From positions 74,329,558 through 74,393,557 of the forward strand of contig NC_134825.1 in assembly GCF_004210375.1 (NCBI RefSeq): a stretch of 64,000 bases of DNA, written 5' to 3'. Below, one piece after another: positions 1-64,000 of the stretch. The notes below the pieces were generated by a model, which saw only the letters and a list, made by a program, of their open reading frames with translations, searched no databases and was not told the DNA's origin. Source of the stretch: Tachypleus tridentatus. Its lineage: Eukaryota; Arthropoda; Merostomata; Xiphosura; Limulidae. The translations under genes and the position numbers were made by a program. The number at the start of each line of letters is the position of its first letter. Within the stretch, counting starts at the first letter, position 1.

Positions 1-64
1 ACACTGCTAAATTAGGGACGGCTACCGCTGATACCTCTCGAGTAGCTTTGCGCAAAATTCAAGA
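1..64 (+). repeat. SINE1 3' end (cut by window edge)
   Basis: The window opens inside a SINE1 copy at ACACTGCTAAATTAGGGACG and runs through the 3' hairpin and TTTGCGCAAAATTCAAGAAC. The 5' part lies outside. Confidence 0.9.
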
Positions 65-1135
65 ACATATAGTACATTAAGTGTAGCAAACCAACAATTT
101 TCTGAAAACTGTCTCTTGGTGCGTCGATTTATAAACTTTAGGGGATGTTCACGAAACTTCATTTGGCAAAAATGTAAAACTTATATTCTTGATTCTTACA
201 CTCGAGAATCTTTTGAAGATTTAGAGAACAGTCAGGACTTTCGCAATACACATTTGACAATATATGTTGCATGCGTTAAACTGGAACAAGCATAAATATT
301 AAATTAATATTAAATCCGTTACACCTCTCTCCTTAGAGGACTAAAAAGTGTTATACTTTTACGCTTAAATGGGTTGAGAACACACTCACTGATATAGTCA
401 TTTAAAATAAATCAACTTAATAACCGAGCGAAGTTGGTTATTTTACCTGATATATAGATCGTTAAAGTAAACCGCGTAAAGTGGAAGGAACATTTTATCA
501 TTTTAGATCAAAACTATATATATATATACTGTTACTGATAGCCATGCAAAATGAATGAGAACACTAACATTATATTTATAAGTTTAACTTCAGTTAGTTA
601 ATGAGGGACTCTCAGTAGTATAAGACATTCTGATAACCACTAGAAAGTCTCTAACTTCAAGTTTTCAAATTAAGAAAAAGGTAACGTTATAGGGTTTTTC
701 TTGAAGATTTTAAAATACAAATCTTCTCCAGTGTTTTCGGTTCTTTCCGAAAATGAACATTTTCTCGGACAGGAGAACCCAATTCCACGTTGTCTGAAAC
801 AAGATTCTATTTAATAACTGGTTTCCGTGAACATGTTCTTTGGTGTTTTGTGGAAGAAATACTGTGCAGTTACGAGCTGCTTTCTCATTTTCTATTTTGA
901 AACATTTTACGTTAAATGTTTACTGAAGACTGTATATATCTACTAGTACCTCTGTGGTTATTTAGTCTTGAATATTTTACTTTATAATTACGTTTTACCG
1001 TGTATGTCTAATGAAAATTTTAAATTAAAGTATATTCTATCATTCTCTAGTCTGGAACGTTTTACTTTATGAATTGAATGACATCGCATAAACACATCTT
1101 ACTCTGTTGTTCATTGGCCTGGAGGTTATGGTGCT
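65..1135. other. AT-rich sequence, nothing recognised
   Basis: No gene, SINE or tandem repeat seen except a short (TA)n run near 524-538. Confidence 0.6.
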
Positions 1136-1725
1136 CAGCATAGTTGTAAAAGGTAAGTAACAGAAACATTTTGGATCACCCTGAAATAAAGATAGTTGCA
1201 AAAGTTAAGGAATAAAAACATTTTGGATCTACCTGAAATAAAGATAGTTGTAAAAGGTAAGTAATAGAAACATTTTGGATAACTCAGAAATAAAGATAGT
1301 TGTAAAAGATAAGGAATACAACATTTTGGATCACTCTGAAATAAAGATAGTTGCAAAAGTTAAGGAATAGAAACATTTTATATCACTCTGAAATAAAGAT
1401 AGTTGTAAAAGTTAAGGAATAAAAACATTTTGGATCTACCTGAAATGAAGATAGTTGCAAAAGTTAAATAATAGGAACATTTCTGGATCACCCCGAAATA
1501 AAAATAGTTGTAAAAGTTAAGGAATAAAAACATTTTATATCACTCTGAAATAAAGATAGTTGTAAAAGTTAAGGAATAAAATCATTTTGGATCTACCTGA
1601 AATGAAGATAATTGTAAAAGGTAAGTAATAGAAACATTTTGGATAACTCAGAAATAAAGATAGTTGTAAAAGTTAAGGAATAGAAACATTCTGGATCATC
1701 CTGACGTACGGATATTTATCAAAGT
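1136..1725. repeat. 52-bp minisatellite, about 11 copies
   Basis: The anchor TAGTTG recurs at 1141, 1193, 1245, 1297, 1348, 1400, 1452, 1505, 1557, 1609 (as TAATTG) and 1661. The unit runs GATAGTTGTAAAAGTTAAGG, then AATAGAAACATTTTGGATC and CTGAAATAAA. Unit variants recur about every three units: the GGATCTACCTGAAATGAAG type at copies 6 and 9, and the ATATCACTCTG type at copies 5 and 8. Confidence 0.95.
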
Positions 1726-2977
1726 TAGAGAATAAACTATTCTTCTATTTCTTAAACAAAAAGTTTTGAAACATTAAAATGTTCTTCAAATGCAGTGATG
1801 TCGACTTTAGTGATACTCTGTAGATATCCAAATGTTTCAAAATATGATACATCAACTAATATCAATACACTGAAGACGTTTGGCTTAAATACGCAAAAAT
1901 TGTTAACAAACATAACATGGACATTTAATATAATTGATAATATTTGTTTTTATTAAAGTAAATCATTACCAAAATAATAAAAAGAGTAAGTAAGAAACGG
2001 GAATATAAGAAATTTAGTTTTTGAATGTCAAAAATATTAAAGAATGACCCTAAATTAACAATAATCCATAAAACCAATTACAAAGGAAAGTAATACATAA
2101 AAACATTTTACTTATTAGGCAGAAAATATAGAAAAAAATGGATGCACGTGGAAAATAAAGGATTTAAAGATGTAAAAAAAAAAGAGACTACAGTTCCTTA
2201 TCGAAAAATAAATAAACGTGATTTCAAGTATATTTTAGTTATAAACTGTTATAAATAAAATCCACTATCAATAATAAATATCTAATTGATCTAAATAACG
2301 TGTAATCAAAAGATCTTTCGGACACTTACTTTCATTTTATATCAAATGTATGTAACGTTATCTGTTGACAATTTATGTAACTGAACATTATAAATATAAA
2401 TACAAATTTCATAAAGATAAAGACATACCAAGCTTAACTGAGTGATTTTTTAAAAAAAATAAACCTAAAATAACACAGCTGTTGTTACTGTCATAAGTAC
2501 GCTTCGCACATATTTAAGTTAACTTATAAATTGTAGGGTTAAATTTTAAAGCTAAAGTTATACTAGATTAGGCGTCAAAGAAACATACGATAATAATTAA
2601 AGCCAGTTAAACTTAATACAAGACGTAAGGTTTCCGAAGACAAAAAACACTACTTCTGTTTCATATGCGATGTTTAAACCGCATTAATATCTCTATACAC
2701 TTATTGTTTTTTTTAAAAACATGACCTCTTTAATATGTATCAATGGTTTGTTTCACCATGCCGCAGAGTTGATCACAGTTAGCTTGACAGTTTATTTCAC
2801 CATATCTTGAAGTGAATCACAAATAGCCCTGACACTTTGTTACTCCATACCGTGGAGTTACTAGTTTTCTAATCACTCTAACAACTATAAATTAAGTAAC
2901 TTACTATTAACGGTTATGAATAAGAGGAGGTGATTAATATTTATGCTGCTTAATAATAGATGATTTTCAAAAATATT
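1726..2977. other. AT-rich sequence, nothing recognised
   Basis: No coding or repeat structure identified. Confidence 0.6.
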
Positions 2978-3316
2978 TTATGTATTTTTGTGATTGTTTA
3001 TTTCACGTTTTTTTTTCCCCTCATTTTCCAAATTATTAATAACAATTAAATAACCCTTCATGTTTTTCCATTTTAGGCACAAGATGGCGGGAGTATAGAA
3101 GTCTACGTTACAATCCGTTCGGATAATATCGCGTAAACGTTTTGAGTTTATATTTTTATTTTTTGACCCTGAATTGGCCCGTTTAGGTTTGATATATCTT
3201 TCATATTTTATCCGGCCTGCTTCTCGTCGTCCCTTCTTGTTTCGTCTTGTTTCCTCTTCAGTCGGGGATTCGCTTCGCCTTCTCTTTGCCATCTGCCACG
3301 CCTCCCAGACTAGCAT
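2978..3316 (-). CDS. Lys/Arg-rich hypothetical ORF in a GC-richer island
   Basis: This is a 112-codon open frame whose first two thirds stand out from the AT-rich surroundings by base composition. An internal Met at 3292 starts MAKRRRSESPTEEETRRNKK, a basic, nuclear-localisation-like segment. It continues with more Lys/Arg and a stretch RLRDIIRTDCNVDFYTPAI. I recognise no domain. The last 30 residues become low-complexity and AT-rich and may be intronic or noncoding. Initiation contexts at both ATGs are poor. It may be a real first exon, a pseudogene piece, or a transposon-derived fragment. On the opposite strand the same island carries a YY1-like CAAGATGGCGG, so it may instead be a promoter region. 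Confidence 0.28.
   Translation of the reverse strand: MLVWEAWQMAKRRRSESPTEEETRRNKKGRREAGRIKYERYIKPKRANSGSKNKNINSKRLRDIIRTDCNVDFYTPAILCLKWKNMKGYLIVINNLENEGKKKREINNHKNT
3081..3092 (+). promoter_or_regulatory. YY1-like motif in GC-richer island
   Basis: ACAAGATGGCGG matches the metazoan YY1 consensus (AAGATGGCGG), which typically sits just inside transcription starts. About 455 bases downstream a consensus donor AATAG|GTAAGTC (GT at 3548) follows on the same strand. Together these could mark a noncoding first exon on the plus strand, but no coding sequence was found. Confidence 0.3.
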
Positions 3317-3847
3317 TTACGCGACTAAAATTATACTCATTAAACTTTGACCCTAATATTTAATCATTCAGTTATGATTCTTTTTCCCAATTCTTACCAT
3401 GTGCAAGGTTGAAGGAGGACTGTTTAGTCTTCGAGCACCCCAGGGGAGTAATGTTTCGTTAGAAATATTAATATTATTCCTAAATACCTGTCATAATTAT
3501 GTGTGTGTGAGGTTAAATTTATTGCACAAATCAGTTAATCCGAATAGGTAAGTCATGGCATCTTATTTTTTAGGGCTTTATCTTGTTTTCCTAAGAAGAT
3601 AACATTCAGTTATAAGAAAATAAAAGTTATTTTGTGGAGGATAATAGCAAATATTAAATGAATCGAAATAGGTTTGTTAATTTGTATTGTTTGACGATAC
3701 ACTACTTACTTCTTCAATGCTTTTTGCGTATTTCTTCCGATGTATTATTATTATTTTCTTCGAGTCTTATGATTGTATTTGCTTAGCATGTAGGTCTTCC
3801 TGTTAAATCTTACGTTAATTGTTGGCACGTATTTTATTTTGAACGTA

Positions 3848-4090
3848 AGTCTTGTGAATTAGTGAAAGAGTGTTTCTGGTACTAGCGTTACATCTTTAAG
3901 CCCGTGGTTATAATTCAGACTAATTTTATAGCATACTTTCAAAGGTTTATCCTTACTTATCCAAAATTTACATTAATAATTATTGTTAAATATTTTTATT
4001 CATACCTTGTTGAGGTACGTTTCAATTTTTACTCAGTGCTTTAAAGATTAGATTCCTTTTTAATTTTCAAGTTCCTTCACTGAATACCTT
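3848..4090 (+). repeat. Dispersed repeat R1, copy 1
   Basis: The segment from GTGAATTAGTG through TTCACTGAAT is alignable by eye with 5757-6015 in the same order: TTTCTGGTACTAGCGT, CGTGGTTAT, GGTTTATCC, TTTTTATTC, GGTACGTTT, AGATTAGAT. Identity is moderate, with small indels. No coding capacity or terminal repeats were seen. Confidence 0.75.
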
Positions 4091-4559
4091 ACTTTTCGTA
4101 AGGCAAGTGTTACTGTACGTATGTAGATTGTTCCCCGCTAGGAACCTCTATTATTTAAAATAAATGGTTGTAACGGAGATTACGGCACATAAGTCATTAG
4201 TTTTCACCTTTCAAACCACTAGAGTGGTTTTAATATTTAAATAAATAACCATTATAATACACATTCTAGTATTTATACCGTATTTTGCAATGACGCTAGT
4301 TCCAGTGTTAGAAGGTCGCCGTAAAAATTCTTTAGCGACATATAATTCTTCTGTTTTGCCGTTGTGGTTTTCTTATCATAAAACCGTATTATTCTACGTT
4401 TATGATATCATTATACTCGTAATCGAACTTGTTATAGATCAAATGTTAATTCTGTTATTTGTTCAATATCGCCCAAAACCATGCAAAATGTTCTCAATTT
4501 TAAAGTAATTGACCAGACGAAGGGTAGCTTGTCTACTTCACACAACGTCAATTCCTGGA

Positions 4560-4690
4560 TTTCCTTTTTACGAACGAATAGTGAGATTGACCATTGCAGT
4601 ATAAAGTCCCCACTGCTGAAAGGACGAGCATGTTGTTTTTTTGCAATCCGCAGGTTGCAAGTCAAGCGCCATAACTACCAGACTATGCCA
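4560..4690 (-). repeat. SINE1, old fragment
   Basis: Contains ACGAATAGTGAGATTGACC, CTGAAAGGACGAGCATGTTG and a decayed tRNA-like part (GCGCTTGACTTGCAACCTGC on the minus strand). The 3' tail is missing. Confidence 0.7.
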
Positions 4691-5756
4691 AGCTCTCTAG
4701 CTAGCTCTCAATATTTTAATTTTCACCAGATATTATTGCAACACTTTATCAAAACACTTTCAAACACTTTACCTGTAATGCTCTTTTTTGTTCCTGCACT
4801 TCATGTTTACTAGTATTAGTTCTCACTGATTGTTTAATTGGCATTTCTTTGTTATTGAAGTAAAAAGAGGACTGTATCTTAGAATCATTGCGTATAAGAA
4901 GCTGAAATGATACCATATAAAGGTTTTTTCAAATGCCTTTTAACCATAACTTTCTGCATTGGATACTCATCAGTCTTAGGTACCTTTCAGCTGAGTTAAT
5001 AGTTTAGAAACGATATACACTATCAAAACACAAAAAGAAAACAGGCCATCGATGGAGTGGGCATTGAGGTACTTGTGGAATACAAATACTAAGTATATAC
5101 ATATTTAAAGGTTTTCAAAAAGTACTTTTTTCTATGATGTATAGTATGAAGAAGATAGTAGATCGAACATGCTATAAAAACGTTGACTCTTAACTAGTGA
5201 ACCACAATACCAAGTAAGGAAGATATAGGCTTAAAGTCCATTACATGGGTTAGCTAGAGATGTATTCCAAGTCTTGACTTGAGAAGTGCAGAAAATCACA
5301 GCTAATAATTCTACCGTTGGACAGACATAGTATGTTGAAATAAAACAGCAATGGTTTATGCGTAGCACATGACGAAATGACAGAAAACACACACACAAAC
5401 AGTTAACATGATGTCGATGGAAACCAATGAATGAATTAATATTAGTGAAGAGATCTGAGTTACACGGTTTGTTTCTATACATCCTAAGTTAATTGTCTTA
5501 GATGGTTTTGCCAAAGATATTGGGTAAGGAACAGAAATAAGTTCTGTAAGGACCAACAACAAAGTGGATTTGGGTTAAAGTCTAATGAAATAGTCCACTT
5601 TTTAATGGAAAATTCTACTTGTACCAATCTAGTTAAAAGAACTACTTTTAAAAACAGATCTGCTAATTTCTTGAACAGTCGGAAAAAAAACATTAAAAAG
5701 CGTGTATATATTTTCATGTTTCTGACTCATAAAGAAATGTGTTGTATTATGAACAC

Positions 5757-6015
5757 AAGTGTCGTGTAATATTGTTAATGATTTAGTGGGAGAGTATTTC
5801 TGGTATTAGCGTCACATGTTGAAGCACGTGGTTATTTTTCACACTAATTTTTTAGTATATTTTCAGAGGTTTATCCATGACTTAAATTAATAATATTACT
5901 GTGTCATATTTTTATTCGCATGTAGTTAAGGTACGTTTAAGTTTTAACACTTAATATAAATTATCGCTTTAACGATTAGATCCCTCTATAATTTTCAGGT
6001 TTCATCACTGAATAT
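5757..6015 (+). repeat. Dispersed repeat R1, copy 2
   Basis: Second copy of the element at 3848-4090, in the same orientation 1.9 kb downstream. It ends at TTCATCACTGAATATTTT, where a SINE2 tail begins. It may be a segmental duplication or an old interspersed repeat. A third, partial copy exists in inverse orientation at 16790-16879. Confidence 0.75.
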
Positions 6016-6018
6016 TTT

Positions 6019-6077
6019 GTGGTGGCCAGAGCACAGATAGCCCATTGTGTAGCTTTGTACTTAATTACAAACAAACT
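6019..6077 (+). repeat. SINE2 3' fragment
   Basis: GTGGTGGCCAGAGCACAGAT, then AGCCCATTGTGTAGCTTTGT and the ACTTAATTAC tail match the 3' part of the second tRNA-derived SINE family. Confidence 0.8.
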
Positions 6078-6322
6078 AAATACATTTCAGCAACACGTTC
6101 TACCTGTACTTAGTTCATGCGGAAATTAATATCGTACGTCAGTGGACTTATTTTTGTCCCAACGAGCGTCATTCTTGAACGCAACCTGTTTAGATGGATG
6201 TTTTTTTTTTGGAAATAATTGAAGAGTTTTTTAAACTCTGACCACTTTTGAATTTTCTGATAAACTACTTGATATGAGTGTGGAAATAAACACCTGTGTT
6301 ATGATTTTCACAAATTTGTTAC

Positions 6323-6410
6323 ATGCATAAATATAGTTATCCAGAATTTTTTATCAACTTAAAGCAATGCATAAATATAGTTATCCAGAATTTTTTTATC
6401 AACTTAAAGC
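6323..6410. repeat. 44-bp tandem duplication
   Basis: ATGCATAAATATAGTTATCC, then AGAATTTTTTATCAACTTAA and AGCA, occurs twice in a row with a single extra T in the second copy. Recent local duplication. Confidence 0.9.
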
Positions 6411-7002
6411 ACGTTTGCGATGCTTAAATATATTTTTATGATATAAAGCCTCATAAACGAAATGCCAGAAATAAACATATATGCTTCCCTAGATTCAAAT
6501 CATACCTTTGTTTTTATTTTTCAAGAACATCCGTTTCGTTTATTTATTTACTATACTATTAAGATATACTGATGTACAACTGGATTCCTTTTTCACATCC
6601 TCCAATAAGCAAGTTTACAGAATTACAAACTTAAAATCCGGGACTCAGTTCCCCATGCTTGACAGAATGCAATTCGTTTATTTGTAGCTTTGTGCTAAGA
6701 CTAGTAGAATCCTTTGTCGTGGCAAACGAAACTTGTAATGTTTAATTCTTTTACAACATGCAGTACAGACTGAAATATTCTGTGTTTATGAACACGTGTA
6801 TTCTCCTTTTATAAGCCTAATTTAATATATTTTTTATTTTCTTTATAGTACAGTTTCTTTGCATCTTTGAAATATTGTTATTAATTTAATTAGAATGACT
6901 GTACTTTCTAAAAGTGGTTGCTGTCGTTATAAATAAAAAAAAATATATTTCGCTTTGAGCATTCTTAAGTTGCTCTTAAAATGTATCTTTTCTGTTTGTT
7001 TG

Positions 7003-7228
7003 TTTGTTTTTGAATTTCGCACAAAGCTACTCGAGGGCTACCTGTGCTAGTCGTCCCTAATTTAGCAGTGTAAGACAAGAGGGAAGACAGCTAGTCATCA
7101 CCACCCACCGCCAACTCTTGGGCTACTCTTTTACCAACGAATAGTGGGATTGACCGTCACATTATAACGCCCCCACGGCTGAAAGGGCGAGCATGTTTGG
7201 TGCGACTTGGATTCGAACCACTGCAACA
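7003..7228 (-). repeat. SINE1 copy, 5' truncated
   Basis: Starts with the (GTTT)n tail complement, then hairpin, body and B box complement (GGATTCGAACC). The A-box half of the tRNA-like head is absent. Confidence 0.95.
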
Positions 7229-9049
7229 TGTTTCATCGAGAGATTATAACAGATAAAGTACAACACTCCTTTCTGTACACTTTCCGTAATCCATTCACTG
7301 TGAGAGAACAATAGTTTTCCAGCAACCACTTCAACAATCCGATAACGACTTTTTCAGAGTCCTATCATACCGAAATCCATTGGCTATGCGTGTGGCCGCA
7401 TCATCTGTATGCCTTCTTATGGAATAGCATGAATACCGGTTTAATTCTCCAGCTGGTTAATTGAAGTAAGTAATGGTTGAACGGGATGTATGGTTGGAAG
7501 CCTTATGGATCTGGTGCTGATGATGTTTCTTACCAGGTACTTTTGTTTATGGAGTCATTTAAATGTTCATCGTGATGACCGCAATAAGTAAAAAAGACAT
7601 TAATGACTTGATTGGTTGGCTCCAGGTGACGTCGTCAGTACTATTATCAGAAGCAAACACAGCTGTATGTAACAAAGAAAATTTATTGTGATTTTATAGT
7701 ATGTGGATGAAGAAGTACTACAAATAGAGAGGATTTTTCTGATATTGAAGTTCGGATGACTGTGAGTTCTATGTTCAGAGGGTTTACCTAAATATCTTTC
7801 TGAATGGTACACATGTTGTCCACAATTCACTAAGAGACGAGAGATGAGAATCATGCTTGAATGTCACACGAGTTATTACGAGATAAAAAGTTTCATTGAG
7901 TTCGATCAAGATCAAAGAATGTACTAGAGAAAAATTGTTATGTCCAGACTACAGAACATTTGCAAAGTCAACCAGAACTCAGATAATGGGTGTTGAGAGA
8001 TAGGGTACAAAAATACACCACTGCCTGATTGTGAATGGAAGAAATCATTTATGTTTCTGATGGGTTTGTTTATGTGGAATTAGGCACACAGCTACACAAT
8101 GAATTATCTTTGCCTTGCCCACCACGAGTATCGAAACCCGGGTTTTAGCAGTGTAAGTCCTCAGACATTCCGCTGTGCCACTGGAGGGTACCTCTGATGG
8201 GAAGGTAACAAAACATGGAACGAAGTTACTAATAACTAAAATGTTTAATAATTGTTTGGAGGTTTTCTTTTATTTTGTAACATATGCTAGTGATATGTAT
8301 GTTATTCTCTACTTAGTATGAAATGTTTGCAATTATTCCTAACCAAACGTCAGAAATTATCAAATAGTGTTTTGATATGTTTATTGTAAAATTAACTATG
8401 GTACATAAATATAAAACTAAAGAATGAATATAAATGTGTAGATGTTTCTTTTCTGTCGTTTGCTTTCTGTGTTATTTTTTAAAACAAAACTAATCATTAA
8501 CTTAATTTAATGGTCCTACAGAATTATATTTTAAGAATTTACTGTTTCGTTCCTGAGGTTATACAGTGAAGCTGTCATACATTATACATTCAAACTTATC
8601 TAAACCATGTCATACAAAATGGGTTCAATATCAGTAAAACAGAATTGTGTAGTGTGGTTGATTTCAAACCTTAATAAATAGACTATTAACTTTAACTTTT
8701 AGTATGGGAAATGTTTCATGATATAATTATACACATAAATATTCGTAAATGAAACTCGTTAGACGTCACTATTAACATGAGACCTAAATAACTGATGTAA
8801 CGCTTTATATAAGAGACCTATTAAAATTTGACAAACTTTGTCTATTGAACAATCAGGACAAAGTTAAGGAAAAATTAAACATATCAATTAAGATATATGT
8901 TAAAAGTTGTTTGAGTTGCTTTATAGAGTAACTACTGACTATGGAACACATGAAACAACTGTCAAACCTTCTAGAAAGCAATACGTAAATATAATTTTTT
9001 TATGCACAAGTAAATCAAACAAGATATTTGTTTGGTAAGAAAAAATTCT
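7229..9049. other. Intergenic sequence around a SINE2 copy
   Basis: Apart from the SINE2 at 8065-8192, no feature was recognised. Part of 7290-7860 is slightly less AT-rich but shows no convincing exon. Confidence 0.5.
8065..8192 (-). repeat. SINE2 copy with 9-bp target-site duplication
   Basis: A second SINE family of about 115-125 bp: on the minus strand a tRNA-like head (A-box region, B box GGGTTTCGATAC-type) is followed directly by the shared 3' tail. The flanks TCTGATGGG at 8056-8064 and 8193-8201 are identical. Confidence 0.9.
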
Positions 9050-9523
9050 CTAGACTAACCACAAGAACATATATGTAATGATACTGACGGACTACAAAAT
9101 CCTCTAGACTAACCACGAGAACATATATGTAATGATACTGACGGACTACAAAATCCTCTAGACTAACCACGAGAACATATATGTAATGATACTGACGGAC
9201 TACAAAATCCTCTAGACTAACCACAAGAACATATATGTAATGATACTGACGGACTACAAAATCCTCTAGACTAACCACAAGAACATATATGTAATGATAC
9301 TGACGGACTACAAAATCCTCTAGACTAACCACAAGAACATATATGCAATGATACTGACGGACTACAAAATCCTCTAGACTAACCACAAGAACATATATGT
9401 AATGATACTGACGGACTACAAAATCCTCTAGACTAACCACAAGAACATATATGTAATGATACTGACGGACTACAAAATCCTCTAGACTAACCACAAGAAC
9501 ATATATGTGATGATACTGATGAC
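9050..9523. repeat. 54-bp minisatellite, about 8.8 copies
   Basis: CTAGACTAACCAC starts at 9050, 9104, 9158, 9212, 9266, 9320, 9374, 9428 and 9482. Copies are almost identical; copies 2 and 3 share CACGAGAAC, and copy 6 has ATGCAATG. The unit length is divisible by 3, which creates a repetitive open frame of 18-residue units on the minus strand that I do not regard as a gene. Confidence 0.97.
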
Positions 9524-10397
9524 GTAAATAGAACTACGACCAGTATCTCCAGAATGTATTTTTATTGGCTCAATATTTCGCTCTTCCGACTTCGTCAAGA
9601 GCTATCATTATCCCATAAGTTTACTATTCCAGTTAAATTTTACTTACGTTTATAGAAATGTTTCACAATAAACCTCAGTTTGCGTTAAGCAAAGTTAAAA
9701 TAATAATATTTACAGCTGATTCTTCCTTCTTCTGTGAGGGTAGGAAGTTTCTAAAGAGAGAAGCGTCATTCATCGCACCGCTCGGATTATTCAGATTGTA
9801 TTTTGAAGCTATTAATATCTTATACTGACACATACACACACAGATATAATATATATGTATGTATAGTTTTCCTTTAAAATCACATATCAGTTTCATATCT
9901 TACCTTGATGAAACATCGTATAAAAGACAGTGAGAAGAAAGTTATTGTTGTTTTCGACCTTTCATCTCAGAAGAACAAGCACATCGAGTACTGTTTTCAT
10001 AGCCTCACAACAAATGATGTAAGATTGATGGCCTACCAACTGGCTGAATGAAATCAGATTATGAACCAATTTAAAGGATTTTCAAGTCTCAATACCTACC
10101 ATGAAGCTCTTAAACCTAATCACTTCCCAGTAAAACTGCGTGTAGGGTTGAAGAGAAACAACAGTTTCTGAGTGCCGCTGATTCCCTCTCAAGTCTCTTT
10201 GAAGTTTATTAGATATAAAATCTAAATTACTGCCATGTTAGTTAGTTAGTCGATTGTGTAAAAAGCGTTTTGAAAAGTAATCTACTCTCTGTTTGTGTTC
10301 CTAAATTAACTTCTATGACAAGGGCGACTGGTTTTATTAAGGTTATTCCATATCCTCGGGGAAGTGAAGGCAAAACACAACTTTGCTCAGAGCAGCC
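9524..10397. other. Intergenic sequence, nothing recognised
   Basis: Contains only a short ACACACAC run near 9832 and no supported exon. Confidence 0.5.
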
Positions 10398-10407
10398 TAT
10401 ATAAAAG
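10398..10407 (+). promoter_or_regulatory. TATA-box-like sequence
   Basis: TATATAAAAG is a consensus TATA box placed just before a two-way open, GC-richer repeat region. A start about 30 bases downstream would fall at or after the first ATGs (10423, 10429), so it does not obviously drive the plus-strand frame there. Confidence 0.25.
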
Positions 10408-10412
10408 CATCT

Positions 10413-10890
10413 TCAAGTAGGAATGTTAATGGCGAGTTTATTAGCTAACTCTTTAGCTCTGACTGATAATCTAATACCAGGATTTGCACTTGTTTTTACA
10501 GTCTCTGGTGTACTAGGTCCTTCTAGCCTGAATAACCCCATTACATTTGTTGCACCTGGGTCTTCTAGCGTTAATAACCCTCCAAATGTCCATATTTCAG
10601 GATCCTCTGAAAGTCTTCGAAATAATGATGTTCTGGAGCCCTCTAGTAGAAATAGCCGTTCAGCAGCTGATGTTTCTGGGTCATCTGGGGTAACTGGCCC
10701 CATAATTGATTCAATCCACTAAGTCCCTTTGCTTTAAAAAGCCCTAGTGTCACATGGATCATGTACACAATAGCCCAGTTTCCTATGATTTAGATGGACC
10801 CTCTGATTTAATAATAATGAATCACTGCTACTCATCAGGCATCAGTGAGAATAGCCGATCTGCGTTGGTTGTGTCTCTCGAGAATAACAA
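10413..10890. repeat. Degenerate 42-45 bp repeat array, open on both strands
   Basis: Units recur with GG(A/T)CCTTCTAGC-type starts near 10516, 10558, 10600, 10645 and 10680, and again near 10795-10880. The plus strand (10423-10722, 99 codons) reads as units with an SSxxNNP-like core. The minus strand (10703-10413, 96 codons) reads as units with TNxxxLFRLEGP-like cores, and this pattern continues beyond the stop (TTNADRLFSLMPD near 10870-10830). The array has higher GC than its flanks. It could be a decayed repetitive coding exon or a minisatellite; the strand cannot be decided. Confidence 0.6.
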
Positions 10891-11718
10891 TCACTAACCG
10901 AAGAAAGATTCTAATGACATAAAGAAACGTAGAAAAGAAAGCAGAGGTGCAAGATACTTATATCAACTTTCTCCAAGAATGTACTTGAACCAAGATCAGA
11001 TGGCAAAGAAAACATAGAAACGGAAGCAGGGAGCGAATAATGTATTGAAACGAGCGCAGAGTGCAATGCCAAAGTCAAAGGAGAAAAAAGCCAGTGGTAA
11101 AACCTAAGCAAAAGCTGATGACGAGTCACACGAACAATGCCAAAAGACAAAAAGGACAAATGATGTCTTGCTCAATCGGTCACAGTTATTACTGCGTCCT
11201 TTGCAATGAGCTGTCTATTTAGTCTGCCCAGGAAGATTGGATCCAATACAACGAAAGCAAACAATCGGCACATGAAAATCGCACTGCCTATGAGGGCGTT
11301 GGGAAATCCAACCGTGACAAATGCTTGTAGATTTTTTTTTCCATTGGTTGTTGAGGATGTAGCTTCCCTCTGCAAAAAATAATTGAACGTTTGCTTTCTT
11401 TTCCCTACACAGTGGTTACCATTGTCCGAGAAGTTCAGAGAGGGAAGTTTTGAATACCTTTGCATTTTCGTTAATAACAATTTTTGAAGTTCCTAAGCAA
11501 TGAGTCTTTTGTAGTTTTGTAGAAAAATCTCATCTCTTCCTATATGGAAATGATTGGTAACTTCCAACTTTTCAAACTACAAAATATATATCGAACTTTT
11601 CCTTAAGTGGTTCCTTTTGCTCGGTCTTCTCCCAATTTTTTCTATAGTGTATAATAAAACTGTTTCACTGTAGAAATAGAAAGTCAACAAATGAAGAATT
11701 TAGAAAGTAAATAACGAG
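10891..11718. other. GC-richer stretch, possible decayed coding sequence
   Basis: The plus strand from 10905 to 11215 is Lys- and Gln-rich with only a few stops (NNVLKRAQSAMPKSKEKKAS near 11040-11095). The minus strand from 11480 to 11172 is open for 102 codons with a hydrophobic segment (NALIGSAIFMCRLFAFVVLD). Neither resembles a family I know, and splice sites are weak. Confidence 0.25.
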
Positions 11719-11835
11719 AGCACATATTTTTCAGACTATGTGATTTGTACTTCAGATTTGCCTTGTAAATAAAGTAAACAACCAAAGCACATATTTTTCA
11801 GATTATGTGATTTGTACTTCAGATCTGCCTGGTAA
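11719..11835. repeat. 46-bp segment duplicated at a 68-bp offset
   Basis: GCACATATTTTTCAGACTAT, then GTGATTTGTACTTCAGAT and TTGCC, recurs 68 bases later with two or three substitutions, separated by GTAAATAAAGTAAACAACCA. Confidence 0.85.
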
Positions 11836-12499
11836 AAGACGAGTTGTCACAAGCTTTGACTTTTTAAGGAAGTCATATTGTTTAATATATATACGTGTAA
11901 ATAAAATAATTTACTATTCATGGCAAGTAATATGAACATTAATTGAATAACGATTCATTTATTGTTATTTAAGGTTGATATTACAATATCTATTCAGCAC
12001 TCACATATCTAGTAATAAAATACACTAACATTTATCGTAATTTATAAACGACACTCTAATATTTGTTTTGATTATGTTATTGGGAGGACTTCATGAAATA
12101 GATGATTTAGGTATCTTGAAGTAAAAGAAAAATTAAATGAAATTGAGAAGAAAGTACATTTAGATATCTCATAAATGTATATTATTATTTTATAATTAAA
12201 GTCAAAACTACCAGTTTTAATATGTGGAAAAGTAAGTTTCATAAGTTTAATAAATTAATTTTCATAAATCAATCTCATTTAGCTATTAAAGAAAAAGCTC
12301 CGATAGTTGTTTTAATTTTTTTTTCAAATTTTGATATTAAAACAAAAATATAGAATATAAATAAATAAACAAGTTTCAAACTTTCTCAAGGGTAAGATAA
12401 ATTTGGGAACCAATCGGCATATTTAGTAAGCCATGAACCACACCTTCGTAAAAAAATGTGCCAACGAACGCCACTAAAGAAGATGATGTAACAGCTTCA

Positions 12500-13130
12500 T
12501 ATTTGAACCTCTAGTATTTGAAGGAGTTCCTCATCTTTACCTGTCGTACTAGAAGTGTTTCTTTATATCGCTTGATGTAGCTCCACATCTCAACCAGTAT
12601 TAGTTAGAACAGGTTTTCATCATAACCTGTAGTAAATGATTAGCTATTCATCTCATCATAGCCTGTAGTAAATGATTAGCTTTTCATCTCATCTTTTAAT
12701 AGTTGGAAGAGTTCCGCATCACAGTCTATTGTACTTGAAGTAGCTCTTTCACTCGATTGTGCTTTTTACAAGAACTGATACGGAGAAGAATATACATAAA
12801 TTATGTCTTATAAGTATCTAATCTTATACCATCACTTGCTTATTAAATAAAAACCAAAAACTGCCTCTAGTAGTTAGAGTAGTTCTTCATTGCAACTTGT
12901 ATATTAAAATGGCTCTTCGTGTTAATCTTTAGTAGTTGGAATGGCTTCGCATTACAAGCTACAGTAGATTAAGTAACTCTTCATTTCAATGTGTAGCAGG
13001 TGTAGTGATTGCTTGTTCCAACCTGTAGTAATTGGATAGGTTATTTAGCTAAACCTGTAGTAATTGAAGTGACTTTTCATCTCATCCTGCAGTAGATGGA
13101 GTGGCTCCTCATCACGACTGTGTTACAAGA
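12500..13130. repeat. Degenerate 36-40 bp tandem array
   Basis: The motif AACCTGTAGTA(A/G)(A/T)TG followed by GA(A/G)TGGCTCTTCATCTCA recurs many times with drift. Two neighbouring units at about 12620-12692 (CATAACCTGTAGTAAATGAT) are nearly identical, so some local expansion is recent. Confidence 0.75.
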
Positions 13131-13898
13131 GTATTTTCTTATATTTACTTAAAATTCTTAAATATTTTTATTCTAAATCAAAGTTGCGAAAGAACTTATG
13201 TCAACTTGAATTCATTAAAACATCTCTTAACTTCGATCTGACGTTGCTAAAGCTTATCTATATGAAGATAAAACTGCTAAGAAATATTTTCATTTCAACC
13301 TAAAGCAGAAGAACATTTACATTATCTCATTAACGATGCTGAAGCATTTCTGGAAGTCCATTATAAGTTTTTAATCAGCTCTGTATAATAAACTTGGAAC
13401 CTCTTCTTGACGTTAGGAGTAACATGTAACTCAATTAAAAATGAAATTTATTTATGACATTTATTAGGATCAAAATATTTTTTAATTATAATTAACTTGA
13501 ATATTCCTCGTGACGATTACAGCCACTGAAGACTTGTTGGGTAGTTAAGTAACTAAGATTTGCTCTAATTTATTTACAACTAATCTCATCGTTGGAAGTA
13601 TTTGAAAGATTTAACCTAGGGCAGAAAGAATAAATGACTATAAAGCTCCATTAAAAGGAATCTTCGGAAGGTCGTTCCTTCATTACGTTTCTGGTGAGGT
13701 CATTTTATTCAGAAGTTATGTTAATTTAAACGAAATTAAAATAATGATGCATTTGTAGATGCAGAAGATGGTTCACTTACAAGCCATGAAGTATGAGAAT
13801 ACTTGATGTATTTTGTATGAGATATTAATAGTCAAATAAATGTATATTGTGTTAATAAAGAACTAATTTTTCATCCATAACACACTACTTTGTTCACT

Positions 13899-14006
13899 TG
13901 TTTGATTATAGTTAAGCGCAAAGTCTATATAATGGACTGGTTTTCTGTGTTGTACCCACCTCGAGTACAGAAATCCGATTTTTAATGTTATAAGCCTCCA
14001 TACTTA
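13899..14006 (-). repeat. SINE2 copy, diverged
   Basis: The pattern GTTAAGCGCAAAG, then TACCCACCTCGAGTACAGAA and ATCCGATTTTTAATGTTATA follows the family but is decayed. Confidence 0.75.
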
Positions 14007-14911
14007 CAACTACCATAATATAATAATAATTTCATGTATCATTAATTACTAACTATTTAACTTTTCCCATGAATATGTTGAATAAAAATGATTAATTATT
14101 GGAAGATAAAAGAAGTGATTAAATTCTTTGTCAAGAGGTTATCGTTTGGTAATGAGAAAAATACAAGTAAGTTTGATTCGTTTATTTTTCTCGGAAAGTT
14201 CCGGATTTTATTTGCAATTTCTCGAAAGTTACGAACTATTAGTACAGTCATAACTACAGAAACTGAGACACCTACGAATATCACAAATATCAACCTGCAG
14301 GAGTGTTTAGAGGAATAAGCTTTTTAATAACCGTAAAACAACAAAACGTAAATTTATCAAGATGTTTAGAGTTTAATACATACTACATTAAACTGCCGAT
14401 AAAACTATCAATGTGACAGGCTACAAACCATATAATGAAGTTGTTTTTTTTCTTTTCTTCAACTTGCCTAAACATTGATGTTTTATCGCAGGCAAGTCTT
14501 CACAAGTAGGTTCCGTCTTGACTATCTTCAGTGGTAAATCTATCTATAAATTGCAGAAAATTAAAACAATTAACATTTTATGTTTATTTTGTGTTTAAGA
14601 TACATTTGTATCTTAACACAGTAAGTTACTTGGAGTCAGACAAATAAATCAATTACGTAGTAAAACTTAAATGTTTTGTATATAGTATTACCAATACACT
14701 AGATCAAATATTACAGTTTTAATGATACTCTGAATTGGTATTAAAGTTTTCTATGTAGGAACTGATCGTTATTGTTTGTTAAGTTTGTGAATAAGAAATA
14801 CACGACAGGCATAAAATAGATGTAGACGTGTAGATGAAGAAAGCAAAACCGGATTAACCCTTAAATGGCGGCCATCATCAATTACTGCTGCTACCTACAA
14901 CATTCCCGCTT

Positions 14912-15188
14912 GGCCCGGCATGGCCATGTGGGTTAAGGCATTCGACTTGTAATCTGAGGGTCGCGCGTTCGAATCCCCGTCACACCAAACATGCTCGCCC
15001 TTTCAGCCGTGAGGGCGTTATAATGTGACGGTCAATCCCACTATTCATTGGTAACAGAGTAGCCTAAGAGTTGGCGGTGGGTATTCATGACTAGCTGCCT
15101 TCCCTCTAGTCTTACACTGCTAAATTAGGGACGGCTAGCGCAGATAGCCTTCGTGTAGCTTTGCGTGAAATTCAAAAACAAACAAACA
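14912..15188 (+). repeat. SINE1 copy, full length
   Basis: Complete tRNA-derived SINE: GGCCCGGCATGGCCA head with A box, anticodon-loop region CTTGTAATC, B box GTTCGAATCCC, CACCAAAC, body, 3' hairpin and a (CAAA)n tail. Confidence 0.95.
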
Positions 15189-16789
15189 TTTCCGCTGTTT
15201 AAGGGTTAATGAGCGGTAAGTAGGTGTAATTCCTCGAGTTCTTCGAATAAAAGGGGCACTCCGATTAATAGAAAAATAATCAAACTTGGTGTATGATTTA
15301 AAACATATGTTTATAAATGTCCCAATATCAAAAACACCAATTTAAGTCGTTTCATATAAACCAATTATTTTGTAACATTTCATCAACAACTGTTTTATAT
15401 CTTCATTGATAGATATTTACTCAGTCATTTAACAACAACAACTAGTTTCATTATTTGTACATTAGAAACTTTACTATTAGTATTTTGTTTATTATTTACC
15501 TATTGTTTGTGTTTATGTGTTTTTCAAATTGTGGTTAACAAATAGTACTGAAATGCAATTTACTTACTTACAAAGTTCACTTCTGAAGGCCCCAACAAAA
15601 TTTACTCTGTGCACCACAAGCCCTCAATGCTCCCTTGTTGTAGTAAAGCTACAAAAACTGCAGCCTTACCAGTTAGCACAAATTTATATAAAAATATATG
15701 CAGGACACACATAATTGTCTTAGACGAAGCATATTACTAAGAGTAAATTTCTTTCTGCTGAGGGTTAAATCATATTTCGTCTGAAGGATTTTGAATTATC
15801 ACGTGATTTGCATTGGCATTACTGTAATTTTGGGACGAAATAAAATCCACCGCGTTTCACCTAGCCTTGCAACGTCATCTAGTGTAATCGTTTATAACTG
15901 TGTACAGAATATGGTTTTATACACCTATACGAATGGGTAACGTAGTAGGTAATATGATTCTTTTCTTCCCCACTCGTAATTTTATACCAAAGCCTATTTG
16001 TGTCAGTTCTGTGCGTGTAGTAATAACAGAAGATTGTTTCAATAAAAATAAGCAGTATAATAAAAGAAAACTATTTTTGCCATAAAAAAGGATTTTCATT
16101 AATTTCACAAATTAATGAAAAACAAACTAGGAGTGCAATAACGGGTATTATGCATTGATACTGTGTCTGTTTCATAATGTTTTGACAAATTAGTTGATTA
16201 TGTCTATTTTAAGAATATTACAAGTTTTTAAAGATAAGTCAGCAAAAAATACGAGCATTTTATGTTGGTTGTAACTTTGTCGTCATTATAACATACTTAA
16301 CTATGTAATTAAATATTCAAAAAACGAAATACATGGTAACAAATGTTTTTTTTTGTGTGGAATTCTAAGTGTAACTGCAAATTATTTAAAAAAAAACTCA
16401 GTTCGAGTCTTACAGGTTCTGCTTAGCTATAAAACCTTTCTAATGAGTTGCTCAAGTGTAAAAGTATTATTTATTGTTTTTCAAACAACAATAACAATAG
16501 AGACAGATACGCAGGAAAATGAAAGAACTTATCTAGCAAATTACATATTATTTAGGTTTTAAAATATATTTACATATTTAAATGAGCTTGACCATTCTTA
16601 AGCGTTCCCATTCCTCTCCAACTGAAAAAACGAAATAAGAGAGGATGATGGTACATAGAGATCACATTATTAAAAATAGACTTGTCTTCTATTTTTGTGT
16701 AAAAGTTTGATACAGTCTAGTAATTTTGTCCATGATGATTACTCGTGGGAGTTATAAATGATGATTTACAGGAGTAATGGGACATCAAT
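15189..16789. other. AT-rich sequence, nothing recognised apart from one hairpin
   Basis: Short open frames are present on both strands (for example 15900-16085) but overlap antisense frames and lack splice or start signals. Confidence 0.5.
16093..16121. repeat. Perfect 13-bp palindromic hairpin
   Basis: TTTTCATTAATTT, loop CAC, AAATTAATGAAAA. No element boundaries around it. It may be a chance AT-rich palindrome. Confidence 0.6.
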
Positions 16790-16879
16790 AACTATGGTTT
16801 AAAGATTTGACGCTAGTACCAGAAATACTCTCTCACTAAATCACTAACTAAATTACGATGCTTACGTTCAAAATAAAAT
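16790..16879 (-). repeat. Dispersed repeat R1, partial copy 3
   Basis: On the minus strand this reads ATTTTGAACGTAAGC, then AGTGAGAGAGTATTTCTGG and TACTAGCGTCAAATCTTTAA, matching the 5' part of the 3848 copy and its upstream ATTTTGAACGTAAG. It is cut at its upstream end by the SINE at 16880. Presence on both strands argues for a mobile repeat over a local duplication. Confidence 0.65.
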
Positions 16880-17158
16880 GGCCGTTCGTGGCCAGGTGGG
16901 TTAAGGAGTTCGACTCGTAATCTAAGGATCGCGGGTTCGAATCCCCGTCGTACCAAACATGCTCGTCCTTCCAGCCGTGGGGGAGTTATAATGTTACGGT
17001 CAATCCCACTATTCGTTGGTAAAAGAGTAGCTCAAGAGTTGGCAGTGGGTGGTGATGACTAGCTGCCTTCCATCTAGTCTTACACTGCTAAATTAGGGAC
17101 GGCTAGCGCAGATAGCCCTCGAGTAGCTTTGCGCGAAATTCAAAAACAAACAAACAAA
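16880..17158 (+). repeat. SINE1 copy, full length
   Basis: Full head (CTCGTAATC anticodon loop, GGTTCGAATCCCCGTCG), body, perfect outer hairpin stem GCGCA (17106-17110) with TGCGC (17130-17134), and (CAAA)n tail. It is inserted into the third copy of dispersed repeat R1. Confidence 0.96.
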
Positions 17159-17363
17159 ATCTATAACTGTCATACTTCAAATTGGTATGAATGTTTGTTA
17201 GAACTGAAGGGATACAAATAAATTTTGCGGTTTTTATGAACATTTTTGGATTTTTATACTACTACTTTGCCGCATATTAATGGATCTTCACCAGATTTGG
17301 CATGAAGGTTTCCTGGGTTTATGCGGAAGTGCATGCAAGTTTGCGTTTTTGTGTTTTGCAGTT

Positions 17364-17369
17364 TTTATT
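17364..17369 (-). terminator. Possible poly(A) signal for AstCC
   Basis: An AATAAA hexamer lies on the minus strand about 315 bases past the AstCC stop. In AT-rich DNA this hexamer is common, and the downstream splice donor may make it irrelevant. Weak support. Confidence 0.2.
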
Positions 17370-17640
17370 GGCGTTTTTTGCGCTTTTCACAATTACACTT
17401 TATATAAGCAACTTTTCATGCCCTAAGATAATCTTTCTTTAATCATGCGAATTTACGTAACTTTCTTCCAGTCAATACATCAATATAACTTTCAAGTTCT
17501 GCTCTGCAACACGCAATCCGGAGTAACCTAAGTAAAAATATTGAGCTATAATTGTGACATCCGCCAAAAATATGTTTGTTTGACATAACAATATGAAAAT
17601 GACATCTTTTATGGTAAGAGAAATCTGTGACATTTTAGCG

Positions 17641-17647
17641 ACTTACC
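17641..17647 (-). promoter_or_regulatory. Possible splice donor in AstCC 3' UTR
   Basis: On the minus strand, 37 bases after the AstCC stop, the sequence reads AAAAG|GTAAGTC, a near-perfect donor (GTAAGT at 17646-17641). If used, the last coding exon would end at 17647 and the 3' UTR would continue in another exon. The stop-to-junction distance is under 50 nt, so nonsense-mediated decay would not be expected. Confidence 0.4.
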
Positions 17648-17683
17648 TTTTATATCGGCTTTTTACGCAAAACGATGCAGTAA

Positions 17684-17857
17684 TTACTTTCGCCGGAAAC
17701 AAGAAACAGCATTAAAATAACACCTCCAAAATTTATGTTCACCGCCCCGTCTTTGAAGTTCCATCTGGTCGCTGACTATTTCGTCTTCTCGCAGAGCTTT
17801 CTGAAGGGTGCTCATCAACTTATTTAACATGATCGTTGACCGTTTGGCTGCCACATC
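17684..17857 (-). CDS. AstCC: Allatostatin-CC precursor, terminal coding exon
   Basis: This exon encodes the C-terminal 57 residues of a neuropeptide precursor. It opens after a strong acceptor (pyrimidine-rich tract ending TTTCTCAG at 17865-17858) in phase 0 with DVAAKRSTIMLNKLM. It then carries an acidic helical spacer and a dibasic site (QRR), and ends with GGEHKFWRCYFNAVSCF, then RRK and a TAA stop. The CYFNAVSCF core with Cys-X6-Cys spacing is the signature of the allatostatin C family. Arg-Trp before the first Cys and the C-terminal RRK without an amidation Gly point to the double-C (AstCC) member. The predicted mature peptide is a 16-17 residue secreted, disulfide-looped hormone acting through somatostatin/AstC-type receptors (family knowledge). 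Its GC content is higher than that of the flanks. The exact N-terminus of the mature peptide is uncertain. Confidence 0.88.
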   Translation of the reverse strand, partial: DVAAKRSTIMLNKLMSTLQKALREDEIVSDQMELQRRGGEHKFWRCYFNAVSCFRRK

Positions 17858-18493
17858 CTGAGAAATAATAACATGAGTAGTGGATTTAAGAAAAAGAGTG
17901 ACAGTCATTTAATAATTAATGAAGATAGGTTGAAATAATATTTTGAGTGACTTACTACGATGCTTCATTGAGCGTGATTTCATAATTTTTAAATACGCCT
18001 ATCTTTCTTTTGGTCTAATTTTTGACGTCCATAACAATCATGTTACAGATATTTGTCAGCACTTTGAGTCTAACAAATTGATATAAGTAATAACATTATA
18101 AGCATTTGTTTATTTCTGAACCTGGTGATTTTGTATAAATCTAACAATACCCTAGAAAAATTTGTCAAATTTTTGAGTCCCGCTTTGATACTCAAATACA
18201 AAAATTAACTTTAGACATTTGTGAGTTCTCTAATCCTCGTTTTAATATTCAATTACAACCATTAACTGTAGGTATTTGTGAGTTCTTTGATCCTCGCTTT
18301 GATACTCAAATACAGCAATTTACTTTTAGCATTTGTCAGTTTTTTGAGCCTATCGATTTCATATCTACCACAAAAATCTTATGGAGATTTCTTATATATT
18401 TGAGACTCGCTTTGATTTTTTTTTTCCAAGATGATTTGATTCGATGGTCCTTTCATCTAATCGAATTTCTTCTTCTTTCCTTTTATACACTTA

Positions 18494-20117
18494 CAGTTAA
18501 GACAGAAAGTGTTCGTACCCCTGCGTCCAGAGTGGTTTTTTTGCTCCTAAATTAAAACGTTTCACGATTAGGCTAATAGAAGTAAAATATATTATAATTA
18601 TTATACTAACACACATCTACCTAACTTTGTATGTAAATTAAACAACAAATAAACTGTTTATAAACAAATAACCAAAAATAGGAGGAGCAGAAAGTGTTCG
18701 TACATTTCAGAACGTGGAGAAAAACTGATATTCCCGTAAAAATTTTGTTTAGTTTGGCGAATAAACTACATTATACCATTTCAGAACTAGACACTGGGTT
18801 CATAATTATTCGAATTTAGCCAGAAAAAATGTACTTCCGGCAATTTAGTGCCGTCTCCGTCATTATATGCTTGGTCATCATGGCGAACAGGAAACAACTG
18901 TCCAGTAATTTAAAAAATCAAATTATTGTAAAATACATGTCTCTTGTGTCTTTTTCTGGTATTGCTACACAACTTAATGTGCCAAAATCTACTGTTCAAA
19001 GTATAATTGCCAAGTTTAAGCTTACAGGATCAACTGCTAACCTCCCTCGTTCCGGACGCCCCATCAAAATTCCAGAGAGAACCAAGAGGAAGGTTCTCAG
19101 AAAAGTTAATAGGAACCCTCGTTTAACACGTAATGACATACAGAAACTGGTAAGGGAAACTGGGGTTGAAGTAAGCACCTCTGCAGTTACGAACATGTTA
19201 CACTCTTCTGGGTTCAAAGCATGCCGTCCTCGTAGAACTCCATATTTAAAGCCTGTTCATTTAGAAGCATGATTCAGGTATGCAAAAAAGCATGTAGATA
19301 AACCCTTTACATATTGGAAGAGTATTCTTTGGTCAGACGAGACTAAAATCGAGCTTTTCGGCCACAATGATGTTCGCAATATTTTCCGTAAGAAGGGGGA
19401 ACGAAATCTTCCAAAGAACACCGTCCCTACAGTTAAACACAGAGGTGGCTCGATCATGCTATAGGGTTCTTTCAGCTCTTCTGGTGTAGGCAGCCTTCAC
19501 CGCGTCAACGGAATCATGAGAAAAGAAAACTACGTTGATATATTAGGCACTTATATCAAGAATCATGCTCGAAACTTCTGGCTTGGGCGTCGTTGGATCT
19601 TCCAGCACGACAATGACCCTAAGCACACATCGAAATATGTGTAATCCTGGCTGCAGAGGAACCATATAAGCGTTCTAGAGTGGCCATCGCAGTCACCCGA
19701 TCTCAACCCAATTGAAAACGTTTGGTATTAGTTGAAGACCAGGGTTCATCAGCGTCATCCGAAAACTTGCAAGAGTTGGAGGCCTTCTGCAAAGAAGAAT
19801 GGAAGAAAATACCAGTCGAGTACTGTCAAACGATCATGGAGGGCTATGAGGAGAGATTGCGCCAAGTAATTCACCTGAAAGACTGCACAACTGACCTTTA
19901 AAGTTGACGCACTAACACTTTTTGCTCCTCCTATGTTTGGTTATTTGTTCATAAACAGTTTATTTGTTGTTTAATTTATATAAAAATTTATGTAGATGTG
20001 TGTTAGTATAATATTTATAATATACTTTACTTTCGTTATCCTAATCTTGATACCTTTTAAGTTATGAGGAAGACACTACTTATGACGCAGGGGTACGAAC
20101 ACTTTCTGTCGTAACTG
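18494..20117 (+). mobile_element. Tc1-type DNA transposon with IR/DR ends
   Basis: A 1,624-bp element bounded by TA dinucleotides (18492-18493, 20118-20119). Its terminal inverted repeats of about 210 bp both start CAGTTA(A/C)GACAGAAAGTG. Each inverted repeat carries an outer and an inner copy of CAGAAAGTGTTCGTAC: 18503-18518 and 18688-18703 on the left, 20093-20108 and a decayed copy at 19909-19924 on the right. This is the IR/DR arrangement known from Tc1 relatives such as Sleeping Beauty. It lies in the inferred AstCC intron. The transposase has stops, so the copy is inactive. Confidence 0.96.
18880..19901 (+). pseudogene. Tc1-type transposase, inactivated
   Basis: The frame starts MANRKQLSSNLKNQIIVKYM, with an upstream Met at 18829 also in frame. 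It has two helix-turn-helix parts, a GRPIKI-type AT-hook-like linker, and the catalytic DD34E domain: WSDETKIELFG (first Asp), HDNDPKHTS (second Asp) and SPDLNPIENVW (Glu). Four in-frame stops interrupt it at 19270, 19462, 19642 and 19729. A one-base frameshift lies near 19764, after which the C-terminal part is open to a TAA at 19899-19901. All catalytic residues remain visible, so decay is fairly recent. It would act as a cut-and-paste transposase on its IR/DR ends. Confidence 0.95.
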
Positions 20118-20819
20118 TATATAATACACAACTAAAACTCTTCTCTCTCTTCTATGTTAGATTTCTCTCTTCATCTTTCTGTGTCTTCCATTCATGATTA
20201 TCAGTCCATTTTCTCCATTGATTTCACGTAAGTATTTAATTCCTTTAGTTTCAGATTTCCCTTCTTTTTCTCTATCTATGAATATTTATATCATATTTCC
20301 CTCTTTCTAATTCTCTCGTAGTTTCTACTATTTACTTTCAACTGGTATTACATGGTGTCCAAGTATTTGTTCTGCGTTTTTTTTCCGTTTTTGATGAATT
20401 GTTATATATATATCATTAATGTTTTCCTTCTCTACAACATAATTCTAAATTTACAATTCATTTTTGTTTTGTTCCATTTTTTTTGTCGGTCTTTGAGAAG
20501 TAAACATTCGGTGGACATCTATCGAAGGTAGACTTTCTTTCGACCCACTTTAATATCCATCCAAGCTGTGAATTCAATTTCTTCTATACACTCTTCATTT
20601 TTATAGCTGCGGCATAATGGCTGATAGAATGATTCTGAGGTTTATTCAAGTACAGACTTCTAGCTCATAGCTCCTTCGTCTCTTGACAAATTTAAGATAT
20701 AATTACATTTTTTGGAGTTAGGAGGTGAGATCCTTTCGACTGATGTATTTAATCACGCTCAAAGTCTCCTATGTCAATTTACTCTAATTCTGCACAAAAT
20801 AATTTCATTTTTAGGGTAG

Positions 20820-21056
20820 TTTGTTTGTTTTTGAACGTCGCGCGAAACTACACAAGGGCTATCTGCGCTAGTCGTCTCTAACTTAGCAGTGTAAGACTAG
20901 TGGGAAGGCAGCCAGTCATCACCACCCACCACCAATTCTTGGGCTACTCTTTTACCAACGAATAATGGGATTGACCGTCACATTATAACGTCCCCACGGC
21001 TGAAAGTACGAGCATGTTTGGTGCGACGGGGACTCGAACCCGCATCTATCAGATTA
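20820..21056 (-). repeat. SINE1 copy, 5' truncated
   Basis: Tail, hairpin, body and B-box complement (GACTCGAACCCGC) are present; the first half of the head is missing. It lies within the inferred AstCC intron. Confidence 0.94.
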
Positions 21057-21667
21057 CATTTTCAGAGTAGACTGGTATAAATCCTGATAAGTAATAAAAT
21101 CGAACTGGTATATGAGCCTCACGCTTGGTATCGCTGGTGCATAAAAATATCTAATATATAAAGCTAAATCTGTGCCTCTTTGTTCGCAACTTTCAGCCAT
21201 CTTTTCCTTATATGTTTTGATAAAAGATAACACGAGGAAGGTCATGGATGGGTTGGGACTATATGACCCATTTTTTGTAAAAAATAAATGTAAGTATGTG
21301 TGTAGGTAAAAACACCATCGATAACAACCCTTATACGTCTACGCATATAGCCAATGTCTTTAGGTTTAGAATTCCCTGTTATACATTTTGCGATTTTCTT
21401 TTTATACTTCATGTCTGTAAATAAAAATTCCAAAGCTGGCTATTTTGTCTTTGAGGTTGTCATAAGTCTGTGTTGTGTAATATCTCACAAAAGAAAATGA
21501 CTTTTACGTACAGGTATATTGAGTAAACTGCTTTTGAAGTGAGTCGTCGCTAAACTGTATTCCGCATTTAAAAACAGAATTGTATTCTATGTATGGTGTA
21601 TTGAAATGTCTTTTACTAACACATTAATCTTTACACGAATTTCAAGGATGTGCAGCTTTGAAGCTAC

Positions 21668-21903
21668 TAATTTATTCTTGTGAATTGTTCATCCCCTTAA
21701 GCTGTTTAAAATAATAAAAATAAATACGATAGCCCCACATTATTCGATTTACCAATGGTCACTGAGTTTCTGATAAGAGGTGGAATTCTTTGAAATAGGT
21801 ATAACTAGGTAGCAAATAATAAACCGAATAATAGATGGGGCTTCACATTTTTTTAAATGTTCTGAACAGCTTGTTTGGCTGAATAATTCACAAGAATAAA
21901 TCG
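21668..21903. repeat. Fold-back (imperfect inverted repeat) element
   Basis: The left arm from TTTATTCTTGTGAATT (about 21670) through AGCCCCACATTATTCGAT matches the reverse complement of the right arm ending GAATAATTCACAAGAATAAA. Arms are roughly 90-100 bp with a spacer of about 40 bp and several indels. This looks like a MITE or palindromic repeat. Its exact termini and target duplication were not resolved. Confidence 0.65.
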
Positions 21904-22557
21904 TGTTCTTTAAAAGGTAATATAAGTTAATATTGTTATTCAACCAATCAAAGTTCATGCGTGTAGGAATAAGTAACTTAATGCACTCAGCATAAGGACA
22001 TTTATTGTTAACTTAACCCTGAGGGGTGTATGTTACCAAACGTCTTACAGCCTTTTCCATGAGATTAGATGCGATAACCGTCTTCTATTTGGACATCCAA
22101 CTGGTTTCTATACACATACCCTGTGAGCTACAGGATAAAATACTTTGAACATAGCATGGTAAAAACGAGTGCAACCATACATCAAAGTAGCTTGTTGACT
22201 TTTTCCGTTGTTCTGCTTTTATTTGACCTGAAAATGTTTCTGAATAAAATTAAAACACTCATATGTGTAATTATGTTATTGACCAAACATTAGAACTCAA
22301 GCTGAGCTGGGCGATAAATACTCTTGTTCTACAGCATTGACAAGGCGGTTGTGAATGAAAAATCTATTTGTAGAGCACGGGAGGTCTGAGTCTGGATGCC
22401 AAACCACTTAAAATTATTATTCATAAAAATTACGCAAATTATAAAAGATAACAACACAAATAAACACATCTATGTGGTTTTGAATCCGTTTACTGCACTA
22501 TATACTTCAGTTCTGGTGAAAAAGAAAAGAATATCAAACGTACAGTATTGTGTAAAA

Positions 22558-22784
22558 TGCTAGAAGGAAGTCAATGTTTAGGTTTCAGGCTACTTTCAAA
22601 GAACAATAAAAGTCAAAGTTTAGGTGTCAGGCTACTTTCAAAGAACAGTAAAAGTCAAAGTTTAGGTTTCAGGCTACTTTCAAAGAACAATAAAAGTCAA
22701 ATTTTAGGTTTAATGCTACTTTCAAAGAACAATAAAAGTCAAAGTTTAGATTTCAGGCTACTTTCAAAGAACAATAAAAGGTAA
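22558..22784 (+). repeat. 42-bp minisatellite, 5 copies
   Basis: AGGCTACTTTCAAAGAACAA, then TAAAAGTCAAAGTTTAGGTT and TC, is repeated with starts at 22587, 22629, 22671, 22713 and 22755. The unit is a multiple of three, so a 78-codon plus-strand frame stays open with 14-residue repeats (FRLLSKNNKSQSLG). It lies in the AstCC intron, antisense to it. I take it as noncoding. Confidence 0.92.
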
Positions 22785-22869
22785 ATCACAGATGAAACAT
22801 CAAAATTTTATTAATCTTTATATCTAGTACAACAGAAACTCAAAGGAAGTGTTTGAGTTCAGGAGTCAG

Positions 22870-23830
22870 TTAATATTTTGTGTGTTCCTTTTGTTTCGAT
22901 AACTGCAGACAATCTTTCAAACATTGATTCAACATAAAAACCAAAGTCTCTTTTAAGATTTTACTCTTAATGTCTGTAATACGTTCCCACAAAGTTTCTT
23001 TGGAAGTACCTTCTGATTTGTAAAGTTTTTGATCTGTCAAATACCAGATCTGCTCAATTATATTAAGATCGGGTATCTGTGGGGGCCATTGCATCATTTG
23101 AATGACTTCAACAGATTCTTTCTTAACTAAGTAATATCTTCATAGGTTGGGGATCTTTGTCTTGTTGTTAGTAAATCCTTTACCAATAACACACAAAAAC
23201 CATTTGGTTTTGTTTCATTATTATTAAGTGCAAAGCTACACAAAGGACTATCTGTGATCTGCCTACCACGGGTATCAAAACCCACTTTATAGTATTATAG
23301 TATCGCAAACATACTACTCAACATATCATGACGGATTAGTATCTGATGGCACTTGTGCTTGTCCATTATTCCTACCATTTTGCAAATATTTTCTGTTGAT
23401 TTAGCAGAAAAACATCCCTAAAACCCATCAAACTGCGTCCATCATGCTTCATAGCAGGTGCTATGCATTGAGTTAAGTATCTTTTACCTATCTTTTGCTC
23501 TACGTACAAAAGCTTTGAACCAAATATTCCAAACTTGGATTTATCCGTCCATAATACACTTTTACAATCATCAACAGTCTAGTTTTTGTACTTTTTTAGC
23601 TGCAAAAAGGCTGCAGAAACGAAGATACTTAAGATCAGGTGTTCTGTCTCTTCTTTTACTATTTATCTCAGTCTCAGTCTCACGATCTAGGCTGCACTTG
23701 ACAGTTTTGGGAAGCATTTCAAGTCTGCAGAAATTTGTCGAAGAGTCTAACCAGTATCACTTAGAGTTTTTACGTGAACTCTCTGCTCTTTTGACAATTA
23801 TCTACATGTCATGAGAACAAAACATAATAT
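22870..23830 (-). pseudogene. Decayed Tc1-like transposase with nested SINE
   Basis: The minus-strand C-terminal part (23097-22870) reads MMQWPPQIPDLNIIEQIWYL, the third catalytic region of Tc1 transposases, followed by the usual helical tail. Upstream fragments are recognisable despite frameshifts: KSKFEIFGSK-like near 23540-23510 and SLMGF-GCFSAKSTENI-like near 23430-23370. The SINE2 fragment at 23208-23300 interrupts it. Terminal inverted repeats were not found. It belongs to a different Tc1 lineage from the 18494 element, judging by its sequence. Confidence 0.82.
23208..23300 (-). repeat. SINE2 fragment inside a Tc1 remnant
   Basis: TTAAGTGCAAAGCTACACAA, then CTATCTGTGATCTGCCTACC and ACGGGTATCAAAACCC match SINE2. 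It interrupts the transposase remnant at 22870-23830 and so is younger than that element. Confidence 0.82.
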
Positions 23831-24540
23831 GTTGCGTTAAACACTGTTTTTGTGAAGGTTTATTTGTGGATTGCTACAAATTTGATTTATTCTTGCGTAT
23901 ACCGCAACCGTATGCTTGCTACTTTTTATATTGTCAAAACACTGCATGGTTTACCATGACAGTTATTTTAGAACCTAAATATGATCAGTGTGTTCATCAA
24001 AGCAGAACCTTTATGACGTATCCTTGTTACAAGTTTATGGGAATTCTTAAGAATAATAAGTAGTGTCATCTTAGCTCATTGAATTGTCAACTAGGATCAG
24101 TGAAGCATTACCGTAGTGTTGAAATTTATATTCTGTAATGGCATTGAAAAATTAGCTCTGTAAAATGAAAAGAATAACAGAATATTTTCTTGTCCTAGCA
24201 CTTTTGCACTATACTGTACATATACGTACAAATATAACAGTTAACATTAGAACTCACCACCTCAAGTAAAATCACAACTAATTTGATGTATTGTTTAATG
24301 ATATCAGATATCAACTTTATTATCATCACCATTTCTTTTGGATTAGTATATCATGGAGTAGTTTATAAAAAGCTCCTAGTCGGTTAAGGACTTAATTTAA
24401 ATATAAGTTAGAGTAATATTTTTTTTTCCGAATAGTGGTTAAGTTTACGTCGCGAACTTGTAGGCCTATAATTCATATTAGAGTTAGATAATCCGAGCAA
24501 TAACTGAGCTAAAAATTTATAATAGACAAACATGACGGTT

Positions 24541-24650
24541 GTTGCTGTTTTAGCACAAATCTACATAACAGGCTCTGTCCTCTGCAGGGAATCGAATTCT
24601 GTATCTTAGCATAGTAGTTCAAAACTTACCACTGATCCATTGAGGGACAA
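24541..24650 (-). repeat. SINE2/SINE3-like copy, diverged
   Basis: TTTTAGCACAAATCTACATA, then GGGAATCGAATTCTGTATCT and CCACTGATCCATTGAGGG follow the tRNA-derived head and tail in reverse order with much divergence. Confidence 0.65.
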
Positions 24651-24689
24651 ACGTGATGAATAAGACTTCATAAAGTAGTTAAGAATTAA

Positions 24690-24817
24690 CACTCCTACGA
24701 AAAGTGGGGCCTAATAGGCCCCAGAGCAACTTGAAAGGTTATTAATATTAGGCTAATAATTTTGTATTTAAATGAAATTGCCATTTAAATCCATTAATGA
24801 ATGGATTAACGAGATTT

Positions 24818-24854
<37 letters not shown>

Positions 24855-24905
24855 GGGGAACGGGCTTGGAGAAATCAGGAGTAGAAACGTCTTTTCGTAG
24901 GAGTG
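24690..24905. mobile_element. piggyBac-like MITE, 216 bp
   Basis: Perfect terminal inverted repeats CACTCCTACGAAAAG (24690-24704) and CTTTTCGTAGGAGTG (24891-24905) are flanked on both sides by TTAA (24686-24689 and 24906-24909), the target and duplication typical of piggyBac elements. Inside are palindromes (GGGGCCTAATAGGCCCC; TTTAAATCCATTAATGAATG) but no coding sequence. It is a non-autonomous element in the AstCC intron. Confidence 0.88.
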
Positions 24906-26601
24906 TTAACATTGTATTGTTACCTGTTGTAAAAATATTGTTATACAGTGGTTGCATATAAAATTAGTATAATATATAAATACGAAGTTCAAACTTCTCA
25001 AAGACTTAGTTCTCAGGTAATTATTAGAGATTTAGTCTGTACGTGTTAACAATGATATAGAAACAAGTTTCTGTGGTAAAAATGAACTAGCAACAATGAG
25101 AAAACGTGGCGACTATGTAACGTAAAATTACAAAATTTTGAATTATCAATTTCAATTTAATTTAAGAAATATTTTTCATAATCCAGAAACAGAATATAAG
25201 TTATTTTTATACTGTTAACATTTAAACGATACATTAAAATGCAGTGTTTCCACTAAACTTAAAAACTGAGTTAAAATAATTATATATCACACGGATTAAA
25301 TTAACAATCAACGCAAATTAATTAATGAAAAACTTTTGCACAAACGCTTTGGGTGTTCAAAGCTTTTTCAAAACTGTGAAAGCTTTAGCTGTTTCTTCTG
25401 GTATATAATATTATTAATGTACCTTCAAATACATTACCCTAACCAAGTAATTAATATAATATGTTCTGAAGTAATCAAAGTTTCTCCGTTTTGAATTAAA
25501 ATAAGAATGTAGATCGTTGCGAAGTGGTTATTTAAGTGGAAAACAAAACTACTCAAACACTCAAGCGATTTCAGAGCGTTCTATAACCATCAGCTCTTTT
25601 AAACTTTAATATCATGATGTTCTTTACTGATACTATAAAGTATATTAAAACTAAAGGGCACTTAGCAGAGCGCATACCTCCACCATGCAGTGTTGATCAT
25701 ATTCGACCCCTGAAAAATATATCTTATGTTCGTCGTTATTAATGGATAAGGACTATTTTTGATAGAACGACGAGGAATATTTTCTACATATTTTTACCAA
25801 ATTTCATCAAAATCCGATCATTTTTGACTGAGTTATAGATCAAAGCGACTGTAAAAAATCTGACCTCATGTTAACAGTTGGGGATTTTTTTTATCTTCTC
25901 GACCTGGCTTTCAACTTGACCCTCAAAAACTAATTACTTCTGAGTTGAGTCATAGTACAAATATATACTACCTTTAGCCAATATCCATTCAACTGCTTTG
26001 GAGAAATATTGTTGATAAAGATGCAAAGAAATAAAAACACACACACACGGCGAGTGAAAACACAGTATGGTAATGCAAAAACTGTATTAACATCGCATTG
26101 TAAAAAAATGCAGTTTATATATAGTATGCAAATAACTGAAGGTGTCATTAATGGATATGATGTTTCTAGTAAATCGAAAAAAAATGTTTACTCTCGTAAC
26201 ACATACATTTTTACTATTTTTGGCCACTTCAATCAGAGAACTTCGACAAGTCCCTCAGTGGATCAATAGTAAATTTACAAATGTACAACGTAAAAATCCG
26301 AAGTTTGATTCTCCGGGTGATCGAGTATAGATAAAAACAACAATATCTTCATGAAGATATTTCTACTCAGTAAATACTTGAGTCGATATCTTTAATAAAA
26401 ATATTCATATTTATTGAGAATGTTTAACAAAAGGACAAGCTTAAGGAGCCTACAATAAGCTAGTTTCAGAAAATGTCTTTCCTAAACATGAACATGAAGA
26501 CTACGGGTTGGAATATAAAATGACAAAACATTTTTGCTATTAGCAAACATTTATAACAGATGTAAGAAAAATTAGTCTAAACTCATATGGTTGTAACTTA
26601 C

Positions 26602-26727
26602 TTTCAGCAAGAGAGACTTGAGATCTAGCCCTTGATTGGTTGGGTATGGATGTGCTAACTCAAGAAGAAAACTTGTGACAAACATGCCAACAATGAAACT
26701 TGTAACAAACCTTGGAGTAGCCACCAT
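26602..26727 (-). CDS. AstCC: Allatostatin-CC precursor, signal-peptide exon
   Basis: This exon has 42 codons, starting at an ATG with A at -3 and G at +4 and ending exactly at a consensus donor (AAA|GTAAGT, intron from 26601). The protein begins MVATPRFVTSFIVGMFVTSF, a hydrophobic signal sequence, continues LLELA and then HPYPTNQGLDLKSLLLK, a short pro-region. The donor is phase 0, matching the phase-0 acceptor of the exon at 17857 on the same strand. Joining the two gives a 99-residue precursor, a normal size for AstCC. The link between exons is inferred from phase, strand and precursor layout. An intermediate exon in the 8.7 kb intron cannot be excluded. Alone, the exon is not family-specific. 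Confidence 0.66.
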
Positions 26728-27095
26728 TGTCTTAGACTGTCTTAGCTGAGTTGGATAACAGTAACGTACAAAGAGAAAGTAATTGTCAAAGTACCTGATC
26801 TCTTTGGATTCGTGTTACTGGTTAGAATAAACTGTGAGTCTCTGAACAAACAAACTGATTTTTGTATCTGCGACCTCTCGTGACAACGTGGGAAGAAGGC
26901 AGGCGTTACTCAGCTGGCCAATCAACAGGTTGTAAGAGAGGAAGGAAGCTTGCTTCACTTGGATGATGGTCGTAGAAAGGCTTCGCGCTGTTTGTAATGT
27001 AATCAAGTATTTTAAGAAGTCACTCAGTATGAAATACTTAAACGTTAATATTAAAATTATGACTACACACTCAAAGAAAGTTCTCGTCACATCCA

Positions 27096-27103
27096 TTACG
27101 TCA
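27096..27103 (-). promoter_or_regulatory. CRE-like site upstream of AstCC
   Basis: TGACGTAA on the minus strand, a CREB/ATF-type element, lies about 370 bases upstream of the AstCC start codon in a locally GC-richer stretch. Neuropeptide promoters often carry such sites (general knowledge). The transcription start was not located, so its distance from the promoter is unknown. Confidence 0.3.
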
Positions 27104-27199
27104 CAATCACTTTATTTCATTATCGCCTCCAGGACGCTATCTGAACAACTTATTTGTCCTTTCATCTTATGTCCTCTTCTAAAGAGCTTTTTTAACTTA

Positions 27200-30118
27200 T
27201 TTTTCACAAACAGTAAAATATAACTATAAACTTTCGGAAAGACCTCGTAAATTTTGCCAAGTTTTAAGCTGTTAGTATTCACTTATCTCAAGAAATAATA
27301 ATTCTGATCTATCATTGTAATATGTCGTAACCATTAAACTTTCGGACAAAGGAAGGATTTAAACTTCATATAAGTATACGAGAAAAAAATCTTCTGATAT
27401 TATACTATTTATATTATACTGTAAAAATTCACCAGATTTAGTAGGAGAGACTTATTGCATTATAACACACACACACACAACTATATATACATCATGATAG
27501 AAGTCTACGAATTTATTGGGTTTTGTTAAAATGTCAAGTGTTATTTTTTTGTCATCGTACACACGATAGGAGTAACAAGTTACGCCAGTAACATTTGAAA
27601 AATACTTCATTGACTGTGAAAAATGTTTATTCCTTCACATTTCATTACGACATTCTGTTTGTACATCAAACTAATTCTCAATGAACATGATATTAAAAAA
27701 ATTGTGTATATTATTTTATTTTACTTGTATAAAAAACAAAACTCAAAGTTTAATTTAAAATATATGAAACTGTAGTAACAATATAAAAACATTAATAAAA
27801 TTCGTATAAAAATAAATAATCTTGTTTAGAGGTTCGTCAACTTAATTCAACATACATACGGATTAATATATTGTTTTTACTGCGAAATGATCACACTTTT
27901 TTTATAAAATGACCTGTGGTGATTATTTTGTAATTTGATTGTATAAAAACGTACAGTTGGAAACTTTAAAGTTCCAAGTCAGTGGTCAACTATGTTATCT
28001 ACTGTTATTTAACTGAAGAGATAAGAGGATTTTATCAGTTTGAAAGCTGAATACTTTAGTCATGCAGAATTTAATCCAAATATTTTCTTCGTTTTGATTG
28101 GTTCGAAAAGACGTTGTGAATTTAAATCTCATAGTGTTAAAAAATAAGTATTGTTTAGCGACTAACGAAATCATTATCATAAAGCGTGTATACTTATTAG
28201 TGTGCTTATTAAAGGTTTCGTCAGAATAACTGAACAACACAGGTGCAAATGATTTATAACACCTCGAATGTTTTACTAAGTCTGAAGTTTATACATGGTA
28301 TATCCACAGAAGCAGTAGACTTGCATTTAGTCATAAAAGGACTGATAGAGACCGTATTTTGTCTTATTTTATTTACTTACCACATTTTCTCAACGAACGT
28401 AGTTTTTCTATTGATAAAGGTTTTGTATTCTGATTCGATGGTTATTTTAAACTAAGCCACATTTAGCTATCTTCTGTACACATCGTAAACACCGGATTTT
28501 AGCGTTATGATACCGTAAAATTAGGGACCTATTTGGACAACGTTTCTTAGAGAGACGATGAATGAGATCATTTGGATGAGTTGCTAATTTTTGCTTAAAA
28601 TCAACTGTATAATTTTCATTAATTTCTCCTTTTCAACATATCTCGTTATTCCGCACAACACAAAGATTAACTTATAACAAATGAAAGGAGAGATGTATAA
28701 CGTTGCCATTGGCCAATTTAAAAAATATGTTTTTTTCATTACAAGGAACTTCAAATATGCAACTAATGCAACTTCAAATATCAGAAATAAAAAACAGTAG
28801 CTTACAAATTAACGAAAATTATTCTGTAGGACAAGTTGACTAGAATTATGTACATAATGCACTAAGAAACTCTAATCTATAATGATTAGATTGCATTGCA
28901 TCATTAACAGTTAATAGTTTTCGCCGTAATTTCGATAACATGTGGTGATGTTTGGTCAACCTACGAACTTTTTAGTCTACTAAATCTGGTAAAAATATGA
29001 AATAAACCTCGTAAAGTACAATTTTGGTTAAAACTGTGTTTGCAACAATTTTATGATTATTAACAGAAACGTATTACTTGCTTCTTATTTAGATCCACAC
29101 AGCTTAACAGTGCACAAATGATGTATATTTTTACAACCGTAAAAGTATTAGTAACAGTACATATCCAAACATTAAAACTGACGGAATTTACAAAATAAAA
29201 AAAAACAACAACAAGCAAAACAATCTTCAATTAGACGAACGAGCTTTCTGTAACTCGTAGTTAGTTTTGCACAGTTTAAAAAAACAACAGTTCATTAAGA
29301 ATCATAAGATTTCAAGACTAAACTCTTAGGCGAAACGAAGTATTTTGTTCCTGCAAACATTTCACTCTCAGTGTGACAACGTTAGCATTTCTTAAGACTT
29401 ATGACTTAAGTATATAACAGACGTCCCCTAGTGACTCCGCGGACAGAGCTCAGAAACCCCATATGAGACTTTGCTCCTCGTAAGCATAATGAAATAGGAA
29501 TATCTGACTAAATTCTTAAAATCTTCATGAATAATTAAAAATTGTCTCTTTAAAGTATTTTCTTTTTCAGTAATAATATGAATTCAATAATAATTTAAAC
29601 GTTTTCTTTCTTTTCATATTGTTGACAGAGATGAAAATTGACGTCTTTAAACTTTTACAAAAAATGTTTTAAGAGATTTAAACCATTAGAAGGTGAGATT
29701 AGCTTCTATAACATCCTGTTGTCAAGCATCAAATGGCTGAGTGCCAAACAGGCGTGGGATAAATATGATTTTGTCGATTCTATTGTTTAAATATATTATT
29801 CCCAAATTTGCGCAATTGATATATTTCTATCACAGGAAGAATTGAATATTAATTTAAAAAAAAACATTTATAGAGTTCAACAATTTTACTAGTCATGCGC
29901 AGTATGATTACCATTATGTAATAAACAATCTCATTGGCGATGAGCTTGTATATATTCTAACTATAAATATTGTTCTAATAATTTTAGCTTAAACCAGTTC
30001 ATAGTAATTATAGAAAAATAATTTTTGCTTCTTTCTAGGCTACAAAGAAAGATATTTGTAAATTTTATTGAGATAAGGCGTATCTGTTGCGATTAATAGT
30101 TATAATAAAGTGTCTTGC
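27200..30118. other. AT-rich sequence upstream of AstCC, little recognised
   Basis: Holds an (AC)n run near 27463-27478 and a weak SINE3-like fragment. A minus-strand donor-like GTG|GTAAGTAAA near 28381 has no convincing exon before it. The AstCC promoter is presumably at the left edge of this stretch or just inside the 26728-27200 region. Confidence 0.45.
28446..28525 (-). repeat. Possible SINE3 fragment
   Basis: AAGCCACATTTAGCTATCTT and CCGGATTTTAGCGTTATGAT resemble SINE3 in order and spacing, but identity is low. Confidence 0.4.
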
Positions 30119-30198
30119 ATGACGCGAGCCAGCTTCGAACTTGTGATCACCGGATTACAAGTCCAAAAACTTAAAGCTACTGAGCTTTGCTGCTTCTT
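30119..30198 (-). repeat. tRNA-derived SINE head, other type
   Basis: On the minus strand it reads AGCTCAGTAGCTTTAAG, then GGACTTGTAATCCGGTGATC and ACAAGTTCGAAGCTGG, a tRNA-like A-box/B-box layout. No 3' SINE body was recognised. It is too irregular to call a functional tRNA gene. Confidence 0.5.
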
Positions 30199-30647
30199 GG
30201 AAATATTGTAGTGGTTAAACAATTTGCGTACATCTACGTGTGTAAGATAATTTTTAAAGAAAAGCTCTGTAGTTGTAAGAATGATAAAAAAACGAAACTA
30301 TCTAATGGAACAGAATCTTGTGATACATTGTATTAGTCTATACTTCTGCAAAATTTACAAAGTCGTCAATAAGAATGGTTCATTGTAATTATAACCAGTA
30401 ATTTAAATACAATTTATAAAAACTTTGACTTTCATCATGATACCATTCTATAATTTATTTATTATTTTAAAATTTCTTTACCTAAGTATTCGGTCTACGC
30501 GAAAGGGTTTTAATGTAAAAAATTTTCTTATCGTTTTGTTACTCGCATCCCATATCAAGAAATTCAATAAAAGGTGTGATAGCAAAGTGTATGTCTAAAG
30601 CTGTTGAATGTGGCTGACCGTGGTTTTACAGGCGGAAAATTAATGTA

Positions 30648-31929
30648 CAGTGGCTTGCAATAATGAATATTTGAAATGGAATTTTATATTTAGAATCCAC
30701 ACAATCTACTCCAAGGCGAAAAAGCTAGAAACACTGATATCATGTAAGTAAGTTTAGATTTTCAAAGAAATTTAGAATATTATTAACTGCATAAGTATTG
30801 AACTTATTTGGTATGGCAACCCCAAACCAGTTCAGACACAAAATATTAGTTTGAAAAGTCATAAAATAAGTGTAATGGTCTCTTTTTGTGTGTAACCACA
30901 GTTGTTTAACTTGACCTCAGGGTAAATGTATCTGTTTAAACCACAACTCATGGTGATACAACAAACCAACCAAGAAGACCAAGGAGCTTTCTAAACAAGT
31001 CAGAGATAAAGTAGTAGAGAACACAGATCAGGAGAAAATTACAAGGACATTTCAAATTTGCTGATTACCTACGCTAAGTATAGTGAAGTCCGTCATTAAG
31101 AAGTGGAATGTGCTTCATACCACCAGTAACTACCAAGTTCAGGAAATCCTTCCAGAGTAAGCAGCAGACAAGTGGAAAACATGTTAGGGATGCCATTTTG
31201 AAGCCAAGAGTGACTTTAAAAGATTTGCAAAGTTCCGTGTATGAGACGGAAGTCAACATTATCCCAACTGTCAAGTATGGTGGTGATATCATCATGCTAT
31301 GGGAATACTTCTCCACAGTAAGGACTGGGAAGCATGTCAGGATTGAGGGGAAGATGGATGGTGCAAAATACAGAATAATCTTAGAGGAAAACTTGCTTGA
31401 GTCAGTCAAGAATCCTCAAACTGGGTTGAAAATTCATATCTCAGCAGGATAATGATCTGAAGCACAAAGTCAAAATCACTCTGAAGTGGTTTCAAAAGAG
31501 TGGTCCAGTCAAAATCCTGACTTGAATCCAATAAAACATTTATGGTGAGACTTGAAGATTGCAATCCATCAACAATCCCCAGCAAATTTGTCAGAAGTGA
31601 AGCAATTTTACCGAGAAGAATTGATAGAAATGACACCATACCATTGCTCAAAGCTGGTGGAGACCTATCCAAAAAGACTCACAGCAGTAATTGCTGCTAA
31701 AGATGCTTCTACCAATACTGACTACTTATGCAATCAGCAAATTTGAATTTATATTTTACACCATTTTTGCAGGTTTTGCTGTCACTCAACCTTCTCCACA
31801 CATAATAGTGTTAAGTTTCATCGTTAAAGTTTTGAATAAAAACAAGTTCATTAAAAATTATTTACATTACTTGTATTTTATCAAAATGTGATATTATTGA
31901 TAGGGGGTGAATACTTTTGCAAGATACTG
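30648..31929 (+). mobile_element. Tc1-like element with CAGTGGCTTGCAA-type ends
   Basis: Flanked by TA (30646-30647, 31930-31931). The left end reads CAGTGGCTTGCAATAATGAA; the right end in reverse is CAGTATCTTGCAAAAGTATT followed by CACCCCC. These termini resemble a Tc1 family that I recall as common in fish, frogs and some invertebrates. The internal transposase is heavily deleted. Confidence 0.9.
30990..31746 (+). pseudogene. Tc1-like transposase, internally deleted
   Basis: The N-terminal helix-turn-helix remnant (SKQVRDKVVENTDQEKI near 30990) is followed by frameshifted linker sequence and then the fragment RVTLKDLQSSVYET joined directly to VNIIPTVKYGGDIIMLW. That removes the segment with the first catalytic Asp. 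It continues through a decayed DNDPKH region (near 31447, QQDNDLKHKV-like after a shift), SQNPDLNPIKHLW (31507-31545) with a stop at 31546, and an intact C-terminal tail ending at TGA 31744-31746. Non-functional. Confidence 0.88.
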
Positions 31930-32902
31930 TACAAGAATACTGAAATATTTTTATTCAAAACATCATAAAAATTATTTCGACACAGCACTGTCTCAAGTTA
32001 ACAGCTTATCTGGAATTTTTTTTTATTATTTTAATTCTAAGTATATCCTACATCGTCTTATGGTAAAGTTCGTATAAAATGTCACGATAACTCTGAAACA
32101 GCTAATGTTTGTTTTTTTCAGATTTTAGCTGAAAAGATGCTGGATATATTTCTTCACATACACATATATGATATTAAACAATGACACACAGTTCTGAAAT
32201 TGACTTTGGACTGATTCTATCACAAATGATCTGGTGAATTCGTGCTAAGCTCATCAGACCTGGCATTAAAGGACAACTTACTCTCTAAATAAGAAGTGCT
32301 ATAGGTAATAACTAAACAAATTCTATACTTTGAAGATAAGATCAGGTATAATCTCGTCGAAGTGTGAAAAGTGTTTCATACAGTCCGGTTTTAACAGTTT
32401 TACAAATAATATAGTTAATGGAAGAGACAAACGTATTATAGAAAACTCTATTTCCTCGCTAATTCTGTCTACATTTACTCTAAATACTGAAAGTGAAACG
32501 CACATATGTAAGAAGATTTTTACCGTGGAATAAATAAATCACTGTAAATAACTTATACGTTTGTATTCTTGACTAGGCACATTTATATAAAGTGATATGC
32601 TATTTGTAAGTCCCTACATTCATACATGTTTTCAGAGATTAGTTACTTTGTAATGAATCTAAAGAGGTGGCTTACAAGCAGTGAGACTTTTTAACGTGTA
32701 TAGAAGAATTGTAGTTCCTGAAACCATCTTTATCAACATAACGTGCTGAGAAAACAAAATAAGAAAGTGAAAATGGAATACGTCAGTTCACTAATATTTA
32801 ATTTGTCGTTGAAACTGGAGACGCCACCGTTCCTATAGTGACTGAACAAGCAAAATCAAAACAAACAAAAATTAATTATATATATATGTTTCTTAACGAG
32901 AA

Positions 32903-33180
32903 GGCCCGGCATAGCCTAGCGCGTGAGGCGTGCGACTCGTAATCCGAGGGTCGCGGGTTCGCGCCCGCGTCACGCTAAACATGCTCGCCCTCCCAGCCGT
33001 GGGGGCGTATAATGTGACGGTCAATCCCAATATTCGTTGGTAAAAGAGTAGCCCAAGAGTTGGCGGTGGGTGGTGATGACTAGCTGCCTTCCCTCTAGTC
33101 TTACACTGCTAAATTAGGGACGGCTAGCACAGATAGCCCTAGAGTAGCTTTGTGCGAACTTCCCAAACAAACAAACAAAC
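32903..33180 (+). repeat. SINE1 copy with perfect 11-bp target-site duplication
   Basis: A full-length copy flanked by CTTAACGAGAA at 32892-32902 and 33180-33190, with a (CAAA)n tail. This is direct evidence of target-primed integration of a complete unit. Its head shows an altered A box (GCCTAGCGCGTGAGGCG). Confidence 0.96.
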
Positions 33181-33190
33181 TTAACGAGAA

Positions 33191-34686
33191 ACTTGTATCA
33201 GTTTTGAAATAACTTTCAAACCACTTTAAAACCTACATCTTATGATTAAAAATCTAGAAATTTTTACTTCAATTTATGACCAAATTACGAATAAAAAGCG
33301 CTACTCATGAATGTAACAAAGTTTTTTTTATTTTTGTCTATTTCCATAAAGAAAAATTTATGAAAAAAAAGCATATACGAAATAGAAGTTCGGGCATTGC
33401 AATAAATCGTTCTATGTTATTGTAACGTTATAAGCCATAATTTTAGGTTTTTCGTGATATGTATATATATATATATATATGTTTATATAATAAGATCTCT
33501 TTTATTTCCAATCTGTGCGTGATCTGTAACAGCTTTACAGCACTAGGTACCAACCTGTGTATTGTTTACTCACAGTTACAGAGCTTACAAAGCACATTAG
33601 ACATGTCTCAAGCTCGTGCCACCACTGTCAGTTTTCTTTTTGTTCTGGACTATTAAGAGTGGCTGCATTTGACATTTTAATAACTTATTGCTGAGGCTTT
33701 ACCGTTGACATATTCTCAGCAGCTTATGGCTTTCATACAATTTAAATTTAATAATGGCCATGCGTATCTATATTAACTTTGTCGTCAGTTGATACGGTAA
33801 TAATTTAGGTATAACTTGTGTTCTACATTTATGGTTGTTGGTTTTCAAAAAACTGTGCTATAGATAGATTGGGCTAAACTTCTACACGTGATTCGAGATA
33901 CAGAGTTGCTTCATCTTCGCATTAAAACTTTTCTGCCCATTTTTTTTATAAAGAAACATATCTCCTTTGTAAAGTTGTATACAAAATACATTTAAATATA
34001 CTTAACACGTAAACACCGATCAAACTCTTATCACAATATTTCTTTTTTAAAAAATGGGAGAGCTTAGAAACAATTCCTGATCTATCTACTTCGGTTCTAT
34101 TAATATATCCTTGAATAATGGAAAGCTCTGAAAACAACAACCAAATTTATTTACTTATTCTAAGATTGAACTAGTATTTCACAAAAAGATACTTGACAAA
34201 GATGGAAAGAGTCAAACCTACTTACACTTGACAGTTTGTTTGATTTTAATTGAAAATGATAACAAAGGAAGTATACAATGATGGACTTAATTTCAAATTT
34301 TAAACATTCCAGTATTGTTAAATTTATCCATCTCTGATTAAATCCGTATATTGAGGAAGTATCGTTGTATAACTATCTGTTCATGTCATTTCACATTTGT
34401 TGACAAACCAGGTCTTCAGAACTCAGTGTAATCTACAATGACATTAAATGGCTTTTCTATATTTTTTCCGATTTATTTCTAATGCCATGAGTGATTTTTT
34501 TGTAAGTCTGTTCTTTCACGTAAACGTATTTGATAAATGCGAAGTGATGATTTTGTAAAAAAATATTAAAATTAATATTTTAAATATTTTTCTGTGTCCT
34601 TTGGTAACGTTTGCACATGAAATTTCCCATAGGTGAAATTGATTATAGAATTTTTGAGGATCAATTTACAAGAGAACAGTTGTGGA
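33191..34686. other. AT-rich sequence, nothing recognised
   Basis: A (TA)n microsatellite near 33460-33482; otherwise no feature supported. Confidence 0.5.
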
Positions 34687-34925
34687 GGCCGGCATAGCCA
34701 GGTGGGTTAAAGCATTCGACTCGTAGTCTGAGGGTTGTGGGTTCGCATCCCGGTCGCACCAAACATGCTCACCCTTTCAGTCGTGGGGGCGTTATAATGT
34801 GATGATCAATCCAACTATGGTAAAAGAGTAACCCAAGAGTTGGCGGTGGGTGATGAGGAGTAACTGCTTTATATAGTCTTACACTGCTAAATTAGAGACG
34901 GCTAGCGCAGATAGCCCTCGTGTTC
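34687..34925 (+). repeat. SINE1 copy, 3' truncated
   Basis: Head and body are intact but the sequence stops inside the 3' hairpin (GCCCTCGTG then unrelated TTCTTATT). A SINE2 copy begins 15 bases further on. Confidence 0.93.
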
Positions 34926-34939
34926 TTATTATTAAAATG

Positions 34940-35049
34940 TTGTTCTTAAGAAAAAAGCTACGCAAAATTTCTTCTATGTTCATCAAGAGTATCGAAACCC
35001 GATTGATGGTAGTGTAAGTTCAGAGACATCCCGCTGTGCCATTGGAGGA
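34940..35049 (-). repeat. SINE2 copy with perfect 12-bp target-site duplication
   Basis: Flanked by ATTATTAAAATG at 34928-34939 and 35050-35061. The head contains the complement of a GGGTTTCGATAC-type B box. Confidence 0.9.
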
Positions 35050-35417
35050 ATTATTAAAATGAAATAAATACTGTTAAATAAAACATTGTAACATCATGAA
35101 AACTTGAAGTATGATAGCAACAGTTACTGTACGAACACTTGGAGTTTTAATACTTGAATTGTTGTCAACAAAAGTATGTTTTTAACAGTAGTGAAAGTAC
35201 AGTACATTTACATAAACATCACAGGGTGTGTGTGCTTACGTTACGTAATATGAGTTATGATCTAACAGGAAATACTAGTTATGGGATTACACTGTATCTT
35301 TATAAAAAGTATAATTAACAACAACAACAAAACATATTAAGTCGGTAATGTGTCAAAAAACTAATAATTATAATCTTTTATAATTTATTTTAAATTGTTT
35401 TAATATGATCTACTTTA

Positions 35418-35690
35418 TTGTTTGTTTTATAATTTTGCTCAAAGTTACACGAGGGTTATCTTCGCTATCCGACCCTAATTTAGAAATGTAAGACTAGAGG
35501 GAAGGTAGCTAGTTCTCACCACCCACCGCCAACTCTTGGGCTACTCTTTTGCCAACGAATAATGGGATTGACCGTCACTTTATAACGCCCCACGACTGAA
35601 AGGGCAAGCATGTTTGGTACGACAGGGATTCGAACCCGTGATCCTCAGATTACGATTGGAGTGCCTTAACCACCTGGCCATGCCGGCGCC
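35418..35690 (-). repeat. SINE1 copy, full length, with TSD
   Basis: A complete element on the minus strand ending CCATGCCGGCGCC. The flanks TGATCTACTTTA (35406-35417) and TGATCTAGTTTA (from 35692) form a 12-bp target-site duplication with one mismatch. Confidence 0.95.
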
Positions 35691-36546
35691 CTGATCTAGT
35701 TTAATCTCGTTTTTATTGCAGAAAACACTCAGTGCTTTATGGTCATTTAAGTCTATAAAAGCCTGTATATATTATAATCATCATATAACCTGCTTATGTA
35801 ATTTATATCCTATTACAAAATTAGCAAACTTTCAACCATAACTGTACGTATCTTAATTACGCATTATATATTTTATCAGTATTGTTCATTGACATATCAA
35901 GAAAAATCCATCGGATTGGCGGATGTTAGTGCTACTTACAACGAAAGCGACAATATTGAATTTTGGTGAACACTAAAATACAGATGAGGAAAAAAAAACT
36001 AAATAAACATTTTATTTTGGTATAAATTACTCAATATAAAAAATGAACACGCTATTTTTATTTTTGAAAGCGTGAAAAAGAAGTCCTCTGTAATTGTTAA
36101 TAACAGTGGATGACTATTTCTCTGCGATCTATTGGAAATATTTAAAACTATTTATATTTAATTTATATTTAATCCATTACCTGTTCCACAACATAGGCTT
36201 ATAATAAAATCCGATCAATGCTACTTTATTTTCCAAGGTAGTTCTTTTACTTTCAATCTCCCATCGTTATTTCAACATGTGATCTTTATTACTTTTCACG
36301 GATGCTTTACCTAACCATAAAATACATGTTTTTCATAACACAACAAAAGGACCGCAGAGAACATGCGAAAGTGTGGAAATTTCTTTCTATATAAACTTTA
36401 TTTAAACTTGATGAGAAGTTCATACGAAAGAGTGTCTCGTGAGAAACAAGTGATTTGTATATATATATTACTTTTTACATCAAACGATTCTTTGTAATGT
36501 CTTAAATAAAATATATTGTTTACAAACTTGGGAACACTTTGAATAG

Positions 36547-36821
36547 GGCCCGGCATGGCCACGCGCGTTAAGGCGTTCGACTTGTAATCCGAGGATCGCG
36601 GATTCGAATCCCGGTCGCACCAAACATTCTCGCCCTTTCAGCGATGGGGGCGTTATAATTTGATGGTCAATCTCACTATTCGTTGGTAAAAGAGTAGCGC
36701 AAGAGTTGGCGCTGGGTGGTGATGACTAACTGCCTTTCCTCTAGTCTTACACTGCTCAATTAGAGACGGCTAGCGCAGATAGCCCTCGTGTAGCTTTGCC
36801 CGAAATTCAAAACAAACATTT
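36547..36821 (+). repeat. SINE1 copy, full length
   Basis: Starts GGCCCGGCATGGCCACGCGC and ends in CAAAACAAAC. Short TTTGAAT flanks on both sides suggest a decayed target-site duplication. Confidence 0.94.
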
Positions 36822-37788
36822 TGAATGTTTTATTAAGTTTTATTCAAACGAATTCTCAGACTGAAATCTATCAGTAATCACAAAACTAAAGTAGAATAGG
36901 AGAAAAATCAATTTAAAATAATTATATGACAAAAAAAACATTAAAGCACAAAGTTTCGATTATATGAATTTATCATTTAATTGTTTATACAGACCTTATA
37001 TTTAATAAAGAATTTGGCGAAATAATAATTTCCATCTAAAATTATCAAGTAATAATGTAATATCAGTGATTGTTTTAAACGTAACATGGTTGCATACGTT
37101 GACTAATGTCAAAAACACAGAATATTAAAAGTAAAGTAATATGAAATAAATTGAAACTGGTTTTAATAAAACAGAAATATTTTCAAACATCAATTTATTC
37201 TGATTCCAAAATTCATCAAAACCTGACTCAGCTTACGGTGATCCTAAAAGCAACTTGGCACTTTCAGTTTTGATTCATCATGGCCACTTACACATGTTAG
37301 GAAAATATATATTTCATAACATTCTATTTTGTTTCTTTGGTGCCCTGGCAGAATACCCTGTCATTGACGTAAGAACATATTAATCGTAACAACTAAAAGA
37401 AATGTTTTATTAATCTAAAAGAATGACAGTTTTTTAAAACAATTTCGACAAAAGTGAAATTCTGAATAACATCAAACTAGACTAGTATAGGTTTGTTCAG
37501 ATTGTTTTAAACTGTATGATTTTGATTTTATTGCAAACTAAGTTTTATTTCATTTTTGTAGCTATTATGTAAGAGAGCAGGATGATTAGTTATTATAAAA
37601 CAATAAGTTTTCAATTAATTTATCAGGCATATTTTATTGATGGGAATCCCAATTAAGTAAATATATATATACATATATTGAAATAAATTATTGCAGAGCC
37701 GAATGTCATATTTTTTTCATAGTCAATATTTTAGATTGGATTCTACAGACGACTGATATGGGTATTAAAACTTTAATACTTTTAAATT

Positions 37789-38069
37789 GGTTCGGCTTGG
37801 CCAGGTGGTTAGGGTATTCGACTTGTAATATAAGGGTCGCAGGTTTGACTTCCAGTCATACGAAACACGCTCGTTCTTTCAGCTGTGGAGATGTTATAAT
37901 GTAACAAGCAATCCTAATATTTATTGATAAAATAGTAGCCCATGAGTTGGCGGTAAGTAATGATAACTAGCTGCCTTTCCTCTCGATTTACACTGCTAAT
38001 ATACTGATGGCTAGCGCAGATAGATAGCCCTCATGTAGTTTTGAGCACAATTTCAAAAACAAACACAAC
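37789..38069 (+). repeat. SINE1 copy, old and diverged
   Basis: All parts can be followed, but at lower identity: head GGCTTGGCCAGGTGGTTAGG, decayed B box GGTTTGACTTCC, and TTTCAAAAACAAACACAAC tail. Confidence 0.88.
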
Positions 38070-38122
38070 TTTTAGCTTCATTCTTACATCACCTTTGTCA
38101 GAAAGGCTTCACACTGATCGAT

Positions 38123-38241
38123 TGTTTGGTATTAAGCACTAAGCTATATAATGGGCTATCTGTACTCTACCCACCACGGGTATCGAAGCCCGAGGTATAG
38201 CTGTATGAGTCCACAAGCAAGCTGCCGTGCAACTGGGGGTC
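38123..38241 (-). repeat. SINE2 copy
   Basis: ATTAAGCACTAAGCTATATA, GGGCTATCTGTACTCTACCC, ACCACGGGTATCGAAGCCCG and a GCAACTGGGGG end give the complete family order. Confidence 0.9.
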
Positions 38242-38931
38242 ACAAAGCTTTATAAGGCAAATTCGTCTTTTACAAGGAGTTGTCTTAAAACGCTTAACTC
38301 AAGATGGGCAAAACACTTATGCGGTGTGCAAAACTTGAATATTAATATACCGAATTTAAACACATTAAACCACGTTAAGAGTTTTTCTACATTAAGTGTT
38401 TCAAACCGTTCCCTTTTTGATATAGTTAAGACCCCCCACCTCGTTTTCTTATTTAATCACAAATTCCATATCTCAACAAAATAAAATATTCCATTATATA
38501 TAGTCGTAGAGCAAGTCTCATTTACACAGTTATTATTGAATTAAAGCAGTCGCTGTTCAGATGAAGCTGTAAAATAGTCTAATTATTCAGCTTCATGTTT
38601 TAAGGAATTTGACTTGAAACAAGGAAATATGTCAACGTATTGTTCTCAGAGGACATCTTTACAAAATTTCACTAAAAAATTGCATGGGTAATTACCAAAA
38701 ACTCATCAGTTAAGGCGTGTATGTAACAGTCTCGGCCCTTCTTAAAGAAACTTTACCATTCATACTACAGTATTTCAAGTTTAAGTATAATATTTCGAAA
38801 TTATTATTTTTTATTTCCATGCTCATCACCAAAGCCTTAAATAAGCATATCATGCTTTAGTTAGATCTAAGGTGTGTTATGTTTAGGACACCTGATGAAC
38901 ATGCTAATATAATATCGTTATAGAGTTTTAT

Positions 38932-39048
38932 GTGTGTTTTCTTATAGCAAAGCCACATCGGGCTATCTGATGAGTCCACCGAGGGGAATCGAATACCTAA
39001 TTTTAGCGCTGTAAATCGAAAGACTTACCGCTGTACCAGCGGGTGACC
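38932..39048 (-). repeat. SINE3 copy with perfect 10-bp target-site duplication
   Basis: A third tRNA-derived family: tail GTGTGTTTTCTTATAGCAAA, then GCCACATCGGGCTATCTGAT and a head with GGGGAATCGAATACC (B-box complement). Flanked by AGAGTTTTAT at 38922-38931 and 39049-39058. Confidence 0.9.
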
Positions 39049-39204
39049 AGAGTTTTATAAAATACATTTTTTTTGAATTGTAAAAAAAAAAAAAATCTAA
39101 AGAACAACTTTTAAAACAAGTGAGCAATAATAAGCAGTAAATGTAACAGTTTTTTTTCTAATAAATAGTGCAGCTTAAACGGCAGTTTATTGCTGCCAAC
39201 ACTA

Positions 39205-39325
39205 ATTGGTCTTGTTAACTAGATTTACTGTTCGCTTCCTATAAAAACATAAAGCAAAGTCGTGTCACGTTGTTGGGATCTAATCCTCATTAATGTACTA
39301 GGTTGTTAACTAGACCAATTAAGAT
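39205..39325. repeat. Short inverted repeat around AATTGGTCT(T/A)GTTAAC
   Basis: AATTGGTCTTGTTAACTAG (from about 39205) and CTAGGTTGTTAACTAGACCA, then ATT (39298-39320), are near-perfect reverse complements about 80 bases apart. No other terminal features. Confidence 0.5.
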
Positions 39326-39574
39326 ACAGCAGAATTCTTCTTTAACTCATGTTTTGTGCAACTCGTTTCTGTCAGTATTAAAGTCAATAGACACGTGGGA
39401 GATGTTGTTCCAAACATCCAGTGCACTAATACAATTGCACAACATCGCGCAGAACTTGATTAGAAATTTAGTTTTTTGTCAATGACCCCTTCCTTTAACT
39501 AGTTCACCAGAGTACAGTTGTCGGAAGACTTAAGTAGCACTAAAAAAGTGGGCTTGAAAATATAGAAGAAATAT

Positions 39575-39839
39575 GTTTGTTTTTTGAATTTCGCACAAAG
39601 CTACTCAAGGGCTATCTGTGCTAGCCGTCCCTAATTTAGTAGTGTAAGACTAGAGGGAAGACAGCTAGTCATCACTACCCCCGCCAACTCTTGGGCTGCT
39701 CTTTTACTAACGAATAATGGGATTGACCGTCACATTATAACGCCCCTGAAAGGGCAGCATGTTTGGCGCGACGGGGGTGCGAACTCGCGACCCTCAGATT
39801 ACGAGTCTCAGGCCTTAACACGCTTGGTCATGCCGGGCC
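39575..39839 (-). repeat. SINE1 copy, full length
   Basis: A minus-strand element ending TGGTCATGCCGGGCC. The flanks TAGAAGAAA and TAGAAGGAAA are a likely imperfect target-site duplication. The body has a short deletion around the CCACGGC segment. Confidence 0.94.
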
Positions 39840-42542
39840 AAGTGTAGAAGGAAAACACGTTTTGTAATATAAGTATTGCACACAAACAGCATTCATTAAA
39901 GACACTAATGTTCGGATATTAAAATATTAAATACAGAAAACGTTATTTTACCTATAATGTTCCTTTTAAGGAATAATGTTTCATTTAGAGTGTAGAAAGC
40001 GCCTTATTCATCGGATGAAACATTTGGTAGTAAAGTAATGTGATAATACACCAGAAAACACTGACAATAATATAAATCCAGTCATTTTTCTTCAGCCTAA
40101 TGAGATTTTTAATAAGAAGGGTATATGATGAACTTTAAACTATATTTACGTTGTGTATGGTATTGTACGAAGGCCTCGCCGACAACGGCGTACAAAGAAA
40201 AATAAAGGTATAGGAAATCATAATGTAACTTAAATTACAATCAGTTGTATTATAATGTAATACTTAACACATTTTGGTACTACGTTTTTTTATTCGGTTT
40301 GTACAGAAATTTATAAAGGTCGAAACTTATCCCGGTTATTGAGCTATAAATTGACAAATGTACATAGAATAATCGCTCTTGAAAGTACTGTAAACTTAAC
40401 TGATTCAATTCTATATAAATCACAGTTTCATTCCATTCTTTCTTTAAAACATCTGTTTCTCAAAATATAAATATGTTGATTCGTACTAATACTATTAAAA
40501 CAACACAAAAAGAAAAATCCAAGGTTAAGATATTATTATTATTTAATCAAAAAGTTTAACAACGTCCATTTCTACATATGAAGCAAAGTATATTTGCACA
40601 AAACAACTATAGTAAATTGACATATCTGAGGGCGTATTGAATAGATTCATTTGTTGGCCCAAAAAATGGACCAAATTTGATAACACTTCATCTGTGTGAA
40701 AGAACAAGCAAACCGGAGTCCAGGGCGTGAAAACGGTTCCAAGCGCATAATTCTTGTACGATATACAAAAATACATTAGCAGTTAACTAAAGTCTATGGG
40801 GCAAATCGAAAATCAGTTATGAGTTAACTATAGTCTATAGAACAAATATGTATTTCAAATAACATAGCTGTAACATTTAGTCTTACATAATTACTTTAAA
40901 AAAATCTCAATCATATTTTTACCTTGGTATTAAATTTTATCAGTATCATAACATCATAAATCATAAATGATTTCCGAGCTCATAATTCACCTACACCCAT
41001 TATAAATGAGTCTTTGACTTGGATAAAAGTAAAGAAAAACAGTTGAAGTACCTAAGCGTTTTGTTAACTCTACAGTATTGACATTTTGCCGGAATGACCT
41101 ATAATTCATTAAGACTTTAATGACTTTCTCTGCATGCAGGTATAAGGAATCCACTTTAACATTTACACAAGATTGTAACGCTTAGCACGACAACTTTATT
41201 CACATTGTGGAGGGTATACAAACACTACAAAATCAAGTGCTTCCCACAACATCTGTATCGGAGAAAGTTTAAAACAACTTCCCTTGACAGCTATTAAGTA
41301 CGTTTGCTTCTGTGATATATGAAGTCCTAAACAGAAAGTAATTTTGGATAATTACTATAATGTGGCACTTCACGATATAAATGTGGCCGAAATGAAATAT
41401 TAAGATATTACCAATGTCAGTTTCTATAAACAAATACACACATGTGTGTATAAAGTTTAATCAAAGTGGTTTTCCTTCAAAATACGTATGTAGATGAAAA
41501 ATCAGTTTCTTTCTTTTTCCACCAAACTGTTCTTTATTCAACCCATTTCTTAGCATCAGAACAATGGTGCTATAGAAACCAGAAAACAGTTAAAAATCTT
41601 TTACCAAAAATTAGTAAACTTAAGTTCAAAATATAAATAAATATACACATTATATTTTTAAATTTAAACTTTAAAGGTTATATATATCCTTATCTAAACT
41701 AGCCACAACTCATTGTCCAGAGACATTGGTTAATAACCTCCCCAGCGGCAGGTCTGCGGACTTACAACGCTATAATCTGGGTTTCGTTACCCGTGGTGAG
41801 CAGAGGATAGATATCCAGCTGTATAGTTTCGTACTTAATTAGGAATAACCAAACATTTATTAATTTCAGCTTTATTCAAAAGCAAATTAATTAAGTTGTA
41901 GATAAGAAATTAAAAAATGTTGTAGAAAATTGTAAAATAAGGTGAGCGAAACGGCAACTTCCATATTTATATAAATTGTTAACTTATAAATACTCTAAAG
42001 TAAAAAATGAAAATAGTATTGTACCAGGTAATGAAAAATATTGTTTAATGTCTACAAATAGATGTCTTGAACAGGAAAATGTAACTGTTGGAACAAAAAC
42101 ACAAGACATATTTTAGGTGAAAAGTTCTTTTGATTGCAATGCTAAAATAAAAATTGCTTTAAAATGTCCTATTTATGAAGAAGTATGTGTTAGAGAAACA
42201 AATAAATTGGGACAGAGATTTAATTGTCATAGGTATTATATTAGAAATATGGAGAAAGTCTTAACTTCTTATAAGTAAGCATTTTCTGAAATTATATTTA
42301 TTTTTAATGTTTGAAAAATAACTTAATGACCGTTTTAACGCCTTATTAAAGTATCCAAGGATAATAATATTGGTATTAAACATTTAGTATTAAACGGCAT
42401 CACAATTTGGTTTCGACGTTTCCAACTCGAGGAGGATAAAACACCCGGCCACAACTGTAACACAATAGTTTCGCCGCTAACGCTTCGGACACGTCACAGC
42501 AGCAGTTAAAGCAGTACCAAGATGTATAAGGCTTCGACGTTT
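39840..42542. other. AT-rich sequence around one SINE2
   Basis: Apart from SINE2 at 41737-41850, no exon or mobile element was recognised. Confidence 0.5.
41737..41850 (+). repeat. SINE2 copy
   Basis: CTCCCCAGCGGCAGGTCTGC, GGACTTACAACGCTATAATC, TGGGTTTCGTTACCCGTGG and a GCTGTATAGTTTCGTACTTA tail; plus orientation. Confidence 0.88.
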
Positions 42543-42822
42543 TGGTTTGTTTGTTTGTTTTGAATTTCGCATAAAGATACACGAGGGCTATCTGCGTTAG
42601 CCGTCCCTACTTTAGCAGGGTAAGACTAGAGGAAAGGCAGGTAGTCATCACCACCAACCGCCAACTCTTGGACTATTCTTTTACCAACGAATAGTGGGAT
42701 TGACCATAACTTTATAACGCCAAAACGGCTGAAAGGGCGAGCATGTTTGGTGTGACGGGTATTCGAACCTGCAACCCTTGGATTACGAGTCGAGTGCCTT
42801 AACTACTTGGCCATGCCAGGCC
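42543..42822 (-). repeat. SINE1 copy, full length
   Basis: A complete minus-strand copy with a long (GTTT)n tail complement, ending CCATGCCAGGCC. It abuts the start of the jockey-like LINE at about 42826. Confidence 0.95.
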
Positions 42823-42825
42823 ACA

Positions 42826-44165
42826 GACTGTGACAAAGAGTATCACCTGTCTCAGTGTATAAAGGACCATTAACAACCAAAATACTGTAATTGCAGCGTA
42901 GAACACATTTACAAGGACTAAATAAAATACAAAGATATCTCAAAACACCCATATAGAACTTTATAAACAACACAAAACAAAACCTCTGGGGAAGACGAAA
43001 TACAACCTGTCCTCAAATAAAGCACTCAGCTACTATTTGATCACTTAATAGCGCTATTCGATTTATCACTAAAATGAGGATACGTCCTTGTCTCTTAGAA
43101 GGAAACTAATATTCTAATATTCCGTAAGGAGAGAAAACTAGCAGTTAAACCTGATAGCAACTGCCCATTCAGCCTTACCAGCTGTATATGTAAAATATTA
43201 GAACGTATAACCAGAAAAAGATTATCAACCTACGTAGAAATTACATCGAAATTACCTGAAATACAAAACGGATTCAGACAATCCAAGCAAACAGTAGACC
43301 ATCTGGTTATATTAACGACATGGAGAAAGCATTTGACACTGTATGACACAATGGTCTCAGGTTCCGTATGTCGGAAATAGAACTATTGCGTGATATTATT
43401 CGGTGGCTGCCTATCTTACTGGAAGACAGAAAATGTAGAGTAAATATGAAAGGCTCCTAATCAGAGTATTTTACTCTCGTTAACTCTGTACTTTTCATTA
43501 TATATGTCAGCAGTATACCCCTAAAAGACCTCACAATTCGTGGATGATGTGGCAGTCTGAAAGAGCTCTCCAACTCTATAAATAGCAGCTACAAATCTAC
43601 AGCCTTAACTAAACAAATTATAAGAACAAGAGTACATATACCAAAGATACAGTTACTACGTTTTATAAAATCAAACAAAACCTAAAAACGTCCACCAACA
43701 ATTTACCATTAGGGACCTCCTTTCTAATTTGCTGCGTTTGCAAAAGTTCCTGGTTTGATATATGACTCTAAATTAGCCTGAACAAAACACATCAATGAAA
43801 TGACAAACAGACTGACTAGATTCTTTAATTATATCAACTAATATCAAAGACATATCTGCAAAAATATCCTGAAAATATATACTACATACATCAGTCCAGT
43901 ATTAGAATATGTTAGTTAGTCATATCTAGTTTAATGTGTCTCTTACTCAGATAACAAGAAAATAATAAAATATATAAAAGAAAATTTTAACAGCAGCATT
44001 CCAAGCTCCAAAGATACAAATATCAGCTATATATCTGACAGACTCCTACAGAATATTGTGAAATATTTCCAGAAAAATCTGTGTAAAAATGGCCTACTGT
44101 GCGGAATAGGCAGATATTGCATACGTGATGGAAATATATCTAAGTGTTTCTTCCAACTAAAAACT
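42826..44165 (+). pseudogene. Jockey-like non-LTR retrotransposon remnant
   Basis: The reverse transcriptase is recognisable in pieces: EDEIQPVL (near 42995), SLTSCICKILERITRKRLST (43165-43230), IQNGFRQSKQTVDHLV (43262-43310), a shifted DMEKAFDTV block (43317-43342), and the catalytic FVDD box (43537-43548). A C-terminal block follows with NISYISDRLLQNIVKYFQKN (near 44020-44080). The left part resembles a decayed zinc-knuckle ORF1 end (near 42830-42930) joined to the reverse transcriptase without an endonuclease domain. Many stops and shifts. No RNase H was seen, which suits the jockey group. Confidence 0.85.
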
Positions 44166-44399
44166 TACATTAACTACTAAAAATAAATCACCTACAGGTA
44201 GCAAGCAAAGATTTATCATTAGAGTAAAACATTATGAACATATTAAAAGGGCGCATATGCAACCACACTAATCGTAGGTTATTTTTGTGAAAAGTGCCAT
44301 ATTATACATGGAACTGTTAATAAACGTGAAGGATTATCAAACACACCTGACATTAACTAAGTGATAATTTTGTATTAAATGTTAACGGTGTATTATACG

Positions 44400-44880
44400 T
44401 GGACATTGCCCAGGAAAGGGGTCAGAAGGAGTATTCAATCGAAAAGGGGTGGATTGGCATTGAAGGACCAGCTCGGCAATATCGCATGCTTCATACTCGT
44501 TGAACAATTAAAACTTAAAATAAATTTCTAAGAATACGTGAAATGCACCGCCCTCAGACCCCTGTAAATAAATACAAATACTGGCTCTCATGCATTGACA
44601 AAATTAACATTTTACCGCATCAAACCAAATATTGTGAAACCTAAACCAACAACCATATAGGAAGAGAAAATAAGAGGCCATAACTATACCTGCCTCCCCT
44701 CTTTCAGATCTCAGACCTAAACAAGCGACAAGAATAATTGGTCTCGATAACTCCATTGTTTTTGAAGATACGACCTAAAACTCCGATACAGCGGATGATA
44801 ATAACTCGAAAGAAACTTCAAAGTTATCCAAAACAAAGTAGATAAAGAATTTTTCAAAATATCTCTGTCCGAGAAAGTTA
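44400..44880 (+). other. Possible further LINE-derived sequence
   Basis: Plus-strand frames show short protein-like pieces (LRPKQATRIIGLDNSIVFED near 44705-44765; DNNSKETSKLSKTK near 44797-44840), with composition unlike the neighbouring AT-rich sequence. They could be the remains of an ORF1 or endonuclease region from the jockey-like family. Not identified. Confidence 0.25.
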
Positions 44881-45069
44881 GTTATTTTATTATAGTGATT
44901 TTATTTTTATGCCGATGTTAATTTAAAGGGTTTTTTGTTAGATTTTGATATGAAACGTTAATGAAAAGATAGTTAATTTCTAACCTGAGTTTCAAAAATC
45001 GTTAACAAATGTAAAAACGTACACTTAAAATAAAAATGCATTTTATATCACTTTTAAAGTCAAATTTAT

Positions 45070-45183
45070 CGCCCCCAGTAGCTCAGCGTTATATCTGCGG
45101 TTACAATGCTAATACTCGGATTTCGTGGTGGGTAGAGCACAGTAGAGCATTGTGTAGCTTTGTGCTTAATTCAAAACAACAAA
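45070..45183 (+). repeat. SINE2 copy with perfect 10-bp target-site duplication
   Basis: Flanked by TCAAATTTAT at 45060-45069 and 45184-45193. The head GCCCCCAGTAGCTCAGCG is clearly tRNA-like (A box). The 3' hairpin outer stem is AGCACA (45136-45141) with TGTGCT (45161-45166). Confidence 0.94.
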
Positions 45184-45393
45184 TCAAATTTATTACATTT
45201 CAAAAAAGTGTTTAGTTGTTTTATGATTCTTGTATTTTTTTATATTAAAAAGTAGCCCGTAGTGCCACAAAAACAGGTAAATAATTTTGTTTATTTTATA
45301 GATAAGCTGAAAGATACACAAGTATCAAAAGCTAGTGTCTAGCTTTATAAGTAAACTGTGTCACTGAGAAGCCAGTTAAATGAAGAAGTTTGT

Positions 45394-45517
45394 GTCGTTT
45401 GAAGTTAAGCACAAAGCTACACAATGGGCTATCTGTGTTCTGCTCATCATGGGTATCGAAACCCAAATTTTAGCTTTGTAAGTCCGCAGCCATACCGTTA
45501 TGTCACTAGGCGGGGGG
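45394..45517 (-). repeat. SINE2 copy
   Basis: GTTAAGCACAAAGCTACACA, ATGGGCTATCTGTGTTCTGC, TCATGGGTATCGAAACCC and a TCACTAGGCGGGGGG end. Complete, minus strand. Confidence 0.92.
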
Positions 45518-47545
45518 TAAACAGAGAAACGTGAAAGTGGTAAATAAGGGATAGCTCGATAAAACAAAGAAATAATTCGAAGTTTGTTATATATAATAAA
45601 CCTGAAATGTTGTTATTCTATTGAAAAATGAATACATTTTAAACTGTATGTTTATTTTAATGTGTATATATTTGTATACAAATAGAAAAATAAGAAAACG
45701 TTAAGGTTAATCGACACATATTCAGTTCAAAAATGTTCCATAATGTTATATCTTAAAGTGAAATTCTTTACCAAACGTAATGAAATACAATAAAACAAGC
45801 ACAGTGTGAAGTATTATCCACAGTGTAACGAAGCATACATAATCCTTAGTAGCGGGTAGAGCAGAATAAGTGTCATAGTAAAGGTAATAGAAAATGAAAA
45901 AAATCTTAGTTTTAAGATATATGATGCTGTACTATAGACGTTATTCAACCGTTGACATTTATTTTGCACATTTTTCTACCATGTGTATTAGTATTTGTTC
46001 CAACTTTTCAATATTTAAGCACACTTTCACATTATTTAAATTTTCTGCAACGCGTTTTGTTTATTGTCTTGCAATATTTTAGTACTTTCTAACTGCATGT
46101 CTACTTTCATACACAATTTAACAACCAACAATATTTTGTGTATTTTTCTGGAACGTTGTTTTAATGTACTTTGTATATTTTCCTGCAATAGATCAGAATT
46201 CTTCAGTGACATTTTGTGCATTGCTATAGCAATGTTATTTTTTAAATATTTTATTCCTTCAAATATATATGATGACTATTTAAATGTATTTTTGTACAAT
46301 TCGTTATAACTGCTAAAGTGTACTTTCTTTTTTATCTGTAATATATGTTATCACGGTTAACCTTGTGCACCAATATAAGCATTATTTAAGTTTACTTTGT
46401 TTTAGGAAAACCAATTAAAACACTTAAATAGGACTTTCAAGCAAACACAGTTTACATAATATAATACAAAACCATTTCTTGTAGCATATTTCTATTTAAA
46501 AAACAAATAAAAGAAAAAAATTGATGAAAATATTTTTAACTCAAGGAACAATAGAAGAAAATTCAAAGTTTCCTCTTTTTTTGGCTGGAATTAAAAAATT
46601 ATGTTTTCTAAATATGAAATTACACATACTGTTCCCGGTCCGGTAGGGTCAGATGATTATGGTACTCGCCTGTCACTCCAAACATGCTTGCCTTTTCAGC
46701 CGTGAGGGCAGTATAATGCTACGGTCAGTCTCACTATTATTTGGAAAAAGAGTAGCCCAAGAGTTGGCAGTGGGTGGTGATGACTAGCTTCCTTCCATCT
46801 AGTCTCACACTGCTGGTTTAGGGACTGCTAGCGCAGATAGCCCTGGTGTAGCTTTGCGCAAAATTTAAACCCAAGAAGCACACATTTTACTACCCAACTG
46901 GATGAATTATTTTTCCGTCCTTTCAATTTACATCTGAATAGTTTCTACACTTAAAACAAATCAAACAATTTTATTAAATAACTTACCAAACTTAGAAACA
47001 TATAATAACAATATTATGATCAGGCATGTTTCAAATAAAGCATTATGATTATACATGTAATAAAATAACTTTTTAATATGGTTTTACTCATGCACAGCCG
47101 GCTTTTCTTAGGACTAAATCTTGAAAACGTACGTGTTCACTTTAAAAATAAAGTCGTATCATGTAATGTGTTTATTATAGAACTTTTTTTAATTTTCATT
47201 AATTTAGTCATATATGTGTTCAGCAATGCCTAGTAAAAAATAATTTACATTTATTATATTAAGTGCAAGGAATGTACAAAACTATATATGTATAAAAAAA
47301 CGTGTCACATTAAAATACATTATGTTAACTCATACGGTCAACTCAGGTTGAGTGTAAAAGTCCGTAATAAATCCAAACCACTTAATTATAAATTTTACTG
47401 AAACAAGTAAATGAAAATGAAACCGCACAGAAAGACGAAGCAAGAAGAAATCAACAAGTCAAATAAAATTAAAAAATTGTACGTGAAAATAAAATCAATC
47501 AAGTCATATAATTAACTCAAGTCTTTGCTTTTCATAAATAAATAC
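45518..47545. other. AT-rich sequence around one SINE1
   Basis: Short overlapping open frames at 45894-46309 on both strands lack start context and splice sites. TTTTTCTGCAACG-like phrases recur weakly near 45970-46180, perhaps an old tandem repeat. Confidence 0.4.
46633..46872 (+). repeat. SINE1 copy, damaged head
   Basis: The head is largely lost (CCCGGTCCGGTAGGG then CGCCTGTCACTCC). The body and hairpin are well preserved (GCGCAGATAGCCCTGGTG). Confidence 0.9.
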
Positions 47546-47582
47546 AACGCTAAAATTAGGGGTTCAATTCCCCTCGTTGACC
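47546..47582 (+). repeat. SINE3 head fragment
   Basis: ACAACGCTAAAATTAGGGG followed by TTCAATTCCCCTCG matches the T-arm/B-box part of SINE3 in plus orientation; nothing else of the element remains. Confidence 0.65.
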
Positions 47583-47849
47583 GTAAGATCAAAAACCACA
47601 TGGAATATCCTGAAGATATCCACATGTGGGTAATAGCTGAGAAGAATGTCTATTGGTTTTATTGAATATTTATATATACGTTTTCCGTTAATATTAAAAC
47701 TTTTGATTAAACGTATTCGAGAATAATACTAATAGAACAATTTTATTTCAGAAAGGTATCCTTGATAAAGTATTTTAATACATAATGAATTACTAAAAAT
47801 GGCTTTTTCAGTTTTAAAAGAAAATAGACCAGTCAATTACAAAAAACTT

Positions 47850-48300
47850 ACACGAGATACACCTACAGTATTAAACACTGACAATAATTGACATGACTCG
47901 CTATTAACCGATTTAAACATCGAGACTCATTGTTGTAACTAAACAAAAGCTCATTTAAATTAAACTTTCGTGCTTTTTATTGTATCCAAGCAATAACTGA
48001 TTAAAATACCAATACTTATTTTTATGACTTAACAATAACTGATTAAAATACCAATACTTATTTTTATGACTTAACAGTAACTGATTAAACACCAAAACTC
48101 ATTGTTGTAAGTAAACAGTGATTCATTTACACACAGATACCTATTGTTGCGTCTTAATAATGTTTTGTCTACACACCAAAATCCATTGTTGTAACTTAAT
48201 AGTAAATGATTTAAACATAAGTATTTATTGTGCCTCAATAACACCTTATTTAAACACCAAAAGTCATTGTTGTAACTTAAGAGTAACTGATTTCAATAAG
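47850..48300. repeat. Degenerate 41-bp tandem array
   Basis: Units of the type AACAGTAACTGATTAAA followed by CACCAAAACTCATTGTTGTA and ACTT repeat about ten times with drift. Two neighbouring copies (about 47990-48073) are identical over 40 bases. Confidence 0.85.
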
Positions 48301-48348
48301 ATATATATTGACGGGACTGAACAATGAATGATGTACATGCAGGAATAT

Positions 48349-48625
48349 TGTTTGTTTTGTTTTGAATTTCGCGCAAAACAACACGAGGACTATCTGTGCT
48401 AGCCGTCCTTAATTTAGCAGTGTAAGACTAGAGGGAAGGCAGCTAGTCATCACCACCCACCGCCAACTCTTGAGCTACTCTTTTACTAACGAATAGTGGG
48501 ATTGACAGTAACTTTATAACGCTACTACGGCTGAAAGGGCGAGCATGTTTGGTGCGACGGGGATTCAAACCTGCGACTCACGGATTACGAGTCGAGTGCC
48601 TTAACCACCTGGCCATGCCAGGTTG
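48349..48625 (-). repeat. SINE1 copy with perfect 11-bp target-site duplication
   Basis: A complete minus-strand copy bounded by TGCAGGAATAT at 48338-48348 and 48626-48636. It sits just past the 41-bp degenerate array. Confidence 0.96.
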
Positions 48626-49121
48626 TGCAGGAATATACAAATATCTTGTGTTATACCCCAGATTATCAGCTGAATAATACATAATTATGTCGTTTACGGA
48701 AGTTTATGACTAAAACAAATCAAACCATACATGTTGCAGATCTGACTCTTTGAACTGTGCGAAAACTGTTTAGTTAAACGGCTGAATTATAAACGTAATC
48801 ATGTTTTTAGCGCCTACATTAGTTGAACAAATTTTATAATTTGCCCGTTAGTAATAATTTTTATTCTTTAAAAACTTGTTACAGAAACTATATTATAATT
48901 ACGCCATAAATACACAATTCGTTAATTTAGATATTATGGCAAAATTATAGATTTTTTCCATATTTTTCTCACTTATGGATATTTACTTAGACACTACAAC
49001 CAGTAAGTTAAAGTTTTAGATGCAAAATTAAAATATGATTTACATTTTTATAGGTAAAAGTATGAACTACCTCCATTTCTTCGGCGAATGAAATTAGTAG
49101 GATGTGTCTCTGTGTGTGTTT

Positions 49122-49399
49122 TCTTGGTTTGGGTTATTTTGAATTTCGTACAAAGCTACGCGAGGGATATCTGTACTAGCCGTTCCTAAATTAGCAGTGT
49201 AAAACTAGAGGGGAGGCAGCTAGTCATCACCACCCACTTCTAACTCTTGGGCTGCTTTTTTGCCAACGAATAGTGGGATTGACCGTCACATTATAACGCC
49301 CCCACGGCTGAAATAGCGAGCATGTTTGGTGTGACGGGGATTCGAACCAGTCTCTCAGATTAAGAGTCGAGTGTCTTAATCACCAGGCCATGCCGGGCC
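49122..49399 (-). repeat. SINE1 copy inserted at a SINE3 end
   Basis: A complete minus-strand copy ending CATGCCGGGCC. The flanks TGTGTGTTTT on both sides form its target duplication, drawn from the tail of the adjoining SINE3 element. Confidence 0.92.
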
Positions 49400-49515
49400 T
49401 GTGTGTTTTTTTATAGCAAAACCATCTCACGCTACGTGATTTGTCCCCCGAGGAGAATTGAACTTCTGATTTTAGCGTTGTAAATCCGTAGACTTACCGC
49501 CGTCCCATTTGGAAA
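49400..49515 (-). repeat. SINE3 copy
   Basis: TGTGTGTTTTTTTATAGCAA, CCCCCGAGGAGAATTGAACT, TTTTAGCGTTGTAAATCCGT and AGACTTACCGCCGTCCC. It served as the target of the SINE1 insertion at 49122. Confidence 0.88.
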
Positions 49516-50157
49516 CGAAACCCATAGGTCTAATAAATTTGAGATGAAACTCTTAGCAAACTGCACTTTTATTCTTAAAATGCTATTTTTATAAGGATTT
49601 AATCTCACTGTAGTAGACTAAATAAGATATGTATAAAACAAAATCTTGATTGTAGTGCAATATTTTTTACAGGTAGTATGTTTAAATCTTACCAACTAAC
49701 ATGTTGTAAGCCAATACTGATCCAGTAATAAAAATACGAAAGACGTATCTCTCCACTTTCTGTCTGTTTTCACTTTTCAACCATAACCGACTGAACAGTG
49801 TTTTTCGTGAAATTATTTTGTTATGTTAGGGATAGTATCAATTACACATATTTGCCCCACTTTAACGAAACTGGCTATTGTTTCAAGCATTCTACATTGC
49901 ATGACGTCATACTGCGAGCTTCACAGTTTTTTCTAACTGAATTCACAGCGAATAACGTTGATCTCAAATTTGTCTTTGTATTCACTGACAAATTTCTCTT
50001 TATTTCGCATGTGGACAAATTACTATTAGTTCATCGAATGCTTAGTGCCTAATGCGCTTGCGTGGAACTGAATTTGGTCTGCAGCATCTGTTAGTTTTAA
50101 GAGTTTCGTGACATAACTAAAGCACATGCGCTGTGTGGTTTCTCTTTTCGTGTAAGC

Positions 50158-50165
50158 TATTTAAA
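50158..50165 (+). promoter_or_regulatory. TATA-like box of secreted-protein gene
   Basis: TATTTAAA lies 31 bases upstream of an initiator-like TCAAAA (A at 50189), the canonical TATA-to-start spacing. The predicted start is followed by a consensus splice donor at 50224. The box is a non-consensus variant in AT-rich DNA, so its support comes from the arrangement. Confidence 0.45.
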
Positions 50166-50188
50166 CCTGAATTCAAGATCCCTCCCTC

Positions 50189-50223
50189 AAAACTGAATAT
50201 AATTCCCCTGTAACGTTGTTCAG
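50189..50223 (+). other. Noncoding exon 1 of secreted-protein gene (predicted)
   Basis: This short 5' UTR exon contains no ATG. It ends TTGTTCAG|GTAAGTTT, an essentially perfect donor with GT at 50224. The next good acceptor on the strand that precedes a signal-peptide ORF is at 51800-51801, giving a 1.58 kb first intron. The transcription start is inferred only from TATA spacing. Confidence 0.5.
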
Positions 50224-51801
50224 GTAAGTTTCAGCATTTTAAGTATATTATGCTTAGTCTGAAAGTCTAGTACATACATCAAATTATCTGCACTTTGTAT
50301 TTTTACAGTTAAATGGAAATTGTACATTATTCCGATAGCATTTTTCATTGTATTGTCAAACAATTAGTCGAAATACTTCACTGAATTCGTAACCGATGTG
50401 TTCGGCAATTAAAACCTTTTTCACTGATTACATGAAATATATAAATAATGTCCGCTTTTCAATCGATTATTTGTCTAATGCAACTGGCGCGCACAACATT
50501 CTAATATAATATAATGTTGGGACCTGAATAATTAACCCAGTATCAATAGGCAGGTTAAATGAAACTGGATGACTTGTTCAGAAGCAGTGGTCTGGTTAGC
50601 TAGAACTAGAAACTTATCAAGAAGGTGGTTTAGTAAGATCTTAAATAACGCTCATTAGCAAGTACGCATTACATGCAACTAAAAGATTTACCTAGAAGAC
50701 AGCTTAGTTAATGGTTAATCCATACAAAGTATATCTTTATGTGCATATTCCTCTTGTTTCTTCCCACTGAATCTGCAAAGAAATATTTTAAAAGGCAATG
50801 GTTAAAGATTCACTAAACGTTTAGTTATACTTGAACACTTACTCAGTGCTAATGGATGGGTTAATTAAGGATTCCTGATTCGTCCAGTAGCAGTAGCTCC
50901 GTTAGGTGAAAAGCTCGCCAAGAAGAGTGGTTACACGGAAGTTAAATATTCAGCTAACAACAGTTTACAGATTGATTGGAACTGAAAGCTTTATTAAGAA
51001 AGCAGACTATTGGATTTTAAATAGTTGCCCAGAAGCTGGAGAAAAGTGAGTTCGGACTCAAAGATTCACTAAATAACTGTTTTATGGTGAAGTAATGAGA
51101 ATTATGCAATTATGATAACATGTGTGGATGATTTATTAATCATTAATTTAAAATACGTTTGGAAATATAAATTTACGAGAATTATTGACTTTTCATCGAA
51201 AAATAAAAGCAAAATACAACCATATATTTGTAAAGATCACAAATCTAGAATGATTATTTGTATGTAGTAATACACTAGACTAAATGTAGTAATACACCAG
51301 ACTAAATGTAGTAATACACTAGAATAAATTTGAATTAACTCCTAAAATCAAAACAAATTTACTATCAACAGTAACAGAAATAGAAACGTTATTTAGGTAA
51401 AAGTATGAATATCAGATCAACCTCTATTTTCAACCGTTGCTTCTTTATATTTAATTTACTGAGAAAACGATTTGAGATAAAAGGAAAATAGAAAGCAGGT
51501 AATTTTTAAGTGAATAAACTGAAACTTAAATCCCTGACGTCTAATACTTCCAACAGTCTTGCTCTAACTTTCGCGCCACATGCTAAAATTTTAAAGTCAC
51601 CACTTAAGAGAACTCATGACACTTTAACCAGCTGATATATGGTTGGTAATTACAGAAGCAGAAAGAAAATTCAGCTGCTACCATGTGGTGACTAAGTGAG
51701 TTCCGAACAAGTTACTCTTCATAAGAATGTGTTAGTAATTGTGTTACAACTTAGTGTTTCCTAATTACTGAAAAATTAAACATTTTTTTTTTACTTTACA
51801 G
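50224..51801 (+). other. First intron of secreted-protein gene (inferred)
   Basis: Bounded by a GTAAGT donor and TTTACAG acceptor. Contains the 22-bp x3 repeat and phrases such as CTAGAA(C/G)A(C/T)...GGTTTAGTAA near 50590-50710 that may be a very old repeat. No exon seen. Confidence 0.45.
51263..51328. repeat. 22-bp tandem repeat, 3 copies
   Basis: TAGTAATACACTAGACTAAA followed by TG is repeated three times with C/T and C/A changes. It lies in the first intron of the secreted-protein gene. Confidence 0.9.
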
Positions 51802-51819
51802 GTCACATTTTTGACAGTA

Positions 51820-51927
51820 ATGTTCAAAATGAAAGTGCTTGTCTTATTGGCTTGTCTTATGCTGGCTGTATGTTCCGCCAAAAGTCTAAGAGAATCGGTA
51901 CAAGAATTCTATCCTACTGATCTTGAT
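51820..51927 (+). CDS. Secreted protein, signal-peptide exon (unidentified)
   Basis: The exon follows an excellent acceptor (T-rich tract, then CTTTACAG at 51794-51801) and an 18-base leader. It encodes 36 residues: MFKMKVLVLLACLMLAVCSA is a classic signal peptide with predicted cleavage after CSA, and KSLRESVQEFYPTDLD begins the mature or pro-region. It ends at a phase-0 donor, GAT|GTGAGT. A second in-frame Met at residue 4 could be the true start. Together with the TATA-like box and the exon 1 donor, this is the start of a small secreted product such as a neuropeptide, antimicrobial peptide or other hemolymph protein. I do not recognise the family. Later exons lie in or beyond the following 12 kb. 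Confidence 0.72.
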
Positions 51928-52439
51928 GTGAGTATGGTTTTACGTCCATTTTCCATTTACAAATAATGTTTAACATTTGGCTATAAGTACACATATAATA
52001 GGTACAAATTTAAATCTTTTAATATTGAAAACGCTGATAATTAGGGAGTTTCCTTTGAATAATTCAACAGAAATGTTGAAAGAGAAGTATCAGCTACTGA
52101 GTTGTATATTAAATCATAGGTTTACTTCATAAACAAAGAATAACAAGTTGTAACTACATAACCGTGGCAGATCATGCGTATGCCTTTATAATGGATCTGT
52201 GCTTCTTTAAAAAATAAAGGAAAATATTAACTTTTGTTTACGTTCTAGAAATGATAATTAGATGCTTCAGTTATCAACAGATATTAACAGTTTTAGATTA
52301 TATATTATACTCTTTTATTTAATGTTAATAATTAAAGTTTTGGTTGCTGAATTTAAGTAGAACGTTTATTACAGTTGATGGTTAGCTATATATCTTTTAT
52401 TAGTTTACTACGAAAGATAATAATTGGAACATGTCTTTC

Positions 52440-54138
52440 ATAGTCACTTTGTAATTAGCATTAACACCACTCTATAGCTATTATCTTCATTACTACGTGT
52501 CTAATGTTTATGACACTTTGTAATTAGCATATTTGTCACTCTGTTGTTATGTTCAATCCTATACTCAATAACAGAGCTACTTCGTTAATAGAGATATATT
52601 CACTACAGCAGTTCGGTAACTGTGCGGTTAACGTAGAGTTTTGGTCACTTTGCTGTTAATTGTTGGGTTACCTGTAGTTTATGTTTTTAGTTAATACACT
52701 GCGAAACATTTTATTGTTAATTTACCACAAGAAGACTGGCAGTTCAGCTAAGAACTTTAAACTAATCCACGATGTCTTTTGTTAAATTCACTGCAATTCC
52801 CCGTTAAACGTTACTGAAATTTAGCCTAAAATAATCGTTTTAGCTTTTATTTTGAGTGTTTTCTACTGTTGTTCCAAAAAATATACTTAAGTTAACGTTT
52901 GATCCGTATAGAATGTTTTATCACGAATTTCAAGTGTTTTTCCGCTGTCATTCAACAAAAAAATAGTTGTAAGTAATGTTTACTAAATATATCTTTAAAC
53001 ATGTATTCCTAGCGTTTCTTCAGTCAATGTAAAAAAACGTATTTTAAAAGTAATGATTAATCTTTATACGATAAATAATTTTATTATGTGTTGTAAGATT
53101 TTTTTTTACAATTCTACACAAAAACGCTTTAAATGGTTTATCGACATAAAATCTCCACCAGTTTAGCTGCATGGTCAGAGTCAGAGCGCTAACCCTTAGT
53201 AGTTATAAAAACAAAGAGTTTAAGTTATTGTACTTTACTTTCCCTGTTAAGTTACAGGAATACAGTCTTTTTGTGCTGGTCTTTTTGTAATATTTTTCTT
53301 AAATGGTTTAGCGGAGTATTGAGTTGATATGGTGGTGTTTCTAAAAATATATATACAAAATGCACTTATTCTATAGTATTTTCACGTTATTTGAATCCTT
53401 TGAAATACGGTTTTTCAAATCGAAAAGTAACTGTTAATTGCAAATATTTCTGTGAGATTTTTTTACAGTATATTGTTAGTGACTGACTTAGTCTGTACTT
53501 AATGTGTTAGATGTACTTCGATTAATAGCCAGGTTACACAGTGATGCGTTTTAGTTTCTTTTTTGCAGTGGTTGGATAACTCTAAGGTTTGTGGTTTTAA
53601 TTAGCTCCCATGAAGTAAACGTTCTAATGAACGTGTTTGTGGTATGTTTGTTTTGTTTCTTTATTGAATTTAGCGCACCTTAACCACCTGGCCGTGCCGG
53701 GCCGTTTGGGGTACTGATCGCTGTATTTTGGTTACTCTACAGTTATGTGTAATGTCGTGTTTTACTTAGTGCCTGGACACTCTTTACTAAGTGGTTGAGC
53801 CACTCAGGTTTGGTTATTATGAAGCTAATACTTTAATTAGTTTGTAGTAAGCATTTCAGTCACTCTGAAGCTGGCGTTTTCATAATTTTGTAGTTAATAC
53901 TTTGATCATTGTCTAACTAAGGTTGTGGACTTCCTGAACTTAATAAGATAGTCACTATTTATTTAATGAATGGATCATTTTGTTGATAGAATTTTAGTAC
54001 TCTGGTGTTAGAGTTTTAATCACTTTGCAGTAAACGTTTTTGTCACTCTATAGTTTGTGTTTTGAAAACTTTAAGTTCACGTTTTGCTCATTCTGCGCTA
54101 ATTAGTTAGATAAATTTGTATCTTGTGTTTTATGATTA
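52440..54138. repeat. Degenerate 23-bp satellite, left part
   Basis: Many diverged copies of a unit close to CACTCTGTAGTTAGTGTTTT followed by GGT, for example CACTTTGTAATTAGCAT, CACTTTGCTGTTAATTG and CACTCTATAGTTTGTGTTTT. The array breaks off at the 3' end of the LINE and resumes past its 5' end. Confidence 0.8.
53647..53703 (-). repeat. SINE1 with large internal deletion
   Basis: The tail complement (GTTTTGTTTCTTTATTGAAT, then TTAGCGC) joins directly to the extreme 5' head (CACCTTAACCACCTGG, then CCGTGCCGGGCC). About 220 bases between the 3' hairpin and the tRNA head are missing. Confidence 0.88.
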
Positions 54139-54699
54139 GGGTTGGTTGGTTGGTGTTTATTGGCTCAAAGCAACTGAGCTATCTGCGCCAAATAACCAAT
54201 AAAATGAAAGATAAAGTTGTTGTAAAATGTAAAAATTAATCAAGATAAAATTAAAACAACCAAAAGCAGAAAAATATTTAGCTAGAATCTAGAATGCTAA
54301 TGGACTTTAAAAATTGAAAAACACAAGTAAGGTGAACTGTGTAACCATCGTTAGTAACGCTGTCCAGCGTCAGGAGTAAACCTATAAAAAAATATGTCTA
54401 AAATGGTGCCGTCGTTCACAGTCACAACGACGGCACTACAGTAAAACGTGAGCTATTGTGAGTTGAGTGTCACGCAGGCTACACATTGATGCATCATTCC
54501 CAAATGAAAGAAAACAATGAGTTAAAAGCTATGACCATTGCGTCGCCTAGTCAGGACAACTTTCTCCTTTCGATCCTTATAGAAACAACATGGGCAAAGT
54601 GCAATAATGAGTTTGATCTGAAAGAGCTTGTTATTGTAATGTTCACTCTAAATCGACTGTAAACTGGCGCGAAGCTGAGCCATGAATACGGGACCATAG

Positions 54700-55125
54700 T
54701 CTATGTATAGAACAGAAACGGCAGTGATAGCATCAGAGCAAATGGACTTAGCTGCGATATGAGCAAGCTCGTTCCCGTGAACACAGACGTGGCCTGATAT
54801 CCAGAAAAAAACACTACAGAAATGGACGATAGAGAGAAATGGGCCAGACGGTTTGAATGTCGACGAGAACAGAGTGAAGACTAACGTGAAGCGATTCCAG
54901 GTTCAGTAGAGAGCTAATAGAGTGTGTATAAATAATACAAAGGTGTACTGCATAGCTTCTACGTGATTCAGGGTAAGAGAAATGGCGTACAATTCAGCAG
55001 AAAATACAGAAACTGTAGAGGGTATCCTGTTGGCAATCACCGAACCACAATAAACCATGCCAGAACCAACAGCGTCACCTGATTTTGAACCATCTGTATA
55101 AATTAGAGTGGAAGGATTGTTCTAA
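54700..55125 (-). pseudogene. LINE RNase H domain remnant
   Basis: STLIYTDGSKSGDAVGSGMV holds the first catalytic Asp (GAT at 55094-55092). FSAELYAISLTLNH holds the catalytic Glu, and the frame stays open over more than 80 codons before a stop. Later motifs are decayed (HVCVHGNELAH-like sequence near 54790-54760). Confidence 0.85.
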
Positions 55126-55689
55126 AGATGTTTGGCAAATAGAAGACAGTGCTTCCAATCGGGAGTATCCACTTCCCTCAGATGACTCAAAGAAAGGTCA
55201 CAGGTGGGGATCATAATAAGGCATAGTGGGATGGGCTGACCAGTACAGACACCAACGTCATCCAATGACATATTCAATTTGACCAACTACACCTGGTTAC
55301 GAAGCCCTAGGTGATGAATGGGGTCCAACATCTTCAAGGCCAAGGTCTCAGAAGAACTAGAAACCCATAGTCTAGTTTGGCTTAAATGAGAGCAAAATAA
55401 ATATTTAACACAGAATATTGATCTACTTCCAAAGGATGTAAGAGAGGAGATGGAGGAGGTTTAATTCTCTCGTACCCTTGACACGTAGCTGCTTGATGTG
55501 TAGAATGAATGCCATGTTACAGTCAAAGATAAGACCCACAAACTTTGCCTCAGGTACCACAAGAAGAACAGCATCATTGAGACAAAGCTTGGGATTTGGG
55601 TGAATATATCCCATTGGCAGCGAAAGTGCATGCAAATAGGTTTACAGAAAGAAAAGATAACACAGTTTTCTGTGGTCCACTTCAAGAAA

Positions 55690-56677
55690 CGATTGAGGGC
55701 AGTCTAAAGTTGTCACTCAGTAATGTGAAAGTTGTCGAAATAAAGCCTGTTTGACAGTAGATTTAAGTTGTGCAATGATGGAATTAATCTTCACACTGAA
55801 AAGTGCGACAGTCAAGATACAGCCCTTAGGGACTCCAAGTTCCTGTGGAAAAGAACAAGAAAGTGTCGAGCCCACACGGACTTCGAATCGCTGGTTCATT
55901 AAAAAGTTTTGGATAAAAGTGAGTAAATGACCATGTAGGCCATATGAGCGGAGGTCTCGCAAAATGCAGTATCTCCATGTAGTATCGTAGGCCTTCTATA
56001 GATCAAAGAATGTGGAAAGAAAATGTTGTTGCTTGAGAAAGGCTTCTCTGAGCAACATTTCAAGTCGAATCAGATGATCCACGGTGGAGCACTGTCTGTC
56101 GTCGGAACCCACGCTGGGTGGGCGAGAGGAAGTTGTTTGATTCAAGGAACCAAAGAAGACGAGCATTAACAATTCTCTCTAAGATCTTACAGAGACAGCT
56201 TATCAAAGCAATTGGACGATAGTTAGAAGGAATCTTGGAACCTCTCCCAGGCTTAAATAAAGAGAGGATAATATCCCGACCCCAAGCATCAGAAAATACA
56301 TTATCCTGCTAGTTTTGGTTAAAAACAATCAGAAGAATAGCAAGAAAATCAAGAGGAAGTTGACTCAGCACCTCGTAGTGAATATCATGAGGCCCAACTG
56401 ATGTACTGCCAGATCGATGAAGAGCAAGCTTGAGTTCTTCTCTAGTAAAAGGGCGCTCATAGTAATAGAAACGATTGGTTTAAAAGGAAAGGTGAGAGAT
56501 GAAATAGAAGTGCTTGGTGCACGAGAAATCGTTTACAGAGATTATCAGCGTTACCTGGGCACCAACAATTTCCTAGCTACTAGAGAACAAGATTGAATGA
56601 TAGGAATCAGTCAAGGCCTTAATGCCACCCAGATTATAATGGAAACTTTGACAATTCTACTGTATCACTGTGGCCAT
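55690..56677 (-). pseudogene. LINE ORF2: endonuclease stub and reverse transcriptase remnant
   Basis: ORF2 begins at the ATG 56677 with MATVIQ, a stop, then NC, the usual start of the AP-type endonuclease. After about 30 residues the sequence jumps to the linker before the reverse transcriptase, so the endonuclease is deleted. The reverse transcriptase shows KIPSNYRPIALISCLCKILE (around 56250-56190), a GFRR block near 56115, ESLRSYGLHGHL-like sequence at 55962-55920 and GVPKGCIL near 55830. The YADD region is degraded. Several stops and shifts. Confidence 0.82.
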
Positions 56678-57149
56678 ATTTATTTAGGTGGAGAAGAACT
56701 GGCTGGAGAACCCTTTGGTTTACGACCACGACATTTTTATTTATAAGAAAGAGGTATTTAGATCTCCATGGATTCTGTCCTGGATCAAGTAGACAGGTCT
56801 CTGTCAGTAAATGCAGATTCCAGCGAGTAAGGGCGAAAAGAAATAATTTTTCTACATCTCAAGGCCAAAGAAGGTGGACCCGAGCATACACCAGAAGATA
56901 GGGCTGAAGGTAATGGACCCGAACAGTGATTGGAAAGAATGATAGGTACAGAGACAGGAGAAGACGTGGACTTGTCAACACGCTTATCCAAAGAGTGCAA
57001 AAGACTCTGTACATGGTTTGAAAACGACTCTGTTGAAGGCTCAAAAACGTCTGTCTGCATTCACTCTGAAGCAGTGAAATGTAGAGCAGAGGTAGAGGTA
57101 GGAACAATAACTTCCTAGCCTTAGGGTAAGAAATGTTGGGAATGTTTTC

Positions 57150-57720
57150 AAACATTGTACCTCTTTATCTCCCACCTATCTAGGGCAAGGGCAAAAGTAA
57201 GAGGGGTCAGAGCCACTACTATTAACACAGTGAGAGTTTAGTTTACACTCATAAGCATCATTATCCTTTCCACCACAACAAGCATATGCGAAAGAACCAT
57301 AACATCATGTCTTCCAGAGATCAAACCGCTGACACTGGGAGCATCTGAAAGGGTTGGGAATGTATGGCTGTACCTTAAAGTTCAGATAGCCCACATTGAC
57401 AGTGACAGGTGAACGTAGTGATGTAAACGTCAAAACTTGAACATTGGTAGACAACATAATTCTGTTCTTGCGAGTGGAGATACGCTTCACTGCATAAACT
57501 CCTTGGGTGAAGAAACCAGCTAGGATCCCTGACACCAAATCTCTCTCAACAGTAACTCCTCGTGAGGAAATCAAAGTAGCATGGGGAGTAACCTCAATGG
57601 GTACATCTCCAATGGTCTTCGAATGCAAGAGTTGACTGGCTTAAAAGAGTCCCTCTAATCCCTGCTGAATAAAATGGAGAGACATTTTCCCAAAAGATTT
57701 GTCTGAAAAAGAATGTAGTA
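57150..57720 (-). pseudogene. LINE ORF1 (gag-like) remnant
   Basis: The longest open part (57628-57305) contains GILAGFFTQGVYAVKRISTR, then a hydrophobic GYLNFKVQPYIPNPFRCSQC segment leading into the zinc knuckles. The first knuckle (CSQCQRF...) has lost its His and has a stop after WKT. A second (CCGGKDNDAYEC) also lacks the canonical His. This YxPNPxRCxxCQRFGH-type layout is typical of the nucleic-acid-binding ORF1 of arthropod I-group LINEs, as I recall it. Confidence 0.82.
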
Positions 57721-58262
57721 TGAGAAAATGAGGCACATGTGTAGCAAAAAGAGAAGATTGCTGTTCGGAGTCTTCAAGACGTAATCATTTACCAGTGAGC
57801 TCTTTTATTATCGTACTTTTATCTGGACTTGGGGGATTCATAATAAAAGAAGAAAGATTCAGTGCACACCGACTTCACCAGCCATGGAGTCCTACAAGAG
57901 GATATATTACAATGCTAAACAAGGACACTGCAGCAATACCAGGGTTTTGTGAGCACTATATCCAAACCACAGCATCAGACACAATGTCCAAAACACCTTT
58001 TGAGGACGTCCAACACTAGTACTTAGCCTAACAAGACTAGTCAGTTGGCCCTAGGTGGTTATCCCGAGGCTATTTGTTTACAGGAATTCAAGGAGTGGTG
58101 TGTGGGAATTGAACTCAAACACCAGAATTCTCTCTTGCTCTTCACGGGTCGCCACGCACGGCAAACATTAGTTGGATGTTTATATTCCAGAGGAGGTAAA
58201 CTGACTGTACAGAACCTTCTGTTGGGGTCATCTCATCATGTACGGGAATCCACCTCGAGGGT

Positions 58263-60215
58263 TGTAGTTAGGAATAGTCATTTTGGTTACTCAATAATTA
58301 GTGCTGAGACACTCAGTAATAAGTGTTTTCTCCTTTTTTTGTTTGTAGTGGTTGGAGAGTTCTGGTTAGTGTCCTGATCAGTATATAATTAGCATTTTAA
58401 TAAATGTTGCATTATTTCGATCGTTCTGTAGTTAGTGTTTGATCTTTTTTTTTTGCATATTGGTTAGGTTACTTTATAGCCTGCATTATGCTTATTCTAT
58501 GGTTCTCGTTTTGGTTACTTCGTAGTTAGTAATTTTGAAACACTTCCGTTAGTTGCTGTGTAACTATGGCTCGAGTTTTGGTCGCTGCACGGTTAACATT
58601 TTAATAAATGTTATGATTTTGGTCATTCATTAACTTGTGTTTTAATTACTCTATATTTAATGTCTTGGTCATTTCATAGCACTCATTTTGACTAGTTTCT
58701 CTGTCGTTGCTGTTTTGGCCATTTTATTTTTTAATGTTTTGTACTCTGCATTTAGTGGTGAAATAATCCTTTAGTTTGTAGCTAATACAATCCATACTTA
58801 GTGTGATGGTCAATTTTCTTAGCGGTTACTTCTCAGAAAAAGCTTTGGTAGTATCACTCTGAAGTAAAAATTTTAGAGTTCAAGTTTTCATCACTGTGTA
58901 ATTAAAGTTTGGTTTATCTTTAGTTTGTCTCTTCGTCATTCTAAGTTAGAACTTCGGTAACTGAGCTCTCATTGGCTTAATTACTATGTACTGTGTTTTG
59001 TTCATAATAAGTTACTGCTTTGGTCTGTCAGTTGTCACTGATTCGATTTCTCTTTATCTTGTTTGGTCGTTCTGTTGCTCACTTTACAATCATTTTAATT
59101 AGCGTTTTGGTCGCTTTAACATTATCGTTTGCGTACTCTGTTCTTGTAGCTTTGGTTTTATCAATCTAGCTAGTGCCTTGGTCGCTCGATACTTACTGCA
59201 AAAATCACTGTGTATTTCTTTTTCTGGTGACTGTTTATTTAGTGCATCGGTACTTAATGTTTTGTTCACTCTTTAGTAAGTTACTGAGTCACTCTAAAGT
59301 TAGTGTTATGGTCAGTAGTTTTATTTTTTGTTTAACGTTTGAGTCACTCTGTGTTTCGTACTTTGGTTAGTACTTAGTGAGCGTTTTGATCTCTGTTGCT
59401 GAGATTTGGGTTATTTTATAGTTTTCGTTGTCTTCACTCAGTAATTAATTTTTGATTACTCTTAACGGCATTTTGGAAAATTCATGTTAGCTTTCTGGTC
59501 ATCCTGTATTAAATAGTTGGGACATTTTTGTTCATACCTTCGTGACTATAGTTAGTGTACGGTTCATTTTGTAGTTAAGTGTTTTTGTGACTAGTGAGTT
59601 AGTGTATATTTCGTTCTATAGGTAGTAGTTCGGTCACATTTTGGTTAGTATTTGTCTTACTCTATAATTAATGTTTTGTAATATTTTTGTTTAGTGGTTG
59701 GATAATTCGATGCTTAGTGATTTATTACTCTGTAGTTAGTGTTTTGGTTATTCTGTAACTAGTGTTTTGTTCACTATATGTTTAATGTTTTCATCACTCT
59801 AAATAAGTGTCTTGGACACTGTGTATTTATTGGGTGAGTCTCTGTATATTTAGTGTTTTTTCACTTTGTAACTAGTGTTTTGGCCACTTTCTGATTAGAA
59901 GTTTGCTAACTTCGCAGTTAGTTGTTTGGGCTGATGAGTAGTGTGTGTTTTGATAATCCAAATTATGCCTTTGATCAGTCCAGGTTAGCAGTTTAATCAT
60001 TTTGTACTCATTTTGGGGCAACTTTGTTGTTGTGTTTTGTTTACTCTGTATTGACGTTTTGATCATTCAGTAGTTAACTTTTTGGATCACTCATTAGTTT
60101 TTGTTATAATCACTCTGTACTTCATATTTCAGTCTGTTTATAGTAGGATTTGCATTGTTATAGTTTTAGTACTCTGTAATGATTATTTCAGTCATTGTGT
60201 AGTTAGTGTTTGATA
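58263..60215. repeat. Degenerate 23-bp satellite, right part
   Basis: Continuation of the array on the other side of the LINE: runs such as ACTCTGTAGTTAGTGTTTTG, ATTCTGTAACTAGTGTTTTG and ACTTTGTAACTAGTGTTTTG (about 59720-59885) show the unit clearly. A longer variant, GTAGTGGTTGGA(G/T)A, recurs near 58345 and 59690, as it does at 53563 on the left side. Confidence 0.85.
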
Positions 60216-62967
60216 ATTATGAGCCATGTGTTAGAGAGGAACTGCAAACGATGCACTTGCTCAATTTTCTCTTCAAATATTTATCTGTAGTACTTTAAAA
60301 TAAATTTCAGTTCAAAATCTACTTTACTCTATTACCTCAGGTACCTGTTTAATGTTATATCAAACATTTAATTGATAATAAAGAATGATCTTGAATTTGA
60401 CAAAGTTATTTTAACATTCTTTTTCGTCATTGTGGCGCCATCGGAGTCTCACATTGTGAGCCACCTAGTTACTGCAATGAAAAACAATTTTAACAAAATA
60501 CTGGACATAAAACAAAACTTCTTTTAGATCTAAAGTTTTTCCTGATTTTATTTTGTTATGCTATGTTGGGTACGTTTTATCTAATGGCGTGTATCGTAAA
60601 AATAGTCTAACAGCTCGGCAGCGGAGATTCTATCTTAAAATGCGCTATTGTCAGGTTGTAATCTAAAAAGTACACCAGTGCTCTATGCTTGCTTTCCATA
60701 ATCTATGTGGTGGACAACTTTAATGATTTCCTAAAACCGTTTCATCAGTACGATAGTACAAAAATCCATAAGAGATTTAACTAGCATGTCTTTGTATAGG
60801 ATAGTACGAATACACGTTTTATTCTCTATTTGCTCGAGGTAGATAATGGTTGAACGGATATGTTGTTCAAGCGATTTATGTCATTTTTCCAGACGAATAT
60901 CCTTCCTGGTTAGGTGGGGAACTGGTTAGCAGGTTAGGACAGTTTTTGCTACTGAACTTTGTGTACACGAATTTTCACCTGTTAAATGCTATATTTTACT
61001 TATTTTACTTTCTGTGATACGACTTGTCGAAGATATCTATTTTGAACAATCTTATTTTCCCAAGTTGATCCATATTAATTTGTTTTCCAATGGCATTGAG
61101 GGAAAGTGGATATCCCCGTCTTAGAAATTCTAAATCCCGATCTGAAGAAATCTTTACTATCTGAAAGTATAAATAGTACACCTACTTAACTCTGACCAAT
61201 GTTAAAATGTAATTCTAATATATGCCGCTTCATCGCAATTTTATACTGATTGTGGTTGTCACGTGAATCGCTAATTTGCATATTTAAAATCGTTTTAACA
61301 TAGTCTACTAGATCCGCTGTATCTTAAAGTTTCACGAGGTACAAAATAAAAGTTTAATGACTCGTTTATTTCGTTATATTTCAAAGAACATCATATGCTT
61401 ATTCGTTCAGTGATATGTGTGTGTGTATAATCTGTAGTTACAAGTTCAGATTGAGAATTTTGATAAGATAATTCAGCTCAAAATTATCAGCACATATATA
61501 AATTATCAACTGAATGTACCTTAAGAACTTACAAAACCTAAATTTTAAATCCCGTGAAATGTCTTACAGAGGATGTTCTTGTAATAATTATAGTTTACAA
61601 CATTCGTTGAAAATTTATTCTTATAATATTATTATACATCGTAGTATGTTTTGATATTAAATGATGAAAATTACGTCAAAACATCTGGCTTGTATTAGCC
61701 AGGACAAGCAGTAGTTACAGATATCATTACAAATGGAGTAAAGTTTGTAAACGAAAAAGAAACACGAACTGTGCTTCAAATGGAAAGTGTCCAATTGGCT
61801 TCTCTCTCTTTTCTTATCTAATCATACGTAATATTACTGTCTAGGAAAAACGGTATCGATTACAACGTATTAGTAGCAATTTACCAATATTATTTTGATA
61901 AGTAAAGGCCATTAGTTACTGAACTGAGCAAGCTTGATGTGGGTTACGAATCATTTGCAAACTGCACTTGAAGTTAACCACGTTTTGCTGAAACATAACC
62001 GTTACTGTTATTTAGGAAGTTAGCGTGGTCGTGTGAATTTAGTAGGAATTACGTAAGTTCATTTTTATCTATGTAACCGAAAACATAAACTATTATGATG
62101 AAAGACTGTGTCAGTTTCTTCTTAATATGCCTCACTAGTTTAAGCCAAATATTCAAAGTTAACTACTATTCATGGTTTATCAAGATCGACCAATGACGTG
62201 TAATAGTGTATAGCTTAGCAGTGTGGTAGATAATAAAACCAAACGTGCTTTTTTTTTCCCACTTGCACGTTCATCACGTGGCTCCTTTATGGACCTACAG
62301 ATGCGTACGTTTAATAGAATATGTTTAACGTAAACAAATGTTTTGTAGATGTCTGCTCTACAAAACAGAAGCAAGCAATAAACACTGACGATTTAGCAAC
62401 GAAATCATTCACGTACTCTGTGTTTAAATTACTACCTGTTTTCTGTACGATAGTTGTAAGGAATTAAAGCAAACTGTCCTATATTCAACGAAGTTTTATC
62501 TACTTTGAATAAAACTAACGTTTGATTGATTAGTATTAGCATAAAAAAAGGCAAAGGAAAAAAAAAAGAAATCGAATTCAATCTATGATACGCAGATTAA
62601 CATGTTTAGTTTATCGATAACTTACAGATTTATTTATTATTATCGCACAGTTGTTTAGTTATGGCTAGTAATTAAAAATCTCATTTCAGTGCATTTTTCT
62701 CAAAGAAAAATAAGTTTATTTTCCTTTAAATAAAAATATTTAACCAACAATACTTTCAAAAAAGAACAAAATATCTTATCGTAACTGATTATCTTAAATC
62801 AAGAAATCAAAACAAAACAAAGCCCTACATGAAAAAAAAGTTTAACTTTCAAAATACAATAATAGATATTTTAAAACACAAATAAAAGTATTTGTTTCTA
62901 AAACCAGAAGACCACAAACTGAAGGGTCTGTTTTGAATATGGAAACGTTTCTCCATTTTTCTAGCAT
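60216..62967. other. Unique AT-rich sequence; weak exon candidates only
   Basis: Acceptor-like sites on the plus strand lead into short open stretches near 60893 (after TTTTTCCAG), 61698 (after TTGTATTAG, 40 codons in phase 0) and 61855 (after ACTGTCTAG, 17 codons in phase 0). None stands out enough to call as an exon of the secreted-protein gene. Confidence 0.35.
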
Positions 62968-62978
62968 AATAAAGAAAC

Positions 62979-63257
62979 GGGCCCGGCCTGGCCAGGTGGT
63001 TAAGGTGTTCCACTCGTAATCCGAGGGTCGCGGGTTCGAATCCCGGTCGCACCAAACATGCTCGCCTTTTTAGCCGTGGGGGCGTTATAATGTGACGGTC
63101 AGTCCCACTATTTGTTGGCAAAAGAGTTGGCGGTGGGTGGTGATGACTAGCTGCCTTCCCTTTAGTCTTACACTGCTAAATTAGGGACGGCTAGCGCTGA
63201 TAGCCCTCGAGTAGCTTTGCGCGAAATTAAAAAAAAAACTAACAAAAAAACAAAACG
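62979..63257 (+). repeat. SINE1 copy, best preserved, with TSD
   Basis: Near-consensus head (CTCGTAATCCGAGGGTCGCG, GGTTCGAATCCCGGTCGCACC). The flanks AATAAAGAAAC (62968-62978) and AATAAAGAGAC (63258-63268) are an 11-bp duplication with one mismatch. The tail is A-rich with AAC interruptions. A 20-base body deletion removes the AGTAGCCCA segment. Confidence 0.96.
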
Positions 63258-63409
63258 AATAAAGAGACTGTGCTGTGATAAATCACGAAACTGAACAGGA
63301 AATGTTTTTATTTTCAACCAGAAGGCATAAGAACTTAGTTTACTAAAAGAAGAATGTGAATGCAATGGGTGTTTCAAGCCAAAAATTACCTATGTTTCGT
63401 TTGTTTCAG

Positions 63410-63526
63410 TTTAAATGCAAAATTACAGAAGAAAATATTTACGATGTGTCACGACTTTTAGTACATAAACCGATCCATTCGGGACTGATAGAGGAAGCAA
63501 TTTTAATTTTAGTCAAGAAAACCTAA
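63410..63526 (+). CDS. Candidate last exon of the secreted-protein gene
   Basis: A textbook acceptor (TTTCGTTTGTTTCAG at 63395-63409) opens a 38-codon frame ending in TAA, read in the phase required by the donor at 51928. It begins FKCKITEENIYDVSRLLVHK, has a single Cys, and continues with an amphipathic stretch (GLIEEAILILVKKT). Joined to the 51820 exon it would give a 74-residue secreted protein. At this base composition a 38-codon open stretch after an acceptor is not rare, so support is modest. The first intron base to exon distance (11.5 kb) is long, and intermediate exons are possible. Confidence 0.3.
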   Translation, partial: FKCKITEENIYDVSRLLVHKPIHSGLIEEAILILVKKT

Positions 63527-63660
63527 CAAATCGGCAAATTCAGATTAGAAAATCAACGAAAATGACTTGCATAAAAAATCAAATATGGCTGATTCAAAGA
63601 AAAAAAGCAAAAACTAAAAACGTGTGAGGTCGTATAAAAATCAAAATAATTGTTAAAACA

Positions 63661-63865
63661 TTTGTTTATTTGTTAATATTCACACGAAGCTACACAAGAA
63701 CGACTTGATCCATAATTTTGATTGGTAGACAAGAGAAAAAGCAACTAATCAGTATCACCCACAGCCCACCTTTCTTAGCTAATTCTAATCGAACAAGAGG
63801 GTTTGACTGTCATTCTTATAATACACCGACTGCCCCAAAGTGTTGTAAGGCAAATACATGTTTTG
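63661..63865 (-). repeat. SINE1 copy, ancient
   Basis: Order and spacing match SINE1 (tail TTTGTTTATTTG, GAAGCTACACAAG, CAAGAGAAAAAGCAACTAATC, CACCCACAGCCCACC, GACTGTCATTCTTATAA), but with heavy divergence and no clear tRNA head. Confidence 0.75.
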
Positions 63866-63925
63866 AGTAAAGAAAACCACAAGAGATTCGAGGAACCAGC
63901 TGTTGTAAACAAAGGAAAAAACAAC

Positions 63926-63931
63926 AATAAA
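63926..63931 (+). terminator. Possible poly(A) signal
   Basis: AATAAA lies 400 bases after the stop of the candidate exon at 63410. It is only meaningful if that exon is real, and A-rich sequence surrounds it. Confidence 0.2.
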
Positions 63932-64000
63932 AATGGTTGTTTTAGATATATCGGGTAATTAGTTAAACAGAAAAAAATGCGTTATTTAATACATCATATG

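Follow-up and report, generated by a model that had tools for sequence, protein, structure and literature searches.

The window, by which we mean the whole 64,000-nucleotide stretch of horseshoe crab DNA analysed here, raises the question of whether a short exon ending in an allatostatin-CC (AST-CC) peptide belongs to one gene with a leader-type exon far upstream on the same strand. We put the probability at about 95% that these two exons make up a single protein-coding gene, encoding the 99-residue AST-CC prepropeptide of the horseshoe crab, which is almost certainly Tachypleus tridentatus. Read from its sequence, the locus is a real and ordinary two-exon gene for a small, presumably disulfide-bridged neuropeptide. 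The assignment follows from open exons whose junction is in phase 0, a structure that recurs in two paralogues, and from dN/dS values below 1, together with an AST-CC core preceded by RR, followed by RRK and a stop and lacking an amidation glycine, and from the AST-C and AST-CCC genes that flank the locus.

Gene model of the AST-CC precursor

Coding exon 1 (26602..26727, minus strand) contains the start codon, a hydrophobic, putatively secretory leader and the first residues of the pro-region; read from 26727 to 26602, it translates as MVATPRFVTSFIVGMFVTSFLLELAHPYPTNQGLDLKSLLLK, directly followed by GTAAGT. Coding exon 2 (17684..17857, minus strand) is preceded by ...TTATTATTTCTCAG and translates, from 17857 to 17684, as DVAAKRSTIMLNKLMSTLQKALREDEIVSDQMELQRRGGEHKFWRCYFNAVSCFRRK and then a stop, comprising a spacer, the RR cleavage site, the mature peptide and RRK. 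The intron between them (17858..26601, minus strand) is repeat-rich and 8,744 bp long; its donor (AAA/GTAAGT) and acceptor are both in phase 0, and the joined exons give a precursor of 99 residues. The original prediction of an exon 8.7 kb upstream, on the same strand and with a phase-0 donor, was borne out. Three points in the hydrophobic leader (after residues 14, 19 and 27) fit a loose -3/-1 rule for cleavage, though no clean site is among them; the leader may be a signal peptide or a signal anchor. Upstream of exon 1, a putative proximal promoter block (26856..26942, minus strand) lies within a stretch of DNA (26594-26942) that matches one of the paralogues; the block was aligned with the other paralogue by MAFFT, and BLAST gave no match there.

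A phase-0 intron in the N-terminal part is a trait common to somatostatin (SS)/AST-C genes (PMC7536072), and the AST-CC model and its paralogues carry such an intron as their single one, whereas the AST-C genes of fly and worm have a second. Vertebrate somatostatin genes likewise combine a phase-0 N-terminal intron with a C-terminal disulfide peptide (PMC7536072); unlike AST-CC, they have an FWK-type core. According to PMC8851493, somatostatin and AST-C are paralogues rather than orthologues.

A Pfam scan of the joined precursor assigned no family, even at E 10, and a search of solved structures with exon 2 yielded three weak, unrelated-looking matches (best E 0.011). Rfam at its gathering threshold and ARAGORN reported nothing in the 64-kb window, and a pattern scan of viral contigs found 22 stretches that fit the pattern, with 0 confirmed as relatives.

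Class of the predicted mature peptide

The predicted mature peptide, GGEHKFWRCYFNAVSCF (17696..17746, minus strand), would be a free acid of 17 residues with one disulfide, the cleavage, trimming and disulfide being expected from family rules. It lies at the C-terminus of the precursor in the context QRR/GGEHKF...CF/RRK and stop. Its core is identical to that of the Homarus and Lysmata AST-CC at 11 of 12 positions and to the polyneopteran form at 10 of 12, compared with 8/12 for Homarus AST-CCC and 7/12 for Homarus AST-C. The best six-frame match to the 12-residue AST-CC core reached 11/12 in the window and 5-7/12 in all 20 first-order Markov surrogates. We also scanned the window with four motif patterns, all of which match the exon 2 site; a second match at 27462-27491, to the loosest pattern only, falls in a stop-interrupted frame. 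The peptide follows the AST-CC core rule [Y/F]WRCYFNAV[S/T]CF with its two cysteines, having F in the first place where known forms have Y. It also agrees with the precursor rule derived from Polyneoptera, RR and then a C-terminal peptide (PMC7179676), having RR before it and a cleavage site and the end of the precursor after it.

Among the closest known forms are those of decapods (Homarus AST-C III and Lysmata AST-CC), which share WRCYFNAVSCF over 11 residues, the two cysteines and the free-acid C-terminus, and which have GNGDGRLY or GNNNDGRLY where the horseshoe crab has GGEHKF. The polyneopteran peptides described in PMC7179676 are likewise C-terminal, preceded by RR and without amidation. 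Their core has T and Y where the horseshoe crab has S and F, they are mostly 19 residues long rather than 17, and their precursors run to 108-172 residues rather than 99.

The C.FN..SCF core is common to AST-C, AST-CC and AST-CCC, which would leave room for the peptide being AST-CCC or AST-C instead. We regard the likelihood of this as close to negligible. An AST-CCC gene would encode an amidated SYWKQCAFNAVSCF-type peptide; here the core agrees at 8 of 12 positions, and RRK follows the last Phe without a Gly, so no amide like that of AST-CCC can form. AST-C ends in NPISCF, whereas this peptide ends in NAVSCF, and each of the two other classes has a gene of its own flanking this one. The AST-CC class originally predicted for the RRK-stop exon at 17857-17684 therefore stands.

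Paralogues, exon pairing and the intron

The genome holds three AST-CC loci, the window's own (A) and paralogues B and C. In both paralogues the two exons recur in the same order, strand and phase, and the donor AAA/GTAAGT is identical in 3/3 copies. On the upstream side, 13.4 and 14.1 kb separate the exon 2s of the two paralogues from their exon 1 homologues (E 1e-7 and 0.018), each the best match in one 70-kb stretch; the match in paralogue C is weak taken alone, the next one there having an E of 0.58. Over the joined frame, dN/dS among the three paralogues was 0.16, 0.25 and 0.27; for exon 2 it was 0.10, 0.10 and 0.12, and for exon 1 it was 0.63 in both comparisons with paralogue C. Unique DNA shared in place by A and B consists of exon 2 and of exon 1 with about 215 bp upstream of it, and with the one set of repeat filters applied, no DNA was shared in place inside the three introns. 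Paralogue C has RH where A has RR before the peptide. In whole-genome searches, the AST-CC query matched four of the six best candidates scored, namely the three peptide exons and the window's exon 1, a depth at which more distant copies could be missed; among those candidates the protein search found no exon 1 except the window's own. At the DNA level, exon 1 together with the flank upstream of it likewise retrieved only the window's own copy (1/1 candidate).

The two-exon structure common to both paralogues and the dN/dS below 1 over the joined frame support the pairing of exons 1 and 2, which had originally been a matter of inference. It is extremely unlikely that exon 2, although real, has a different leader exon as its splice partner (24332-24258, say, or an exon beyond the window) and that 26727-26602 is a chance open frame. 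A scan of the upstream minus strand did reveal six phase-0 ATG frames with three different donors scoring at least 2.5, and the donor candidate of 24332-24258 scored 6.23, above the 3.65 of the proposed exon 1 donor, which has A at -1. The cut-off of 2.5 was set once that 3.65 was known, an earlier one of 4 bits having missed the donor, so the scan is no independent test; its donor weights and hydropathy cut-offs were generic ones. By contrast, exon 1 homologues with the same donor lie upstream of both paralogous exon 2s, and the DNA common to A and B takes in exon 1 and its upstream flank. Three loci, a repeat-laden intron and a diverged leader could also point to a decaying paralogue that has lost expression, a reading we consider highly unlikely: the frame is open and the splice sites are intact, RR, RRK and the cysteines persist, dN/dS is below 1, and the intron of the window copy is the shortest of the three. 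The two-exon AST-CC gene remains our preferred reading.

With both paralogous introns longer, the layout is less unusual than initially proposed. The intron contains a Tc1/mariner-type element (18492..20119, plus strand) bounded by inverted repeats of 210 bp that are 86.7% alike; a TA stands at each end. The description of this element as complete holds for its outline and fails for its transposase frame, which has four internal stops; the element thus lacks the uninterrupted frame between inverted repeats that defines an autonomous Tc1. Also inside the intron are a copy of a SINE-like repeat abundant in the window (20809..21058), tandem arrays of 57-bp (18160..18351) and 42-bp units (22568..22780), a self-complementary foldback palindrome of 232 bp (21670..21901) and a possible DDE transposase fragment (22873..23139, minus strand; Pfam DDE_3, E 0.0043, 17.3 bits against a curated cut-off of 28.6). 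The count of at least six repeats is reached if this weak fragment is included, and otherwise falls short.

The allatostatin cluster and its implications

AST-C, AST-CC and AST-CCC lie side by side in one cluster that is present three times in the genome; the two neighbours had escaped the original prediction. The AST-C gene is 9.6 kb left of the window. In AST-CCC, as in AST-CC, a phase-0 intron separates the leader exon from the peptide exon: the leader exon (51802..51927, plus strand; ATG at 51820) has an AG acceptor before it and a phase-0 donor after it, and the peptide exon (contig C1:74394498-74394665) is about 1 kb past the window's right end. All three genes share the C.FN..SCF core and differ at the C-terminus, where AST-C has NPISCF, AST-CCC has KQCAFNAVSCF and then GRK, which would provide for amidation, and AST-CC has NAVSCF and then RRK. 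In genome queries, which likewise scored only the best candidates and could miss more distant copies, the six best AST-C candidates were three AST-C genes (E <1e-3) and three AST-CC cross-matches (E 0.5-1), and all six best AST-CCC candidates scored were matches. The AST-CCC leader query matched two of its five best candidates, and the third leader was found by tblastn on one stretch. In none of the three clusters did a simple scan of the sequence preceding the AST-C peptide exon reveal an AST-C leader exon. AST-CCC copies on C6, C7 and C11 were read within 3-kb loci.

We propose that AST-CC would be transcribed from the conserved block that immediately precedes exon 1, the 8.7-kb intron spliced out and the precursor directed into the secretory path. 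Convertases would cleave at RR and after the peptide, the basic residues would be trimmed, and one disulfide would form between the two cysteines. Released as a free acid, AST-CC may act on a G-protein-coupled receptor of the somatostatin/AST-C type, probably mostly as a modulator or inhibitor. In Carcinus, AST-CC activates an AST-C-type receptor (PMC11959706).

Our analysis provides AST-CC and AST-CCC gene models that run from the leader to the stop codon, for a chelicerate whose genome has been duplicated repeatedly. It also illustrates that, even across an intron about 29 times as long as the coding sequence, the exons of a short peptide gene can be joined by comparing paralogues, with no need of transcripts. 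A single animal carries the arthropod triplet in three copies, each still linked, which makes it possible to ask what expression each copy has retained and whether the cluster is kept together by common regulation.

An AST-CC peptide exon and its leader exon

The minus-strand exon at 17857-17684 (exon 2) is directly preceded by a pyrimidine-rich stretch and an AG, and it encodes a C-terminal end reading QRR-GGEHKFWRCYFNAVSCF-RRK-stop. In a six-frame scan, exon 2 was matched by all four patterns used; the sole other motif match, at 27462-27491, came from the loosest pattern, in a frame interrupted by stops. The 12-residue core was identical to lobster and shrimp AST-CC at 11 of 12 places, whereas the same core reached at best 5 to 7 places in all 20 surrogate windows. 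The AST-CC-type hormone that the original prediction had read from exon 2 was thus borne out, and the gene is a further member of an already described peptide class.

The proposed leader exon at 26727-26602 on the minus strand (exon 1) encodes MVATPRFVTSFIVGMFVTSFLLELAHPYPTNQGLDLKSLLLK and is followed by GTAAGT; an intron of 8,744 bp, in phase 0 at both junctions, separates it from exon 2. Taken by itself, the window sequence offers several candidate leaders, exon 1 among them: six upstream phase-0 ATG frames end at three donors that score at least 2.5, a threshold reduced after an initial 4-bit scan had passed over the proposed donor. This donor scores 3.65, which ranks it in the best 1.1% of the 3,734 GT sites on the minus strand; a competing candidate reaches 6.23. 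Comparison across the genome decided the pairing better. Among the matches listed, a precursor search returned two more AST-CC peptide exons, both on contig C10 and belonging to copies B and C, the window holding copy A. Homologues of exon 1 were located upstream on the same strand, 13.4 and 14.1 kb from their respective exon 2, at C10:79350475-79350350 in copy B (42 residues, 43% identical, E 1e-7) and at C10:188079232-188079116 in copy C (39 residues from the ATG, E 0.018; next match listed 0.58), with E-values computed for one 70-kb stretch each. The donor AAA/GTAAGT, in phase 0, ends exon 1 in all three copies, and the weak E-value in copy C is offset because place, strand, phase and donor agree. 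Two paralogues with the same order, strand, phase and donor therefore argue for the predicted join of the two exons, a call that appears right and that this sequence comparison now supports well.

Divergence of the three copies and their introns

With synonymous differences of 0.5-0.7, which make dS large and rough, dN/dS for the joined frame was 0.16 (A-B), 0.25 (A-C) and 0.27 (B-C); in the same order, it was 0.10, 0.10 and 0.12 for exon 2 and 0.25, 0.63 and 0.63 for exon 1. After repeat filtering, copies A and B had in common, in place, exon 2 and exon 1 together with about 215 bp upstream, and copies A and C exon 2 only; MAFFT also aligned the block upstream of exon 1 across all three copies. 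This block probably serves as proximal promoter and 5′ leader. Against this, when exon 1 plus flank was searched as DNA across the whole genome, the single candidate returned was the query's own copy; either the paralogues have diverged beyond the reach of this tool, or the alignment overstates how well the block is conserved.

The intron had been said to carry a complete Tc1 element. The Tc1-type element at 18492 to 20119 is still bounded by inverted repeats of 210 bp that are 86.7% alike, with a TA at either end, but its transposase frame, although spanning the whole length, contains four internal stops and hence encodes no intact transposase. Alongside it lie two tandem arrays, a foldback repeat, a copy of the SINE-like repeat and a weakly scoring, possible DDE transposase fragment; the intron's repeats look like ordinary passengers. 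The paralogous introns, at 13,407 and 14,146 bp, are longer still, indicating that a large intron is usual in these AST-CC genes.

Across the 64-kb window, the SINE-like repeat (about 220-300 bp) occurs in 17 full or partial copies in both orientations, for example at 6988-7219, 14911-15188, 16879-17158, 42545-42823, 48348-48622 and 62980-63246. A 54-bp tandem array at 9042-9519 (8.9 copies, 98% matches) leaves one minus-strand frame open for 159 residues. Reverse transcriptase fragments (Pfam RVT_1) lie at 43099-43377 (+), 55720-55995 (-) and 56063-56308 (-), only the last passing the curated cut-off.

Linked AST-C and AST-CCC genes

An AST-C query returned, among the matches listed, plus-strand peptide exons at C1:74319943, C10:79306941 and C10:188040115, each containing NPISCFRKR. 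The window spans C1:74329558-74393557, and the first of these exons (C1:74319943-74319996) lies 9.6 kb to its left; a simple scan did not find the leader exon of its gene. An AST-CCC query returned at least six peptide exons, including C1:74394606, C10:79397021 and C10:188129603, all on the plus strand, the peptide exon of the window gene lying about 1 kb beyond the right end of the window. The plus-strand exon at 51802-51927 (ATG at 51820), met in a control scan, is by sequence comparison the predicted AST-CCC leader, the gene continuing at C1:74394498. Its homologues at C10:79393177-79393284 and C10:188125003-188125110 precede the peptide exons of their clusters by 3.7 and 4.5 kb, and the joined precursors align gap-free. 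In two of the three copies the leader ATG is preceded, 16-18 bases upstream, by an AG, consistent with an untranslated first exon such as PMC6585902 describes for a beetle AST-CCC gene. Contigs C6, C7 and C11 carry three additional AST-CCC copies. Over 3 kb, the one on C11 shares 98.4% identity with the second C10 copy, near 188.13 Mb, suggesting either that it was duplicated recently or that a haplotype was left uncollapsed.

Coagulogen-family exons were also observed in this genome (19 of 28 candidates matched), with none seen in 14 control genomes. One matches 1aoc, the coagulogen of known structure from T. tridentatus, at all 48 aligned residues. Another agrees at 48/51; its three mismatches fall among the first five residues, in a part that may precede the exon, given the presumed boundary. 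The genome is almost certainly that of T. tridentatus.

Proposed processing and origin of the clusters

The conserved precursor carries the AST-CC peptide at its end. By analogy with the family, it would be cut at RR and after Phe, with RRK trimmed, and the mature peptide would have one disulfide and no amide and act on an AST-C-type receptor. The leader of copy A has no clean cleavage site, a simple rule permitting cuts after residues 14, 19 and 27; within residues 20-27 of exon 1, a Pro in copy A replaces the small residue before the likely cleavage point of copy B (ALS). The leader of copy A may be retained as a membrane anchor. PMC4237046 describes AST-CC with a signal anchor in flies and a termite and a classical signal peptide in a locust, and a local role was proposed; all three peptides modulate the lobster heart, according to PMC6008092.

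Limulus is one of the species in a PMC8851493 figure showing where AST-C-type peptides occur, and PMC6736302 cites an AST-C receptor record of Limulus. In a search mostly of papers open without subscription, those naming T. tridentatus and allatostatin were not, by title, on this gene, and allatostatin goes unmentioned in the main texts of two horseshoe crab genome papers.

The large synonymous divergence, together with the literature, points to whole-genome duplication as a possible source of the cluster copies. Two of the clusters share one contig (C10), 109 Mb apart, so this origin would need a later fusion, or the copies would instead be segmental. The most interesting part of these findings is that a linked AST-C/AST-CC/AST-CCC triplet has been retained three times.
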